64,000 nucleotides of DNA from the NCBI GenBank assembly GCA_029948255.1, contig JALIZF010001769.1:611001-675000 (forward strand). The letters run 5' to 3'. How positions within the stretch are numbered: the stretch's first letter is position 1; the number at the start of each line of letters is the position of its first letter. This DNA is from Telmatactis stephensoni. Lineage: Eukaryota > Cnidaria > Anthozoa > Actiniaria > Isophelliidae. Positions 1-64,000 of the stretch are shown here, piece after piece. The position numbers were made by a program, and so were the translations under genes. The notes beneath the pieces were generated by a model, which made no database searches, had not been told where the DNA came from, and was given only the letters and a program-made list of their open reading frames with translations.

Positions 1-819
1 TTGGCAGCCGTGTGTTTCACTTGTGAAATATTTCTGATCATGATACACTGAGGCAATTCGTCTCCAAATAGCATTCTTGATATAGGTTGAGAAGCATTGC
101 ATAATGACTTATAGGCAGAGTCAACTTCTGACCTCAAAAGTTCTCTTCTCTTCATAGAGAATTCGTACACTGAATTGCCCAGAAGGGTTACGGCGTCCAC
201 TGCTAAATCATAAATATCGTTTAATTTAACTGTGTCGTCCTTACGGGCTTTGGCTTCGACCACTTTATCGACCAGCATAACCACGGGAATAATTCCTTTA
301 ATAAAGTTTTTCTGAAATGCCTCAAAGGATATCTCACGAGCCTTGGTTTTATCTTCCAAGTCATCCCACAGTTCGGGGTTCACCCGGGGCGACTTCAAGA
401 AATCACAGTTCTCTGGTCTCAAATATTTCTTTTGGATGTTTGAGAATTGTTCTTTAGCGGTTTTTTTTGGTGCATGAATTATTGACTCTCTTTGCAATGC
501 CTTCGTTAACTTTCGGGCCACAATCCTCGGAGTCCTTAAACAAGTCTCCGTACGTTAATATTCCAGCCTCGTCGAGGCTTCTCGTAGCTTCTTCACTGTG
601 AAGCAAGCTTTCGGTCGGGTCGAATTCCGACGGAGGAATAACTTCTTCCTCTAGATCACCAGGTTCAATAGAAATAGCGCTCGTCAAACGAGCTACTTAT
701 TCTGACATGACCTCCATGGAATGAGCTAGGGAGTCTAAACGTGATTCTAAGTACCCTCCAGCCGCAGCCGGGGCCTGCTCAGCTCCAGAACCTGATGCCT
801 CTGTCAACGCTTCTGCCAT
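1..819 (-). pseudogene. Broken gag-like ORF1 of a DIRS/Ngaro-type retrotransposon, running off the window edge
   Basis: Read on the minus strand, an ATG at 817-819 opens an Ala/Gly/Glu-rich N-terminus. It hits an in-frame TAA at 697-699, reopens, and is shifted by one base at an A8 run (T461-468 on the plus strand). Past that shift the frame stays open to base 1. Recognisable segments include KYLRPENC (about 415-440), VNPELWDDL, KGIIPVVMLVDK and a C-terminal MLFGDELPQC. From memory this arrangement (acidic N-terminus, a KYxRPENC-like block, then a helical domain ending near LFGDxLP) is the gag-like ORF1 of cnidarian tyrosine-recombinase retroelements; I could not run a search. One stop plus one homopolymer shift suggests a fairly young pseudogene, and the A8 shift could be a sequencing error. 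The downstream RT and recombinase would lie outside the window. Confidence 0.6.
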
Positions 820-1714
820 CTTTCGTGATGCCTGGCTATGCACGCGAAAAAAAAGACACCTCTCACGCTTCACACTGCCCTTTTATAAGGGGAAATTTGC
901 ATAACAATTGCTTTGAACCGTGATGGCCTGGTGACTAATCGCGAAATATGCATAATGAATCCCGCAGTGCGGAGCATTATACGAAGGAGAATTTCTAAGT
1001 CTTGATGTCCACACATAAATCATCTAAGGAAGTATGGAACGAAATTATAAATTCAAGTGATGTATCTAGATAAACCCCGGGAATTATGAATTCAAGTGAT
1101 TTACATCCCGGAGAAGCTCTATATAAAACCCTTGAATATATAATCATCGTGAATTTAGTGATAATAAAGTCCTATGAATAACAAAGAAAACAGATTCAAT
1201 CATATAGTAATTCTTCGATCTAGTTCATTTGTCTGACAGAGTTTATTTCTCTGACCGAGATTTATTTTTTCGACCGACGTTATTTTAGTGTCTGACCAAC
1301 AATTATGGAAGGGATAAATACCGAGAAGCGAGGCTTTTAGCCATATACATCATATATGGATAAAAGCCGAGCTACGAGGTATTTATCTGCCTTATTAGGG
1401 ATGTCCGTTTTAGCGGCACTGGCACAAGGTATGCCAAACTTGTAATTGACATTCAAAGTTATTGTCTTGGACCCATTCATTTTAACAAAAGGCTTGGCGA
1501 TTATCAACAATAGAGAGGTTTTTTATTGAGTTTCCATCCCGTCCAAGTGCGAAGTGCAATTTTGGCCAGTGTAATGCTGCCATATACTTTAATTTTCCAC
1601 ATTTTCGATTTCCAGTTATGGGGAAATTATTATCAAAATTTGAAGTACTCTTTTTTGATGTAAAATGTGAAGAATTAATTCGTGATTACATTCATGTTGC
1701 CGTCGTTTTAGACT
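820..1714. other. Non-coding stretch with retroelement 5'-flank sequence
   Basis: No supported gene. About 1,100-1,200 holds a TATA-like block (CTATATAAAACCC) and following sequence that recurs nearly unchanged at about 12,385-12,480. It is probably the promoter or leader of a repeated element, perhaps the one encoding the gag-like ORF to the left. Near 1,400 a motif GATGTCCGTTTTAGCGGCAC is shared with 4,836-4,857 (inverted) and about 42,927. Confidence 0.4.
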
Positions 1715-2789
1715 GATTCCATAAGTCGGTCCCAGTTCGCTCTCTGACGATTTTTTTTTTTCGCTCACGGGTCCGACTTATTTGCAAACATACTCAGAAA
1801 TGATCCGCATCTCGAAAAAACGAGATAGCCAATGAAATCGTTTGTTATGCCATTCAAAACATTTTGACCAATCACATACTATGTCTTATTATACCGATCT
1901 GAAACTTCACTTCCGGTAAGACGCCATTTTGTTTTTGAAAATGAATTACCAACTAAACGAAGATAACGTTAAAGCCGTTCCAAAGAAAAGCTATTGAACA
2001 AGTTCTAGAGGGGAAAGACGTGTTTGTTTATCTTCCCACAGGATGTGGCAAAACGTTTTGCCTGATCTATTAGATGCAAAGGCCGCCAACGGCAATATTT
2101 TTGTATCGCCTTTGACGCCTTGATGAAAGATCAAGTGGACAGTTTTAGGAAGTTACTAGATTCCCGCTGCCTTTGCCGGCTTTACCGGAGAAGGAGAAGA
2201 CGATTCCACTGTGACAGAAGAGGCTAAATTTGGCAAATACAAGGCTAGTAATGATTGTAATATTATCTGACAAAGCCCAGTGGTTTTGGTCATGCCCTCG
2301 TGAAACAAGTTCTGCAGTTATAAGTCGTTTATCTCTCTGGAATTACATCGAAGGAGTTTAAAAATATTCTAGGGTGTATTGATGTTGATGAGGCTCATTG
2401 TGTAACTCAGTGGTAAGCTTATGTTTTAATAAAATTTGAATGTTCCATGATGTGTGTTGTTATCTTTGCCTAGATTCACGCCGTAAAGATTGTAAACTAA
2501 CTCTTCATTCTCAGTGCCCACAATTCTTCTTTTTTCTTTCTGAGAACTGCAAACGTCCTCAGCTCGATTTAAACTTTATAGGAGTACTTTTATAAGAAAA
2601 CATCGAGTTGTAGAAATAAAGAAACGTTGAAATGACTTGCGAAAAATTATGGAATTTTACTTCCGGCTCATTAGGTATTCAAGAGCCTCGTTTTGGTTTG
2701 TACAGCAACGGCTGATGAATGTGATAAGTCGGACCCGTGAGCGAAAAAAAAATCGTCAGAGAGCGAACTGGGACCGACTTATGGAATCA
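1715..2789. mobile_element. ~1.07-kb inverted-repeat unit enclosing a RecQ fragment
   Basis: The segment 1,715-1,780 (starting GATTCCATAAGTCGGTCCCA) recurs as its reverse complement at 2,724-2,789, about 65 bp with only a few differences including the length of an internal poly-T. The arms enclose a degenerate RecQ-like helicase sequence. Outside the arms, CCGTCGTTT occurs on both sides (about 1,700 and 2,800) and could be a target-site remnant. No transposase is present. Class is unknown: a non-autonomous TIR element that captured host DNA, or two MITE copies in inverted orientation. Confidence 0.55.
1941..2413 (+). pseudogene. RecQ-family DNA helicase fragment (motifs I to II), degenerate
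   Basis: Several short frames read together like the first half of a RecQ helicase core. QRKAIEQVLEGKDVFVYLP runs into the Walker A motif PTGCGKTF (about 2,035-2,060). A motif-Ia-like LMKDQVDSF is at about 2,120-2,145. The Walker B/DEAH box reads DVDEAHCVTQW at about 2,380-2,413. Frames are broken by several indels and a stop just after the P-loop, so no protein is expected. The last codon is followed by GTAAGC, a good splice donor at the position where RecQ genes often have an intron after the AHC-x-QW motif. This suggests a DNA-level copy rather than a processed pseudogene. RecQ helicases unwind DNA 3'-5' in recombination and repair; this copy keeps only the ATP-binding half. Confidence 0.8.
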
Positions 2790-4394
2790 GAATCAATCTA
2801 CCGTCGTTTCATTTTAAGTTTTTTTTCCCTTTTTTCTTCTTGCCATCCGAGCATTTCTGTAATGGTGTGGAAAGTCATGTCCGGGTAAACTATTACTAGT
2901 TGAGCATTTCAGCTTTAGAAAACTGTTGTCCTTTTCCAGTTTCCCGTTTGGCGTATGGACGTGACAGCTGTCATGCTCTTTGCATGGTTGGTTTGCACTT
3001 CAAAGAAAGAATTTGACAGAAAACTGTAATATCAGTGTGAACAGAAAACTGCGTATTTTGTTTCTTGCATAACTTTGACTTTGAGATGAAATTTCGTTGA
3101 ACCACTTCATGTAAAGAAAGACTTCTAGCAAAGCTAAAGATTACAAACAATTTACGGGGTACGACAAACCTTGTACACCTTGAGAAGGGTGACAAAAGCT
3201 CTGTTTATTACATGGTCAGCTATTCGGATGGTCTTTGGTACCCAAGACAGCCTCACCAGAGGGGAGAGCTTATCTTGTCCGGTAGAATAGAATTATCCGG
3301 ATTACCGACAGGCATATTCATTATTTCCTTGCCGTTTTGGTATAAATTAAACGGGGTGCGTTCTCACGGGACGGTCGAATTTTTGACCGGTTGAAAAATC
3401 GACCTGGATATGCTGTTGGTACGAAAATTTAACCGGTCAAGCTGTTCACATGATAAGACCTCGATACCAGTCAATATATCGACTGTGCCGGCTAAAAATT
3501 CGTTGTCATGAATATCATTTTGCAAGTTGAATATTTGCTGTGGTTCAAATTTTCGTGCGATTATCACGGACCCAGGTGCATAACAAAACGCTAAATAAAA
3601 CGTGCCGATTTTGTTTTGACCGGTCAAAAATTTAACCAGTTTAGTGTGAACTGTACGTGAGAAACTCAATGAAAATTAGTCAAATCTTTCATTTCTATCA
3701 TTTGCATTTAATTGCGCACATGTGAGATGCAAAACACGCTATAATTCTCTGCTACGCTGGCAAAACTAACAATAACAATGACGATTACCTAGACTGGGAT
3801 TTAGCGCTTACGTGATACATGTGCAAAGACATTAGAAGAGATTCAACGCTTCGAATGGAAATAAAAAACTTGCAGGGATGAATATGTTGAGCCTTCTGAA
3901 TACGTTTGTGGCTTTGAAGTCTGCGGAAAAAAAAACTTACTGAAATTAGAGAGTTCTTGATTATATTAATTAACAAACAGAAGACGTAGTTGCGAGCAAA
4001 TCTGCTCCAAATCAAAGCTACGAAAACAAGCAAAAAAACGGTAAAGGAATATAGGGACTGATGTGGAGGTGAAATGCAAACAGCATCGACAGCATCACTT
4101 ATCGTTCAAGTAATATACAGGGCGCGTAATTCTCTGTCGCAAGTCAGCGTTATATCTGTGTAAAGATCCGGAACTGAAGGCAAACCGGTAAAGCGCGCGC
4201 CATCGAGTTCCTCGGCTCCGTATTTTTTGAACTCAGTCAAATGACATACTTTTCGTATTGAATACAAACAAGAGAATATTAATTCGCAAGTAAAATTTTT
4301 GAACATAACCTCCTGCAAAAAAGGAACTATGATAACTAATCTGAATTTGACTAGCTATGAAATAATTCTCCGTATTTTCCGCACATAAACATGG
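2790..4394. other. AT-rich intergenic DNA, no supported gene
   Basis: Short ORFs here (about 60-148 codons) have no recognisable motif, no upstream signals and AT-driven composition. The only structure I see is the inverted-repeat candidate at 3,358-3,664. Confidence 0.5.
3358..3664. repeat. Candidate ~0.3-kb MITE with imperfect inverted ends
   Basis: The left end carries GTTCTCACG then TTTTTGACCGGT; the right end carries these as reverse complements (ACCGGTCAAAAA, then CGTGAGAAAC). GACCGGTcaa-type motifs recur inside. The match is imperfect and no target duplication was identified. Confidence 0.35.
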
Positions 4395-4858
4395 CAGGGT
4401 CCGGTTATAAGTTAGGATATGTTTGAAAATTAAAAACAACATTTCCCCTCCAAAAATGTGGAAAGATCTCAGTTTTACATTATTCCTATGCTTGCTATCA
4501 ATCAGCTGATGAATCTCATTATTTTTGTCTTGACTGGATGACAAAACCGGTTTGACTAGGGGGCAAAAGCTCTCATCCAGAAAGAGTCCTTTTGTAATCT
4601 TGTAATTCAGCTGGTAAAAATTCCGCACGAGACAGGATATGACGCCTATTGATAGCAGGCAGTTTGTGCTATTTTCCAAGTTTCAGTATTACACGATGAT
4701 CAGTGTTGGTATTTTTACTGGTATCCTTATTGGTCTTTTTAGTGTTTTTATGATAGAGAGAGAACAATGGCTTGAAAGTTGAGGTGTGACTTTGAAACAA
4801 TAGTCCCTTATTTTGTGCCAAACACGCTGTTGTGCCGCTAAAACGGACATCCCTATTA
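4395..4858 (-). repeat. Inverted partial copy of the S-unit leading segment
   Basis: The reverse complement of this stretch parallels about 42,925-43,190. It shares GATGTCCGTTTTAGCGGCAC, the block around TCAAAGTCACACCTCAACTT, the block around CTTTCCACATT, and AACATTTCCCCTCC read inverted. It is a diverged, inverted fragment of the unit that is tandemly duplicated further right. No coding function is apparent. Confidence 0.6.
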
Positions 4859-4890
4859 TATGATGGAGGCGAGCTTCACACAAAGGCGAT

Positions 4891-5546
4891 TTAGAGTGGT
4901 TTTCATAAACCTGTGAAATACACTTTAGCTTATTACACTTTATTACACTTTGGCTCTTTTGCTTTCTATTATATTTCTTGACTAGAGTGCATTTCATATG
5001 TCTGTGAAATAAGATCAAGTTATTTGTGCCTATTTAGTTGCTATTCAGTTGTTATTTAGTTACTGCCATTGAACCAGAACTTTCTTATAATAGCAATACA
5101 CTGGATGTGTAGAAAATCTGTTTCAATGAAAGAAACAATGAAGGTTCATTTGAAGTAATAAAGTAATTAAAAGCTATTATGCAGTCATTTGTCTCAATTC
5201 TCTTGTGTATTTGATGCCTCCAGTGTATTGCTATTATAAGAAAGTTCTGGTTCAATGCTAGTGACTAAATAGCAACTAAATAAGCACAAATAACTTTGAT
5301 CTTAGAGTGATTTTCACCGGACTGTGAAATAGTTACTAAGCTAATAGACACTAATAGATTCTGCACCCATTGTTTTCTTTTATTGCATTACAACTATTAG
5401 ACATTATTAAACACTGACTATTAGTAATTGTTTCACAGTCCGATGAAAATCACTCTATTTCACAGACATATGAAATGCACTCTATTACACTTTATTACAC
5501 TTTAATTAGTACACTTTGTTTCACGGGTTTATGAAAACCACTCTAA
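4891..5546. mobile_element. Palindromic MITE with TTAGAGTGGTTTTCATAAAC ends
   Basis: The left end TTAGAGTGGTTTTCATAAAC is mirrored at 5,519-5,546. Internally, 5,020-5,100 is mirrored by 5,217-5,290 (for example AACCAGAACTTTCTTATAAT and its complement), so the body is a long fold-back. No ORF. A second element with related ends is nested at 5,302-5,457. Confidence 0.65.
5302..5457. mobile_element. Nested MITE of the same AGAGTG-end family
   Basis: It begins TTAGAGTGATTTTCACCGGA and ends with the near complement (TCCGATGAAAATCACTCTA), about 156 bp. The end motif AGAGTG-x-TTTTCA...GTGAAA is shared with the enclosing element and with the split copy at 6,073/12,100. Confidence 0.6.
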
Positions 5547-6072
5547 AATTAAGTCAATCACTAATTAGATCATTGTTACCGAATTCCCAGAAGGAAACCT
5601 TAAAGAATTGTTTTTCAATTCTATTCCGAGGAACACTAACGAACTTCATGATAACAAACAAAACATTTTTTTGTTGAGAAGATCAGATAGCTCAGTAGTA
5701 TAGTGGTTAAAAGCGGATATGATACATCCCGGAGAAGCTCTATTTAAAAACTAACCACACCCTATTTCCATTGTTTAATGTAGGTTTTGAATTTCGGGGG
5801 AAGACCCGGGACAGGTTTTGAATTTTGAATTCAAGACCTGCATTAGGTTCATATGGACCCGGGACAGGTTTTGAATTCCTGCATTAGGTTCTTTAGTCAT
5901 TAATACACACATTTGAGAGCTTTTACCTTCAATGCACATTTGAGATTTTAGACACACACACACTAGAAGTCAGAAAGTCTTAAAATTTAAGGAATTGACT
6001 ATTCTAACCTTTAAAAAATCGTAAATGATATCTTTCGAATCGACCCTACCAAGCCTCCGGAACCCTCAACCC
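5547..6072. other. Non-coding; tRNA-like A-box fragment and CCCGGGACAGG repeats
   Basis: Around 5,684-5,720, GATAGCTCAGTAGTATAGTGG resembles the 5' half and A box of a tRNA, but no B box or acceptor pairing follows, so at most it is a SINE head. About 5,795-5,890 has two direct repeats of CCCGGGACAGGTTTTGAATT. No gene. Confidence 0.35.
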
Positions 6073-6180
6073 TTAGAGTGATTTCCATTTGACCGTGAAA
6101 GAAAAATGACCATTTAGTTTGTAGTAGTTGATAAGAAACAAAAGAAAACAATGGCTTGAGAGTCTACTACCAACTATTAG

Positions 6181-6233
6181 TGTATTATTCTGTTTCAGTC
6201 ATTGTTATTAATAAGGTATGGACACGCAACTCC
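6181..6233 (-). repeat. Split direct repeat B2
   Basis: 53 bp from TGTATTATTCTGTTTCAGTC to ACACGCAACTCC. It is repeated at 6,509-6,561 with one visible mismatch. Confidence 0.65.
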
Positions 6234-6321
6234 GACCGGAGTCTCCTCCGATACGAAGTAGCAGGCAGCCAGTCGAGGTGCTCCTGCACCCCGGCTGAAC
6301 TGGGTGGGGAGGGTGGGTCGT

Positions 6322-6508
6322 GATCTCTATTCGGGCCCCGACTCTGATTTCTTGACCAAGTAATGCTTGCAAAGGCGTCCTTTTAATTTATATAAACTGG
6401 AAACCAATCAGAACTGCCTATTTTTACCGCCACGGGACATTCCTTCGTGAAAGGGGTCATAAACAACATTCCCTCAACAGAATATACATATTCAATGACT
6501 TTGCATAG
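6322..6508 (-). repeat. Split direct repeat A2
   Basis: 187 bp starting GATCTCTATTCGGGCCCCG and ending GACTTTGCATAG. It is repeated in the same orientation at 11,875-12,061 with no difference that I can see. Confidence 0.75.
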
Positions 6509-6561
6509 TGTATTATTCTGTTTCAGTCATTGTTTTTAATAAGGTATGGACACGCAACTCC
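6509..6561 (-). repeat. Split direct repeat B1, abutting A2
   Basis: Second 53-bp B copy, directly adjoining A2 as expected for the internal B1-A2 junction of a Ngaro-type element. Confidence 0.65.
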
Positions 6562-6829
6562 TTCCCTTCGTTCCTCCACCTCCAAAGACGCTAGAACCAG
6601 ATTTAATCCTCACATATATCAATTCTTTATTTTTTAATTAACTGAACTTTATACTAATATGAACACGTTCTCCCTTCCCAATCCTTATCAAAAAAAGAAA
6701 AACTCCGGACCCCAAAAACAAACCAGTATGGTCTTAGGAAAAGCCTTAACGAAAACCTTCAATTGATCCATAGATTTAGAATCGGTTCCCACACCTGTAT
6801 CTAAGGAGTGGGGCCTAGGGGGGGTTACG

Positions 6830-7110
6830 AATACCGCAATCCCGCACGAAAAATTCGAAAATACCGCAATCTCGCACGAAAAAATGGTCAATCCCGCAGT
6901 CCCGCATGAAAAATTCGAAAATACGGCTCACCACACGAAAAAATTCGAAATACCACTCCCACGGGACCTCACGCGCAGAAACATGAATCATAGAAACATG
7001 AAATTTTCTATCGAGCGCCAGAAAGCAAAATCCCGCATCTCGCAGGCCTCAAAAATACCGTATTACCGCGCACAAATACCGCACACAAAAAATGGTCAAT
7101 CCCGCAATCC
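6830..7110. repeat. Degenerate ~35-bp minisatellite (CCCGCA...GAAAAATTCGAAAATAC)
   Basis: Repeated blocks of AATCCCGCACGAAAAATTCG and ATACCGCA, with decaying copies to about 7,110. It lies in the 3' part of the retroelement, between the recombinase remnant and B1. No coding role. Confidence 0.6.
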
Positions 7111-7136
7111 CGCAAACCCCCAGGACCCCCTCTGTA

Positions 7137-7265
7137 AGTTTTCCAACCCAGATGATCCATAATTTGATCAAGACTTACATCGACTAGCGCCATTGAGATA
7201 GCCGCGTCGCTCCTAAAACCATGCAAAGTCAAGTGATCACTTGACAAAGAGCCCTTCAAATTCAT
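7137..7265 (-). pseudogene. Tyrosine recombinase C-terminal remnant
   Basis: The minus-strand peptide contains LTLHGFRSDAA and IMDHLGWKT. This matches the HxxR box and the following H-x-G-W block of tyrosine recombinases (His15/Arg18 and His38 of the local frame). The catalytic Tyr and the upstream Arg box are not found; the frame decays into the CCCGCA minisatellite. In YR retrotransposons this enzyme integrates circular cDNA without target duplication. Confidence 0.7.
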
Positions 7266-8346
7266 TTACGGAAATGCTCAACCTTGACTGCGCTGCAGCC
7301 GCTTCAAGAGCTCTCGGAGTAATCAAACCCTCCTTCTGAACTCGAGTTTTTGGCATGTTTGTAGACATGTAGAGTGAACGATAATCCGTGACGTCATTGA
7401 AATGAGACGCTTGGAATAATCAGCTGAATTTATATCACTCGAAAGTTGTCGAAAAACTGGCATTGTTATTCACAGTTTATATCATACTCCGGGAATCCAC
7501 TAAAACCATTGTTTTATGCTCTTGGAAGTATTCAATAGGGTCACAAACTATTTAATGATATTCCTCGAGAAGACAATGTTCTTTTAGAAGTTGCTCATGG
7601 TCGTTGATCAATCGATCGAAGCAAGTCGATAACTGATAAGTTCAGATATATTGCCTTCGAGTCTCATTCGAATGTCCTCTGAGAAGTAAAATCTCTTGAG
7701 AAAGCCACATGATATCGCTAAAATTTCTGGTAAATTTTGCTTACGCAGACTACTCTCAGTAGTTCAAAAATTAAATCCACATATATTTATACCGCAAGGA
7801 ATAAAACAACAATGCGTTGTTAGATTCTTTGTAACCAAAGATATTTATCAAGTAGTTTTTTAGCTGCTAGGGCCACTTATCAATAAGTTATTTTTTAATC
7901 ATTGCTATTAACACTAGTTGTTTGTGATCAGTAAATTGAGGACGAAATTTGTTGCTTCTTTACTCCCCTATAAAGCACTTTTGACCCCACGTCATCTTTG
8001 TACCGCACAGTAATATTCATCAAACTCATGGACGCTTTTGGGACGTTTTCCAAGGAAAGACACTGTCATGTTCGATGTATAGACGAGTTTTTTGGGTCAA
8101 ACCTTTCGCTGAATTAATAAGTTTTTTTTTTTTTTTAAACCTCGTACAATATACAGTACTAATCAGCTCGCAGCACTTCACTTTCTGTTAGAAACGGCTA
8201 GTTAACGTAAAATATTTGAGTATGCTGTGTAAATATATATTTTTAAAATCAATTGCCAACTAAAGTAAAGTAAAGCGACCATATTTTACATCGATAACTC
8301 GTGACAGTAATTTGGGTAACTGATAAACTTGAAATCGACGGTGCGC
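7266..8346. other. Retroelement interior without readable ORF
   Basis: AT-rich sequence between recombinase and zinc-ribbon remnants with no recoverable motif. A 42-bp segment at 8,164-8,205 (CAGCTCGCAGCACTTCACTT...) recurs inverted at about 13,698-13,741, so a small repeat has inserted here and outside the retroelement. Confidence 0.4.
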
Positions 8347-8703
8347 TCATTTTACCCCCCTCTTTCCATCAGTACTCCGTTTTAAGGGTATGTAAAGGTA
8401 ATTCAAGGAAATTGAAGCAAGGATGCACATTAGGCGCCCTCTCGCTAAATAAATCTCCCTTATGTGATAACCACAATTTTGGCAGAAGTTAAAATTTTCC
8501 TCAATGGCATGGCTACACTTGGCACAAGATACCGATGGTTGGAACAACTTAATTGGGAACCCTTGGTAACGTCTGAGACAACAAGTTTTGTGAAAAACAG
8601 GACACGTGACAGGTGAAAATTCAATGAAAAAGGTCAAAAGGACGCGATGAAAAACACACACTTGGACGGAGACAGAAATACATTTCGATTGCCTTTGGAA
8701 CAA
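8347..8703 (-). pseudogene. Cys-rich segment with a zinc-ribbon, upstream of the recombinase remnant
   Basis: The frame has no ATG. Its clear motif is C-x2-C-x10-C-x2-C (SCAKC...FNFCQNCGY, about 8,471-8,526), a zinc-ribbon. From memory, similar CxxC...FCQxCGY blocks precede the recombinase domain in cnidarian YR retroelements, which fits its position between RT and YR pieces. Additional Cys residues upstream continue into the overlapping frame ending at 8,634. It is non-functional by itself. Confidence 0.45.
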
Positions 8704-8770
8704 AGTTTCAACACATTGTCAAAAGGTCCCACTCGTGCATCAAAATCAGTCACCATGCATACTGAAACGT

Positions 8771-9433
8771 CTAGAATACAAATCGGACACGATGAGTGAA
8801 AATGGAAACACGACAAACCTTCACGACCGGAAAACAACAGTCGAGGACATATCGAAACTTGGGCTTATCTGACACAAATTGTGAAAATTTCTTGCACGAC
8901 GCATGGTTTGGCCATATTTTAGAAGGTGGCTGGCTTGAGTCATACTGAACGCCCTTGAAGAGACCCGAAAAATGGACCGTAAAGTCGAGCACATTAACTC
9001 CCTCTCTTAACCACGATAGAATGACATCCCGTTTTGGGTGCTGTTCGAAAATACGTTCCCACCAGACAAAGTTAGCATGGATGCCCCCCGCTACAAATTT
9101 TTCTGGGTCTCGTAGACGCAACGTAGATAGACCAGGCCTGTGTTCCATTTTTAAAATATCTTCTGGAAGTAAATACATAGTCTCTCCCCCCTGGACAGGG
9201 ATCCCATCCCAAGTCACCCATGAATGGTTCTGAGTTGGCGATTTCCCACACAACAGCAGCTTAGTCTCAAACTCTCGATCAATAAATTCCCACTGAGCGA
9301 TCTTAACGTTTAGGAAATCGTCTACACGCCGTCGCTTGATCTGAAGAAAAGAAAAGACAAAAGGACCGCTCAATGCGCATTCTGTAGTAGAGAAATCCCC
9401 CGGTGGATGGGATCCCTGACCAGGAGGGAGCAA
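8771..9433 (-). pseudogene. N-terminal part of the retroelement reverse-transcriptase ORF
   Basis: The open frame lacks an ATG. Recognisable stretches are WEFIDREFETKLLLCGKSPT, WVTWDGIP, MYLLPEDILKME, STLRLRDPEKFVAGGIHAN and LREGVNVLDFTVHF. From memory these resemble the conserved region preceding the polymerase palm in cnidarian DIRS/Ngaro pol ORFs. The polymerase active-site motif and RNase H are absent, with the region downstream replaced by Cys-rich sequence, so most of pol has been deleted. Flanking frames are not open, which supports a dead copy. Confidence 0.6.
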
Positions 9434-9884
9434 CTACCACGCCCACGTAAAAGTGGCACGCAACATCGGCAGCCCAGAATATAAGGCGAACCCATGCGAG
9501 TTACTCTCCCCGATCCAGGCAGAAAAAGAAAGCAAACGAAAACAAGAAAACAAGGTCTAGAAGGAACTAAACAGTCCAAAGAATACTTCTCAACACACGC
9601 TAACTAGACTTTATTATATATATTATTGTTATATAGAACCAACCCTAACACATAAGACAAAACAAAACAAATTCCATTGAGCGACAACTAATGCAATGGA
9701 CGAAAAAAGGAATAGAAATCAGAATGATCGTAATTACCCTCACTTAACAGGGTCAAGCGAAATATCTTACATGCAATTGATAGACATACACAAGCCAAGA
9801 TCACAGGCCATTTACAATAATTATCAAGCCTTCCAAAACACTATACGCGTAAAAAACGCTGCGTTTACAAAGTAATAGCTCTGA

Positions 9885-11482
9885 AAACCACGATCACGGG
9901 CCAAATTATAAAGAAAGAACTCATAGTCGTCACGAGCACGGGCCAAATTGAAAACATAAAGAAACAGAACTAAACAACCGCCACGATCACGCCGGGCAAA
10001 ATTGAAGAAACATAAAGAAACAAAGCTAACAATTACCGCCACACAATCACGGGCCAAATTGAAAAACACAATCGCCACGATCACGGGTTAAATTGTAAAT
10101 ACGCAAAGACTCGCATTCGCCACGATCACGGGCTTCAAAAAGGATTTTCGACCGATAACATGACATCTACATTAAACTTCCTGTAACCGTTCGAGACTTC
10201 TCAGCTGATTTTCCAGATCCAATAACTGATTTGGATCCTAAAAAGAGCATTGATAACAATGAATAACCCACAGGCACTACTACAATCATTGCCTCGACCA
10301 CGGGCCAACATCTCAGTAAAGAAAACTACAATCATTGCCTTGCAATTGATCACGGGCCAACATTTCAATACAAGAAAACTGCAAACATAATTGCCCCCAT
10401 CACGGGCCAGCATTTCAGTAAAGAAATCTACAATCATTGCCACGATCACGGGCCAACATTTCAGTACAAGAAAACTATAATCATTGCGTCGATCACGGAC
10501 CAACATTTCAGTACAAGAAAACTACAATCATTGCCACGATCACGGCCAGCATTTCAGTAAAGAAATCTACAATCATTGCCACGATCCCGGGCCAACATTT
10601 CCGTACACGAAAACTACAATCATTGCCACGATCACGGGCCAGCATTTCAGTAAAGAAATCTACAATCATTGCCACGATCACGGGCCAACATTTCAGTACA
10701 AGAAAACTATAATCATTGCGTCGATCACGGACCAACATTTCAGTACAAGAAAACTACAATCATTGCCACGATCACGGCCAGCATTTCAGTAAAGAAATCT
10801 ACAATCATTGCCACGATCACGGGCCAACATTTCCGTACACGAAAACTACAATCATTGCCACGATCACGGGCCAGCATTTCAGAACAAGAAAACTACAATC
10901 ATTGCCACGATCACGGGCCAACATTTCAGTACAAGAAAACTACAATCACTGCCACGATCACGGGCTAGCATTTCAGTAAAGAAATCTACAATCATTGCCA
11001 CGATCACGGGCCAGCATTTCAGAACAAGAAAACTACAATCATTGCCACGATCACGGGCCAACATTTCAGTACAATAAAACTACAATCATTGCCACGATCA
11101 CGGGCTAGCATTTCAGTAAAGAAATCTACAATCATTGCCACGATCACGGGCCAGCATTTCAGAACAAGAAAACTACAATCATTGCCACGATCACGGGCCA
11201 ACATTTCAGTACAAGAAAACTACAATCATTGCCACGATCACGGGCTAGCATTTCAGTAAAGAAATCTACAATCATTGCCACGATCACGGGCCAGCATTTC
11301 AGTACAAGAAAACTAAAATCATTGCCACGATCACGGGCCAACATTTCAGTACAATAAAACTACAATCATTGCCACGATCACGGGCCAGCATTTCAGAAAC
11401 GAAATCTACACTCATTGCCACGATCACGGGCCAACATTTCAGTACAAGAAATCTACAATCATTGCCACGATCACGGGCCATT
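9885..11482. repeat. 46/47-bp satellite array (CACGATCACGGGCCA...) with higher-order periods
   Basis: Monomers begin GCCACGATCACGGGCCA and end CTACAATCATT. Two variants alternate: GTACAAGAAAACT (47 bp) and GTAAAGAAATCT (46 bp). Left of about 10,270 copies are diverged; from there to 11,482 they are well preserved. Between 10,437 and 10,900 the pattern repeats about every 232 bp (five monomers); from about 10,880 it repeats about every 140 bp (three monomers). Several frames stay open by chance across it, producing spurious ORFs on both strands. Confidence 0.9.
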
Positions 11483-11616
11483 CAACGAAATTCAACGACT
11501 GAGAACATGCACATTCAATCAAAGCGAAGTTAGCTCCATAAAATGGAACAAATTCTCTTACTTCTGCACTACAGCCTCTGTTGACGGCAGAGCTGATTCA
11601 TCAGTAAGAAGGACAG

Positions 11617-11832
11617 CTACAGCATCAGCTTGAGTAACTTGAAGGACGGACTTGATCGCAATGAAAGTTTAAGCCGGGTTGATTTCCAAAGATTCGCTTG
11701 ATGATCATCATTTACTACAGGATTCGCTGGTAGGTTCGCTGATGGATTAACTGGTAGATTTGCTGGAGGATCGGCATTTACAACAGCTCTTACGCCAGCA
11801 GGATTCATAACAAGGGCTTGATCGTCCGCCAT
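11617..11832 (-). pseudogene. Gag-like ORF1 start of the Ngaro-like element
   Basis: It starts at a true ATG (11,830-11,832) just inside repeat A1, encoding MADDQALVMNPAGVRAVVN and then Pro/Asn-rich short repeats (NLPVNPSANLPANPV). The frame ends after 71 codons and the satellite array follows, so the rest of ORF1 has been lost or replaced. Its position, first ORF after A1, is where gag is expected. Confidence 0.45.
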
Positions 11833-11874
11833 GAATAGTTCAGCCGGGGTGCAGGATAATAAGAACTAAAGAGG

Positions 11875-12061
11875 GATCTCTATTCGGGCCCCGACTCTGA
11901 TTTCTTGACCAAGTAATGCTTGCAAAGGCGTCCTTTTAATTTATATAAACTGGAAACCAATCAGAACTGCCTATTTTTACCGCCACGGGACATTCCTTCG
12001 TGAAAGGGGTCATAAACAACATTCCCTCAACAGAATATACATATTCAATGACTTTGCATAG
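11875..12061 (-). repeat. Split direct repeat A1
   Basis: 187-bp direct repeat of 6,322-6,508. Its outer edge abuts the right half of the interrupted MITE. Confidence 0.75.
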
Positions 12062-12100
12062 TTTGACTAATCTTTCACGGTCAAATGAAAATCACTCTAG

Positions 12101-13013
12101 CATCTTACGTTCCATTCACTTACCACTATGCTATCCGGTAATTAAATCGTTGACCATGACGGAATTTTAAGAAGCTTTATCTCAACACAGCTATTGTTCG
12201 ACGGTTAATTTGATGTACATATAAATACTCGATATAACTTAAATCCGATGATTTGAGTTCTTATTTCCAGAATTTTTGCATTGAAACAATAAAAATAGGG
12301 TTTGGTTAGTTTTTAAACCACTTCAAACGCACGGGCTCGGCGGTTTGCATTGAAATTCAATACAAACCCTCGCCCTAGCGTTTGAACCTTTATATAAAAC
12401 CCTTGAATATATAATCATCGTAAATTTAGTGATATAAAGTCTTATGAATAACAAAGAAAACAGACTCAATCATATAATAAGTGTTCTAATTCAATGCCGT
12501 AATTTTGGACCACTCCGCGCGCCATATCATTGAGCAAAGCTAATTCCACTGATGCCCTATTAGGGGTTTTGGGATCCAGGATATTTGAGGAAAAACTTAT
12601 AGGGATATGGGATACTGAGGAGAAAGGTTATGGGGAAACGGGATCTTAGAGCACAATTTTATGGATACGAGATATTTGAGTTTCTTAACAAAATTTAATT
12701 GATAAAGTCAGAAACTCCAATTGGCATCCGTTCTAAGTTAGTTTACTATAAAAAAATTTTCGAACGGCTTGCGCTTCGCGCTCGCAATCCTGCCTATTTT
12801 CAACTTACCAAATCGGTATTCCGTTGTCTGTACTCTTATTGACAGTGAATCTGACATCTCAAAGTGTTGAAAACTTTGCAATGAAACCACTCTCTGCGCT
12901 TGTGTTGACACTTGGGTACCAATGGGGAGTTTGCAGATGTCTCGTGAATTCTTACAGTGCTGCGCTTCGAACCATTGCCACTACCACAAAGTTCTTGATT
13001 CGTTTTTGACATC
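12101..13013. other. Non-coding; fragment shared with 1.1-1.2 kb
   Basis: No gene. About 12,385-12,480 repeats the TATA-like leader also seen near 1,110-1,200. About 12,555-12,670 has imperfect GGGATA/GGGATC-containing short repeats. Confidence 0.4.
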
Positions 13014-13159
13014 TTTTTGACAACTATGAATACCGCTAACCAATTAGATATTGGCGCTTCACTTTGATGTCTCGATTGGCGGAGTTTGTACATCATATCG
13101 AGACATCAAAGTGAAGCGCCGATATCTAATTGGTTAGCGGTATTCAAAGTTGTCAAAAA
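13014..13159. repeat. Strong hairpin: 62-bp arms, ~20-nt loop
   Basis: The left arm 13,014-13,076 (containing TACCGCTAACCAATTAGATA) is mirrored by 13,097-13,159 with only a few mismatches. Fold-back MITE or IR remnant; no ORF. Confidence 0.75.
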
Positions 13160-14588
13160 CATCGCACAGAATCCTATTGTCTTTCGGGACATCTGTTGTT
13201 ACGGCGGGCTGAGAGACTTTTGTAAATTTGCATAAATTATGATGAGATCGTTTCTGAGTCTACTTTAAGAGTTTTATCAACCAAAACTCACCAGAAACAT
13301 TAAAAACTTGGCTTAGGATTGAAATTGACTGACAAAAAGATTATTTTAGACAAAGAACTCTGTTAATGGTAAATGGTACGCCAGTCAGAACTACAGTAAA
13401 GATTTTACCAAATCTAGTCGAAAGTCATAATCTTCTCCATAAAGTGTTTCTGTTAATTTACTTTTGAATATGATTACCATTTCTGTTCTGTTACACGAAT
13501 AAGTATTTTATTTGAGTATCGATCAAACTAGCGAGCGTCCATAGTTACGAAGTAAACAAAGCAACTGTTTTTGATAAGAATCAGGCTTTCAAACTGTCTT
13601 CTGATCAATAATTCTCTCTCTCCGCTTACTATCCATATATTCTTTATTGTTTTTTAAACTCTGATTTAATGCTAAAGATCAATCTAATATTAAAGATTAA
13701 TAACTAGCTGTTTCTAATAGAAAGTGAAGTGCTGCGAGCTGTCTTTGCAAATTAATGAGGCTAGTATATGTGATTGTGTCTGGAGTTTGGTAAATTTTGA
13801 TCTGAAGATGTGAGGAACGTACACTGTGAGATATAATCGCCATATTTATTCCTTCATAGCATTACTTAGGCCTAGGTCAAACATCTAATCTCACATGTGC
13901 AAAATTCAATGCAAATGAGATGCTAATGAGCAGAAACAAAAGATTGTAGTTGTACTTGATATTTATTTGCAACCGCGTCCCTCCCCCCCGCTACACACAC
14001 ACACACACACAAACAAAACAAAACAAAACAAAACAAAACACAGCACAACAACAAGAAATAAATTTCTTTAACGAGTAAATTTATCTAATAGTGGAAGTAT
14101 AAAGGTCTAAACCATAAATGCAATAAAATATAACGACAACAGGAAATAATATGCTTGTACATTTTAAGCTTAAACGAAAAAGCCTAAATAATGAGAAACA
14201 GTAGTAACTAAAATCATACATGCGTAGCACTATTTGTCAATTATAATAAAAGGTAATAGTAATATTACATCAGTCGGTTTATTTGCCTCAATGGGCGATT
14301 GCTTTGGTTGGTTTGCCTCGATACTCTCTGACAATGAACGATTGTTTTGATTTGTTTTGTTTGCCTCAATGGACAATTGATTCGGTTTGTTTGCCACAAT
14401 GGGCAGTGGTTTTGGTCGGTTTGGCTGAATGGCATGGACGATAGTCGATTGGTTTAGATCAGATCAGTTCTCATCTCAAAAGTTGTAAAATTTCAATCAA
14501 ATTAAACAGAGTCTAGCTAGAACGAGCGCGAGCAACGCAACGCTCCAGTACCGTTGTCTGAGCTCTTTTTGACAATAATTTTCAATCA
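13160..14588. other. Non-coding, with short tandem repeats
   Basis: No gene seen. About 14,270-14,450 contains imperfect ~50-bp repeats around GGTTTGTTTGCCTCAATGG. A second copy of the CAGCTCGCAG segment lies inverted at about 13,698-13,741. Confidence 0.4.
13990..14045. repeat. (CA)n-(CAAAA)n microsatellite
   Basis: An ACACACAC run passes into AAACAAAACAAAAC repeats. Confidence 0.9.
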
Positions 14589-14837
14589 ATAGACGACTTT
14601 CAAAAATGGTGGCCTAGTACATGAAAATGAGGCAACAAATGCCTTGTTACCAGAAAATAAGCGTGGTGACACTTCTATTGATATCAGAGACGACGTGTTC
14701 CTCTCCCTTTTGAAATAACTATTTTCTATGCATTTTACAGAATGTACTTAGACTTATTTGATGCCATGATGATTTTCGAGGCCTTTCTGGCCTCGTTCTC
14801 GTGAACAATGAGCCCGCCATTTTTGAAAGTCGTCTAT
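14589..14837. mobile_element. ~250-bp MITE with ATAGACGACTTTCAAAAATG ends
   Basis: The end ATAGACGACTTTCAAAAATG at 14,589 is mirrored exactly in the segment ending GAAAGTCGTCTAT at 14,837. The interior is non-coding. A TA-type target is possible but not resolved. Confidence 0.65.
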
Positions 14838-15640
14838 CAGATTGCGATTTTTTTAAGTATGCATTGCAAATATATATCTTTTAATTCTAACTGGCCCATA
14901 ATGCACAAAAACAAACAAAGAAACTTTGGTCTTTGTGGAGTTTCTATTCGCACCTTGTTTCAGCGAGAGCATCTCAAATCAACAAGAATCTTTTGCCTGA
15001 ACGCTTCGCTTTTACTCCCTTTGTTACAATGCATATGCGATAATGATCTTCATGCTAAGCTAACTATCACGAAATGTAGTTATATCTATACAGTATAATC
15101 AAATATATCGACATTATAAAAGAGAGAGTTACTCAAATAGATAGTTATTCCTTTTAGAACTAGACGTGTGTACAAGAGCATGTATACAATTTGTCTGCGC
15201 ATGTCTGTGTTTTGGGCTTGACATTCATTTGCATCTCGAATGCAAGCCAATTTATATCCATATAAATTAAGTTAATGATTCAACCTTAAGCTCCGCAATG
15301 CTCAACAATGCAAATGTAACAAGCTATCATTGCGGTGCATTGTTTAGAATGACTAGGGTTCAAAGGTCACTTTACTACCAGTTGTTCATGTGCTTATATT
15401 TACAAACCAATCACAGTACAGCATGCCGATGCTGTCAAGGTGTTTACTATATTTGTGATTAGCTCATGTTTCAGTCAGATGCAAGTTTACACTGCAAGCT
15501 ATAACTTTGTAATTTCCCTCCCACCCATCCCTTTTGTTATTGACAGTATTGTTACATTGTAATTAAAGTTTGGAACGATTCTATGTAATCCAAATGTAAG
15601 TTATGAGAATAGGAAAGATTTGCAGAAATTGAGTATACTT
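14838..15640. other. Non-coding; distal left arm of an interrupted inverted repeat
   Basis: About 15,150-15,245 (GCATGTATACAATTTGTCTG...) is the reverse complement of about 17,705-17,790. It looks like the outer part of the inverted-repeat element at 16,425-17,702, separated by a later insertion. No gene. Confidence 0.5.
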
Positions 15641-16325
15641 TGTAAACCTTATAACCCCAAAGGTTCGCATTTTAGCAGTGGTTGGGGGTACATGCACGGT
15701 CCCTTTTTCCACAAAGTGGTTTTAGGGTTTACGTGTCCGGTTATGATGCTTTGCTAGGTTAAGTCATCATCATTGTAATCATCCAGAGTTGAGATTATTT
15801 GGATAAATAAATCATGGGTTAGGGATAAGTGCTCCCATACTGGTCGCTCTTTGCCCCATAGACTTTTTATGGCTGCTACAATTACTGGTGATAGGTACCC
15901 TTCCGTCTACGTTGCCATGGAGTCTATTGGGTAATTAAGGGGATTATTACCCCTTTGAGGGGATGAGGCGGCCTCCGGGAGTGTTGTGTATCTCCCTGGA
16001 GAGTGAGCGTGTGGTGCACCTCCTGCCAAGCCAGTGGCCTAGGGGATTATCACTCCTAGAGAGAAGATTATCACCTCTCTTTGCCACCTCCTTTGGAGCA
16101 TCCCTGGGCGGCCTCGGGGAGTGTTGTGTATCTCCCCTGAGAGTGAGTGTGTGGTGCACCTCCTGCCAAGCCAGTGGTCTAGGGAATGATCAACCCTAGA
16201 GAGAGGATTATCACCTCTCTTTGCCTCACCAGTATGCCTGTGTGAATGCATGCACAGATGGAGCACATATCCCTATACCCCTTTACCCCACAAATGTTGT
16301 CAATCAATCAATCAATCAATCAATT
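15640..16325 (+). mobile_element. Retroposon-like 3' tail ending in (CAAT)n
   Basis: A GC-richer island ends in TCAATCAATCAATCAATCAA followed by TTAGCTTTATTTACCC. Inside, a ~145-bp segment containing GTGTGGTGCACCTCCTGCCA is tandemly duplicated (about 15,968-16,075 and 16,113-16,220). A short-repeat tail without inverted ends suggests the 3' part of a non-LTR element or SINE; no RT ORF is present. It interrupts the left arm of an inverted-repeat element. Confidence 0.45.
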
Positions 16326-16424
16326 AGCTTTATTTACCCACGGTGGACGACTCAGACGAACTGATTTTCAGGCGTGCCGTGTCATGGCTATTTTGGTATG
16401 AGGGCTTAAAGGTTGGAAGAATTA

Positions 16425-17702
16425 AAGAAATTTTATGTTGACATGGAACATTTGGCTGGTTATCTCGTTCTTCAAAATTATGCTCAACTACCGAAATACT
16501 AAGACAACTGAAACATGAGCAGTCTACCTACCGCTAGTGCGTTGTGGATAATTATCCAAACTGAAGGCACTCCAGATGGGAAAATATCGCGCGTCAAAGT
16601 CAGTAGAAAGTTGTGAGAAGAACCAGAACTCCGCACTTTCGAGTAATATTGTGGGCGCAAAATTTATATGTAAGGTACGTTAAGCAGTGGAAGCCATTAA
16701 CAACAAGTTACTGTGTAGATTAGACCCGATAAGGGTATTTTAGACTCCATCGATCTTTTAATAATTAGCCATGTTTACTGGAATGTCGTACTTTTTCGCT
16801 CAAAATTCTTTCAATTCACTTTCAAAATTTTACATTTTAGACTGCGCCCCCCAGAAAATTTATTTAGTAATTCGCTTTTTCCACGTTTCTTTCTTGCAAA
16901 ACTGAGCTTTTTTAGTCCAAACTCGTGGTCCCTACATGTGATCCAAAGCATTTTTGTGAACGTGTTTCCAAGCACGTTGTTTGCATGCAAATTTCAGCGA
17001 TGAATTTATTGCTCTTTTATAAAGTATAAATCGCTGCTTCATACGGCACAAACTGTATGCCTCACCATGTATAAAAATAGGTCATTAACTTCTAGATAAG
17101 TGTTGCAGATTATAAAATATAGGCTACCGAATTTAGTCAATTTTAACAAGGCTTGAATCCGGCTGTACTGAAGCATTGCTTGAAATCACATGGAGGGACC
17201 AGGAGTTTCCAGCAAGAAAGCTCTGGTTTACAAGAACGAAGCATGGAAAAAGCGTATTATTAAATAACTTTGCTGGGGGGCGCTGTCAAAGATGTAAAAT
17301 TTTCAGAATGGATTGCAAGAATTTTGCGCGAAAAAGTACGAGATTCCAGTAAACATGGCTAATTATTCAACAATCAATGAAGTCCAGAGTACTCTTATTG
17401 GATCCAATTCCAACAGTACCATGTTGGTATTGGTAATAACATCCATTACTAAATTTACCTTATACATCAATTCAACGCCAACATTATAACTCGAAAGTGC
17501 GAAGTTCTGGCCCTTCTCACAACTTTCTACTGACTTTGACGCGTGATATTTTCCCATCTGGGATGCCTTCGATCTGGATAGTCATCCACAGCGCACTAGC
17601 GGTAGGTACACTGCTCATGTTTTAGTTGTCTTAGTATTTCGGTAGTTGAACATAATTTTGAAGAACGAGATAGCCAGCCAAATATTCCGTGTCAACATAA
17701 AA
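16425..17702. mobile_element. 1.28-kb inverted-repeat (foldback) element, arms ~450 bp
   Basis: Left-arm landmarks (AAATTTTATGTTGACA, ACTACCGAAATACTAAGACA, AATAATTAGCCATGTTTACT) recur reversed at 17,346-17,702, symmetric about 17,064. Arms reach about 16,885 and about 17,255 with scattered differences. The unique centre (16,890-17,250) has no ORF. The symmetry resumes outside at 15,150-15,245 versus 17,705-17,790. Confidence 0.75.
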
Positions 17703-19399
17703 TTTCTTGCAGTCGATATGCAAATGAATTTCAAGCCCAAAACACAGACATGCGCAGACAAATTGTATACATGCTGTGTACAAGTCCTTAAAGTATAATA
17801 AAGCAAAGACTACAGCGAAGGAACTGTCTCGTCTTAGAGTTAAAGGTTCCGGCATCGGAACACAAGAATTGCAAAACCAGCTTAGCTATAACTTTCTTCA
17901 AAACCATGGATTAAAACTTAATAAAACCAAAACCAACTTTTATTAAAGCTTAAATTGAAATTATTGAGTTCATCTAATTGTTTGTTTATACACGTCGCAT
18001 AATCTCCCACGAGGAAAAGATCAGCAGGGAATTTATTATCAAAGACTATTACCATGGCAACCATGATGTCACTCCGAGTTGTTCAAATTCTGGAAAGCTC
18101 TTTTACCGAAAATTTTGATAGAAAAAGAAAAGCAAAAGAGCAATCACAATGATGTACAATTTGATGACTTTTTAAATTTCTTTATCTGTCCAATTTTGTC
18201 AAATTTATTGTTAAATGACTACTAACTCCTAAACGTCAATAACAGCTGAGATGTCAACACATAACATGAAATCTTTGACGTGTGACTCAAATTGATATCG
18301 AGATGGTAAACACTAACACATCAACATTTATCTTGATTGATACTGTGATTTGTATATAATTGTACTTAATCGTGTGTTGTTATTAATGAAGGTTAACATG
18401 TTGATCTCAGTAGAAAGGGTTTGATATCAACTAAAAAACACTTGATGTTCACAATTTCTAGTCATATCACTGATTTTGTTTAACTTTGTAAGACGTCATA
18501 AGTCCCGTCGAGAAGGGATGTTTTTAGACCATATAAAATGCACAGCAGTAAATCAGCTTAAATAACGTCAACAGAATACCTATCTCTGTTGGTGTGTACT
18601 ATGTTATTATCTTTCGGGGATGGAAATGGAGTACTTGATAAAGCTAAGGTTTTTTTAAGAGGGGGAGAGTTGTTCCGGAGTTGGAAACACTTAACGTAGC
18701 TTAATATGTTAAAAGGACGCCATTTACAAAAAGGTGATGTAAAAGATGTACCTTTTACTTTGAAAGGTATGTGAAAGGGGTACCAGGGACATAGCGAGGA
18801 AGGGGCGAGTGAAGTGACCCTTCTCCTCTCCCTCTCCCCCTAAAAATGCTTTACTCTTTAGCATTGTAAGCTTACACGTTGCTGTTTTTGACTAAGATAA
18901 TTTTGATGTTCTGATATGTTTCCCGTTTGATGTAATTACTTACTGTTTTAAAACTCGCATTTTCATGTCGAAAGTTTCATTCATTAGTCGCCCCTATGGG
19001 TCATTATTACTATGGATATCGTGTGGAACACTAAAGCCACCTAAACGTGACACCAGACTAAGCATTTTGGGCTTCACGGGACTACCACATATATAGACCA
19101 TACATTCCTAATATAGCTCTGACCGCGTTGAAGCTATTCGCAGAAGCTAAATCTATTCTTTTATTCAAAGAAACTGGCACTGAAAAATAGAAATACAGAT
19201 TTCATAAACTATATAGCTCTGGAGCACTGGAGAATTGTATCCTGGCTGAGGACCAAGAAGTAATACCATCGTGGTTGCTCACTTATGGCCACACCCGATT
19301 TAGCGCCACATGGATCTGAGAGCAAAGTTAATGAATATCGCCGCATTTAATCGCATTGAGCGAAGCTCTATCAGATCTGTACTATTATCTTAAATAACG
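17703..19399. other. Non-coding DNA, nothing recognised beyond 17.8 kb
   Basis: Apart from the outer inverted-repeat arm to about 17,790, I see no gene, repeat or RNA signature in this AT-rich stretch. Confidence 0.4.
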
Positions 19400-20654
19400 A
19401 AAACAACAAATACGTTACAACTTAGTCTTGAACGTAGTAGCGACAGCTGATAGTCAGCAAATAGAAACATCACCAATTTCTTCTTATGACCTCAAGGAGA
19501 GCCTTGCGCGCGCGATGGCCAAGTTACTAAAAATAGCCTTAGTCGCAACGAACATCGCACAGACATCAATACTGAGTTTTCCTCTCTTAGTATTATGGTC
19601 TCTTGACTAAGTTTTGTTGATGAGAAAGGGCTATTTGATATACAAAGCCGAATGATGCAGTTTGTTGTTATTCATATTGGAATATAAATTGTGATGCTTC
19701 AGGTAGAATTGTGTTTAATTTCTCATATTCTAGTCACATGAAAGCACGAAAACATTTTATTTATGTTTCGTCTCTGATTCAGATTCACCAACGTCGTCGT
19801 TGCGTCTCCCTCTAATAATATGTTTGTATTGTATTGTGAAAAAGTAAGACCAAGTATTGCAGACTGATTCTTTTTGAGGTGAAAAACTTTATTAATTCTA
19901 CATTGAAATGTTTTGTAACATAAAATAATACTAAGGAGCACGAGTACCCTGGTCACCAGGAGTTTTTGTTCGTTTTCTTTAGTGAGTCTGGCACCGCAAA
20001 CGAACCTCGGAACGAAACAACAAACCCCTGGAACCCAGGGTAGACTATTATTGTTATCGGTAATCATAAAATTACTACAAAATTGAATTCCGAAGAAGCT
20101 AAGTGTACAATAAAAATTAATAAATTCTATTTTAACACTTTAGACCTTTGTTAACTAATATATCTCAATTTATACGCTTTAATGAATCAAAAGCCACAAA
20201 TTGGACATTTAACAAATTCTAAGTTTTAAGTGAAAACAAAAGCATGTTTTTATATTTCCCGTGTTTGGCGTCATCAAAACTTCAAAACGTTTTAATGGAA
20301 ATGATATTCTAAAGAATAACCTTTTAAGTTGTGGTTACGATCGAAGGTCTGAAGTATTAAGAGGAGATTTTTTTCCCATGACGAGCAATAATAGCGAAAA
20401 GCACCAAAAACTAGACTTAATTCGTGCGAGTTTTAATCCAAATTTTCGTCCTGGATTAATACTCAAATCCTTTTTCTACCGGTTAAAAACTGAGATAAAA
20501 ACCATGCAAGATAAAATACCAGTCGAAAACGAACTTTTGAATTGTACAAATACTTTTTCTTTAAGTTGTTTGGGATTAAGCTTTTTCAAATAAAGCTGAA
20601 TAAAGCTAAAGAAACCATATAGCAAATGAGCAAATACCAAAAGCAAAAGCCTAA
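19400..20654. repeat. Segmental duplication unit S, copy 1, left part
   Basis: This stretch parallels 43,190-44,465 and, from about 19,580 on, 60,535-61,650. Shared landmarks include CTGGTCACCAGGAGTTTTTG, GGTAGACTATTATTGTTATC and TTCTACCGGTTAAAAACTGA. It is interrupted at 20,655 by the palindromic element and resumes at 35,494. No gene is supported: a 60-79-codon frame (19,428-19,610, also in copy 2) lacks an ATG. Confidence 0.8.
20649..20654. repeat. Left 6-bp target-site duplication GCCTAA
   Basis: GCCTAA immediately precedes the first base of the palindromic element and is repeated right after its last base. The S copy at about 61,648 has a single GCCTAAATCCTC at the same place. Confidence 0.85.
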
Positions 20655-20692
20655 AGTAGTTAAGTAGGGATGAAATTAACCCCTTTTTTTTT

Positions 20693-21010
20693 TAGGCGGA
20701 TACAGGCGGATATCAATGAATTTAGGCGGATACATGCGGATATCAATGAATTTAGGCGGATACAGGCGGATATCAATGAATTTAGGCGGATACAGGCGGA
20801 TATAAATGAATTTAGGCGGATACAGGCGGATATCAATGAATTTAGGCGGATACAGGCTGATATCAATGAATTTAGGTGGATACAGACGGATTGAGACGGA
20901 TACAGGAGGATTGAGACGGATACAGGTGGATTGAGACGGATACAGGAGGATTGAGACGGATACAGGTGGATTGAGACAGATTCACGACGATGGAGACGGA
21001 TATTCAGGAG
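20693..21010. repeat. Left terminal compound minisatellite (30-bp then 20-bp units)
   Basis: About six copies of a 30-bp unit (TTTAGGCGGATACAGGCGGA + TATCAATGAA) are followed by about six 20-bp units (TTGAGACGGATACAGGAGGA). Both share the core GGATACAGG. It lies just inside the element's terminus, next to a poly-T run. Confidence 0.95.
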
Positions 21011-21090
21011 GATTCAAGGAATATAAGAACAGCTAAGAAACACCTGACAACGGAATACTGACAACTGAATATTCTACAAAGAAAGACATA

Positions 21091-21564
21091 ATGAACAACT
21101 TTATTTGTTTCTGTGGAAATCCCGCCAAATCATTCAAAAACAAAAATGGTGCTACCTTCTTTACCTGTGGAACCAAAGTGGATTTTAACAAGTTGGGTCA
21201 GATTTACAAGATGAAAGTCGACGAGGGAAGAGACGAGGCCTTGAAGCAAGTGGACTTGGGATGCAACATGAGACTGAAGGAAAATGAGATTTCATTTATT
21301 CAGAACGAACTCAAAGAAACACCAGGACGACGAAACTTTCCAAAATGCCGACACGATCTAATCGCCAAGCTAGGAATCAGCTCTTCTGAAGCGAACAATG
21401 GGAGGTTATTTTATTCCTGTAACGTCAAATTTCCCGACCTACCATGTAAATTCTTTCATTGGTATGACGCACTACCACCAGTTCGTGTAGATTTTAAGAG
21501 AAGACAGGAAGAAGAAGAAGAGGAAAAAGCAAATCAGTCAAAGAAACTAAAGTTTTCTCGATGA
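21091..21564 (+). CDS. GRF-type zinc-finger protein, left-arm copy (157 aa)
   Basis: The ATG has A at -3 and the frame is uninterrupted to TGA. Residues 86-126 form a clear GRF finger: C86-x-H88, then NNGRLFYSC110, C119, and FFHWYD. An N-terminal half finger (C6-x-C8, GATFFTC26) lacks the last Cys and the FFxW block, so it may be degenerate. The C-terminus has an acidic run (six consecutive Glu) followed by the basic KKLKFSR, a possible nuclear signal. GRF fingers bind single-stranded DNA or RNA in APE2, TOP3A and NEIL3. A role in handling replication intermediates of the element is my inference. It is the outermost gene, about 80 bp from the minisatellite. AATAAA signals follow at about 21,690 and 21,730. 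The mirrored copy encodes the same 157 residues. Confidence 0.85.
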   Translation: MNNFICFCGNPAKSFKNKNGATFFTCGTKVDFNKLGQIYKMKVDEGRDEALKQVDLGCNMRLKENEISFIQNELKETPGRRNFPKCRHDLIAKLGISSSEANNGRLFYSCNVKFPDLPCKFFHWYDALPPVRVDFKRRQEEEEEEKANQSKKLKFSR

Positions 21565-22551
21565 GTTTATAAGAAAACTACAACGAATTTGTTCAACCCT
21601 AAAACACTTTCTACTTGATATCCTAGTTGTATTATATTACTTCTTTACTTTAATGAACAATTTAAGAAAACTACAACAAAGTTGTTCAACAATAAAACAC
21701 TTTCTAGCTTATATCCAAGTTGTATTATATTATTTCTTTACTCAATAAACAATTTAAAGCTTCACACAGTAAACCCTGAACGTACTATGGTTTCGAATTA
21801 GAGATATAAACAGTTTGGTTTTATCTAAAACAAGAAATATTATTGTAATAAACTTTAATAATAACATGGAGTTTATAGAAGTCAAAATCACTGTTGAATT
21901 AATCAACCCCATAAGGCAATGCTGAAACACGACTGAGTTAAGATATACATTAGTTAATTAGTGTGGAAAATGCAAAGACTCTCAGGTTAGAACTCAGAAA
22001 AAAAATTATGGCAAGTACAGTTAAAGTACAGTTATGAACAAGAAGACGGAGTTAAAAAACTGCAGTTAGCAAAAAAAAATTTTTTTCCGGAGCTCTAGGA
22101 CTAGATAATCTAAAAAGGCAAAAGCCCTTGGGGTAGGACTAAGCAAAAAACCCAAATTTCAAGATTACCTCAAATACGGGTGCGCCGAAGGAGGACAAGA
22201 AAATGGAGCAAAAATTGTTCGCAAAAAAGTATAACACTTTTAACAGATTACCTCGAACACAAATTAGCATGAATGGTACATGTAGCTTTTGTATCGTTTG
22301 GAATTAATTGATAATAACTTTGAATGCGTAGTCAGTACATAGTTTTACTTGACATGCAGTACAAAACCCGTGTGCTAGAACACGCAAGATGTTGATTTAA
22401 AGAAAAAAGGATTTTATTGCACAAATGAATGTTCCTAAACTGACAAAGAGCACGGTTTTGGTTTGGTTTTTAATGACAAGCATTATCTGCGGGACTAGCA
22501 AACAATTCTCCTGTATCCTCTACTAATTATGTAAAAACAGTGCTGGGACAC
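21565..22551. other. Left-arm intergenic region after the GRF gene
   Basis: A ~55-bp direct repeat (AACAATTTAAGAAAACTACAAC-like blocks at about 21,570-21,640 and 21,657-21,725) each ends near AATAAA/AACACTTTCTA, i.e. duplicated terminator-like sequence. No further gene recognised. Confidence 0.45.
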
Positions 22552-22875
22552 ATGCGATGGTTGACTTGGCTTCTTCTAGCTTTTGGCTCCTGTCATTTCC
22601 TTCTGTCATTGAACAACAGGGCCCACGCTCGTGTTCATTTGTATAAAATTGTGATTCGTATAATAATGATGAGCGCTACATTTTCCAAATATCACGAGCT
22701 TACTGCGCTCGTTGGTGGTTCACTTGCTTCTGTCATCAGTTCATTCATGATCACGTTCTGGTTTGTTTTGATTTCTACAATAATGTTTAAGAACATAGAT
22801 GCTACAATAGTGTTTTGCGTTTGTACAATGGATAATCCCTTCAGTATTAATGTCTTCAACAAAACATATAGTTAA
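22552..22875 (+). CDS. Small predicted membrane protein, left-arm copy (107 aa)
   Basis: Start chosen at the first ATG (22,552); a GTG four codons upstream also lies in frame. Residues 2-20 (RWLTWLLLAFGSCHFLLSL) look like a signal peptide or signal anchor. Residues ~52-78 (ALVGGSLASVISSFMITFWF and following) form a transmembrane helix. The tail is short and hydrophilic. The Kozak context is weak (C at -3). I recognise no family; it may be a small accessory membrane protein. The mirrored copy has one internal difference (an Arg/Met exchange in the NNxAHA segment). Existence as a real gene is less certain than its neighbours. Confidence 0.45.
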   Translation: MRWLTWLLLAFGSCHFLLSLNNRAHARVHLYKIVIRIIMMSATFSKYHELTALVGGSLASVISSFMITFWFVLISTIMFKNIDATIVFCVCTMDNPFSINVFNKTYS

Positions 22876-23178
22876 CTATGTACAAAACATCTATAGAGCT
22901 TCCTGCACTATGACACGATCTGTCCCAGGGTAATAGAAAAAAATCTAACTAGCCTCATAGCATAAAGTTTATTGTTATTACCAACAACAGGGCTTCTATC
23001 TTGATTCGTCATTTTTCGTACATCAGTTCAATCATGTCATGGGTTGAGGACTATAGAGGTCGAGGATGCATTCCTCCATCGTAGCTTGTAGTTTTTGAAT
23101 TTGGTATTGCTCAGTTGGAATATGTGTGGGATATGAATACATCCAGGTATAGTGAGAAACTTGATTGGATTAGTTTTT
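22876..23178. other. Left-arm intergenic region
   Basis: No gene. Immediately upstream of the secreted-protein frame there is a stop (TGA 23,134-23,136) and no ATG before the signal-peptide-like sequence. Confidence 0.4.
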
Positions 23179-23907
23179 ATGTTGCACTGCTGCATAGTTT
23201 ACTCCGGAAGAATATTCATAGCAGAGAGAAAAATTCCTGCATTTACTAATGGAGAGCACAACTTAACAGCAGTCGACGTTATAGGAAAAACGAGCATGGA
23301 TCGTTTGACCATCGTACGAAAACCAGCAGCTGAAGCCGCACCTTTAGGCCAATATGAAGTTCTCGAAACTAGTGAAATCTTTGCAGATCTAACTGAGGAC
23401 ATTGCTTCGGCGTATGCCCCTTACGTTCAGCAACAAAAATTGGATAAATGGCTGTGTGAATACGAATATCCACCATCTCTACCTACATTCGATGAATGTA
23501 TTCCTGAAATCCAGCCTGAAATTACAGCAAGACAAGACGAAATTGAGAACTTACTGATCCAAGCCCCACCCCACGTCGTGATCAATATTATCATGGATTT
23601 TGTAGACGAAACTGATTACGAGGGATGTAAAAATGACTATGTTTCTCAAAGAGATCATGACTGCTTCATGTTGGACAACGACCGAATAAGAGTGTATTAC
23701 TACCTGACACAAGCGTTGGAAAAGGTCGACGACGATATTGTCATGAGAGTGTTTTCAAAGCTGACAGAAACTCTTGAACCATGTTTGAATGGTCTTGAAC
23801 TTTTGATATACGACTGCAAAGACAGTAGACAAGAAATAGTTTCAAGAAAAAGAGAAAATCTGGAAACTCTCTTGATCAACAAACTGAACTCGCTTCACGA
23901 TATGTAA
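23179..23907 (+). CDS. Secreted-like protein of unknown function, left-arm copy
   Basis: The frame is open from 23,137 to the TAA before 23,908. Its in-frame residues RNLIGLVFMLHCCIVYSG read like a signal peptide, but the first codon of that stretch is GTG (23,152). The first ATG is at 23,179 (242 aa). A third candidate, ATG at 23,296 (A at -3, G at +4), would give 203 aa without a signal, and it is the start kept in the truncated copy at the element centre. Several Cys (DECIPE, CKNDY, DHDCF, EPCLN, YDCKD) suggest disulfides in a secreted domain. No family recognised. AATAAA follows at about 23,928. It lies between the membrane-protein and Fic genes, same direction. The mirror copy differs at a few residues near the C-terminus. 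Confidence 0.65.
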   Translation: MLHCCIVYSGRIFIAERKIPAFTNGEHNLTAVDVIGKTSMDRLTIVRKPAAEAAPLGQYEVLETSEIFADLTEDIASAYAPYVQQQKLDKWLCEYEYPPSLPTFDECIPEIQPEITARQDEIENLLIQAPPHVVINIIMDFVDETDYEGCKNDYVSQRDHDCFMLDNDRIRVYYYLTQALEKVDDDIVMRVFSKLTETLEPCLNGLELLIYDCKDSRQEIVSRKRENLETLLINKLNSLHDM

Positions 23908-25057
23908 TCTCGATCATACTTTTTCCACAATAAACGGATGTTTTAAATGGTATTTGTATATTTAAAGCTCATAGAAACTCTTAAAGTATGATTGATTGCA
24001 TAGACTTGAACCTTTAAGATACCAGCAATTGTAAGGATGCTAGACGTTAGGATGCAAACTAAATTAGCTTTCAGTTTTGACATGTAATCATATATTTTTC
24101 GCAGAAAATAAAGTATTTGTATGTTCTTATCATTGCTTGGTTTTCAGCATGTCCTGTTTATAAATGCACATTAACTCGTATTCGCGAGAAAAAAGATTGA
24201 TCTCTGAAAAACGAATACTCTACAGTACTAGTTCAGAAAAAAAAACATCTTACAGTTTTGCCAAAGAGACATTTTCCGTATGATTGGGTACGTGAAGACA
24301 GCAAGCATGACACGGTTACGGCAGAAATTGATTTGTACACACCTCGATACTGACAGTTATAGGACAGCGCGCTAAGTTTCACACCGTTACACAGAAACTG
24401 CTCTTATATCAGTACTAAGATGTACTCATTTTTTATACAAGTGATGGATACTACAAATCATACGTTTGTATACGACTAAGTATATTTTAACAACAGAACG
24501 ATCTGAAATGGGCAATCTAACATGAAACGTATGAATTACTTAGAATTTTTCGTTGTTCGCTATAACTAAACAGACGCACCATTCCTACTCAAAGCTGTTC
24601 ATCCCTGTAATTCCAATCTCACAGAACGTCGTCAGTGTTTTACTCAGATTATTCATTCTTCATCTACTGCTTTTACGACCCTTTTGTAACATTGTGCACG
24701 AAAAATATACAGAAACAAAGAAACAAAGGACCAGCAAGCGATGCCTGTTCCTGTCAATTATTAGTTTATTTCCGCAAGAGTAACTATAGTCGATATAGTT
24801 TGACGGAGTTAAAACAATTTTGCAAAGACTTCTAAGTGGACTACGCCATATACCTTGTCATCTACACAGGGTTTTACTGACATCAGTTTCTTCCTGACAG
24901 CTGCGAAATTTCTCATTCTGTAAAGGACAAGCAACAAACCGTTTTGAAGAACAGGATAGTAATTCCTTTTCTTTGCAAACTTTGTTTAGCTCTGATCATT
25001 TCTAAATTCTGCTCCGAACAACTAGAAACTGTCTATTGCACTTCGAGTGTTAACAAA
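23908..25057. other. Left-arm region between secreted-like and Fic genes
   Basis: Contains AATAAA at about 23,928 and 24,106. A 66-76-codon frame at 24,553-24,835 lacks a good start and is not called. About 24,700-24,890 is a diverged direct repeat of about 25,990-26,310, so the Fic gene is bracketed by repeats. CAGTTTCTTCCTGACAG at 24,884-24,900 resembles a splice acceptor in frame with the Fic ORF. Confidence 0.5.
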
Positions 25058-25912
25058 ATGAATTTCCAAAGTCGGTCAATGGAATGGATAGACGATTTTT
25101 TAAAACGGAACTCGTCAGAGACATTGAAACACAACAGCTGTGTGCAAGAGAAATTATTGGAAACGTATGTGTATCGTTCTTTGAAGCAAGAAAATTTAGG
25201 GGTGACAGATAAATATATGGTTGGAAAAATAATCCAAAACAAGGCTGTAGATGATGGAAGCTCGGACTTCAGAAACACTCTGGGTTTTATTGAAGCCTAT
25301 CACCACTTACACAAACTAAGCGGTGATCTCGATGGTGGATTATTAGAAAACAATCTCATATGTGAGGTTCATAAGATATTGATGAAATATCACAAAGACA
25401 TCCGCACAGCGGGAAAGTATAGTGTTCAAGACAGAATTGTGGAGTTTGAAGGAAGTATTCACTATTATTCCAGTCACTACCACATAGAAAGTGAAATGCA
25501 AGCACTGATTGACCAATACAATTCAAAATGGTCTACCATAAACCAAAACAGAGTGAAAGATGATGCAAAATCCTTGGAAGAATTGATAAGATTATTGACC
25601 TGGTTGGTGTACACATTTTTGAAAGTACATCCCTTTTTTGATGCAAATGGTAGAATGATTCGTTTACTTTATACTTACATCATGGAAGCGTATGGTTTTC
25701 CTTTTCAAGTTCCTTTACTTTGGTTCAACGAAAACGAACCATTTTCAAACTATAACCGCGAAGGAGAAGATTATCGTAAATGGTGTAAGCTTCTGTGGAA
25801 CGCAAGAGTTACAAAAGACTTGACTGTTTTGGAAAACGACCTGATTCGTAGCTTAAAATTGTATTGTCAAGATTATGAACGTTTTATAAAAGAGCATGCG
25901 ACCAACCATTGA
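25058..25912 (+). CDS. Fic-domain protein (putative AMPylase/NMP transferase), left-arm copy
   Basis: Fic enzymes transfer a nucleotide monophosphate, usually AMP, to target hydroxyls. The full active-site loop HPFFDANGRMIR is present (His229 to Arg240 in the longest frame): catalytic His, acidic Asp, Asn, Gly and both Arg; Ala replaces the usual Gly before Asn. The domain spans about residues 85-290, with GKYSV as the typical upstream Fic turn. I see no clear inhibitory [S/T]xxxE[G/N] helix, but cannot exclude one. The first ATG (25,058, A at -3) gives 284 aa. The frame stays open upstream to 24,881 and encodes a hydrophobic stretch (IVIPFLCKLCLALIIS) like a signal peptide, so a non-AUG start or upstream exon is possible. 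It ends at TGA; the mirror copy has a 2-bp difference near the end that extends it by 16 codons. Confidence 0.85.
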   Translation: MNFQSRSMEWIDDFLKRNSSETLKHNSCVQEKLLETYVYRSLKQENLGVTDKYMVGKIIQNKAVDDGSSDFRNTLGFIEAYHHLHKLSGDLDGGLLENNLICEVHKILMKYHKDIRTAGKYSVQDRIVEFEGSIHYYSSHYHIESEMQALIDQYNSKWSTINQNRVKDDAKSLEELIRLLTWLVYTFLKVHPFFDANGRMIRLLYTYIMEAYGFPFQVPLLWFNENEPFSNYNREGEDYRKWCKLLWNARVTKDLTVLENDLIRSLKLYCQDYERFIKEHATNH

Positions 25913-26358
25913 TAAACTGACTTTAACAAACGAACAGCACATGTATATAGCTAACTAGAATGCAGTCACTTTTGCTTATTTGTAATTTTTTTATGTTTTC
26001 TTAGTAAAACTGAAACGAAAGAAACAGAGGCAAGCGATGCCTATTCCTAACAATTATTTTTATTTCTGATAAAAATAACATCTATACAGTTTGACGGAGT
26101 AAAAACAAATTTTGCAATGATTTCTAATTGGACTGCGCCATATACTTTTAACATATATACATATATATATATGACAATGTACCTTTCATTTCTGATTAAT
26201 GATGACGTTAAAACACGAAATGACACCCACACTTTACTTTTTTTGGGCTCAAATGTACGATAGCTGGGGTAGTCGTCATCTACACTGGGTTTTACAAAAG
26301 TTACCTAATTTTTGTTGATCAAAAAAACTTATTACAAAGAGTTAGTGTTGATAAAACT
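25913..26358. other. Left-arm convergent intergenic region
   Basis: Separates the Fic gene (+) from the unknown gene (-). About 25,990-26,310 repeats the sequence preceding the Fic gene (shared GCAAGCGATGCCT, AGTTTGACGGAGT, GGACT-CGCCATATAC). Contains a short (AT)n run at about 26,153-26,172. Confidence 0.5.
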
Positions 26359-27165
26359 CTAATTGACAACTGAAGAAGGAAGTTTTTGAGTACAACGTGC
26401 ATGAAGAAGCAAGGCTTTTTTAGCATCGGGTTCAGGACTAGAAAACTTTTCTCCAGTTTCTTTAATTACATAATTAAACGACGTTTTACTTGAATTTAGT
26501 CGTACTACAGTACAGCCCGTGTTGGAATCAAAACAAACACTTTTCTTTGCCTTTTTCAAAGCCGAAAGCCAAGGAATGTTACACTGATTTTTGACGTTTG
26601 TAGTGATCAAATGAGCTAAAATCTTAGCAAGTTCATTGAAGTATAGTTTGTTATCACGACTGTGAAACAGAGCTCTGTTGCAAAGCTGCTTTTCTTCGTT
26701 CATCAAATGTATCATACCGTGGTATGGATCAATCTTGTACAAGTTTATGATGTAGCGTATCAGTGGAAATAAGATCTCATAGAAGCTAGGATCTTCAGGT
26801 TTAAGCTAATATTCTTCTTCAAGTATGATTTTAATGACATAAGCCATTTCTTGATGAGGGACTTGTGCTTGAACCCGTTTACGAATCAACATTCCAAGAA
26901 GCGTCCAGAAGTTGGTGGGGTCACTTAAAGATTCTCCATAGTTAGATAGCAGCATGTCGTTTTTTTTAAGTTGTTCGTATATTTCGTTTCTTCCTTGTTC
27001 TACACTGATGTGATAAAACAGAAAACGAAAAAAGGCAGTCATATCTTTCATCATCTTTTGAAAGGACCAATCTTTAGATTCATGGGACTTTGTCAAACAT
27101 TCAAAAATGTTGTGTATCGAGTTTTTTTCCTCTTCTTTCAGGATAAGCCCACTTCTCAATTCCAT
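26359..27165 (-). pseudogene. Unknown ~270-aa protein gene, left-arm copy, broken by a nonsense codon
   Basis: Counterpart of the intact frame at 28,989-29,801. A TAG at 26,806-26,808 replaces the CAG of EEEYQLKPED, splitting the frame. The rest stays open to the same natural stop. There is also a two-codon in-frame deletion (NEIYEQ versus NEKLIYEQ) and a few substitutions. It is transcribed outward, converging on the Fic gene. Confidence 0.85.
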
Positions 27166-27430
27166 ATTCAATTGATGATGTTGACTAAAAGCTTTCGTTG
27201 ATTGTAACAAATGATAATTTTTAAACAGCACCGGCGTTTTTAAGGTGGAAGATATAACCACGCCTATTGATCAATATCGGTTTTGTGATGTCACTTCCGT
27301 CCATCAAGTGTATCTGTCAAACTATTGAATTGTGATGTCAGTATAGTACCGCCTCCATTTTACTCTATATATGTAGGGATAAATGTATTGGGCATTGAAA
27401 AAAAAAAAATACACTACCCGTTTGAAGAAA

Positions 27431-27660
27431 ATGGATCGTTTAACTACCGTGCGAAAACTAGTTGATGAAGCCACACGGCTTATTATCACTATGGAGTTCT
27501 TGAAACAGGTGAAACCTTTACAGATCTAACTCATGACATTGCTTCGGCGTATTTCTATTATCTTAATCAACAAAAAATGGGGGAATGGTTGTGCGATCAA
27601 TCTCTATATACCTACATTTGAAGAATGTATTCCTGAAATCCAGCCTGAAATTACGCCAAG
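27431..27660 (+). pseudogene. Truncated second copy of the secreted-like gene near the palindrome centre
   Basis: It begins ATGGATCGTTTAACTACCGT, matching the internal MDRLTIVRKP start of the secreted-like gene. It follows that gene through the EECIPEIQPEIT-equivalent with indels and frameshifts, then stops. It is preceded by a TATA-like CTCTATATATG (about 27,363). Mirrored at 28,494-28,723. Confidence 0.75.
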
Positions 27661-27734
27661 ATCATAAAGTGGTTGTAGAAAATCGCGGATTGAATCAGAA
27701 TCAGAATCAGAATCCTGTGTCCCTTCAGTAGACA

Positions 27735-27945
27735 ATTTCTGGTTGCTGAACAGAATTTAGAAATGATCAGAGCTCAAACAAAGTTGACAAAGAAAGAGAA
27801 TTGCTATCCTGTTCTTCAAAAAGGTTTGTTGCTTGTCCTTAACATAATGACAGAGAAATTCGCACTAGTCGTCAGGAAGAAAATGTCAGTAAAACTCAGT
27901 GTCATTAAAATCATACTTGAAGAAGAATATCAGCTTAAACCACAG
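27735..27945. repeat. Rearranged fragments of the Fic upstream region and the unknown gene
   Basis: 27,738-27,897 is the reverse complement of the Fic leader region (about 24,870-25,020; e.g. GAACAGGATAG and GGACAAGCAACAAACC, inverted). It joins directly to about 40 bp of the unknown gene (GTCATTAAAATCATACTTGA...CAGCTTAAACC, as at 29,321-29,360). An 86-codon frame across the joins is an accident of fusion. Mirrored on the other side of the loop. Confidence 0.75.
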
Positions 27946-28063
27946 GTAGCCCAATCTTTGATCGAAATATTCAAATTTAGAAATGTATCGAAAATAAAAT
28001 ACACATCTTTTGCCTTATTTTAGTGTCCTATTGCATTCTTTGTGGTTTTGGATGGTTTGGTTG

Positions 28064-28090
28064 ACAAATTGCTAAAATCGCCTTAAAATG
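28064..28090. other. 27-nt central loop of the palindrome
   Basis: The only strictly single-copy bases of the element. They lie between GGTTTGGTTG (left arm end, 28,063) and CAACCAAACC (right arm start, 28,091). Confidence 0.9.
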
Positions 28091-28493
28091 CAACCAAACC
28101 ATCCAAAACCACAAAGAATGCAATAGGACACTAAAATAAGGCAAAAGATGTGTATTTTATTTTCGATACATTTCTAAATTTGAATATTTCGATCAAAGAT
28201 TGGGCTACCTGTGGTTTAAGCTGATATTCTTCTTCAAGTATGATTTTAATGACACTGAGTTTTACTGACATTTTCTTCCTGACGACTAGTGCGAATTTCT
28301 CTGTCATTATGTTAAGGACAAGCAACAAACCTTTTTGAAGAACAGGATAGCAATTCTCTTTCTTTGTCAACTTTGTTTGAGCTCTGATCATTTCTAAATT
28401 CTGTTCAGCAACCAGAAATTGTCTACTGAAGGGACACAGGATTCTGATTCTGATTCTGATTCAATCCGCGATTTTCTACAACCACTTTATGAT

Positions 28494-28723
28494 CTTGGCG
28501 TAATTTCAGGCTGGATTTCAGGAATACATTCTTCAAATGTAGGTATATAGAGATTGATCGCACAACCATTCCCCCATTTTTTGTTGATTAAGATAATAGA
28601 AATACGCCGAAGCAATGTCATGAGTTAGATCTGTAAAGGTTTCACCTGTTTCAAGAACTCCATAGTGATAATAAGCCGTGTGGCTTCATCAACTAGTTTT
28701 CGCACGGTAGTTAAACGATCCAT
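28494..28723 (-). pseudogene. Mirror copy of the truncated secreted-like fragment
   Basis: Right-arm counterpart of 27,431-27,660, with the same defects. It lies head-to-head with the unknown gene, whose 5' flank starts beyond it. Confidence 0.75.
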
Positions 28724-28769
28724 TTTCTTCAAACGGGTAGTGTATTTTTTTTTTTTCAATGCCCAATAC

Positions 28770-28988
28770 ATTTATCCCTACATATATAGAGTAAAATGGA
28801 GGCGGTACTATACTGACATCACAATTCAATAGTTTGACAGATACACTTGATGGACGGAAGTGACATCACAAAACCGATATTGATCAATAGGCGTGGTTAT
28901 ATCTTCCACCTTAAAAACGCCGGTGCTGTTTAAAAATTATCATTTGTTACAATCAACGAAAGCTTTTAGTCAACATCATCAATTGAAT
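28770..28988 (+). promoter_or_regulatory. Putative promoter of the unknown gene, right arm
   Basis: A TATA-like CATATATAGAG at about 28,780 lies about 200 bp before the ATG, between the truncated secreted-like fragment and the unknown gene. Assignment rests on the motif and position only. Confidence 0.3.
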
Positions 28989-29801
28989 ATGGAATTGAGA
29001 AGTGGGCTTATCCTGAAAGAAGAGGAAAAAAACTCGATACACAACATTTTTGAATGTTTGACAAAGTCCCATGAATCTAAAGATTGGTCCTTTCAAAAGA
29101 TGATGAAAGATATGACTGCCTTTTTTCGTTTTCTGTTTTATCACATCAGTGTAGAACAAGGAAGAAACGAAAAATTAATATACGAACAACTTAAAAAAAA
29201 CGACATGCTGCTATCTAACTATGGAGAATCTTTAAGTGACCCCACCAACTTCTGGACGCTTCTTGGAATGTTGATTCGTGAACGGGTTCAAGCACAAGTC
29301 CCTCATCAAGAAATGGCTTATGTCATTAAAATCATACTTGAAGAAGAATATCAGCTTAAACCTGAAGATCCTAGCTTCTATGAGATCTTATTTCCACTGA
29401 TACGCTACATCATAAACTTGTACAAGATTGATCCATACCACGGTATGATACATTTGATGAACGAAGAAAAGCAGCTTTGCAACAGAGCTCTGTTTCACAG
29501 TCGTGATAACAAACTATACCTCAATGAACTTGCTAAGCTTTTAGCTCATTTGATCACTACAAACGTCAAAAATCAGTGTAACATTCCTTGGCTTTCGGCT
29601 TTGAAAAAGGCAAAGAAAAGTGTTTGTTTTGATTCCAACACGGGCTGTACTGTAGTACGACTAAATTCAAGTAAAACGTCGTTTAATTATGTAATTAAAG
29701 AAACTGGAGAAAAGTTTTCTAGTCCTGAACCCGATGCTAAAAAAGCATTGCTTCTTCATGCACGTTGTACTCAAAAACTTCCTTCTTCAGTTGTCAATTA
29801 G
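28989..29801 (+). CDS. Unknown ~270-aa protein, intact right-arm copy
   Basis: Start chosen at ATG 28,989 (A at -3, G at +4); the frame is also open upstream to a GTG at 28,893. The protein is mainly helical in appearance, with charged N-terminal helices (SIHNIFECLTKSHESKDW), a middle EEEYQLKPEDPSFYEILFPL and a C-terminal segment with TGCTVVRLNSSKTSFNY. There is no signal peptide, zinc motif or membrane segment, and I recognise no family. It is the only gene transcribed away from the palindrome centre, and its left-arm twin is inactivated, so this copy supplies any function. One or two proteins of a larger ancestral element could be represented here. Confidence 0.65.
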   Translation: MELRSGLILKEEEKNSIHNIFECLTKSHESKDWSFQKMMKDMTAFFRFLFYHISVEQGRNEKLIYEQLKKNDMLLSNYGESLSDPTNFWTLLGMLIRERVQAQVPHQEMAYVIKIILEEEYQLKPEDPSFYEILFPLIRYIINLYKIDPYHGMIHLMNEEKQLCNRALFHSRDNKLYLNELAKLLAHLITTNVKNQCNIPWLSALKKAKKSVCFDSNTGCTVVRLNSSKTSFNYVIKETGEKFSSPEPDAKKALLLHARCTQKLPSSVVN

Positions 29802-30192
29802 AGTTTTATCAACACTAACTCTTTGTAATAAGTTTTTTTTTTTGATCAACAAAAATTACGTAACTTTTGTAAAACCCAGTATAGATGACGACTACCCCAG
29901 CTATCGTACATTTGAGCCCCCCAAAAAGTAAAGTATGGGTGTCATTTCGTGTTTTAACGTCATCATTAATCAGAAATGAAAGGTACATTGTCATATATAT
30001 ATGTTAAAAGTATATGGCGCAGTCCAATTAGAAATTATTGCAAAATTTGTTTTTACTCCGTCAAACTGTATAGATGTTATTTTTATCAGAAATAAAAATA
30101 ATTGTTAGGAATAGGCATCGCTTGCCTTTGTTTCTTTCGTTTTTTACTGAGAAAACATAAAAAAATTACAAATAAGCAAAAGTGATTGCATT
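29802..30192. other. Right-arm convergent intergenic region
   Basis: Mirror of 25,913-26,358, including the repeat block that brackets the Fic gene. Confidence 0.5.
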
Positions 30193-31095
30193 CTAGTTAG
30201 CTATATACATGTGCTGCTCGTTTGTTAAAGTCAGTTTATCAATATGGTTGGTCGCATGCTCTTTTATAAAACGTTCATAATCTTGACAATACAATTTTAA
30301 GCTACGAATCAGGTCGTTTTCCAAAACAGTCAAGTCTTTTGTAACTCTTGCGTTCCACAGAAGCTTACACCATTTACGATAATCTTCTCCTTCGCGGTTA
30401 TAGTTTGAAAATGGTTCGTTTTCGTTGAACCAAAGTAAAGGAACTTGAAAAGGAAAACCATACGCTTCCATGATGTAAGTATAAAGTAAACGAATCATTC
30501 TACCATTTGCATCAAAAAAGGGATGTACTTTCAAAAATGTGTACACCAACCAGGTCAATAATCTTATCAATTCTTCCAAGGATTTTGCATCATCTTTCAC
30601 TCTGTTTTGGTTTATGGTAGACCATTTTGAATTGTATTGGTCAATCAGTGCTTGCATTTCACTTTCTATGTGGTAGTGACTGGAATAATAGTGAATACTT
30701 CCTTCAAACTCCACAATTCTGTCTTGAACACTATACTTTCCCGCTGTGCGGATGTCTTTGTGATATTTCATCAATATCTTATGAACCTCACATATGAGAT
30801 TGTTTTCTAATAATCCACCATCGAGATCACCGCTTAGTTTGTGTAAGTGGTGATAGGCTTCAATAAAACCCAGAGTGTTTCTGAAGTCCGAGCTTCCATC
30901 ATCTACAGCCTTGTTTTGGATTATTTTTCCAACCATATATTTATCTGTCACCCCTAAATTTTCTTGCTTCAAAGAACGATACACATACGTTTCCAATAAT
31001 TTCTCTTGCACACAGCTGTTGTGTTTCAATGTCTCTGACGAGTTCCGTTTTAAAAAATCGTCTATCCATTCCATTGACCGACTTTGGAAATTCAT
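30193..31095 (-). CDS. Fic-domain protein, right-arm copy
   Basis: Mirror of the left-arm Fic gene with the same HPFFDANGRMIR loop and the same residues through the shared part. ATG at 31,093-31,095. A 2-bp insertion after the ...ATNH equivalent shifts past the left-arm stop, adding 16 codons (...LTNEQHMYIAN). Which C-terminus is ancestral is unclear. As on the left, the frame is open upstream of the ATG with a hydrophobic leader and no AUG. Confidence 0.85.
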   Translation of the reverse strand: MNFQSRSMEWIDDFLKRNSSETLKHNSCVQEKLLETYVYRSLKQENLGVTDKYMVGKIIQNKAVDDGSSDFRNTLGFIEAYHHLHKLSGDLDGGLLENNLICEVHKILMKYHKDIRTAGKYSVQDRIVEFEGSIHYYSSHYHIESEMQALIDQYNSKWSTINQNRVKDDAKSLEELIRLLTWLVYTFLKVHPFFDANGRMIRLLYTYIMEAYGFPFQVPLLWFNENEPFSNYNREGEDYRKWCKLLWNARVTKDLTVLENDLIRSLKLYCQDYERFIKEHATNHIDKLTLTNEQHMYIAN

Positions 31096-32243
31096 TTTGT
31101 TAACACTCGAAGTGCAATAGACAGTTTCTAGTTGTTCGGAGCAGAATTTAGAAATGATCAGAGCTAAACAAAGTTTGCAAAGAAAAGGAATTACTATCCT
31201 GTTCTTCAAAACGGTTTGTTGCTTGTCCTTTACAGAATGAGAAATTTCGCAGCTGTCAGGAAGAAACTGATGTCAGTAAAACCCTGTGTAGATGACAAGG
31301 TATATGGCGTAGTCCACTTAGAAGTCTTTGCAAAATTGTTTTAACTCCGTCAAACTATATCGACTATAGTTACTCTTGCGGAAATAAACTAATAATTGAC
31401 AGGAACAGGCATCGCTTGCTGGTCCTTTGTTTCTTTGTTTCTGTATATTTTTCGTGCACAATGTTACAAAAGGGTCGTAAAAGCAGTAGATGAAGAATGA
31501 ATAATCTGAGTAAAACACTGACGACGTTCTGTGAGATTGGAATTACAGGGATGAACAGCTTTGAGTAGGAATGGTCCGTCTGTTTAGTTATAGTGAACAA
31601 TGAAAAATTCTAAGTAATCCATGCGTTTCATGTTAGATTGCCCATTTCAGATCGTTCTGTTGTTAAAATATACTTAGTCGTATACAAACGTATGATTTGT
31701 AGAATCCATCACTTGTATAAAAAATGAGTACATCTTAGTACTGATATAAGAGCAGTTTCTGTATAACGGTGTGAAACTTAGCGCGCTGTCCTATAACTGT
31801 CAGTATCGAGGTGTGTACAAATCAATTTCTGCCGTAACCGTGTCATGCTTGCTGTCTTCACGTACCCAATCATACGGAAAATGTCTCTTTGGCAAAACTG
31901 TAAGATTGTTTTTCTGAACTAGTACTGTAGAGTATTCGTTTTTCAGAGATCAATCATTTTTTCTCGCGAATACGAGTTAATGTGCATTTATAAACAGGGC
32001 ATGCTGAAAACCAAGCAATGATAAACACATACAAATACTTTATTTTCTGCGAAAAATATATGATTACATGTCAAAACTGAAAGCTAATTTAGTTTGCATC
32101 CTGACGTCTAGCATCCTTACAATTGCTGGGATCTTAAAGGTTCAAGACTATGCAATCAATCATACTTTAAGGGTTTCTATGAGCTTTAAATATACAAATA
32201 CCATTTAAAACATCCGTTTATTGTAGAAAAAGTATGATCGAGA
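31096..32243. other. Right-arm region between Fic and secreted-like genes
   Basis: Mirror of 23,908-25,057 with small differences (for example ATAACG versus TTACAC near 31,763). Confidence 0.5.
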
Positions 32244-32972
32244 TTACGTGTCGTGAAGCAAGGTCAGTTTGTTGATCAAGAGAGTTTCCAGATTTTCTCT
32301 TTTTCTTGAAACTATTTCTTGTCTACTGTCTTTGCAGTCGTATCTCAAAAGTTCAAGACCATTCAAACATGGTTCAAGAGTTTCTGTCAGCTTTGAAAAC
32401 ACTCTCATGACAATATCGTCGTCGACCTTTTCCAACGCTTGTGTCAGGTAGTAATACACTCTTATTCGGTCGTTGTCCAACATGAAGCAGTCATGATCTC
32501 TTTGAGAAACATAGTCATTTTTACATCCCTCGTAATCAGTTTCGTCTACAAAATCCATGATAATATTGATCACGACGTGGGGTGGGGCTTGGATCAGTAA
32601 GTTCTCAATTTCGTCTTGTCTTGCTGTAATTTCAGGCTGGATTTCAGGAATACATTCATCGAATGTAGGTAGAGATGGTGGATATTCGTATTCACACAGC
32701 CATTTATCCAATTTTTGTTGCTGAACGTAAGGGGCATACGCCGAAGCAATGTCCTCAGTTAGATCTGCAAAGATTTCACTAGTTTCGAGAACTTCATATT
32801 GGCCTAAAGGTGCGGCTTCAGCTGCTGGTTTTCGTACGATGGTCAAACGATCCATGCTCGTTTTTCCTATAACGTCGACTGCTGTTAAGTTGTGCTCTCC
32901 ATTAGTAAATGCAGGAATTTTTCTCTCTGCTATGAATATTCTTCCGGAGTAAACTATGCAGCAGTGCAACAT
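32244..32972 (-). CDS. Secreted-like protein, right-arm copy
   Basis: Mirror of the left-arm gene, start at ATG 32,970-32,972 with the same signal-peptide-like upstream extension beginning at GTG. Differences cluster at the C-terminus (LLRYDCKD versus LLIYDCKD; LTLLHDT versus LNSLHDM). All Cys residues are kept. Confidence 0.65.
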   Translation of the reverse strand: MLHCCIVYSGRIFIAERKIPAFTNGEHNLTAVDVIGKTSMDRLTIVRKPAAEAAPLGQYEVLETSEIFADLTEDIASAYAPYVQQQKLDKWLCEYEYPPSLPTFDECIPEIQPEITARQDEIENLLIQAPPHVVINIIMDFVDETDYEGCKNDYVSQRDHDCFMLDNDRIRVYYYLTQALEKVDDDIVMRVFSKLTETLEPCLNGLELLRYDCKDSRQEIVSRKRENLETLLINKLTLLHDT

Positions 32973-33275
32973 AAAAACTAATCCAATCAAGTTTCTCACT
33001 ATACCTGGATGTATTCATATCCCACACATATTCCAACTGAGCAATACCAAATTCAAAAACTACAAGCTACGATGGAGGAATGCATCCTCGACCTCTATAG
33101 TCCTCAACCCATGACATGATTGAACTGATGTACGAAAAATGACGAATCAAGATAGAAGCCCTGTTGTTGGTAATAACAATAAACTTTATGCTATGAGGCT
33201 AGTTAGATTTTTTTCTATTACCCTGGGACAGATCGTGTCATAGTGCAGGAAGCTCTATAGATGTTTTGTACATAG

Positions 33276-33599
33276 TTAACTATATGTTTTGTTGAAGACA
33301 TTAATACTGAAGGGATTATCCATTGTACAAACGCAAAACACTATTGTAGCATCTATGTTCTTAAACATTATTGTAGAAATCAAAACAAACCAGAACGTGA
33401 TCATGAATGAACTGATGACAGAAGCAAGTGAACCACCAACGAGCGCAGTAAGCTCGTGATATTTGGAAAATGTAGCGCTCATCATTATTATACGAATCAC
33501 AATTTTATACAAATGAACACGAGCGTGGGCCATGTTGTTCAATGACAGAAGGAAATGACAGGAGCCAAAAGCTAGAAGAAGCCAAGTCAACCATCGCAT
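33276..33599 (-). CDS. Small predicted membrane protein, right-arm copy
   Basis: Mirror of 22,552-22,875, with the same signal-anchor and transmembrane segments and a Met for Arg change after LSLNN. Function unknown. Confidence 0.45.
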   Translation of the reverse strand: MRWLTWLLLAFGSCHFLLSLNNMAHARVHLYKIVIRIIMMSATFSKYHELTALVGGSLASVISSFMITFWFVLISTIMFKNIDATIVFCVCTMDNPFSINVFNKTYS

Positions 33600-34587
33600 G
33601 TGTCCCGGCACTGTTTTTACATAATTAGTAGAGGATACAGGAGAATTGTTTGCTAGTCCCGCAGATAATGCTTGTCATTAAAAACCCAACCAAAACCGTG
33701 CTCTTTGTCAGTTTAGGAACATTCATTTGTGCAATAAAATCCTTTTTTCTTTAAATCAACATCTTGCGTGTTCTAGCACACGGGTTTTGTACTGCATGTC
33801 AAGTAAAACTATGTACTGACTACGCATTCAAAGTTATTATCAATTAATTCCAAACGATACAAAAGCTACATGTACCATTCATGCTAATTTGTGTTCGAGT
33901 TAATCTGTTAAAAGTGTTATACTTTTTTGCGAACAATTTTTGCTCCATTTTCTTGTCCTCCTTCGGCGCACCCGTATTTGAGGTAATCTTGAAATTTGGG
34001 TTTTTTGCTTAGTCCTACCCCAAGGGCTTTTGCCTTTTTAGATTATCTAGTCCTAGAGCTCCGGAAAAAAATTTTTTTTTGCTAACTGCAGTTTTTTAAC
34101 TCCGTCTTCTTGTTCATAACTGTACTTTAACTGTACTTGCCATAATTTTTTTTTCTGAGTTCTAACCTGAGAGTTTTTGCATTTTCCACACTAATTAACT
34201 AATGTATATCTTAACTCAGTCGTGTTTCAGCATTGCCTTATGGGGTTGATTAATTCAACAGTGATTTTGACTTCTATAAACTCCATGTTATTATTAAAGT
34301 TTATTACAATAATATTTCTTGTTTTAGATAAAACCAAACTGTTTATATCTCTAATTCGAAACCATAGTACGTTCAGGGTTTACTGTGTGAAGCTTTAAAT
34401 TGTTTATTGAGTAAAGAAATAATATAATACAACTTGGATATAAGCTAGAAAGTGTTTTATTGTTGAACAACTTTGTTGTAGTTTTCTTAAATTGTTCATT
34501 AAAGTAAAGAAGTAATATAATACAACTAGGATATCAAGTAGAAAGTGTTTTAGGGTTGAACAAATTCGTTGTAGTTTTCTTATAAAC
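33600..34587. other. Right-arm intergenic region
   Basis: Mirror of 21,565-22,551; no additional gene. Confidence 0.45.
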
Positions 34588-35061
34588 TCATCGAGAAAAC
34601 TTTAGTTTCTTTGACTGATTTGCTTTTTCCTCTTCTTCTTCTTCCTGTCTTCTCTTAAAATCTACACGAACTGGTGGTAGTGCGTCATACCAATGAAAGA
34701 ATTTACATGGTAGGTCGGGAAATTTGACGTTACAGGAATAAAATAACCTCCCATTGTTCGCTTCAGAAGAGCTGATTCCTAGCTTGGCGATTAGATCGTG
34801 TCGGCATTTTGGAAAGTTTCGTCGTCCTGGTGTTTCTTTGAGTTCGTTCTGAATAAATGAAATCTCATTTTCCTTCAGTCTCATGTTGCATCCCAAGTCC
34901 ACTTGCTTCAAGGCCTCGTCTCTTCCCTCGTCGACTTTCATCTTGTAAATCTGACCCAACTTGTTAAAATCCACTTTGGTTCCACAGGTAAAGAAGGTAG
35001 CACCATTTTTGTTTTTGAATGATTTGGCGGGATTTCCACAGAAACAAATAAAGTTGTTCAT
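34588..35061 (-). CDS. GRF-type zinc-finger protein, right-arm copy
   Basis: Mirror of the left-arm gene with an identical predicted 157-residue product, including the C-x-H...C...C finger and the acidic/basic tail. Complete protein identity, while other arm genes differ, could reflect constraint, gene conversion or chance. Confidence 0.85.
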   Translation of the reverse strand: MNNFICFCGNPAKSFKNKNGATFFTCGTKVDFNKLGQIYKMKVDEGRDEALKQVDLGCNMRLKENEISFIQNELKETPGRRNFPKCRHDLIAKLGISSSEANNGRLFYSCNVKFPDLPCKFFHWYDALPPVRVDFKRRQEEEEEEKANQSKKLKFSR

Positions 35062-35139
35062 TATGTCTTTCTTTGTAGAATATTCAGTTGTCAGTATTCC
35101 GTTGTCAGGTGTTTCTTAGCTGTTCTTATATTCCTAGAA

Positions 35140-35456
35140 TCCTCCTGAATCCGTCTCAATCGTCGTGAATCTGTCTCAATCCACCTGTATCCGTCTCAAT
35201 CCTCCTGTATCCGTCTCAATCCACCTGTATCCGTCTCAATCCTCCTGTATCCGTCTCAATCCGTCTGTATCCACCTAAATTCATTGATATCAGCCTGTAT
35301 CCGCCTAAATTCATTGATATCCGCCTGTATCCGCCTAAATTCATTTATATCCGCCTGTATCCGCCTAAATTCATTGATATCCGCCTGTATCCGCCTAAAT
35401 TCATTGATATCCGCATGTATCCGCCTAAATTCATTGATATCCGCCTGTATCCGCCT
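35140..35456. repeat. Right terminal compound minisatellite
   Basis: Reverse-complement counterpart of the left array: 20-bp units near the GRF gene, 30-bp units near the terminus. Copy order differs slightly from the left side. Confidence 0.95.
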
Positions 35457-35493
35457 AAAAAAAAGGGGTTAATTTCATCCCTACTTAACTACT

Positions 35494-35499
35494 GCCTAA
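35494..35499. repeat. Right 6-bp target-site duplication GCCTAA
   Basis: Follows the last element base and continues into AATCCTCATTTTCG, the sequence that follows directly in the other S copies. Confidence 0.85.
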
Positions 35500-37891
35500 A
35501 TCCTCATTTTCGAACCAAATTAATTTTCGCTTTGGATTAACACTTTGATTCAACTTTCATCGGCCAAAACTACTTACAAACAACTTCAACGTTCTGACAG
35601 AAATGATTTTAGTTTTGTACAACAGCTATTCTTGAACTCGGGATTTTTGGTCGTTCACTGCTCGAACTTGAAAAAAATCCCCTCTTAAACGAAAACTACT
35701 TTTTAGTACACAGTTCAGTGAACATGCATGTTAGAATTTTTAAATTAAAACTACTAAGTACACCGTATAGATGTGAATCCACTAACTTATAAGGTACGTC
35801 AACTAGCTGTCGTCATAGTGACACATCTCTAAAACAAAGCAAGTTACTTAGTCAGCTATCGGCCTGCGAACAACTCCCTAATTCGCACTCGGACCACAAG
35901 TATTTCCCAAATACTGTAAGACTGTAAAATAACCCGCTAACAGGAACCCTTGCTATTACGGGCACCAAAGTACCGTCCCGCAATTGCAAGGGTTATCCCG
36001 CAATGTTCTATTTCTAAAATAAAGTTACTTTTCTAAAAGAAAGTCTTTCATTAGGTGCCGGTGGAGGACTGGAGAGGAAAGAGGAAAGGAGAAAATAAGA
36101 GCTAGCCTTCACAATAGGTTAATTGGGTTACATAAAGTGAGCTCAAGAAAAAGGAAGGATTACCTTTAGACATTAACATTTTGTTAGGAAGGCTTACTTT
36201 CTAACTTTTCCTGTCCTCTCTCCTTCTCCATAAAGTCTGCTAAAAATCTCCTGGAATAAGGTGTAAATATGAATATAACTGCTTAATTAAATTAATTGAA
36301 GACCAATTGATCTAGTTAAGATATTCTATCTACATACAATTCTACTCATTGGAAAAAATAGAATTAAAATAACGTGAAACACAAAGTCTTTCTAAAGTGT
36401 GTTGGTGCAACACATCTCAGTTTTCAAATTAATAAATAGAATTTCCATTTTTGATATCTCACAAATCCATGCAGTACATGAAATGCTGTTGTACGTGTCC
36501 CTCCGCGCCATAAGAGAATAGTGAGTTAGATTATTCTTTACTCTACTCAGATTTACTTGCCTTTTCTTTCTACAAACATGTATACAAAGTCAGGGACACC
36601 ACAACAGCGCTTTCACGTCAATTGCACAGTTGGCCTTCAGTGTTATAGAACAGACCACACACACTCCGATAACTTCATGGCCTACTCCATCCGAATAGTG
36701 GTGTGGGTTCTTAATTTAACGCCCCTCCAATGCAAGGCCTAGGTATGTGTAGTAGATTTTTGGAGAGACGGGGACTACGGTATAACGTCCTTATCCGAGA
36801 AGACGTGAAGGTCTAACCATTCAGGACCATTTGCAGATGTAATTACAAAGGCAGAACCTTCTCAATTATTTTAAGACCCTGGTGTTATGAAGAGTGCGTC
36901 AGATGTTTTGAGCCTCAAAATAACACACCAACAAACTACACATTTGCCTACTCAAATTACACGGAAAAAACTAATGAAAAAAAGTATTGTTCAATTGTGC
37001 AATTTTTCCATAATTTTTATACCAATAGTCAAGCTACATTTGCTGCAAAAATCTTACTACGTCTGTAGGAGTAAACCGACATTACAAAATATACCTGTTG
37101 CTTTAGAAACAGCAATAACCCTAATAACACTAAGATCTTTCTTCAACTAGAGTAGATATAACGCTGAATAGCTTTTCTTATTTTAAGAACATCGAGCAGA
37201 ATTTGGAATAAATAATAATAATAATAATAATACTTTATTCAAACAATTTTTAAAAATGATTGAAATGGAGAACTTTGAGGTAAACGCTTTGTGCAAGTCT
37301 CCTAACCTGAAAATCGTAAAGAGCTTCATAAAAATCCAGCGCTAACAGAGAACAGTATAACCCAGCTTATGTGTTATTATTGAAATTTTCAATTAGAAAA
37401 ACACACCTCATTGAAACCTATAAATAAATTCGTCAGTTAATTTGTTTGCCGGACTTATAATCATCATCATCATCATCATCAGCTGCGAGAAGTGAAGAAT
37501 GGCCTTTACAGAAGGGTTCTCCTATGCTCCTTCCCATTTGCTTATTTTGCTATAGCGTGTGAAAGAATTTTGAATTTCGCTCTAAATATTTTTGGAGATT
37601 CAAATGAGTGAGTTCACTTTTCAATCTAAATATCATAAATTGCAGAAAATTACGAATTCTTAATATTTTCCTTAAGCTAAGATAGAGGGTTTTCTGCCGA
37701 TTGCAAAAAAAGGTATCATTTTAAAGCTAATCTTTCGGCCATAGAGGCTGGAGTGTACATTTTTTTATGTCCTTTAGTTGTCTTCAAAATCAGGCTTTGA
37801 AAAGTAGGCTTCGAAGACTTTTATCATTCGAACTATCTGCATATCTAAATTGAAGTGCACGTATCACAGATATAAATTGCTGTATATGTGT
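35500..37891. repeat. Segmental unit S, copy 1, right part
   Basis: Continues S after the palindromic insertion and parallels 44,466-46,330 and 61,660-63,480. Landmarks are ACTCGGACCACAAGTATTTC, GAAAGTCTTTCATTAGGTG and the CGTCCTTATCCGAGAAGACG block. (ATA)n at about 37,208-37,225 and (ATC)n at about 37,460-37,480. The part nearest the TRIM stop (from about 37,830) is shared with 47,995-48,066. No gene is supported. Confidence 0.75.
36700..36880. repeat. Conserved motif block in S (TCCGAGAAGACG...TTTGCAGATGTAATTAC)
   Basis: GTGTGGGTTCTT, CGTCCTTATCCGAGAAGACG, GGTCTAACCATT and TTTGCAGATGTAATTACAAA are very well kept in all three S copies (here, about 45,908-46,085, about 62,768-62,945). From memory a similar string is widespread in cnidarian genomes, so this is likely an old dispersed element. 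Confidence 0.4.
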
Positions 37892-40123
37892 TCACTGCCA
37901 CACGTGTACACGCTCGCCATTTCGTTCTAACACTAACACTTTACCGTCTGTAGTAACAACTACATTACTGGGCCTATCCATTTGACCAAGACCTGAACCA
38001 TGGCTACCAAAAGATCCTAAAAATTGGCTCTCTTGGGTCCAAATTTGAACACGATGATTCCTACCGTCACAGACGAGTAACTTGTTCCCTCCAGAAACGG
38101 CAAGTCCTCTTAAAAAATCAATCTCACCGTCTTCTTCTCCATTGTCGCCAAATTTGTTCAGTAAATTACCACTGACATCATAAACATCAACAAAGTACTT
38201 GCTGAAATATGTTACAAAGTACTTGCCACTGCCATAAGCAATGTACCACGGTGTTTTGTCTGCAGTTGGAATTTCTTGAACGACATCTCCAGATTCTTTA
38301 CTCAGTAACTTTATACCTGACTTGGTTTCATCATCAAGGTGCATACAGCACACTGCGATGTGATCTTCGGTAACACACAATTCACGTAGTATCACTCGTT
38401 CTTGTCTGTAGATAGTTCTAATGTAAGCACCGTCCATGTCAAACTCTTGAATCCTACCACACTTAAAATCTGGATTATCTGAGACAAGAACATGGTTTCC
38501 ATACATGACTACTCCCCATGGACAGTCTAGTTGACCATCTCCGCCCTCTCCACATCTACTAAACTGACGTATATAGTTCCCATCAGCACTGAATACCACA
38601 ATGCGATGATTCAAAATATCAGTAATGATTACTTCTCCATTGACATTTACTGCTAGTGAACAGGGAACATTCAACTTTACCTCTCCATCTCCCATTTCTC
38701 CCAAGTATTTTACTGGTTTTAAGTCGATCTTACCATGGAGTGTCTTTGGAGAATCTTTGACATCTTGTCCTCCAATACTCACCAGAACTTGGTACGACGA
38801 ATACGATTTCTTTGCTTTATACGTCACGATAAATTTTCCACGTTCACTTTCAGTCAGTTGGCTTTCAACTTCACAACCATCATCATCTTTGATTTGTACA
38901 TCAATAGAACAAGGATTGGTGTAGCAAACTTTGTCCTTTGAATCTCTTGTTACGATTTCACATTTCCTGAGCGAGCCGCTACTATGAATGTTACTCGGTA
39001 GTTCAACCACTGAAGTGTTAGATGGGTCGGTCGTGCTCTCTTCAATCCTTCCAAAGTCGTGCGAGGATTGCGTGGCAGGAGTGTACTGGATGGTTGTATT
39101 TATCTTAAGAGATTGTGATTTCAAAATAGATCGTCGAGGATTTTCCAATAATTCTCGACATCTTTGAGGAAACTGACTTCCAATAATAAAATAAGGAACA
39201 TTTTGATCTTGCAAAGCTTTGCCCTGGTCATTCAGTGCATTGAGTTGTTCAATGGCAGCAGTAATCTCTCGTTGCTCTTCATCGTTTGCTTTTGTGAACA
39301 AAATACGCTTTTTGTCCAAGGTGTCATTCATGGCGTTTTGATGAGCTTGCATTTGTTCATTCATTTCTTTCTTTGCTGTGTTGATTTCATCCTCCAAGCG
39401 TCGTACGTTTTGCTTGGATAGTTCTAGTTCTTGTAGGAATTTCTGTTTCTGTTTGTTGATTCGATCCAAGTCTTGTTGAATTGATCCTTTAATATCCTCA
39501 GCTTTCTCCTTAATGCTGATCTTTTCGTGATTACTATGTTTGGTATTCGAGCAGATTTGGCAAATGGGTTTCAGACATGTGTGGCAGTAATACTGGAGCT
39601 TGTGTTTTTCGTGGAAGTTTTCAGGACATCGTTGCTGACTGGTAATGTAGGCGTTGACATGTTCTTTCCTAAAGTCACCAAACAAAGTCACTTGATGTTC
39701 CTCTCTGAGTTGTTTAACTGTATTGTGGGCGTTCTTGCAGTCAGCGCAAACCATGCCTTCGCACTCAGAACAGAAGGCAACTAAAGTAACGTGTTTTTCG
39801 CAGGAAACACAGTTCGGTAGGTCTAGCTTGTCTTGTTCACTTGCTTTGTTTTTCATTGCAATTAGCAGTTCTTTCAAGGATTCGAGATGGAACGAAGATT
39901 TGAGCTTTGTTATGTCACCATCTTCTAACTCTAGTGGTGCTTTACAAGTAGGACAAATAAATCGCTGCCCTCGGCTCCTGCAAGATTCCTTCCATTCCTT
40001 GATACAATTAAAGCACAAGCTGTGAAGACACGGCAGCGTCTTGGGCTCGTTAAAGATGTCATGGCATATTACACACGTAAGTTCTTCTTCTAATCTTGAA
40101 ACCAAATCATTGAGTTCAGCCAT
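37892..40123 (-). CDS. TRIM-NHL protein, intact (743 aa), probable E3 ubiquitin ligase
   Basis: Single uninterrupted exon from ATG 40,123. RING C3HC4 at residues 17-60: C17-x2-C20, C32-x-H34, C37-x2-C40, C57-x2-C60. B-box 1 about 102-148 (CVSCEK...CADCKNAH). B-box 2 about 166-204 (CPENFHEKH...CQICSNTKHSNH). Coiled coil about 205-310. Filamin-type Ig domain about 386-465. NHL beta-propeller about 468-743, ending ERVHVWQ. This is the class VII TRIM layout (TRIM2/3/71 group), cytosolic RING ligases whose NHL propeller binds protein or RNA targets. Exact orthology cannot be assigned, and such genes are often expanded in cnidarians. The upstream 2.2 kb is duplicated with the gene. No TATA was identified. 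Confidence 0.93.
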   Translation of the reverse strand: MAELNDLVSRLEEELTCVICHDIFNEPKTLPCLHSLCFNCIKEWKESCRSRGQRFICPTCKAPLELEDGDITKLKSSFHLESLKELLIAMKNKASEQDKLDLPNCVSCEKHVTLVAFCSECEGMVCADCKNAHNTVKQLREEHQVTLFGDFRKEHVNAYITSQQRCPENFHEKHKLQYYCHTCLKPICQICSNTKHSNHEKISIKEKAEDIKGSIQQDLDRINKQKQKFLQELELSKQNVRRLEDEINTAKKEMNEQMQAHQNAMNDTLDKKRILFTKANDEEQREITAAIEQLNALNDQGKALQDQNVPYFIIGSQFPQRCRELLENPRRSILKSQSLKINTTIQYTPATQSSHDFGRIEESTTDPSNTSVVELPSNIHSSGSLRKCEIVTRDSKDKVCYTNPCSIDVQIKDDDGCEVESQLTESERGKFIVTYKAKKSYSSYQVLVSIGGQDVKDSPKTLHGKIDLKPVKYLGEMGDGEVKLNVPCSLAVNVNGEVIITDILNHRIVVFSADGNYIRQFSRCGEGGDGQLDCPWGVVMYGNHVLVSDNPDFKCGRIQEFDMDGAYIRTIYRQERVILRELCVTEDHIAVCCMHLDDETKSGIKLLSKESGDVVQEIPTADKTPWYIAYGSGKYFVTYFSKYFVDVYDVSGNLLNKFGDNGEEDGEIDFLRGLAVSGGNKLLVCDGRNHRVQIWTQESQFLGSFGSHGSGLGQMDRPSNVVVTTDGKVLVLERNGERVHVWQ

Positions 40124-42376
40124 CTTATTGATGTGTCGGACGTCGCCTGAAACGACAGAATGACACTGAATTTCCCAGAACTACCTCAACAGGTATAGCT
40201 CTTTGAAGAAGGGTATATATTATTAATACTTTTATGGCAATTATGACGTAATGCAAAATGTCGAAATTACTCGTTTCAGAAGTCGAGAAGTAACTGACAA
40301 AAAGGATCTTTTCAATTTTGTATTCAGCATAAAGCAGTCAGTTTTGTTTCGTTTTGCCGTGTTGTCGCCACAAATTAACTGAAAATTCAGGTTGTTATTC
40401 CTGTAGTAAAGGTTGATGGTTTGATATCATTCCAAGGATTTCTAATTATCATTAATTATTGAATGAAAAGTCTCGTTATTGTTCTGCAGGCCTTTGGCAT
40501 TAGATATGAAAATATCAACAGTGGCATAACTTAACTATCTCACTTCAGTTGTCTTGGATGATTACCTGTTTGTTTTCAGCCGTTAATATGCTATTCCGGA
40601 AACTACTAACCACAGTTTCCTGTTTGTCGTTTGCTGTATTTATTTTATTTTATTGGAGGTTTTTACTCAACTCCTGCGAGTCGCAAACTTCAAGACATCA
40701 CGTGATTTTAATTTGGTCTTGCCGTACGGGTTGCACGAATTTGCCGTTTCAGGTTCACATTTAAGCTGCAGAAAGCATGTCTAGAAGTGTAACACTGCAG
40801 ATTATTTGGACTTGCTATACATTGTAAATATATTGACTTTTGAAGCTTTTTTTTCTTGGTTTGTGGGACTTTCGTTTGGCACAAGCGCTTTATAAACAGG
40901 GTCTGGATGGGGTTAACCGACTAGCGACAAACGGACAAAAAAATAACTGACTACCTACAAACTTGGGAAAAATTTACTGATTACTGACAAAAAATATTGA
41001 CTGACTACCGATATTTTAGTAATTTTGATTCGATCGGTTAGTCATATATCAAGTAAAATTATTATTTATGGAACGTGGCTAGTGCTTTGACCTACATGCT
41101 GGCATTCTGGTTGCTTTAGTTACTTGTTTCATAGTTATAGTTGATATAAAATCATTTTATAACAATTTTCAAATAGTAACTGTGTAAACAGCTACACATG
41201 TATAATAAAATTGTTTAGTCTTTTTCCACTGAACTGAGCTTGATTCCTGTCCAAACTCAGGAGTACGAGCAAGGTAACACTGGCTAAACGAGGAAGAATG
41301 TTTCCAGAAACATGCCAAAAATTGTTGATAGCTATAGCAACAAATTTTGCTACCAGGTCACAATTAACTAGCGATGTTTCCCAGTTTAGCCATCCGGGAA
41401 CAAATCCACGGAAACATGTTTCCTTGTTTAATCAGGTACGATAGGTAACGATACCTGGGAAATATCGAATAATATCAGATATTACAGGGTATTTGAATTG
41501 TAAATATCGGATAATATCGGATAATATCCGAGGTTATTACTCAGTTTTCATACGCTGTACAAATTCTGATTTTCTGATCGGTCAGTTTGTACCACGTGAC
41601 ACGTGGTATAACGTGAAAACACATCTCGATGTAATAATACCTGTGCAATAAAATCTAACAATGAACGGCTATAAAGCACAGTAAGAAAGAAAAACTGTTC
41701 CTGGGGATAAGTTTGAGGATTTTTCGAAAAAGCGAAGATTAACAAGCATATTGAAAACAAAAAGAAGATTGCTTGGCGTGCCCGTTTTTAAGGTTAATTC
41801 TAATTGAATTTTTTGGAGTAAGCTTACTGAGATCAACACATTTCAACGACTGGTAGTTGTAGTATATGACGCCATTATGCAAATGGTCTATTAAACGTGC
41901 GAAGGGATTCCAGCATGTTCGTTTATGTACATTTTTTGGCAACCACATTTCAATCGATACTTTGGAGAAATAAAGCGACACAAACCAAGTTAAGTCTACA
42001 AACGTCAGTTTACAATGCAATGTACAATAACAAACAAAAACCTCTGCCGTATTTCAGACATGTTTCGCACCACGGCAAGGCTTAAATCACGCGATTCCTT
42101 GACGTTTGCGACTCGTAGGAATCGAAATAAAATATCAATCTTATAATGTGTATGATGTTGAATATTTTTCCATTCGACTTTATTTATTTTGCTTATCGAT
42201 ATGGCGAATCTTAATGCACAATTGATGCAGCAAACGACAACTAACGGGAAAAGGGAATCACAGTTTTCAGTTTGCATTAGAAAGCTGGAGCATCAATCTT
42301 ACAGCAAACGACAAACGGAAAACCGAGGTTACCAGTTTGCGGTATAAAGCTGGAACCTCAATCTTAAGGTCTCTAT
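40124..42376. repeat. Unit T copy 1: TRIM upstream region
   Basis: Nearly identical to 58,771-60,530 from the TRIM start codon outwards; presumably holds the promoter. Contains GATAATATCGGATAATATC repeats (about 41,505-41,530), the palindromic TACCACGTGACACGTGGTA (about 41,589-41,607) and, at about 42,225-42,365, two ~70-bp tandem copies around GCAAACGACAA. ORFs of 70-93 codons here have no support. Confidence 0.75.
41589..41607. promoter_or_regulatory. CACGTG-containing palindrome (E-box-like), T copy 1
   Basis: TACCACGTGACACGTGGTA is a near-perfect 19-bp palindrome with two CACGTG cores. It is kept in T copy 2 at about 60,240-60,258. A bHLH-type site is a guess from motif alone; it is 1.5 kb from the gene. 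Confidence 0.3.
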
Positions 42377-42840
42377 TGATGTGTCGGACGTCGCCTGAAA
42401 CGACAGAATGACAATTTCCCGGAACTACCTCAACAGGTAAGCTCTTTGAAGAAGGATATATATTATTGATACATTTATGATAATTATTGCGTAATGCAAA
42501 ATGTCGAAATTACTCGTTTAAGTCGAGAATTAACTGACAAAAATGATCTTTTCAAGTTTGTATTCAGTATAAAGCAGTCAGTTTTGTTTCGTTTTACCGT
42601 GTTATCGCCACAAATTAATTGAAAATTCAGGTTTTCGTTCCTCAGTGTAGTGAAGTTAGTCGTTCCAAGAATTTCTCACATTAATTATTGAATATGAAAA
42701 TAAGTCTCACAATTGTCAGCAGGCCTTTGGCATTAGATATGAAAAGAGAAATAGTGGCGTAACTAAACTAATTTGTCTTGAATGATTAACTGTTACGTTT
42801 GTTTTCAGCCGTTAATATGTCTTCTGGTTAAAGATGTCCT
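42377..42840. repeat. Orphan copy of the TRIM 5' flank
   Basis: Matches 40,125-40,600 (GATGTGTCGGACGTCGCCTG, ACTACCTCAACAGGTA, AGGCCTTTGGCATTAGATAT) but has no TRIM coding sequence beside it. It is a leftover of another, deleted repeat of the duplication unit. Confidence 0.75.
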
Positions 42841-45800
42841 GGCAGATGATATGTATAAGTACTTTTACTGAGCTTAAAATGAAATTAGTGAGTTCAGCCA
42901 TCATATTATTTGTATTAGAGATGTCCGTTTTAGCGGCACAACAGTTTGGCACAGTAAGAACTATATTGTTTCAAAGTCACACCTCAACTTTCAAGCCATT
43001 ATTGTTCTCTCTTTATCATAAAACACTAAAATGACCAATAAGGATACCAGTAAAATATACCAACACTGAAATCGTGTAATACTGAAACTTGGAAAAATAG
43101 GAATAATGTAAAACTAAGATCTTTCCACATTCTTGGAGGGGAAATGTTGTTTTTAATTTTCAAACATATCCTAACTTATAACGAAAACAACAACTTCGTC
43201 TTGAAAGTAGTAGCGACAGCTGATAGTCAACAAATAAAAACATCACCAATTTCTTCTTATGACCTCAAGGACAGCCTTGCGCGCGCGATGGCCAAGTTAC
43301 TAAAAATAGCCTTAGTCGCCACGAACATCGCACAGACATCAATATTGAGTTTCGCTCTCTTAGTTTTATGGTCTCGTGACTAAGTTTTGTTGATGAGAAA
43401 GGGGTATTTGATATACAAAGCCGAATGATGCAGTTTTTTGTTTGGAATATAAATTGTGATGCTTGAGTTTGAATATAATTATGTTTTCTCGTATTCTAGT
43501 CACATGAAAGCACGAAAACAATTAACAGATTCACCAACGTCGAATGTGTTTTGGTTATTGCGTCTCCCTCTAATAAAATGATTTTATTGTATTGTGAAAA
43601 AGTAAGACCAAGTATTGCAGACTGATTCTTTTTGAGTTTAAAAACTTTAATCATTCTACATTGAAATGTTTTGTAACATAAAATAATACTAAGGAGCACG
43701 AGTACCCTGGTCACCAGGAGTTTTTGTTCGTTTTCTTTAGTGAGCGGTCTGGCACCGCAAACGAACCTCGGAACGAGACAACAAACCCCTAGAACCTAGG
43801 GTAGACTATTATTGTTATCGGTAATCATATAAAATTACTACAAAATTGAATTCTGAAGAATTAAAGCCAAGTGTACACTTAAAATAGATAATTTCTATTT
43901 TAACACTTTAGACCTTCGTTAACGACTAATATATCTCAATTTATATGCTTTAATGAATCAAAAGCCACAAATTAGACATTTAACAAGTTCTAAGTTTTGA
44001 GTGAAAACAAAAGCATGTTTGGCGGAATACTTATCCAAAGCAGATAAGTGACAAAAACGTCCAATCTGAGGCTTTTTGAAAAATGAAAGGAAATTTATAT
44101 TTTCCGCGTTTGGCGCCATCAAAACTTCAATACTTTTTAATAGAAATGATATTCTAAAGAATAACCTTTTAAATTGTGGTTTAATACGAACGAAGGTCTA
44201 AAGTAGTAAGAGGAGATTTTTTTTCCATGACGAGCAATAATGGCGAAAAGCCGCCCAAAATCTAGACTTCGTGCGAGTTTTAATCCAAATTTTCGTTAGC
44301 ACTCAAATTCTTTTTCTACCGGTTAAAAACTGATGTACCAAGATAAAACACCTGGATTTTTGAATTGTACAAAGAGTTATTTCTTGAAGCTGTGTTGGGA
44401 TGAAGCTTTTTCAAGCCGAATACAAAGAAAACATATAGCAAATGAGCAAATGCCAAAAGCAAAATCCTCATTTTCGATCCAAACTTTTGCTTTGAATCAA
44501 CACTTTAATTCAACTTTTATCGACCAAAACTACTGACAAACAACTTAAACTTTCTGACAGAAATGATTTTACTAGTATTGTACAACAGCTATTCTTCAAC
44601 TCAGGAGTTTTGGTCTTTCCATGCTCGAACTTGAAAAAAATCCCCCCTTAAACGAAAACTACTTTTTACTACACAGTTCAGTGAACATGTTAGAATTTAA
44701 CTACTAAGTACACAATATAGATGTGAATCCGCTAACTTATAAGGTACGTCAACTAGCTGTCGTCATGGTGACACATCTCTAAAACAAAGCAAGTTATAGT
44801 CAGCTATCGGCCTGCAAACAGCTCCCTAATTCGCACTCGGACCACAAGTATTTCCCAAATACTGTAAGACTGTAAAATAACCCGCTAACAGGAACCCTTG
44901 ATATTACGGGCACCAAAGTACCGTCCCGCAAGGGTTATCCCGCAATGTTTTATTTTTAGAATAAAGCTAGTTTTCTAATAGAAAGTCTTTCATTAGGTGG
45001 CGGTGGCCTGGGGAGGAGAGAGGAAAGGAGAAAATAAGAGCTAGCCTTAAATCACACAATAGGTTAATTGGGTTACACAAACTGGGCAGGAAAAGAAGAT
45101 AAATGATTATCTTTAGACATCAACATTTTGTTAGGAAGGCTTACTTTCTAACTTTCCCTCTCCTCTCTTCTTCACCACAAAGTCTGCTAAAAATCTCTTG
45201 GAATAAGGTGTAAATATGATATAACTGCTTAATTAAATTATTGAAGACCAATTGAACTAGTCAAGATATCCTATCTACATACAATTCTACTCATTGGAAA
45301 AAATAGAATTAAAATAACCGGTGACACACAGTCTTTCTAAAGCGTATTGGTGCAACACATCTTTTTCAAATTAATAAATAGAATAATAATAATACAGGGT
45401 AGTAACGAGGTATATGGGATCAGGGATCAGCGTTATTTTGGGGCTCAGGGATCACATGAACGTTATTTTTTGGTCTCAGGGATCAGATTTTTTACCTTGG
45501 GATCGGGATCACTGTCTTTGGAATCGGGATCACCATTTTCCAGGGATCACTTTTTACGGGATCAGTGATCAAAATTGTCCTTATTTTGGGGATCAAGGAT
45601 CAGATTTTTAGCCCTGGGAACGGGATCACTGAAAAAACTATATACCTCGTTACTACCCTGATAATAATATCTCACAAATCTATGCAGTACATGAAATGCT
45701 GTTGTACGTGTCCCTCCGCACTATGAGAGAATAGTGCGTTAGAATATTCTTTACTCTACTCAGATTTACTTGCCTTTTCGTCCTACAAACATGTACAAAG

Positions 45801-46334
45801 CCATGGACACCACAACAGCGCTTTCACGTCAATTGCACAGTTGGCCTTCAGTGTTATAGAACAGACCACACACACCGATAACTTCATGGCCTACTCTATC
45901 CGAATAGTGGTGTGGGTTCTTTAACGTCTCTCCAATGCAAGGCCTAGGTATGTGTAGTAGATTTTTGGAGAGACGGGGGACTACGGTTTAACGTCCTTAT
46001 CCGAGAAGACGTGAAGGTCTAACCATTTGCAGATGTAATTACAAAGGCAGCACCTTCTCAAGTATTTTAAGACCCTGGTGTTATGAAGAGTGCGTCAGAT
46101 GTTTTGAGCCTCAAAATAACAACACAACAACAAACTACACATTTGTCAGCTCAACTTAAGAAAACGGAAAAAAACAATGAAAAATAATATTGTTCAATTG
46201 TGCAATTTTTTTCCTACTTTTTATACCAATACAAAGCAACATTTGCTGCAAAAATCTTATTACGGCTGTATAGGCGTAAACCGACATTACAAAATATACT
46301 GTTGCTGTAGAAACAGCAATAACACTAATAACAT
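42841..46334. repeat. Segmental unit S, copy 2
   Basis: Parallels S copy 1 from about 43,190 on and includes the leading part that is also found inverted at 4,395-4,858. At about 44,458-44,470 (AAAAGCAAAATCCTCATTTT) it carries an uninterrupted, slightly diverged version of the palindrome's target. Interrupted by a hAT-type MITE (45,395-45,660) and truncated by a foldback element at 46,335. A 79-codon frame at 43,144-43,383 is not convincing as a gene. Confidence 0.8.
45395..45660. mobile_element. 266-bp hAT-like MITE with perfect 21-bp inverted ends
   Basis: Begins CAGGGTAGTAACGAGGTATA and ends with the exact complement. It is flanked by ATAATAATA on both sides (8-9 bp, ambiguous because the target is repetitive). 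S copy 1 lacks it. The interior is built of GGGATCA/GATCAGGGATCA-type short repeats on both strands. CAGGG ends plus an ~8-bp duplication fit the hAT superfamily. Confidence 0.8.
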
Positions 46335-47734
46335 GACTCGAAGTAGTTGTTTTCAGACCGCACCGCACATTTTCATTTGGCATAATGGACAACTTAATGC
46401 GCACCAATGGACTTGGTTTCTACACCAAATATGAGGATAAGATTCAAGTACGTTTTAAATGATGTTATAATTAAATCGATCAACGTTTTTAAAATAGCGA
46501 AAATCGAACATCGTCAAAAATGGTTTTCCTCTAATATCTCACAAAATTGATGAGCTTCAGACAAGCGGTAAACTGCATAGAAAAATTCAGGCAAATGCAC
46601 AACATTTCAAGGTGATTTTAGGAGATTTATTAATCTGTTTGATTTTCTTTAAATCACCAAAGTTTCCACACATGCTGTATTTCTGTTCTTGGACATAACG
46701 ACAGCGTAAAATAAACTCGAAGTACGCAAAACACCACGAAAACACTGTGGATATATTGCTAAAATATACACTTACCTTACGTGAAAAAGCTGACTTTCAA
46801 CTCTTCATCGACGTCAAGATATATTTTTTTTCTTTCCAAGTCTCTTGTGAGACATTTTCTCCGCAACTTGTACATCAGAAGTTGTTTTTGAAAATCTCAA
46901 GAACGCGGGGTTATATTTGCTTGGCGTGTAAGTAGGGCATTACTTGTTCTATACACAGCAATATGCAACACGTGCTGTGAACAATTTGCGAGTGCAATAT
47001 GCTAATTAGCGAGCCGAATGGTTGTCTCAATGCAAGTTTTGAGCCGGCATTTGGGTCAACATCAGGTTTAAGTTTCGGGTCGTTTTAGTGCTTGTATTTG
47101 AATGAGCTGCTGCAATATTGCTGTGTATAGAACAAGTAATGCCCTACCGCCAAGCAAAAATAATCCTGCGTTTTTGAGATTTTCAAAAACAACTTCTGAT
47201 GTACAAGTTGCGGAGGAAATGTCTCACAAGAGACTTGAAAATAAAAAAATATATCTTGACATCGATGAAGAGTTGAGAGTCGGCTTTTTCACGTAAGGTA
47301 AGTGTATATTTTAGCAATATATCCACAGTGCTTTCGTGGTGTTTTGCGTACTTCGAGTATTTGTCGCTATGTCCAAGAATAGAAATACAGCATGTGAGCA
47401 TGTGTAGAAACTTTGGTGATTTAAAGAAAATTAAACAGATTAATAAATCTCCTAAAATCACCTTGAAATGTTGTGCATTTGTCTGAATTTTTCTATGCAG
47501 TTTACCGCTTGTCTGAAGCTCATTAATTTTGCGAGATATTAGAGGAAAACCATTTTTGACGATGTTCGATTTTCGCTATTTTAAAAACGTTGATCGATTT
47601 AATTACAACATCATTTAAAACTTGAATCTTATCCTCATATTTGGTGTAGAAACCAAGTCCATTGGTGCGCATTAAGTTGTCCATTAAGCCAAATGAAAAT
47701 GTGCGGTGCTGTCTGAAAACAACTACTTCGAGTT
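46335..47734. mobile_element. 1.4-kb foldback element, ~630-bp arms
   Basis: The left arm from ACTCGAAGTAGTTGTTTTCA is mirrored to 47,734; paired coordinates sum to about 94,070-94,078. The spacer is about 46,968-47,110 and unique. Frames of 62-92 codons (e.g. DILLKYTLTLREKAD) occur on each arm but only because the arms are copies. No transposase. Target duplication not identified. Confidence 0.8.
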
Positions 47735-48066
47735 ACCTTATTTCTACTGATGCATGCTGTATTTCATTTATAAAGCAATTCACTTATCTACTGTTGTTAA
47801 AAATATCCCATGGTAGCCTGATTACATGCTCTTTGGCGAAAAGAGGAGAAAACTAGTAACAAGAAAAGCTTCACACTTCGTGCCTTCTAAATCTTCCCGC
47901 TCCTTTTCACCTTTCAAACACCTCCTGCTCTCCCCTGCCCTCTCCTCCCCTCACCTCCCCTGCCTGTCCATCGGAAGACGGCTAATATCCGATAGAAGAT
48001 AAGAAAACTATCTGCATATTAAAATTGAAGTGCACATATCACAGATATAAATTGCTGTACGTGTGC
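47735..48066. other. Junction region between foldback element and TRIM copy 2
   Basis: About 47,735-47,990 has no match to the equivalent place in copy 1 and includes a CT-rich run (CCTCTCCTCCCCTCACCTCC). From about 47,995 it matches the sequence beyond the TRIM stop in copy 1. Confidence 0.45.
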
Positions 48067-50097
48067 TCACTGCCACACGTGTACACGCTCGCCATTTCGT
48101 TCTAACACTAACACTTTACTGTCTGGAGTAACAACTACATTAGCGGGCCTATCCATTTGACCTAGACCTGAACCATGGCTACCAAAAGATCCTAAGAACT
48201 GGCCCTCTTGGATCCAAACTTGAACACGATGTTTCCTACCATCACAGACGAGTAACCTGTCCGCTCCAGAAGCTGCAAGTCCTCTTAAAAAATCATCCTG
48301 ACCGTCTTCTTTTCCTTTGTCGTCAATTTTGTACAAGAAAGTACCATTGACGTCATAAACATCAACAAAGTACTTCTCGTTATACGACACAAAGTACTTG
48401 CCATTGCCATGAGCAATGTACCATGGTGTTTTGTCTGCAGTTGGAATTTCTTGAACGACATCTCCAGATTCTTTACTCAGTAACTTTATACCTGACTTGG
48501 TTTCATCATCAAGGTGCATACAGCACACTGCGATGCGATCATCGGTAATAGTACACATTCCACGTAGTATCTCTCGTTCTTGTTTGTAGATAGTTCTAAT
48601 GTAAGCACCGTCCATGTCAAACTCTTGAATCCTACCACACTTAAAACCTGGATTATCTGAGACAAGAACATGGTTTCCATACATGACTACTCCCCATGGA
48701 CAGTCTAGTTGACCATCTCCGCCCTCTCCACATCTACTAAACTGACGTATATAGTTCCCATCAGCACTGAATACCACAATGCGATGATTCAAAATATCAG
48801 TAATGATTACTTCTCCATTGACATTTACTGCTAGTGAACAGGGAACATACAACGTTACATCTCCATCTCCCATTTCTCCAAAGTATTTTACAGGTTTTAA
48901 GTCGATCTTACCATGGAGTGTCTTTGGAAAATCTTTGACAGCTTGTCCTCCAATACTCACCAGAACTTGGTACGACGAATACGATTTCTTTGCTTTATAC
49001 GTCACGATAAATTTTCCACGTTCACTTTCAGTCAGTTCGCTTTCAACTTCACAACCATCATCATCTTTGATTTGTACATCAATAGAACAAGGATTGGTGT
49101 AGCAAACTTGGTCCTTTGAATCTCTTGTTACGATTTCACATTTCCTGAGCGAGCCGCTACTATGAATATTACTCGGTAGTTCAACCACTGAAGTGTTAGA
49201 TGGGTCGGTCGTGCTCTCTTCAATCCTTCCAAAGTCGTGCGAGGATTGCGTGGCAGGAGTGTACTGGATGGTTGTATTCATCTTAAGAGATTGTGATTTC
49301 AAAATAGATCGTCGAGGATTTTCCAATGATTCTCGACATCTTTGAGGAAACTGACTTCCAATAATAAAATAAGGAACATTTTGATCTTGCAAAGCTTTGC
49401 CCTGGTCATTCAGTGCATCGAGTTGTTCAATGGCAGCAGTAATCTCTCGTTGCTCTTCATCGTTTGCTTTTGTGAACAAAATACGCTTTTTGTCCAAGAT
49501 GTCATTCATGGCGTTTTGATGAGCTTGCATTTGTTCATTCATTTCTTTCTTTGCTGTGTTGATTTCATCCTCCAAGCGTCGTACGTTTTGCTTGGATAGT
49601 TCTAGTTCTTGTAGGAATTTCTGTTTCTGTTTGTCGACTCGATCCAAGTCTTGTTGAATTGATCCTTTAATATCCTCAGCTTTCTCCTTAATGCTGATCT
49701 TTTCGTGATTACTATGTTTGGTATTCGAGCAGATTTGGCAAATGGGTTTCAGACATGTGTGGCAGTAATACTGGAGCTTGTGTTTTTCGTGGAAGTTTTC
49801 AGGACATCGTTGCTGACTGGTAATGTAGGCGTTGACATGTTCTTTCCTAAAGTCACCAAACAAAGTCACTTGATGTTCCTCTCTGAGTTGTTTAACTGTA
49901 TTGTGGGCGTTCTTGCAGTCAGCGCAAACCATGCCTTCGCACTCAGAACAGAAGGCAACTAAAGTAACGTGTTTTTCGCAGGAAACACAGTTCGGTAGGT
50001 CTAGCTTGTCTTGTTCACTTGCTTTGTTTTTCATTGCAATTAGCAGTTCTTTCAAGGATTCGAGATGGAACAAGAATGTCCAACATACCCATTCCAT
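48067..50097 (-). pseudogene. TRIM-NHL copy 2, body (RING-less, 676-codon frame; transposon-derived start)
   Basis: From HLESLKELL (equivalent to residue 79 on) the frame follows the intact copy through both B-boxes, coiled coil, filamin domain and NHL propeller to the same ERVHVWQ stop. Substitutions are concentrated in the NHL part (for example NEKYFVDVYDVNGTFLYKID). The first ten codons, MEWVCWTFLF, come from the hAT-like transposon end at 50,071-50,097. The RING domain is 8.4 kb away at 58,532-58,770. The frame could still encode a RING-less TRIM, which in other families can act as a dominant-negative partner; expression is unknown. Confidence 0.85.
50063..50070. repeat. Left 8-bp target duplication AGATGGAA
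   Basis: Present once in the intact TRIM gene and repeated at 58,532-58,539. Confidence 0.8.
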
Positions 50098-50329
50098 TAC
50101 AATGGTAACGAATGGTGTCTATTGGTGAAATACTACACAGGGCTCCCATCACTATTCCTATACACGTCTGTTCATGAAATCTAAACCAGTAAACAGGGCT
50201 CCCAACATTATCATTCCATAAGGTCGTTTGGGATGCCTGTGGCATCAATCGCGCCCATATCTTATTGATTAGATAGTAACTTGGGAACCCTGTGGTAACA
50301 GCCTCCGGTGTGCTCGAGATGCTTACCAA

Positions 50330-51758
50330 TGGTTACGAATGGTGCGATTGGTGATTCTAAACTGCCAATTAACATATTTTGGTAAAATATACAATATTGA
50401 CGGCAAGTTTAGCCGTTAAGATTGTGATGTGTAATCGTTATTTGTATTATCGCCGTTTTCAAAAACCCATATGTTTTGAATAAGTCGAAATCAAAACTCA
50501 ATAAATTAAATGATTCGCCGTTTCCAAACATTGAGGAACGAAGGCACTCACACGGTCTTAAAAAATCAAAACAATATAACTTAATTCGCGAAAATCTAGA
50601 CAATTCAACAATTTAAGAATGCTTCGTTAAATCCTCGAATGGATATAATCATGGCCGTTTTCAAAAGCTCATTTAATTGTTATGAAGACGAACTTCGGAT
50701 CAAATATTTTGAATAACTTCGAAATCAATTTCAAAAACAATAAATTAAAACAATATATAATGATTCGCCGTTTCCAAACGTTGAGGAACGAAGGCACTCA
50801 CGGTCTTAAAAAAATCAAAACAATATAAAATCTAAACAAATTAAGAATGCTTTAGCTTCGATCGTTAAATCCAACTAACGGATGTCATGATTGCGCTGAC
50901 ACTTTGAAAACTTAAAATTTACAAGTTTCCTTGCAGTTTTAACTTGCTAAACTTAGAAATATTGTTCTCAAAACCTCGTACAAATTTAGCGAATTTCATG
51001 ATCATTAATCTGTGCCAATCTTGACGGGTTAAAGGGAAAAAAAACTTACGTTTGAATATTCTTTCGGGCCCGGTGTCGTTTCAAAAACTGCCGCTCGCAA
51101 GACGAAGGACACAGAGAACATTTTCAAAGTTGGACGACTTTTTAGTTGGATTCATAGCTTCAAAAAACTTCTCATAATGAATGAGTCATTTAGGATTGTG
51201 TATTCTTCGTTTTGTGAAGATGCCTTCAGTAACGCTACTTAAAAATCGAGCTAAAGTTGAAATCAAGAATCGTCTGCATTAATTGAGCATGAAACAAGGA
51301 ATGCTTCTAAAGACAATAAGAAATTAGCACTTCAAGGTAAAGACCATGGTCAGAAAATGATGTTCAAAAGTCTCTTGTACCTATATTTGATCATTTATCT
51401 ATTATTTGGGACTGATGACTTAAAAAAATAAACATTTATGCACGTTGAACTGTTAAATTTAAACAAACACTCAAGTACATGGCATGTAGTACATTACAAT
51501 TACATTTTGTTTTAAAGTGAACTTTTTGCACTACTTTTATTAGTAATAAAATTAGTAGAAAAAAAAGATTTTAAACTTATTTCAGCCCCACTAATGTTTA
51601 AATACAGCTCCAGTTTGGGTCTGCAATTTAATGAAAAAAGTGAGAGGAAAAAATGAAGACATTTTGCATGCAAACTAGAGACAGAGTTATTTTCATTATT
51701 AAAGCATGAAGTTGCTCAGTAAGCCCTATGAGCCCTAATATAAAAATTAGGTACTACC
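50330..51758. other. Transposon interior, inverted remnant of the 2.2-kb element
   Basis: A ~110-bp block repeats directly at about 50,455-50,600 and 50,690-50,850 (CGTTTCCAAAC-TTGAGGAACG). About 50,925-51,480 is the diverged reverse complement of about 53,165-53,735. No gene. Confidence 0.55.
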
Positions 51759-53805
51759 TAATAGCGGAGCTCCCATTTAAATATAATAATAATTTTAAAT
51801 ACTTTGTTTTATTTTGACATTTTTGATTCAAATGAATTGGGCTTGCTGTGGTAATAGGCAAACAAAGATTGCATTTTGTTGTAAAAGTTGAAATAAAGAC
51901 TATAGATCAAGCTTTATTTCTTGCCCTTCAGTCTCCTGAGAATTATAAGGCTTTCAACTCAGTGACCATAGTGATATTTATTCAGATATTTGTGTCAGAT
52001 TTTATAATTGACTTAGTAGTAAGTGCTTCATAATTCTCAGAAATAGGATGCAAAAATCCCTCAAACTGATTTCATTCACATAAATACTGAACCTAATTCA
52101 ACATCCTTCAATTAAACAATTAGACATTGCAGAAAATTATATTTAGATTTTTCTGTCTTGACAGTATTGTGGCATCTTTTTTTTTTTTTTTTTGTATTAT
52201 GTAGAGTAGAATGACACTGATAAATAGTTGTCTTTACACGAAACAAGAATTCTCTCTTCCAGGTTACACTAATCATGACTTTAGATGAAATTGTAAAACA
52301 ACTCAAAACAACTACTACCTAAAAGCAAAGCTCCAATTTCAATTTTAATTTTTTTATGTTCTTGATTCAAATGAATTGGGCTTCCTGTGGTAATTGAAAA
52401 AGTTGAAATGAAGATTATTTAAAAAGCATTTTTAAAATAAGTTTTGGTTTTGGTTTGTATATTGTATGGGCTTGTATGCTCAGTGACCTTTGTTACAGTA
52501 AATTTCAATATTCAGATTCACTGTCAGATTTCATAACTGACTTTGTAAGGGTTCATAATTTTCAGAAATAGAAAGCAAAATCTCCAAAACATTTTTTTAA
52601 ATTGATACAAGTAATTAAACCTTTTTGACATCCTGAATATTACAGAACAACATATATTGACTATATTGATTTGTCTGTCTTCACTATATTTGTGACATCT
52701 TGTTTTTTTGTGGTTGTTGTTGTTGTTGTTGTTTTGTTTTGTTATTTAATGTAGAATAGAATGACACACTAGTTAGGTGAATACTTGTCTCCCACTTTTC
52801 TCTTCCAGGTTACACTGATAATACAATTTAAAGTGATTATAAAAACAGCTAATTGAAATAACAAGAAAACAAGGAATTAAGCATTTTCAGTCTGTATTTA
52901 AGGCTTCACAGGGCTCACTGAGCAACTTCATCCAGATGAATAAAGTAAAACAACTCTAGTTTGCATGGCAAAATTCCTTCTTTTTTTCCTGTCAATTGTT
53001 TCATTAAATTCCAGACCAAAACTTGAGCTGTATTTACACATTAGTGGGGTTGAAATAAGTTCAAAATTAATTTTTTTTACTAATTTTATCATTATTAGAA
53101 CTAGTGCAAAAAGTTCACCGTAAAACAAAATGTCGTTGTACATTTCATGTAAGGCTTGATCGAGTGTTTCTTTAAACTTGGCCACAGTTCAACGTGCATA
53201 AAAGGTTTTTTTTAAAGTCATCAATCCCAAATCAAAGATAAAAGATCAAATATAGGTACAAGAGACTTTTTGATATCATTTTCTGGCCAGGGTCTTTACC
53301 TTGAAGTGCTTTCCTTGTTGTCTTTTCGAAGCATACTGGTCCTTGTTTCACGCTCAATGCAGACGATTCTTGATTTATTTCCAACTTTGGCTAGATTTTT
53401 AAGCAGCTTTACTGAAGGCATCTTCACGAAACGAAGAATACACGATCCTCAATGACTCATTCATTAGGAGGAATTTTTTTAAACTACGAATCCAACTAAA
53501 AAGTCGTTCAACTTTGAAAATATCCTCTGTGTCTTTCGTCTTTCGAGCAGTTTTTGAAACGACACCAGGCCCGAAAAAAATTCAAACGTACGGTTTTTTT
53601 CGCTTTAACCTGTCAAGATTGGCACAGATTAATGTCCATCAAAATCGCTAAATTTTTACGAGGTTTCGAGAATACTATTTTTAAGCTTTGCAAGTTAAAA
53701 CTGCAAGGAAACTTGTAAATTTTCAGTTTTCAAAGTGTCAGCGCGCGTCAAGTTGGTGCCAAAAAGCAATCAGCCAATCAGCATCGCGATGTACACGGAC
53801 GTACG

Positions 53806-53832
53806 GACGTATGTATGTATGTATGTATGTAC
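53806..53832. repeat. (GTAT)n microsatellite, copy A
   Basis: TATGTATGTATGTATGTATG run flanked by GGACG repeats. Expanded in copy B at about 56,112-56,155. Confidence 0.9.
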
Positions 53833-53909
53833 GGACGGACGTACAGCCGTTGGGCTCCCTGTGTGTCCATGAAAAATCAACTCGATGGGTTACCATTTTT
53901 TCTTAGGTA

Positions 53910-53959
53910 TGGTGCTCCGCTCGCGCGGGCCTTTGGCCCGCGCGGGAGCTCCGCTATTA
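53910..53959. repeat. GC-rich terminal stem-loop, copy A
   Basis: GCTCCGCTCGCGCGGGCC, a short loop, then GGCCCGCGCGGGAGCTCCGC form a strong hairpin, unusual in this AT-rich DNA. The same structure ends copy B (about 56,237-56,283). Confidence 0.85.
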
Positions 53960-54057
53960 AATGCAAATTGAAAATGCTTAATTCCTTGTTTTCTTCTTAT
54001 GTTAAGTAGCTGTTTTGATAATCACTTTAAATTGTAATATAAAAATTAGGTACTACC

Positions 54058-54996
54058 TAATAGCGGAGCTCCCATTTAAATATAATAATAATTTTAAATA
54101 CTTTGTTTTATTTTGACATTTTTGATTCAAATGAATTGGGCTTGCTGTGGTAATAGGCTCTTTTGTTGTAAAAGTTGAAATAAAGACTATAGATCAAGCT
54201 TTATTTCTTGCCCTTCAGTCTCCTGAGAATTATAAGGCTTTCAACTCAGTGACCATAGTGATATTTATTCAGATATTTGTGTCAGATTTTATAATTGACT
54301 TAGTAGTAAGTGCTTCATAATTCTCAGAAATAGGATGCAAAAATCCCTCAAACTGATTTCATTCACATAAATACTGAACCTAATTCAACATCCTTCAATT
54401 AAACAATTAGACATTGCAGAAAATTATATTTAGATTTTTCTGTCTTGACAGTATTGTGGCATCTTGTTTTTTTTTTGTTTTTTTTGTATTATGTAGAGTA
54501 GAATGACACTGATAAATAGTTGTCTTTACACGAAACAAGAATTCTCTCTTCCAGGTTACACTAATCATGACTTTAGATGAAATTGTAAAACAACTCAAAA
54601 CAACTACTACCTAAAAGCAAAGCTCCAATTTCAATTTTAATTTTTTTATGTTCTTGATTCAAATGAATTGGGCTTCCTGTGGTAATTGAAAAAGTTGAAA
54701 TGAAGATTATTTAAAAAGCATTTTTAAAATAAGTTTTGGTTTTGGTTTGTATATTGTATGGGCTTGTATGCTCAGTGACCTTTGTTACAGTAAATTTCAA
54801 TATTCAGATTCACTGTCAGATTTCATAACTGACTTTGTAAGGGTTCATAATTTTCAGAAATAGAAAGCAAAATCTCCAAAACATTTTTTTAAATTGATAC
54901 AAGTAATTAAACCTTTTTGACATCCTGAATATTACAGAACAACATATATTGACTATATTGATTTGTCTGTCTTCACTATATTTGTGACATCTTGTT

Positions 54997-55029
<33 letters not shown>

Positions 55030-56283
55030 TGTTTTGTTATTTAATGTAGAATAGAATGACACACTAGTTAGGTGAATACTTGTCTCCCACTTTTCTCTTC
55101 CAGGTTACACTGATAATACAATTTAAAGTGATTATAAAAACAGCTAATTGAAATAACAAGAAAACAAGGAATTAAGCATTTTCAGTCTGTATTTAAGGCT
55201 TCACAGGAGCAACTTCATCCAGATGAATAAAGTAAAACAACTCTAGTACAGTTTGCATGGCAAAATTCCTTCTTTTTTTCCTGTCAATTGTTTCATTAAA
55301 TTCCAGACCAAAACTTGAGCTGTATTTACACATTAGTGGGGTTGAAATAAGTTCAAAATTATTTTTTTTTACTAATTTTATCATTATTAGAACTAGTGCA
55401 AAAAGTTCACCGTAAAACAAAATGTCGTTGTACATTTCATGTAAGGCTTGATCGAGTGTTTCTTTAAACTTGGCCACAGTTCAACGTGCATAAAAGGTTT
55501 TTTTTTAAGTCATCAATCCCAAATCAAAGATAAAAGATCAAATATAGGTACAAGAGACTTTTTGATATCATTTTCTGGCCAGGGTCTTTACCTTGAAGTG
55601 CTTTCCTTGTTGTCTTTTCGAAGCATGCATACTGGTCCTTGTTTCACGCTCAATGCAGACGATTCTTGATTTATTTCCAACTTTGGCTAGATTTTTAAGC
55701 AGCTTTACTGAAGGCATCTTCACGAAACGAAGAATACACGATCCTCAATGACTCATTCATTAGGAGGAATTTTTTTAAACTACGAATCCAACTAAAAAGT
55801 CGTTCAACTTTGAAAATATCCTCTGTGTCTTTCGTCTTTCGAGCAGTTTTTGAAACGACACCAGGCCCGAAAAAAATTCAAACGTACGGTTTTTTTCGCT
55901 TTAACCTGTCAAGATTGGCACAGATTAATGTCCATCAAAATCGCTAAATTTTTACGAGGTTTCGAGAATACTATTTTTAAGCTTTGCAAGTTAAAACTGC
56001 AAGGAAACTTGTAAATTTTCAGTTTTCAAAGTGTCAGCGCGCGTCAAGTTGGCGCCAAAAAGCAATCAGCCAATCAGCATCGCGATGTACACGGACGTAC
56101 GTACGTACGGACGTATGTATGTATGTATGTATGTATGTATGTATGTATGTATGTACGGACGGACGTACAGCCGTTGGGCTCCCTGTGTGTCCATGAAAAA
56201 TCAACTCGATGGGTTACCATTTTTTCTTAGGTATGGTGCTCCGCTCGCGCGGGCCTTCGGCCCGCGCGGGAGCTCCGCTATTA
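54058..56283. mobile_element. 2.2-kb TIR element, copy B (direct tandem repeat)
   Basis: Same ends and order as copy A, offset about 2,299 bp; near-identical with microsatellite length changes. A 98-bp spacer (53,960-54,057) separates the two and includes a short piece (about 53,960-54,034) that is the complement of about 52,826-52,885. Confidence 0.7.
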
Positions 56284-56965
56284 TCTGTGTAATCTGGAAG
56301 AGACAAGTATTCACCTAGTGTGCCATCATTCTATTCTACATTAAAAACCAAACCAAAACAATAACAACAACCACAAAAAACAATTAAGATGTCACAAAAT
56401 ATTGAAGACAGACAAATCAAGATAATATGTTGTTCTGCAATATCCCCATCCATGATGTTGAAAAGGTTTAATTACTTGTATCAATTAAAAGAAGTGTTGG
56501 AAATTTTTGCTTTCTTTTTCTGAGAATTATGAATCACTACAAAGTAGATTGTGAAATAATGTGACAGCTAGTGAATCTGAATATTAAAATATATACTGTA
56601 ATAAAGATCACTGAGCTTACAAGCCCATACTAAACACTAAAAGGGTATCTGGCTCGATTAACGAGAGTTACTCCAGATATCCTGTACCTTAATTTTTGGT
56701 TATAAATATGTGTTGGAATATCTCATATTTGTATACATCTTACTAATTTTTTTATTATACATTTCATTTTGTTATTATGTATACATTTATCATAATGTAA
56801 CGGTGCAAATCTAATAACCTTGAACTTGAACATACAATTCACAGGAGACCAAAGGGTTAGAGTATATACAAACCAAAGCTAATGCTTTTTAAAATAATCT
56901 TCATTTCAACTTTTCAATTTTACCACAGGAAGCCCAATTCATTTGAATAAAGAAAATAAAATTTC
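56284..56965. other. Inverted remnant of the 2.2-kb element
   Basis: Diverged reverse complement of about 52,345-52,820 (shared GAATAGAATGACACACTAG and GAATTGGGCTTCCTGTGGTA, reversed). Contains an unrelated insertion around 56,635-56,830. No gene. Confidence 0.5.
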
Positions 56966-56969
56966 ACCA

Positions 56970-58250
56970 TTCAACACCATTCGTACCAATGGTGACCATG
57001 ATCTGACCCCCTTGGGCTGTTAGCTTATGTAATATCCATTACACAGGAAACCCATTTCACCATTCAACACCATTCGTACCAATGGTGAACATGGTTTGAC
57101 CCCCTTGGGCTGTTAGCCTATGTAATATCCATTACACAGGAAACCCATTTCACCATTCAACACCATTCGTTCCAATATTGTAATTGCTCTTTACCATTCG
57201 TACCATTCGTACCAATGGTGAACATGGTCTGACTCCCTTGGGCTGTTAGCTTATGTAATATCCTATACACAGGAAACCCATTTCACCATTAACACCATTC
57301 GTTCCAATTGTAATTGCCCTTTACCATTCGTACCATTCGTACCAATGGTGAATATGGTCTGACTCCCTTGGGCTGTTAGCTTATGTAATATCCATTACAC
57401 AGGAAACCCATTTCACCATTCAACACCATTCGTTCCAATTGTAATTGCCCTTTACCATTCGTACCATTCGTACCAATGGTGAATATGGTCTGACTCCCTT
57501 GGGCTGTTAGCTTATGTAATATCCATTACACAGGAAACCCATTTCACCATTCAACACCATTCGTACCAATGGTGAATATGGTCTGACTCCCTTGGGCTGT
57601 TAGCTTATGTAATATCCATTACACAGGAAACCCATTTCACCATTCAACACCATTCGTTCCAATTGTAATTGCCCTTTACCATTCGTACCATTCGTACCAA
57701 TGGTGAATATGGTCTGACTCTCTTGGGCTGTTAGCTTATGTAATATCCATTACACAGGAAACCCATTTCACCATTCAACACCATTCGTTCCAATTGTAAT
57801 TGCTCTTTACCATTCGTACCATTCGTACCAATGGTGAATATGGTCTGACTCCCTTGGGCTGTTAGCTTATGTAATATCCATTACACAGGAAACCCATTTC
57901 ACCATTCAACACCATTCGTTCCAATTGTAATTGCCCTTTACCATTCGTACCATTCGTACCAATGGTGAATATGGTCTGACTCCCTTGGGCTGTTAGCTTA
58001 TGTAATATCCATTACACAGGAAACCCATTTCACCATTCAACACCATTCGTTCCAATGTAATTGCTCTTTACCATTCGTACCATTCGTACCAATGGTGAAC
58101 ATGGTCTGACTCCCTTGGGCTGTTAGCTTATGTATTATCCATTACACAGGAAACCCATTTCACCATTCAACACCATTCGTACCAATGGTCAACATAGTTG
58201 ACTCCCTTGGGTTGTTAGTTTATGTAGTATTCATTACACAGGAAACCCAC
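56970..58250. repeat. Tandem array of ~92- and ~135-bp units near the hAT-like right end
   Basis: Units contain CACCATTCGTACCAATGGTG, GGGCTGTTAGCTTATGTAAT and CACAGGAAACCCATTTCACC, with an optional ~42-bp insert (TTCCAATTGTAATTGCCCTT...). About ten copies. The ACCATT/CACAGG..CCCA motifs echo the element's termini, so this looks like amplified subterminal sequence. Confidence 0.9.
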
Positions 58251-58479
58251 TTTAAAAAGTTATTTACCTCAGTAAAAAATATCTCTTATACAGTTACCAT
58301 TGGTACCAATGGTACTATTGGTACCATTGGATATACCCCCCTTTTAAAAATTTAAAACACAATTTTTTCCAAAGTGATCAACTTATATTAATCTAAGGTA
58401 ATATCCTAATATAGTAGTTGTTCACTTATCAATTGCACCATATATTGGGATCCCTGTGGTAATTCACCATTAGACACCA

Positions 58480-58770
58480 TTAGACACCACCATTCACCAT
58501 TCGTATTGAATGGATATGTTGGACAACCCTCAGATGGAACGAAGATTTGAGCTTTGTTATGTCACCATCTTCTAACTCTAGTGGTGCTTTACAAGTAGGA
58601 CAAATAAATCGCTGCCCTCGGCTCCTGCAAGATTCCTTCCATTCCTTGATACAATTAAAGCACAAGCTGTGAAGACACGGCAGCGTCTTGGGCTCGTTAA
58701 AGATGTCATGGCATATTACACACGTAAGTTCTTCTTCTAATCTTGAAACCAAATCATTGAGTTCAGCCAT
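58480..58770 (-). pseudogene. TRIM-NHL copy 2, RING fragment (96 codons)
   Basis: The first ~78 residues match the intact TRIM, with the complete C3HC4 RING and the real ATG at 58,770. The frame then enters the transposon right end, adding about 18 unrelated residues (RVVQHIHSIRMVNGGV) before a stop. It keeps the native upstream region (58,771 on), so it is the part of copy 2 most likely to be transcribed. RING-only products could be inert or misdirected ligases; this is inference. Confidence 0.85.
58532..58539. repeat. Right 8-bp target duplication AGATGGAA
   Basis: Second copy of the duplicated target, continuing into CGAAGATTTGAGC as in the intact gene. Confidence 0.8.
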
Positions 58771-60530
58771 CTTATTGATGTGTCGGACGTCGCCTGAAAC
58801 GACAGAATGACACTGAATTTCCCAGAACTACCTCAACAGGTATAGCTCTTTGAAGAAGGGTATATATTATTAATACTTTTATGGCAATTATGACGTAATG
58901 CAAAATGTCGAAATTACTCGTTTCAGAAGTCGAGAAGTAACTGACAAAAAGGATCTTTTCAATTTTGTATTCAGCATAAAGCAGTCAGTTTTGTTTCGTT
59001 TTGCCGTGTTGTCGCCACAAATTAACTGAAAATTCAGGTTGTTATTCCTGTAGTAAAGGTTGATGGTTTGATATCATTCCAAGGATTTCTAATTATCATT
59101 AATTATTGAATGAAAAGTCTCGTTATTGTTCTGCAGGCCTTTGGCATTAGATATGAAAATATCAACAGTGGCATAACTTAACTATCTCACTTCAGTTGTC
59201 TTGGATGATTACCTGTTTGTTTTCAGCCGTTAATATGCTATTCCAGAAACTACTAACCACAGTTTCCTGTTTGTCGTTTGCTGTATTTATTTTATTTTAT
59301 TGGAGGTTTTTACTCAACTCCTGCGAGTCGCAAACTTCAAGACATCACGTGATTTTAATTTGGTCTTGCCGTACGGGTTGCACGAATTTGCCGTTTCAGG
59401 TTCACATTTAAGCTGCAGAAAGCATGTCTAGAAGTGTAACACTGCAGATTATTTGGACTTGCTATACATTGTAAATATATTGACTTTTGAAGCTTTTTTT
59501 TCTTGGTTTGTGGGACTTTCGTTTGGCACAAGCGCTTTATAAACAGGGTCTGGATGGGGTTAACCGACTAGCGACAAACGGACAAAAAAATAACTGACTA
59601 CCTACAAACTTGGGAAAAATTTACTGATTACTGACAAAAAATATTGACTGACTACCGATATTTTAGTAATTTTGATTCGATCGGTTAGTCATATATCAAG
59701 TAAAATTATTATTTATGGAACGTGGCTAGTGCTTTGACCTACATGCTGGCATTCTGGTTGCTTTAGTTACTTGTTTCATAGTTATAGTTGATATAAAATC
59801 ATTTTATAACAATTTTCAAATACTAAGTAACTGTGTAAACAGCTACACATGTATAATAAAATTGTTTAGTCTTTTTCCACTGAACTGAGCTTGATTCCTG
59901 TCCAAACTCAGGGGTACGAGCAAGGTACCACTGGCTAAACGAGGAAGAATGTTTCCAGAAACATGCCAAAAATTGTTGATAGCTATAGCAACAAATTTTG
60001 CTACCAGGTCACAATTAACTAGCGATGTTTCCCAGTTTAGCCATCCGGGAACAAATCCACGGAAACATGTTTCCTTGTTTAATCAGGTACGATAGGTAAC
60101 GATACCTGGGAAATATCGAATAATATCAGATATTACAGGGTATTTGAATTGTAAATATCGGATAATATCGGATAATATCCGAGGTTATTACTCAGTTTTC
60201 ATACACTGTACAAATTCTGATTTTCTGATCGGTCAGTTTGTACCACGTGACACGTGGTATAACGTGAAAACACATCTCGATTTAATAATACCTGTGCAAT
60301 AAAATCTAACAATGAACGGCTATAAAGCACAGTAAGAAAGAAAAACTGTTCCTGGGGATAAGTTTGAGGATTTTTCGAAAAAGCGAAGATTAACAAGCAT
60401 ATTGAAAACAAAAAGAAGACTGCTTGGCGTGCCTGTTTTTAAGGTTAATTCTAATTGAAGCTTTTGGAGTAAGCTTACTGAGATCAACACATTTCAACAG
60501 CTGGTAGTTGTAGTATATGACGCCATTTTG
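58771..60530. repeat. Unit T copy 2: upstream region of split TRIM
   Basis: Near-identical to 40,124-41,880, including the CACGTG palindrome. It ends abruptly at GTATATGACGCCATTTTG, where it joins S copy 3; copy 1 continues differently (…CCATTATGCAAATGG). Confidence 0.8.
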
Positions 60531-63478
60531 CTCTCTTAGTATTCATCATATTATGGTCTCTTGACTAAGTTTTGTTGATGAGAAAGGGGGATTTGATATA
60601 CAAAGCCGAATGATGCAGTTTGTTGTTATTCATATTGGAATATAAATTGTGATGCTTGAGTTAGAATTATGCTTTCTCGCGTTTTAGTCACACGAAAGCA
60701 CGAAAAAAATTTATGTATGTTTCGTCTCTGATTCAGATTCACCAACGTCGAATCTGTTTTTTCGGGTTATTGCGTCTCCTTCTAATAAAATGTTTGTATT
60801 GTATTGTGAAAAAGTAAGACCAAGTATTGCAGACTGATTCTTTTTGAGGTGAAAAACTTTAATCATTCTACATTGAAATGTTTTGTAACATAAAATAATA
60901 CTAAGGAGCACGAGTACCCTGGTCACCAGGAGTTTTTGTTCGTTTTCTTTAGTGAGTCTGGCACCGCAAACCAACCTCGGAACGAGACAACAAACCCCTA
61001 GAACCTAGGGTAGACTATTATTGTTATCGGTAATCATAAAATTACTACAAAATTGAATTCCGAAGAAGCCAAGTGTACACTTAAAATATTTTAATACTTT
61101 AGACCTTCGTTGACTAATATATCTCAATTTATATGCTTTAATGAATCAAAAGCCACAAATTAGACATTTAACAAGTTCTAAGTTTTAAGTGAAAACAAAA
61201 GCATGTTTTGCGGAATGCTTATCCAAAGCAGATAAGTGACAAAAACGTCTAATCTGAGGCTTTTTGAGGCATGGAAGGAAATATATATTTTCCGTGTTTG
61301 GCGTCAACAAAGCTTAAAAACTTTTTAATTAATAGAAATGATATTCTGCAGAAAAATCTTTTAAGTTGTGGTTACGAAGGTCTGTAGTATGAAGAGGAGA
61401 TTTTTTCCATGACGAGCAGTAATGGCGAAAAGCGCCAAAAACTCTCAAATCCAAATTTTCGTTCTGGACTCCAGAACGGATTAACACTCAAACCTTTTTC
61501 TACCGGTTAAAAACTGATGTATCAAGATAAAATACCTGTTGAACTGAACGGATGTTTGAATTGTACAAAGACGTTTTCTTGAAGTTGTTTTGGGATAAAG
61601 CTTTTTCAAGCTGAATATAAAGAAAACATATAGCAAATGCAAAAGCAAAAGCCTAAATCCTCATTTTCGATCCAAATTTTCGCTATGGATGAACACTTTA
61701 ATTCAACTTTCATCGGCCAAAACTACTTACAAATAACTTCAACTTTCTGACAGAAATGATTTTAGTTTTATGCAACGGCTATTCTTCGACTCCGGAGTTT
61801 TGGTCGTTTACTGCTCGAACTTGAAAAAAATCTCCTCTTAAACGAAAACTACTTTTTAGTACACAGTTCAGTGAACATGTTAGAATTTAACTACTAAGTA
61901 CACCATATAGATGTGAATCCGCTACCTTATAAGGTACGTCAACTAGCTGTCGTCATAGTGACACATCTCTAAAACAAAGGAAGTTATAGTCAGCTATCGG
62001 CCTGCGAACAACTCCCTAATTCGCACTCGGACCACAAGTATTTCCCAAATACTGTAAGACTGTAAAATAACCGTCCCGCAAGGGTTATCCCGCAATGTTG
62101 TATTTCTAAAATAAAGCTAGTTTTCTAATAGAAAGTCTTTCATTAGGTGCCGGTGGAGGACTGGAGAGGAGAGAGGAAAGGAGAAAATAAGAGCTAGCCT
62201 TCACAATAGGTTAATTGGGTTACATAAACTGAACAGAAACTGAACTCAAGAAAAAGGAAGGATTACCTTTAGACTTTTACATTTTGTTCAGAAGGCTTAC
62301 TTTCTAACTTTCCCTCTCCTCTCTCTCCTTCACCACAAAGTCTGCTAAAAATCTCCTGGAATAAGGTGTAAATATGAATATAACTGCTTAATTAAATTAA
62401 TCAAAGACCAATTGAACTAGTCAACATATCCTATCTACGTACAATTCTACTCATTGGAAAAAATAGAATTAAAATAACGTAACACACAAAGTCTTTCTAA
62501 AGTGTGTTGGTGCTACACATCATTTTCAAATTGATAAATAGAATTTCCATTCTTTATTGTTGTACGTGTCCCTCCGCGCCATGAGAGAATAGTGAGTTAG
62601 AATATTCTTTACTCTGCTCATATTTACTTGCCTTTTCTTCCTACAAACATGTACAAAGCCATGGACACCACAACAGCGCTTTCACGTCATTTGCACAGTT
62701 GGCCTCTAGTGTTATAGAACAGACCACACACACCGATAACTTCATGGCCTACTCTATCCGAATAGTGGTGTGGGTTCTTTAACGTCTCTCCAATGCAAGG
62801 CCTAGGTATGTGTAGTAGATTTTTGGAGAGACGGGGGACTACGGTTTAACGTCCTTATCCGAGAAGACGTGAAGGTCTAACCATTTGCAGATGTAATTAC
62901 AAAGGCAGAACCTTCTCAAGTATTTTCAGACCCTGGGGTTATGAAGAGTGCGTCAGATGTTTTGAGCGTCAAAATAACACAACAACAAATCCGCTACACA
63001 TTTGTCTACTCAAATTATACGGAAACGCCAATTAAAAATTATATTGTTAGCAATTTTCCCATACTTTTTATACCAATACAAAGCTACATTTGCTGCAAAA
63101 ACCTTACTATGGCTCTAGGCGTAAACCGACATTACAAAATATACTGTTACTATAGAAACAGCAACAACACTAATAATACTAGTATAACATCTTTCTTATT
63201 ACTAGAGTAGATATAACGCTGAAAAGCTCAGTTTTCTTGTTCAGTTTAAGAACATCGAGCAGAATTTGGAATAAATAATAATAATAATAATAATATATTC
63301 AAACATTTAAAATGATTGAAACGGAGAACTTTAAGGTTAACGCTTTGTGCAAGTCTCCTAAACTTGAAACTTATATAAGCTTCATAAAAATTTAGCGCTA
63401 ACAGAGAACAGTATAACTCAGCTTATGTGTTATTATTGAAAAACACGCCTCATTGAAACTTATAAATAAATTCGTCAG
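60531..63478. repeat. Segmental unit S, copy 3
   Basis: Parallels S copies 1 and 2, starting inside the unit (GCTCTCTTAGTATTCATCAT). At about 61,641-61,665 it retains GCAAAAGCCTAAATCCTCAT, the empty target of the palindromic element. No gene is supported. (ATA)n at about 63,275-63,295. Confidence 0.8.
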
Positions 63479-63482
63479 TTAA

Positions 63483-64000
63483 GGTTGGTGCCTACTAATG
63501 CGAAGGTAATTTTTTGGCCTAAAACCACATGGGTATCAAAGAATCCATCATAGGCAGCTAGAATTCAAGAAACAAATTGGGGGTCACCGTGCATTTTGAT
63601 GAGTTACACGTCATCAAATGTTGCAAAATCTGCTTATTCTAGAGGCCAAAAGAAAAAATTATAAATGCTCCATATTTTGAAAAAATGTCAAACGTTTTTT
63701 AATAAAACGTTTACAACACAATTCTCTCACTTGTCAATTCCATATGAAACATAAAAACAAGGAATAACAATTTGTTTCAATAACTTTTTACTAGTTTTAG
63801 GCCTGTTTTGGTTCATGACTGCCAAATGAAATGTCCAATTTTTGTTATCAAGTTTCAATTTTAAATTCATAAAATATTTATAAAATTGTACTTTACTATT
63901 TACTTTACTATTCACAAAAATTGTTTAAAATTCACTTTACAATTCACAAAAAAAGTTATTTCCCGATAAACGCACGAAAACTAATCAGAATTCGCGAAAA
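63483..64000. mobile_element. Left end of an element inserted at TTAA (truncated by window end)
   Basis: S copy 3 stops at GTCAGTTAA (63,479-63,482 = TTAA). S copy 1 continues GTCAGTTAATTTGTTTGCC, whereas here unrelated GGTTGGTGCCTACTAATGCG follows. A TTAA target would suit piggyBac- or Kolobok-type elements. No ORF; right end not in the window. Confidence 0.35.

Follow-up and report, generated by a model that had tools for sequence, protein, structure and literature searches.

In this study we focus on a palindrome of Telmatactis stephensoni that occupies positions 20655 to 35493 of the window, the 64,000-nucleotide stretch of contig C195 that was analysed. Self-alignment of the assembled sequence resolves this inverted repeat into a left arm that starts with AGTAGT (20655..28063, forward strand, 7,409 nt), a loop of 27 nt (28064..28090), and a right arm in reverse orientation that terminates with ACTACT (28091..35493, 7,403 nt); AGTAGTTAAGTAGGGATG is read inward from either end. 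Aligned over 7,424 columns, the arms differ by 43 substitutions and 36 gap columns, the latter corresponding to 11 indel events. Mirrored arms of about 7.4 kb around a 27-nt loop had been proposed from the sequence alone, and both are borne out, as is the GCCTAA hexamer on either flank (20649..20654 and 35494..35499). The length and identity of the arms exclude a chance origin. Moreover, the 43 differences fall in clusters: the longest stretch free of them has p = 0.008, and for the three longest such stretches the count is 0 of 20,000 shuffles. The arms have therefore not simply drifted from an initial identity.

Gene content of the arms

From the outer end inward, each arm contains a subterminal minisatellite, built on the left of 30- and 20-nt units (20691..21014, forward; 35138..35459, reverse), a GRF zinc-finger gene of 157 codons (PF06839; 21091..21564, forward; 34588..35061, reverse), an ORF of 107 residues that looks membrane-like by eye (22552..22875, forward; 33276..33599, reverse), the p242 gene for a protein of 242 residues (23179..23907, forward; 32244..32972, reverse), and a Fic gene (PF02661), which encodes 284 residues on the left (25058..25912, forward) and 300 on the right (30193..31095, reverse). 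The p270 gene follows. In the right arm its frame is open and encodes 270 residues (28989..29801, forward), while in the left arm it is broken into two ORFs (26359..27165, reverse), and the arms are therefore unequal in gene content. Thus the original prediction of one gene set per arm stands for the minisatellite, GRF, the 107-residue protein, p242 and Fic, each present twice, but not for p270, intact in the right arm only. The left arm also bears, at its loop-proximal end, a p242-like remnant (27427..27661, forward) whose nucleotides are 75% identical to p242 of contig C715.

Comparison of the five arm ORFs with Pfam gave matches above cut-off for GRF (29.3 bits against a cut-off of 25.9) and Fic (51.9 bits against 24) and none for an integrase; the capsid-like ORFs of relatives were missed by Pfam as well. 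The 107- and 242-residue proteins matched no Pfam family at an E value of 1, and the 270-residue protein had a single match far below cut-off. Where dS was below 1.3, dN/dS ranged from 0.15 to 0.36 with three exceptions (GRF of C291 versus C119, 0.59; Fic of C195 versus C291, 0.93; p242 of the left versus the right arm, 1.06). The remaining GRF values, 0.05 to 0.21, rest on saturated dS (above 2); seven comparisons, in which dS was not computable, gave no value, nor did two identical Fic arms.

A protein database contained 2 relatives of p270 and 11 of Fic, too few to name a donor. In IMG/VR, one stretch fitted the p270 pattern and none was confirmed. Searched by sequence, the PDB returned no entry for p270 and one for Fic, the bacterial-type Fic 3cuc; the PHROGs matches of Fic were of unknown function only. 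Within the genome p270 has 51 matches, both arms of the palindrome counted. BLAST matches shorter than 100, 150 or 60 nt, depending on the search, were left out.

Insertion site and relationship with Mavericks

One study gives the Maverick end motif, for vertebrates, as (AGT)2//(ACT)2 or (AG)3//(CT)3; Maverick/Polinton elements, to which adintoviruses are related, thus share with the C195 palindrome both (AGT)2//(ACT)2 ends and 6-bp target-site duplications (PMC8097293). The AGTAGT...ACTACT ends found here fit the first form of this vertebrate-derived motif, and the 6-bp duplication is accompanied by an empty paralogous site. Indeed, the flanks of the palindrome match two more host repeats within the window. 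One of them carries a single GCCTAA (61651..61656) and no insertion; the other, near 44.46 kb, is unoccupied too, but with a small deletion at the site. A search of the 483-Mb assembly for other copies with such termini and duplications found four further insertions, and each of the five distinct insertions whose two ends could be located shows, when read by eye, a 6-bp duplication (GCCTAA in C195, TTTGTA in C134, CCCCTT in C402, AGCAAG in C538 and GACTTC in C330). The termini are AGTAGT...ACTACT in C195, C134, C402 and C330, and unequal in C538, which pairs AGTAGT with AGAGTT. The Maverick-like insertion traits originally predicted are thus supported by the ends, the duplication, the empty paralogous site and the four other such insertions.

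Fold-back reads are a known artefact (PMC12870357). They may account for the palindrome with which contig C1311 opens, and we left that one out of account as possibly produced at the contig end. For the C195 palindrome, a fold-back error of assembly or sequencing is very improbable: its flanks are unmirrored (over 500 nt on each side, the longest local match in mirror orientation is 19 nt) and correspond to the two sides of the unoccupied paralogous site, two copies of the 6-bp target frame it, 43 positions distinguish one arm from the other, and the palindrome on C134 has a duplication of its own.

In host chromosomes, fold-back inversions and template switching at replication forks have been described. 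Such repair or switching, acting on the free element or on its integrated copy, could have made an inverted duplicate of one end with no involvement of element replication, and the clustered arm differences would fit conversion between the arms. However, a duplication arising after integration would not leave the second element end bordered by a precise repeat of the six target nucleotides. The C195 palindrome has both ends, both GCCTAA copies and an empty paralogous site, and C134 is alike in its ends and duplication, which makes this explanation improbable.

The genome contains 88 matches to pPolB (PF03175), none of them on contig C195, so the palindrome is a derivative and not a complete Maverick. 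Relatives of its genes are found close to pPolB. Contig C306 carries p270, a p242 relative and an ATPase-like ORF, with pPolB matches 6-12 kb beyond p270; p242 of C195 is 72% identical, over 202 columns, to the C306 protein adjoining the ATPase-like ORF. On C199, C770 and C1078, some 1.1 kb separates GRF from Fic and pPolB is 11-18 kb away, an association given by contig coordinates and not by one pair of element ends. These three contigs may represent copies of one locus. The ATPase-like label of the C306 and C538 ORFs and the capsid-like label of the C538 ORFs are putative names based on sequence motifs; Pfam gave nothing above cut-off on these ORFs. Furthermore, a linear relative on C291 reads through the C195-type arm end and the loop: 26 nt of the 27-nt loop extend the arm end with one mismatch, while about 0.48 kb of arm directly before the loop is absent. 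The arm-gene relatives near pPolB or the ATPase-like ORF, together with the continuity of C291 through the loop, support the earlier proposal of an inverted dimer of one element end. An undescribed family, unrelated to Mavericks and with similar ends by chance, would agree with the lack of a Pfam family for p242, p270 and the 107-residue protein and with a palindrome devoid of pPolB. Such a family is scarcely credible given the Maverick-type ends and duplication length, and the placement of p270, p242, GRF and Fic relatives near pPolB or the ATPase-like ORF.

Other palindromes and inverted Fic pairs

A second palindrome, on contig C134 (483509-497446), has 6.8-kb arms and a 362-nt loop. Its arms show 34 mismatches over 6,480 aligned positions and 5 indel events; all but one of the mismatches (33/34) fall between 483623 and 483753, a repeat-rich stretch, with 1 substitution outside it, and the innermost 290 nt of the arms are identical. 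Contig C715 has inverted arms that run for 2,602 nt without mismatch around a 4,493-nt spacer. On C402, an inner inverted pair was rejected as a palindrome, as it bounds about 3 kb resembling a separate insertion.

Across the genome, 131 Fic matches were merged into 116 places on 79 contigs. Neighbouring places less than 10 kb apart form 34 pairs (27 convergent, 4 divergent and 3 tandem), and 60 of the 116 places, including those of C195, C134 and C715, fall within inverted pairs, nearly as many being unpaired single places (56/116). Eighteen full convergent pairs form one group, 73-74% identical to the C134 Fic, in which 32 of the 36 gene copies are free of internal stops. The Fic gene of C467 is 100% identical to that of C134. 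The one pair inspected, on C513, has arms that are 100% complementary over the 431 nt covered, and a minisatellite-rich spacer of 735 nt. One of the four divergent pairs falls between two neighbouring C513 palindromes, and the C969 pair consists of fragments. Since 60 of the 116 places belong to inverted pairs, palindromic Fic carriers may be amplified in this genome.

These pairs, with the 27 convergent among 34 close pairs, the mostly uninterrupted group of 18 and the C513 arms, would suit an established palindromic satellite lineage, whose members pass on the mirror form as such and propagate with Maverick help, with Fic kept as cargo. We consider such a lineage unlikely. Fic is the one feature that ties the convergent group to Mavericks, and the pair counts include related copies and assembly duplicates (C56/C1022, C538/C473, C912/C120 and C306/C855 are each apparently two assembly copies of one place), are not independent, and yield binomial values that overstate the case. 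Moreover, separate origins are favoured by the contrasts among C195, C134 and C715, both in the loop or spacer and in the order of their genes.

Proposed origin and known systems

With a probability of roughly two in three, the C195 palindrome is a deletion derivative, integrated in mirror-image form, of one Maverick/Polinton end, produced by replication fold-back and inserted in trans. One terminal segment (the end, the minisatellite, GRF, the 107-residue protein, p242, Fic and p270) would have been doubled head to head and the remainder lost. In the course of replication by strand displacement, probably primed by a protein, one strand would turn back on itself some 7.4 kb inside the terminus, and its copying would give a head-to-head molecule. 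Since both its ends are true termini, this molecule could then be replicated and integrated by enzymes of a complete Maverick, namely its polymerase and integrase. We infer both steps, the fold-back during replication and the insertion by enzymes supplied in trans. A separate second event of the same kind would have occurred at least once, on C134, and the recurrence of mirror-image forms in one genome suggests that they are by-products or satellites of Maverick replication. No priming microhomology was recognised, and fold-back is therefore not separable from template switching or hairpin-ended repair.

More tentatively, and less likely than not, Maverick viruses of this genome might have a class of palindromic satellites with two copies per gene, above all of Fic, two genuine ends, and helper-dependent copying and insertion, amplified to tens of copies; Fic could serve either the satellite or the host, and could oppose the helper or work alongside it. 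Should the many inverted Fic pairs turn out to be of this kind, Mavericks would be accompanied by satellites whose spread carries an enzyme-like cargo. Because large palindromes lack stability and are difficult to assemble, such elements may escape notice in other genomes.

Although genes related to those of the arms occur close to pPolB in this genome, the C195 palindrome differs from known Maverick/Polinton elements in being palindromic save for 27 nt, in having one end only, twice, and in lying on a contig with no pPolB match. Foldback transposons and long-TIR Mutator-like elements also have very long inverted ends containing tandem repeats, a likeness to C195, but their ends and duplication lengths differ, and the C195 arms bear Maverick-associated genes. 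Yeast linear plasmids and adenoviruses yield palindromic derivatives with one end doubled head to head and two functional termini. These derivatives of protein-primed replicons keep their outer ends intact, as do C195 and C134, but they are free or viral DNA, whereas the C195 palindrome is chromosomal and has a 6-bp duplication. Our literature search did not return these palindromic precedents, and at the level of titles and abstract openings no palindromic, fold-back or Fic-bearing Polinton was evident. For invertron plasmids, panhandle or racquet intermediates are proposed (PMC1864894), and the truncated bacterial linear plasmid of PMC2652032 offers no close parallel to the C195 palindrome.

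Mirror-image derivatives are the expected leftover of a linear replicon that initiates at its termini and copies by strand displacement. The self-copying of Mavericks has been largely deduced from their polymerase gene. Nearly unmutated copies of the C134 type, being expected from such an end-initiated replicon, therefore provide a test of the model in chromosomal sequence.

Structure, gene content and insertion site of the palindrome

The palindrome occupies positions 20655-35493 of the window and is composed of a left arm of 7,409 nt, a loop of 27 nt and a right arm of 7,403 nt, with 43 mismatches and 11 indel events between the arms. GCCTAA adjoins both outer ends; mirror symmetry, sought in the 500-nt outer flanks, is absent (best match 19 nt). 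The surrounding host DNA recurs in the window, with two more copies to which the flanks align. In the one near 61.65 kb, a single GCCTAA is found with no insert; in that near 44.46 kb, the site is unoccupied, with a few bases deleted. The duplicated target, the distinct flanks and the empty paralogous site thus show that the palindrome was inserted as a single unit. The insertion is real and consists of a palindromic derivative of the end of a Maverick element.

The host repeats, whose copies provide the empty sites, lie near 19.8, 43.6 and 60.8 kb. The repeated locus includes two similar B-box/NHL genes (37892-40123 and 48067-50097), the first of which, when run against Pfam, also contains a RING finger. 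Long minisatellites (47-nt and 93/131-nt units) are located beyond the palindrome, at 10279-11480 and 56961-58249.

Each arm carries a GRF zinc finger (PF06839), a 107-aa ORF, p242 (242 aa, no Pfam family), a Fic protein (PF02661) and p270 (270 aa, no Pfam family), the p270 frame staying open only in the right arm; in the left arm it is broken. Beyond p270, the inner arm end contains a p242-like stretch, 75% identical to the p242 gene of contig C715. None of the genome's 88 matches to the protein-primed polymerase pPolB (PF03175) lies on C195, the contig bearing the window. Between copies of GRF, Fic, p270 and p242, pairwise dN/dS is 0.15-0.36 where dS is below 1.3, with three higher values in that range, each resting on few changes; for GRF the remaining values are saturated, and no value was obtained for seven comparisons. 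These four genes appear constrained in the multiplying lineage.

Termini, loop and proposed origin

The 483.5-Mb assembly (1,782 contigs) contains 57 matches to the terminal 941 nt of the palindrome. In the stretches examined, all five separate insertions with both ends visible are flanked by a 6-bp duplication: GCCTAA (C195), TTTGTA (C134), CCCCTT (C402), AGCAAG (C538, with C473 a second assembly copy of the same insertion) and GACTTC (C330). All their ends start with AGTAGT apart from the right one of C538, which starts with AGAGTT. One study recognised vertebrate Mavericks by (AGT)2//(ACT)2 or (AG)3//(CT)3 ends and perfect 6-bp duplications (PMC8097293). Related places on C912/C120, C6, C726, C291, C812 and C119 have one or no end in the examined stretches.

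In C291, a non-palindromic relative that lacks about 0.48 kb of arm directly before the loop, the arm end extends across 26 of the 27 nucleotides of the loop, with a single mismatch, before passing into different sequence. The loop is thus ordinary element sequence, at which the palindrome turned back. A strand-displacing replicon starting at its ends could turn back at such an internal point, which would leave both outer ends as true termini. Yeast linear plasmids and adenoviruses provide precedents in the form of palindromic derivatives. An integrase supplied in trans would then insert the product with a 6-bp duplication, as the duplications suggest. A fold-back origin is likely and help in trans probable. 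For invertron plasmids, panhandle or racquet intermediates are proposed (PMC1864894). Differences between the C195 arms are clustered (longest clean run, p=0.008; three longest, 0 of 20,000 shuffles), so that arm-to-arm conversion, or the use of two templates, must be considered.

Other palindromes and inverted arms

At least one independent second palindromic case exists in the same genome, at C134:483509-497446, where arms of roughly 6.78 kb enclose a loop of 362 nt. Aligned over 6,480 positions, its arms have 34 mismatches plus 5 indel events; 33 of the mismatches fall within 483623-483753, a repeat-rich stretch near the end, and the inner 290 nt are identical. Compared with those of the window, its GRF is 54% identical over 124 columns and its Fic 49% over 247 columns, the latter in the opposite orientation relative to the arm. 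The C134 palindrome is not a copy of that on C195.

In C715, inverted arms are identical throughout the 2,602 nt compared (the extent of the examined stretch) around a 4,493-nt spacer, which contains a leucine-rich-repeat ORF, membrane-like by eye (8766-9554), perhaps captured from the host. Relatives of p270 (~33%) form inverted pairs at C715:2752-3447 and 13251-13946, sharing the symmetry centre of the arms, and at C203:446049-446762 and 472241-472939, a similarly wide pair with a single Fic.

Inverted GRF pairs occur at C195, C134 and C402, among 40 GRF matches. C402 has 1.7-kb inverted ends (98%) with the GRF inside, and between them an ATPase of the A32 type (23.3 bits against a cut-off of 22.8). 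A ~3-kb segment with 594-nt inverted ends (C402:122572-125643) looks like a separate insertion within a Maverick-like element. A palindrome with pPolB (C1311:1-5414; 2.6-kb arms, 169-nt loop) starts at contig base 1 and may be either real or a contig-end artefact.

Inverted Fic pairs and pPolB loci

The window Fic has 131 genome matches, merged to 116 places on 79 contigs, 60 in inverted pairs and 56 outside them. Neighbouring pairs less than 10 kb apart number 34 (27 convergent, 4 divergent, 3 tandem); the binomial value for convergence, 4e-11, overstates the significance, since the copies share ancestry. A search with the C134 Fic yields 145 matches, among them 18 full convergent pairs forming one group (73-74% identity), in which 32 of 36 copies are stop-free, as counted from the matches. 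In the sole pair examined, on C513 (stretch 251301-252900), the arms are 100% complementary over the 431 nt compared, with a minisatellite-rich spacer of 735 nt. The palindromes may possibly have been amplified as a satellite class, the point of greatest interest for testing.

Convergent pairs about 1-2.7 kb apart, mostly stop-free, are numerous across the genome; examples are C204:598698-601550 and two side by side at C513:250771-253433 and 255201-257863. A divergent inverted Fic pair, present at C56:1112744-1122506 and at C1022:33566-43229, is 91% identical to the C134 Fic and has 8.7 kb between its members; it may be an element like that of C134 with a long centre.

The order on C306 is p270 (-), a p242 relative (+, 72% over 202 columns), a putative ATPase-like ORF and more ORFs; pPolB is matched 6-12 kb past p270. 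In the window arm, p270 is followed by the p242-like stretch, where the arm is cut off. In C199, C770 and C1078, possibly copies of one locus, GRF and Fic are separated by about 1.1 kb and both lie 11-18 kb from pPolB. Nine of the 79 Fic-bearing contigs also match pPolB; by match coordinates, the two are far apart on C151 and C204 and within 20 kb on the other seven.
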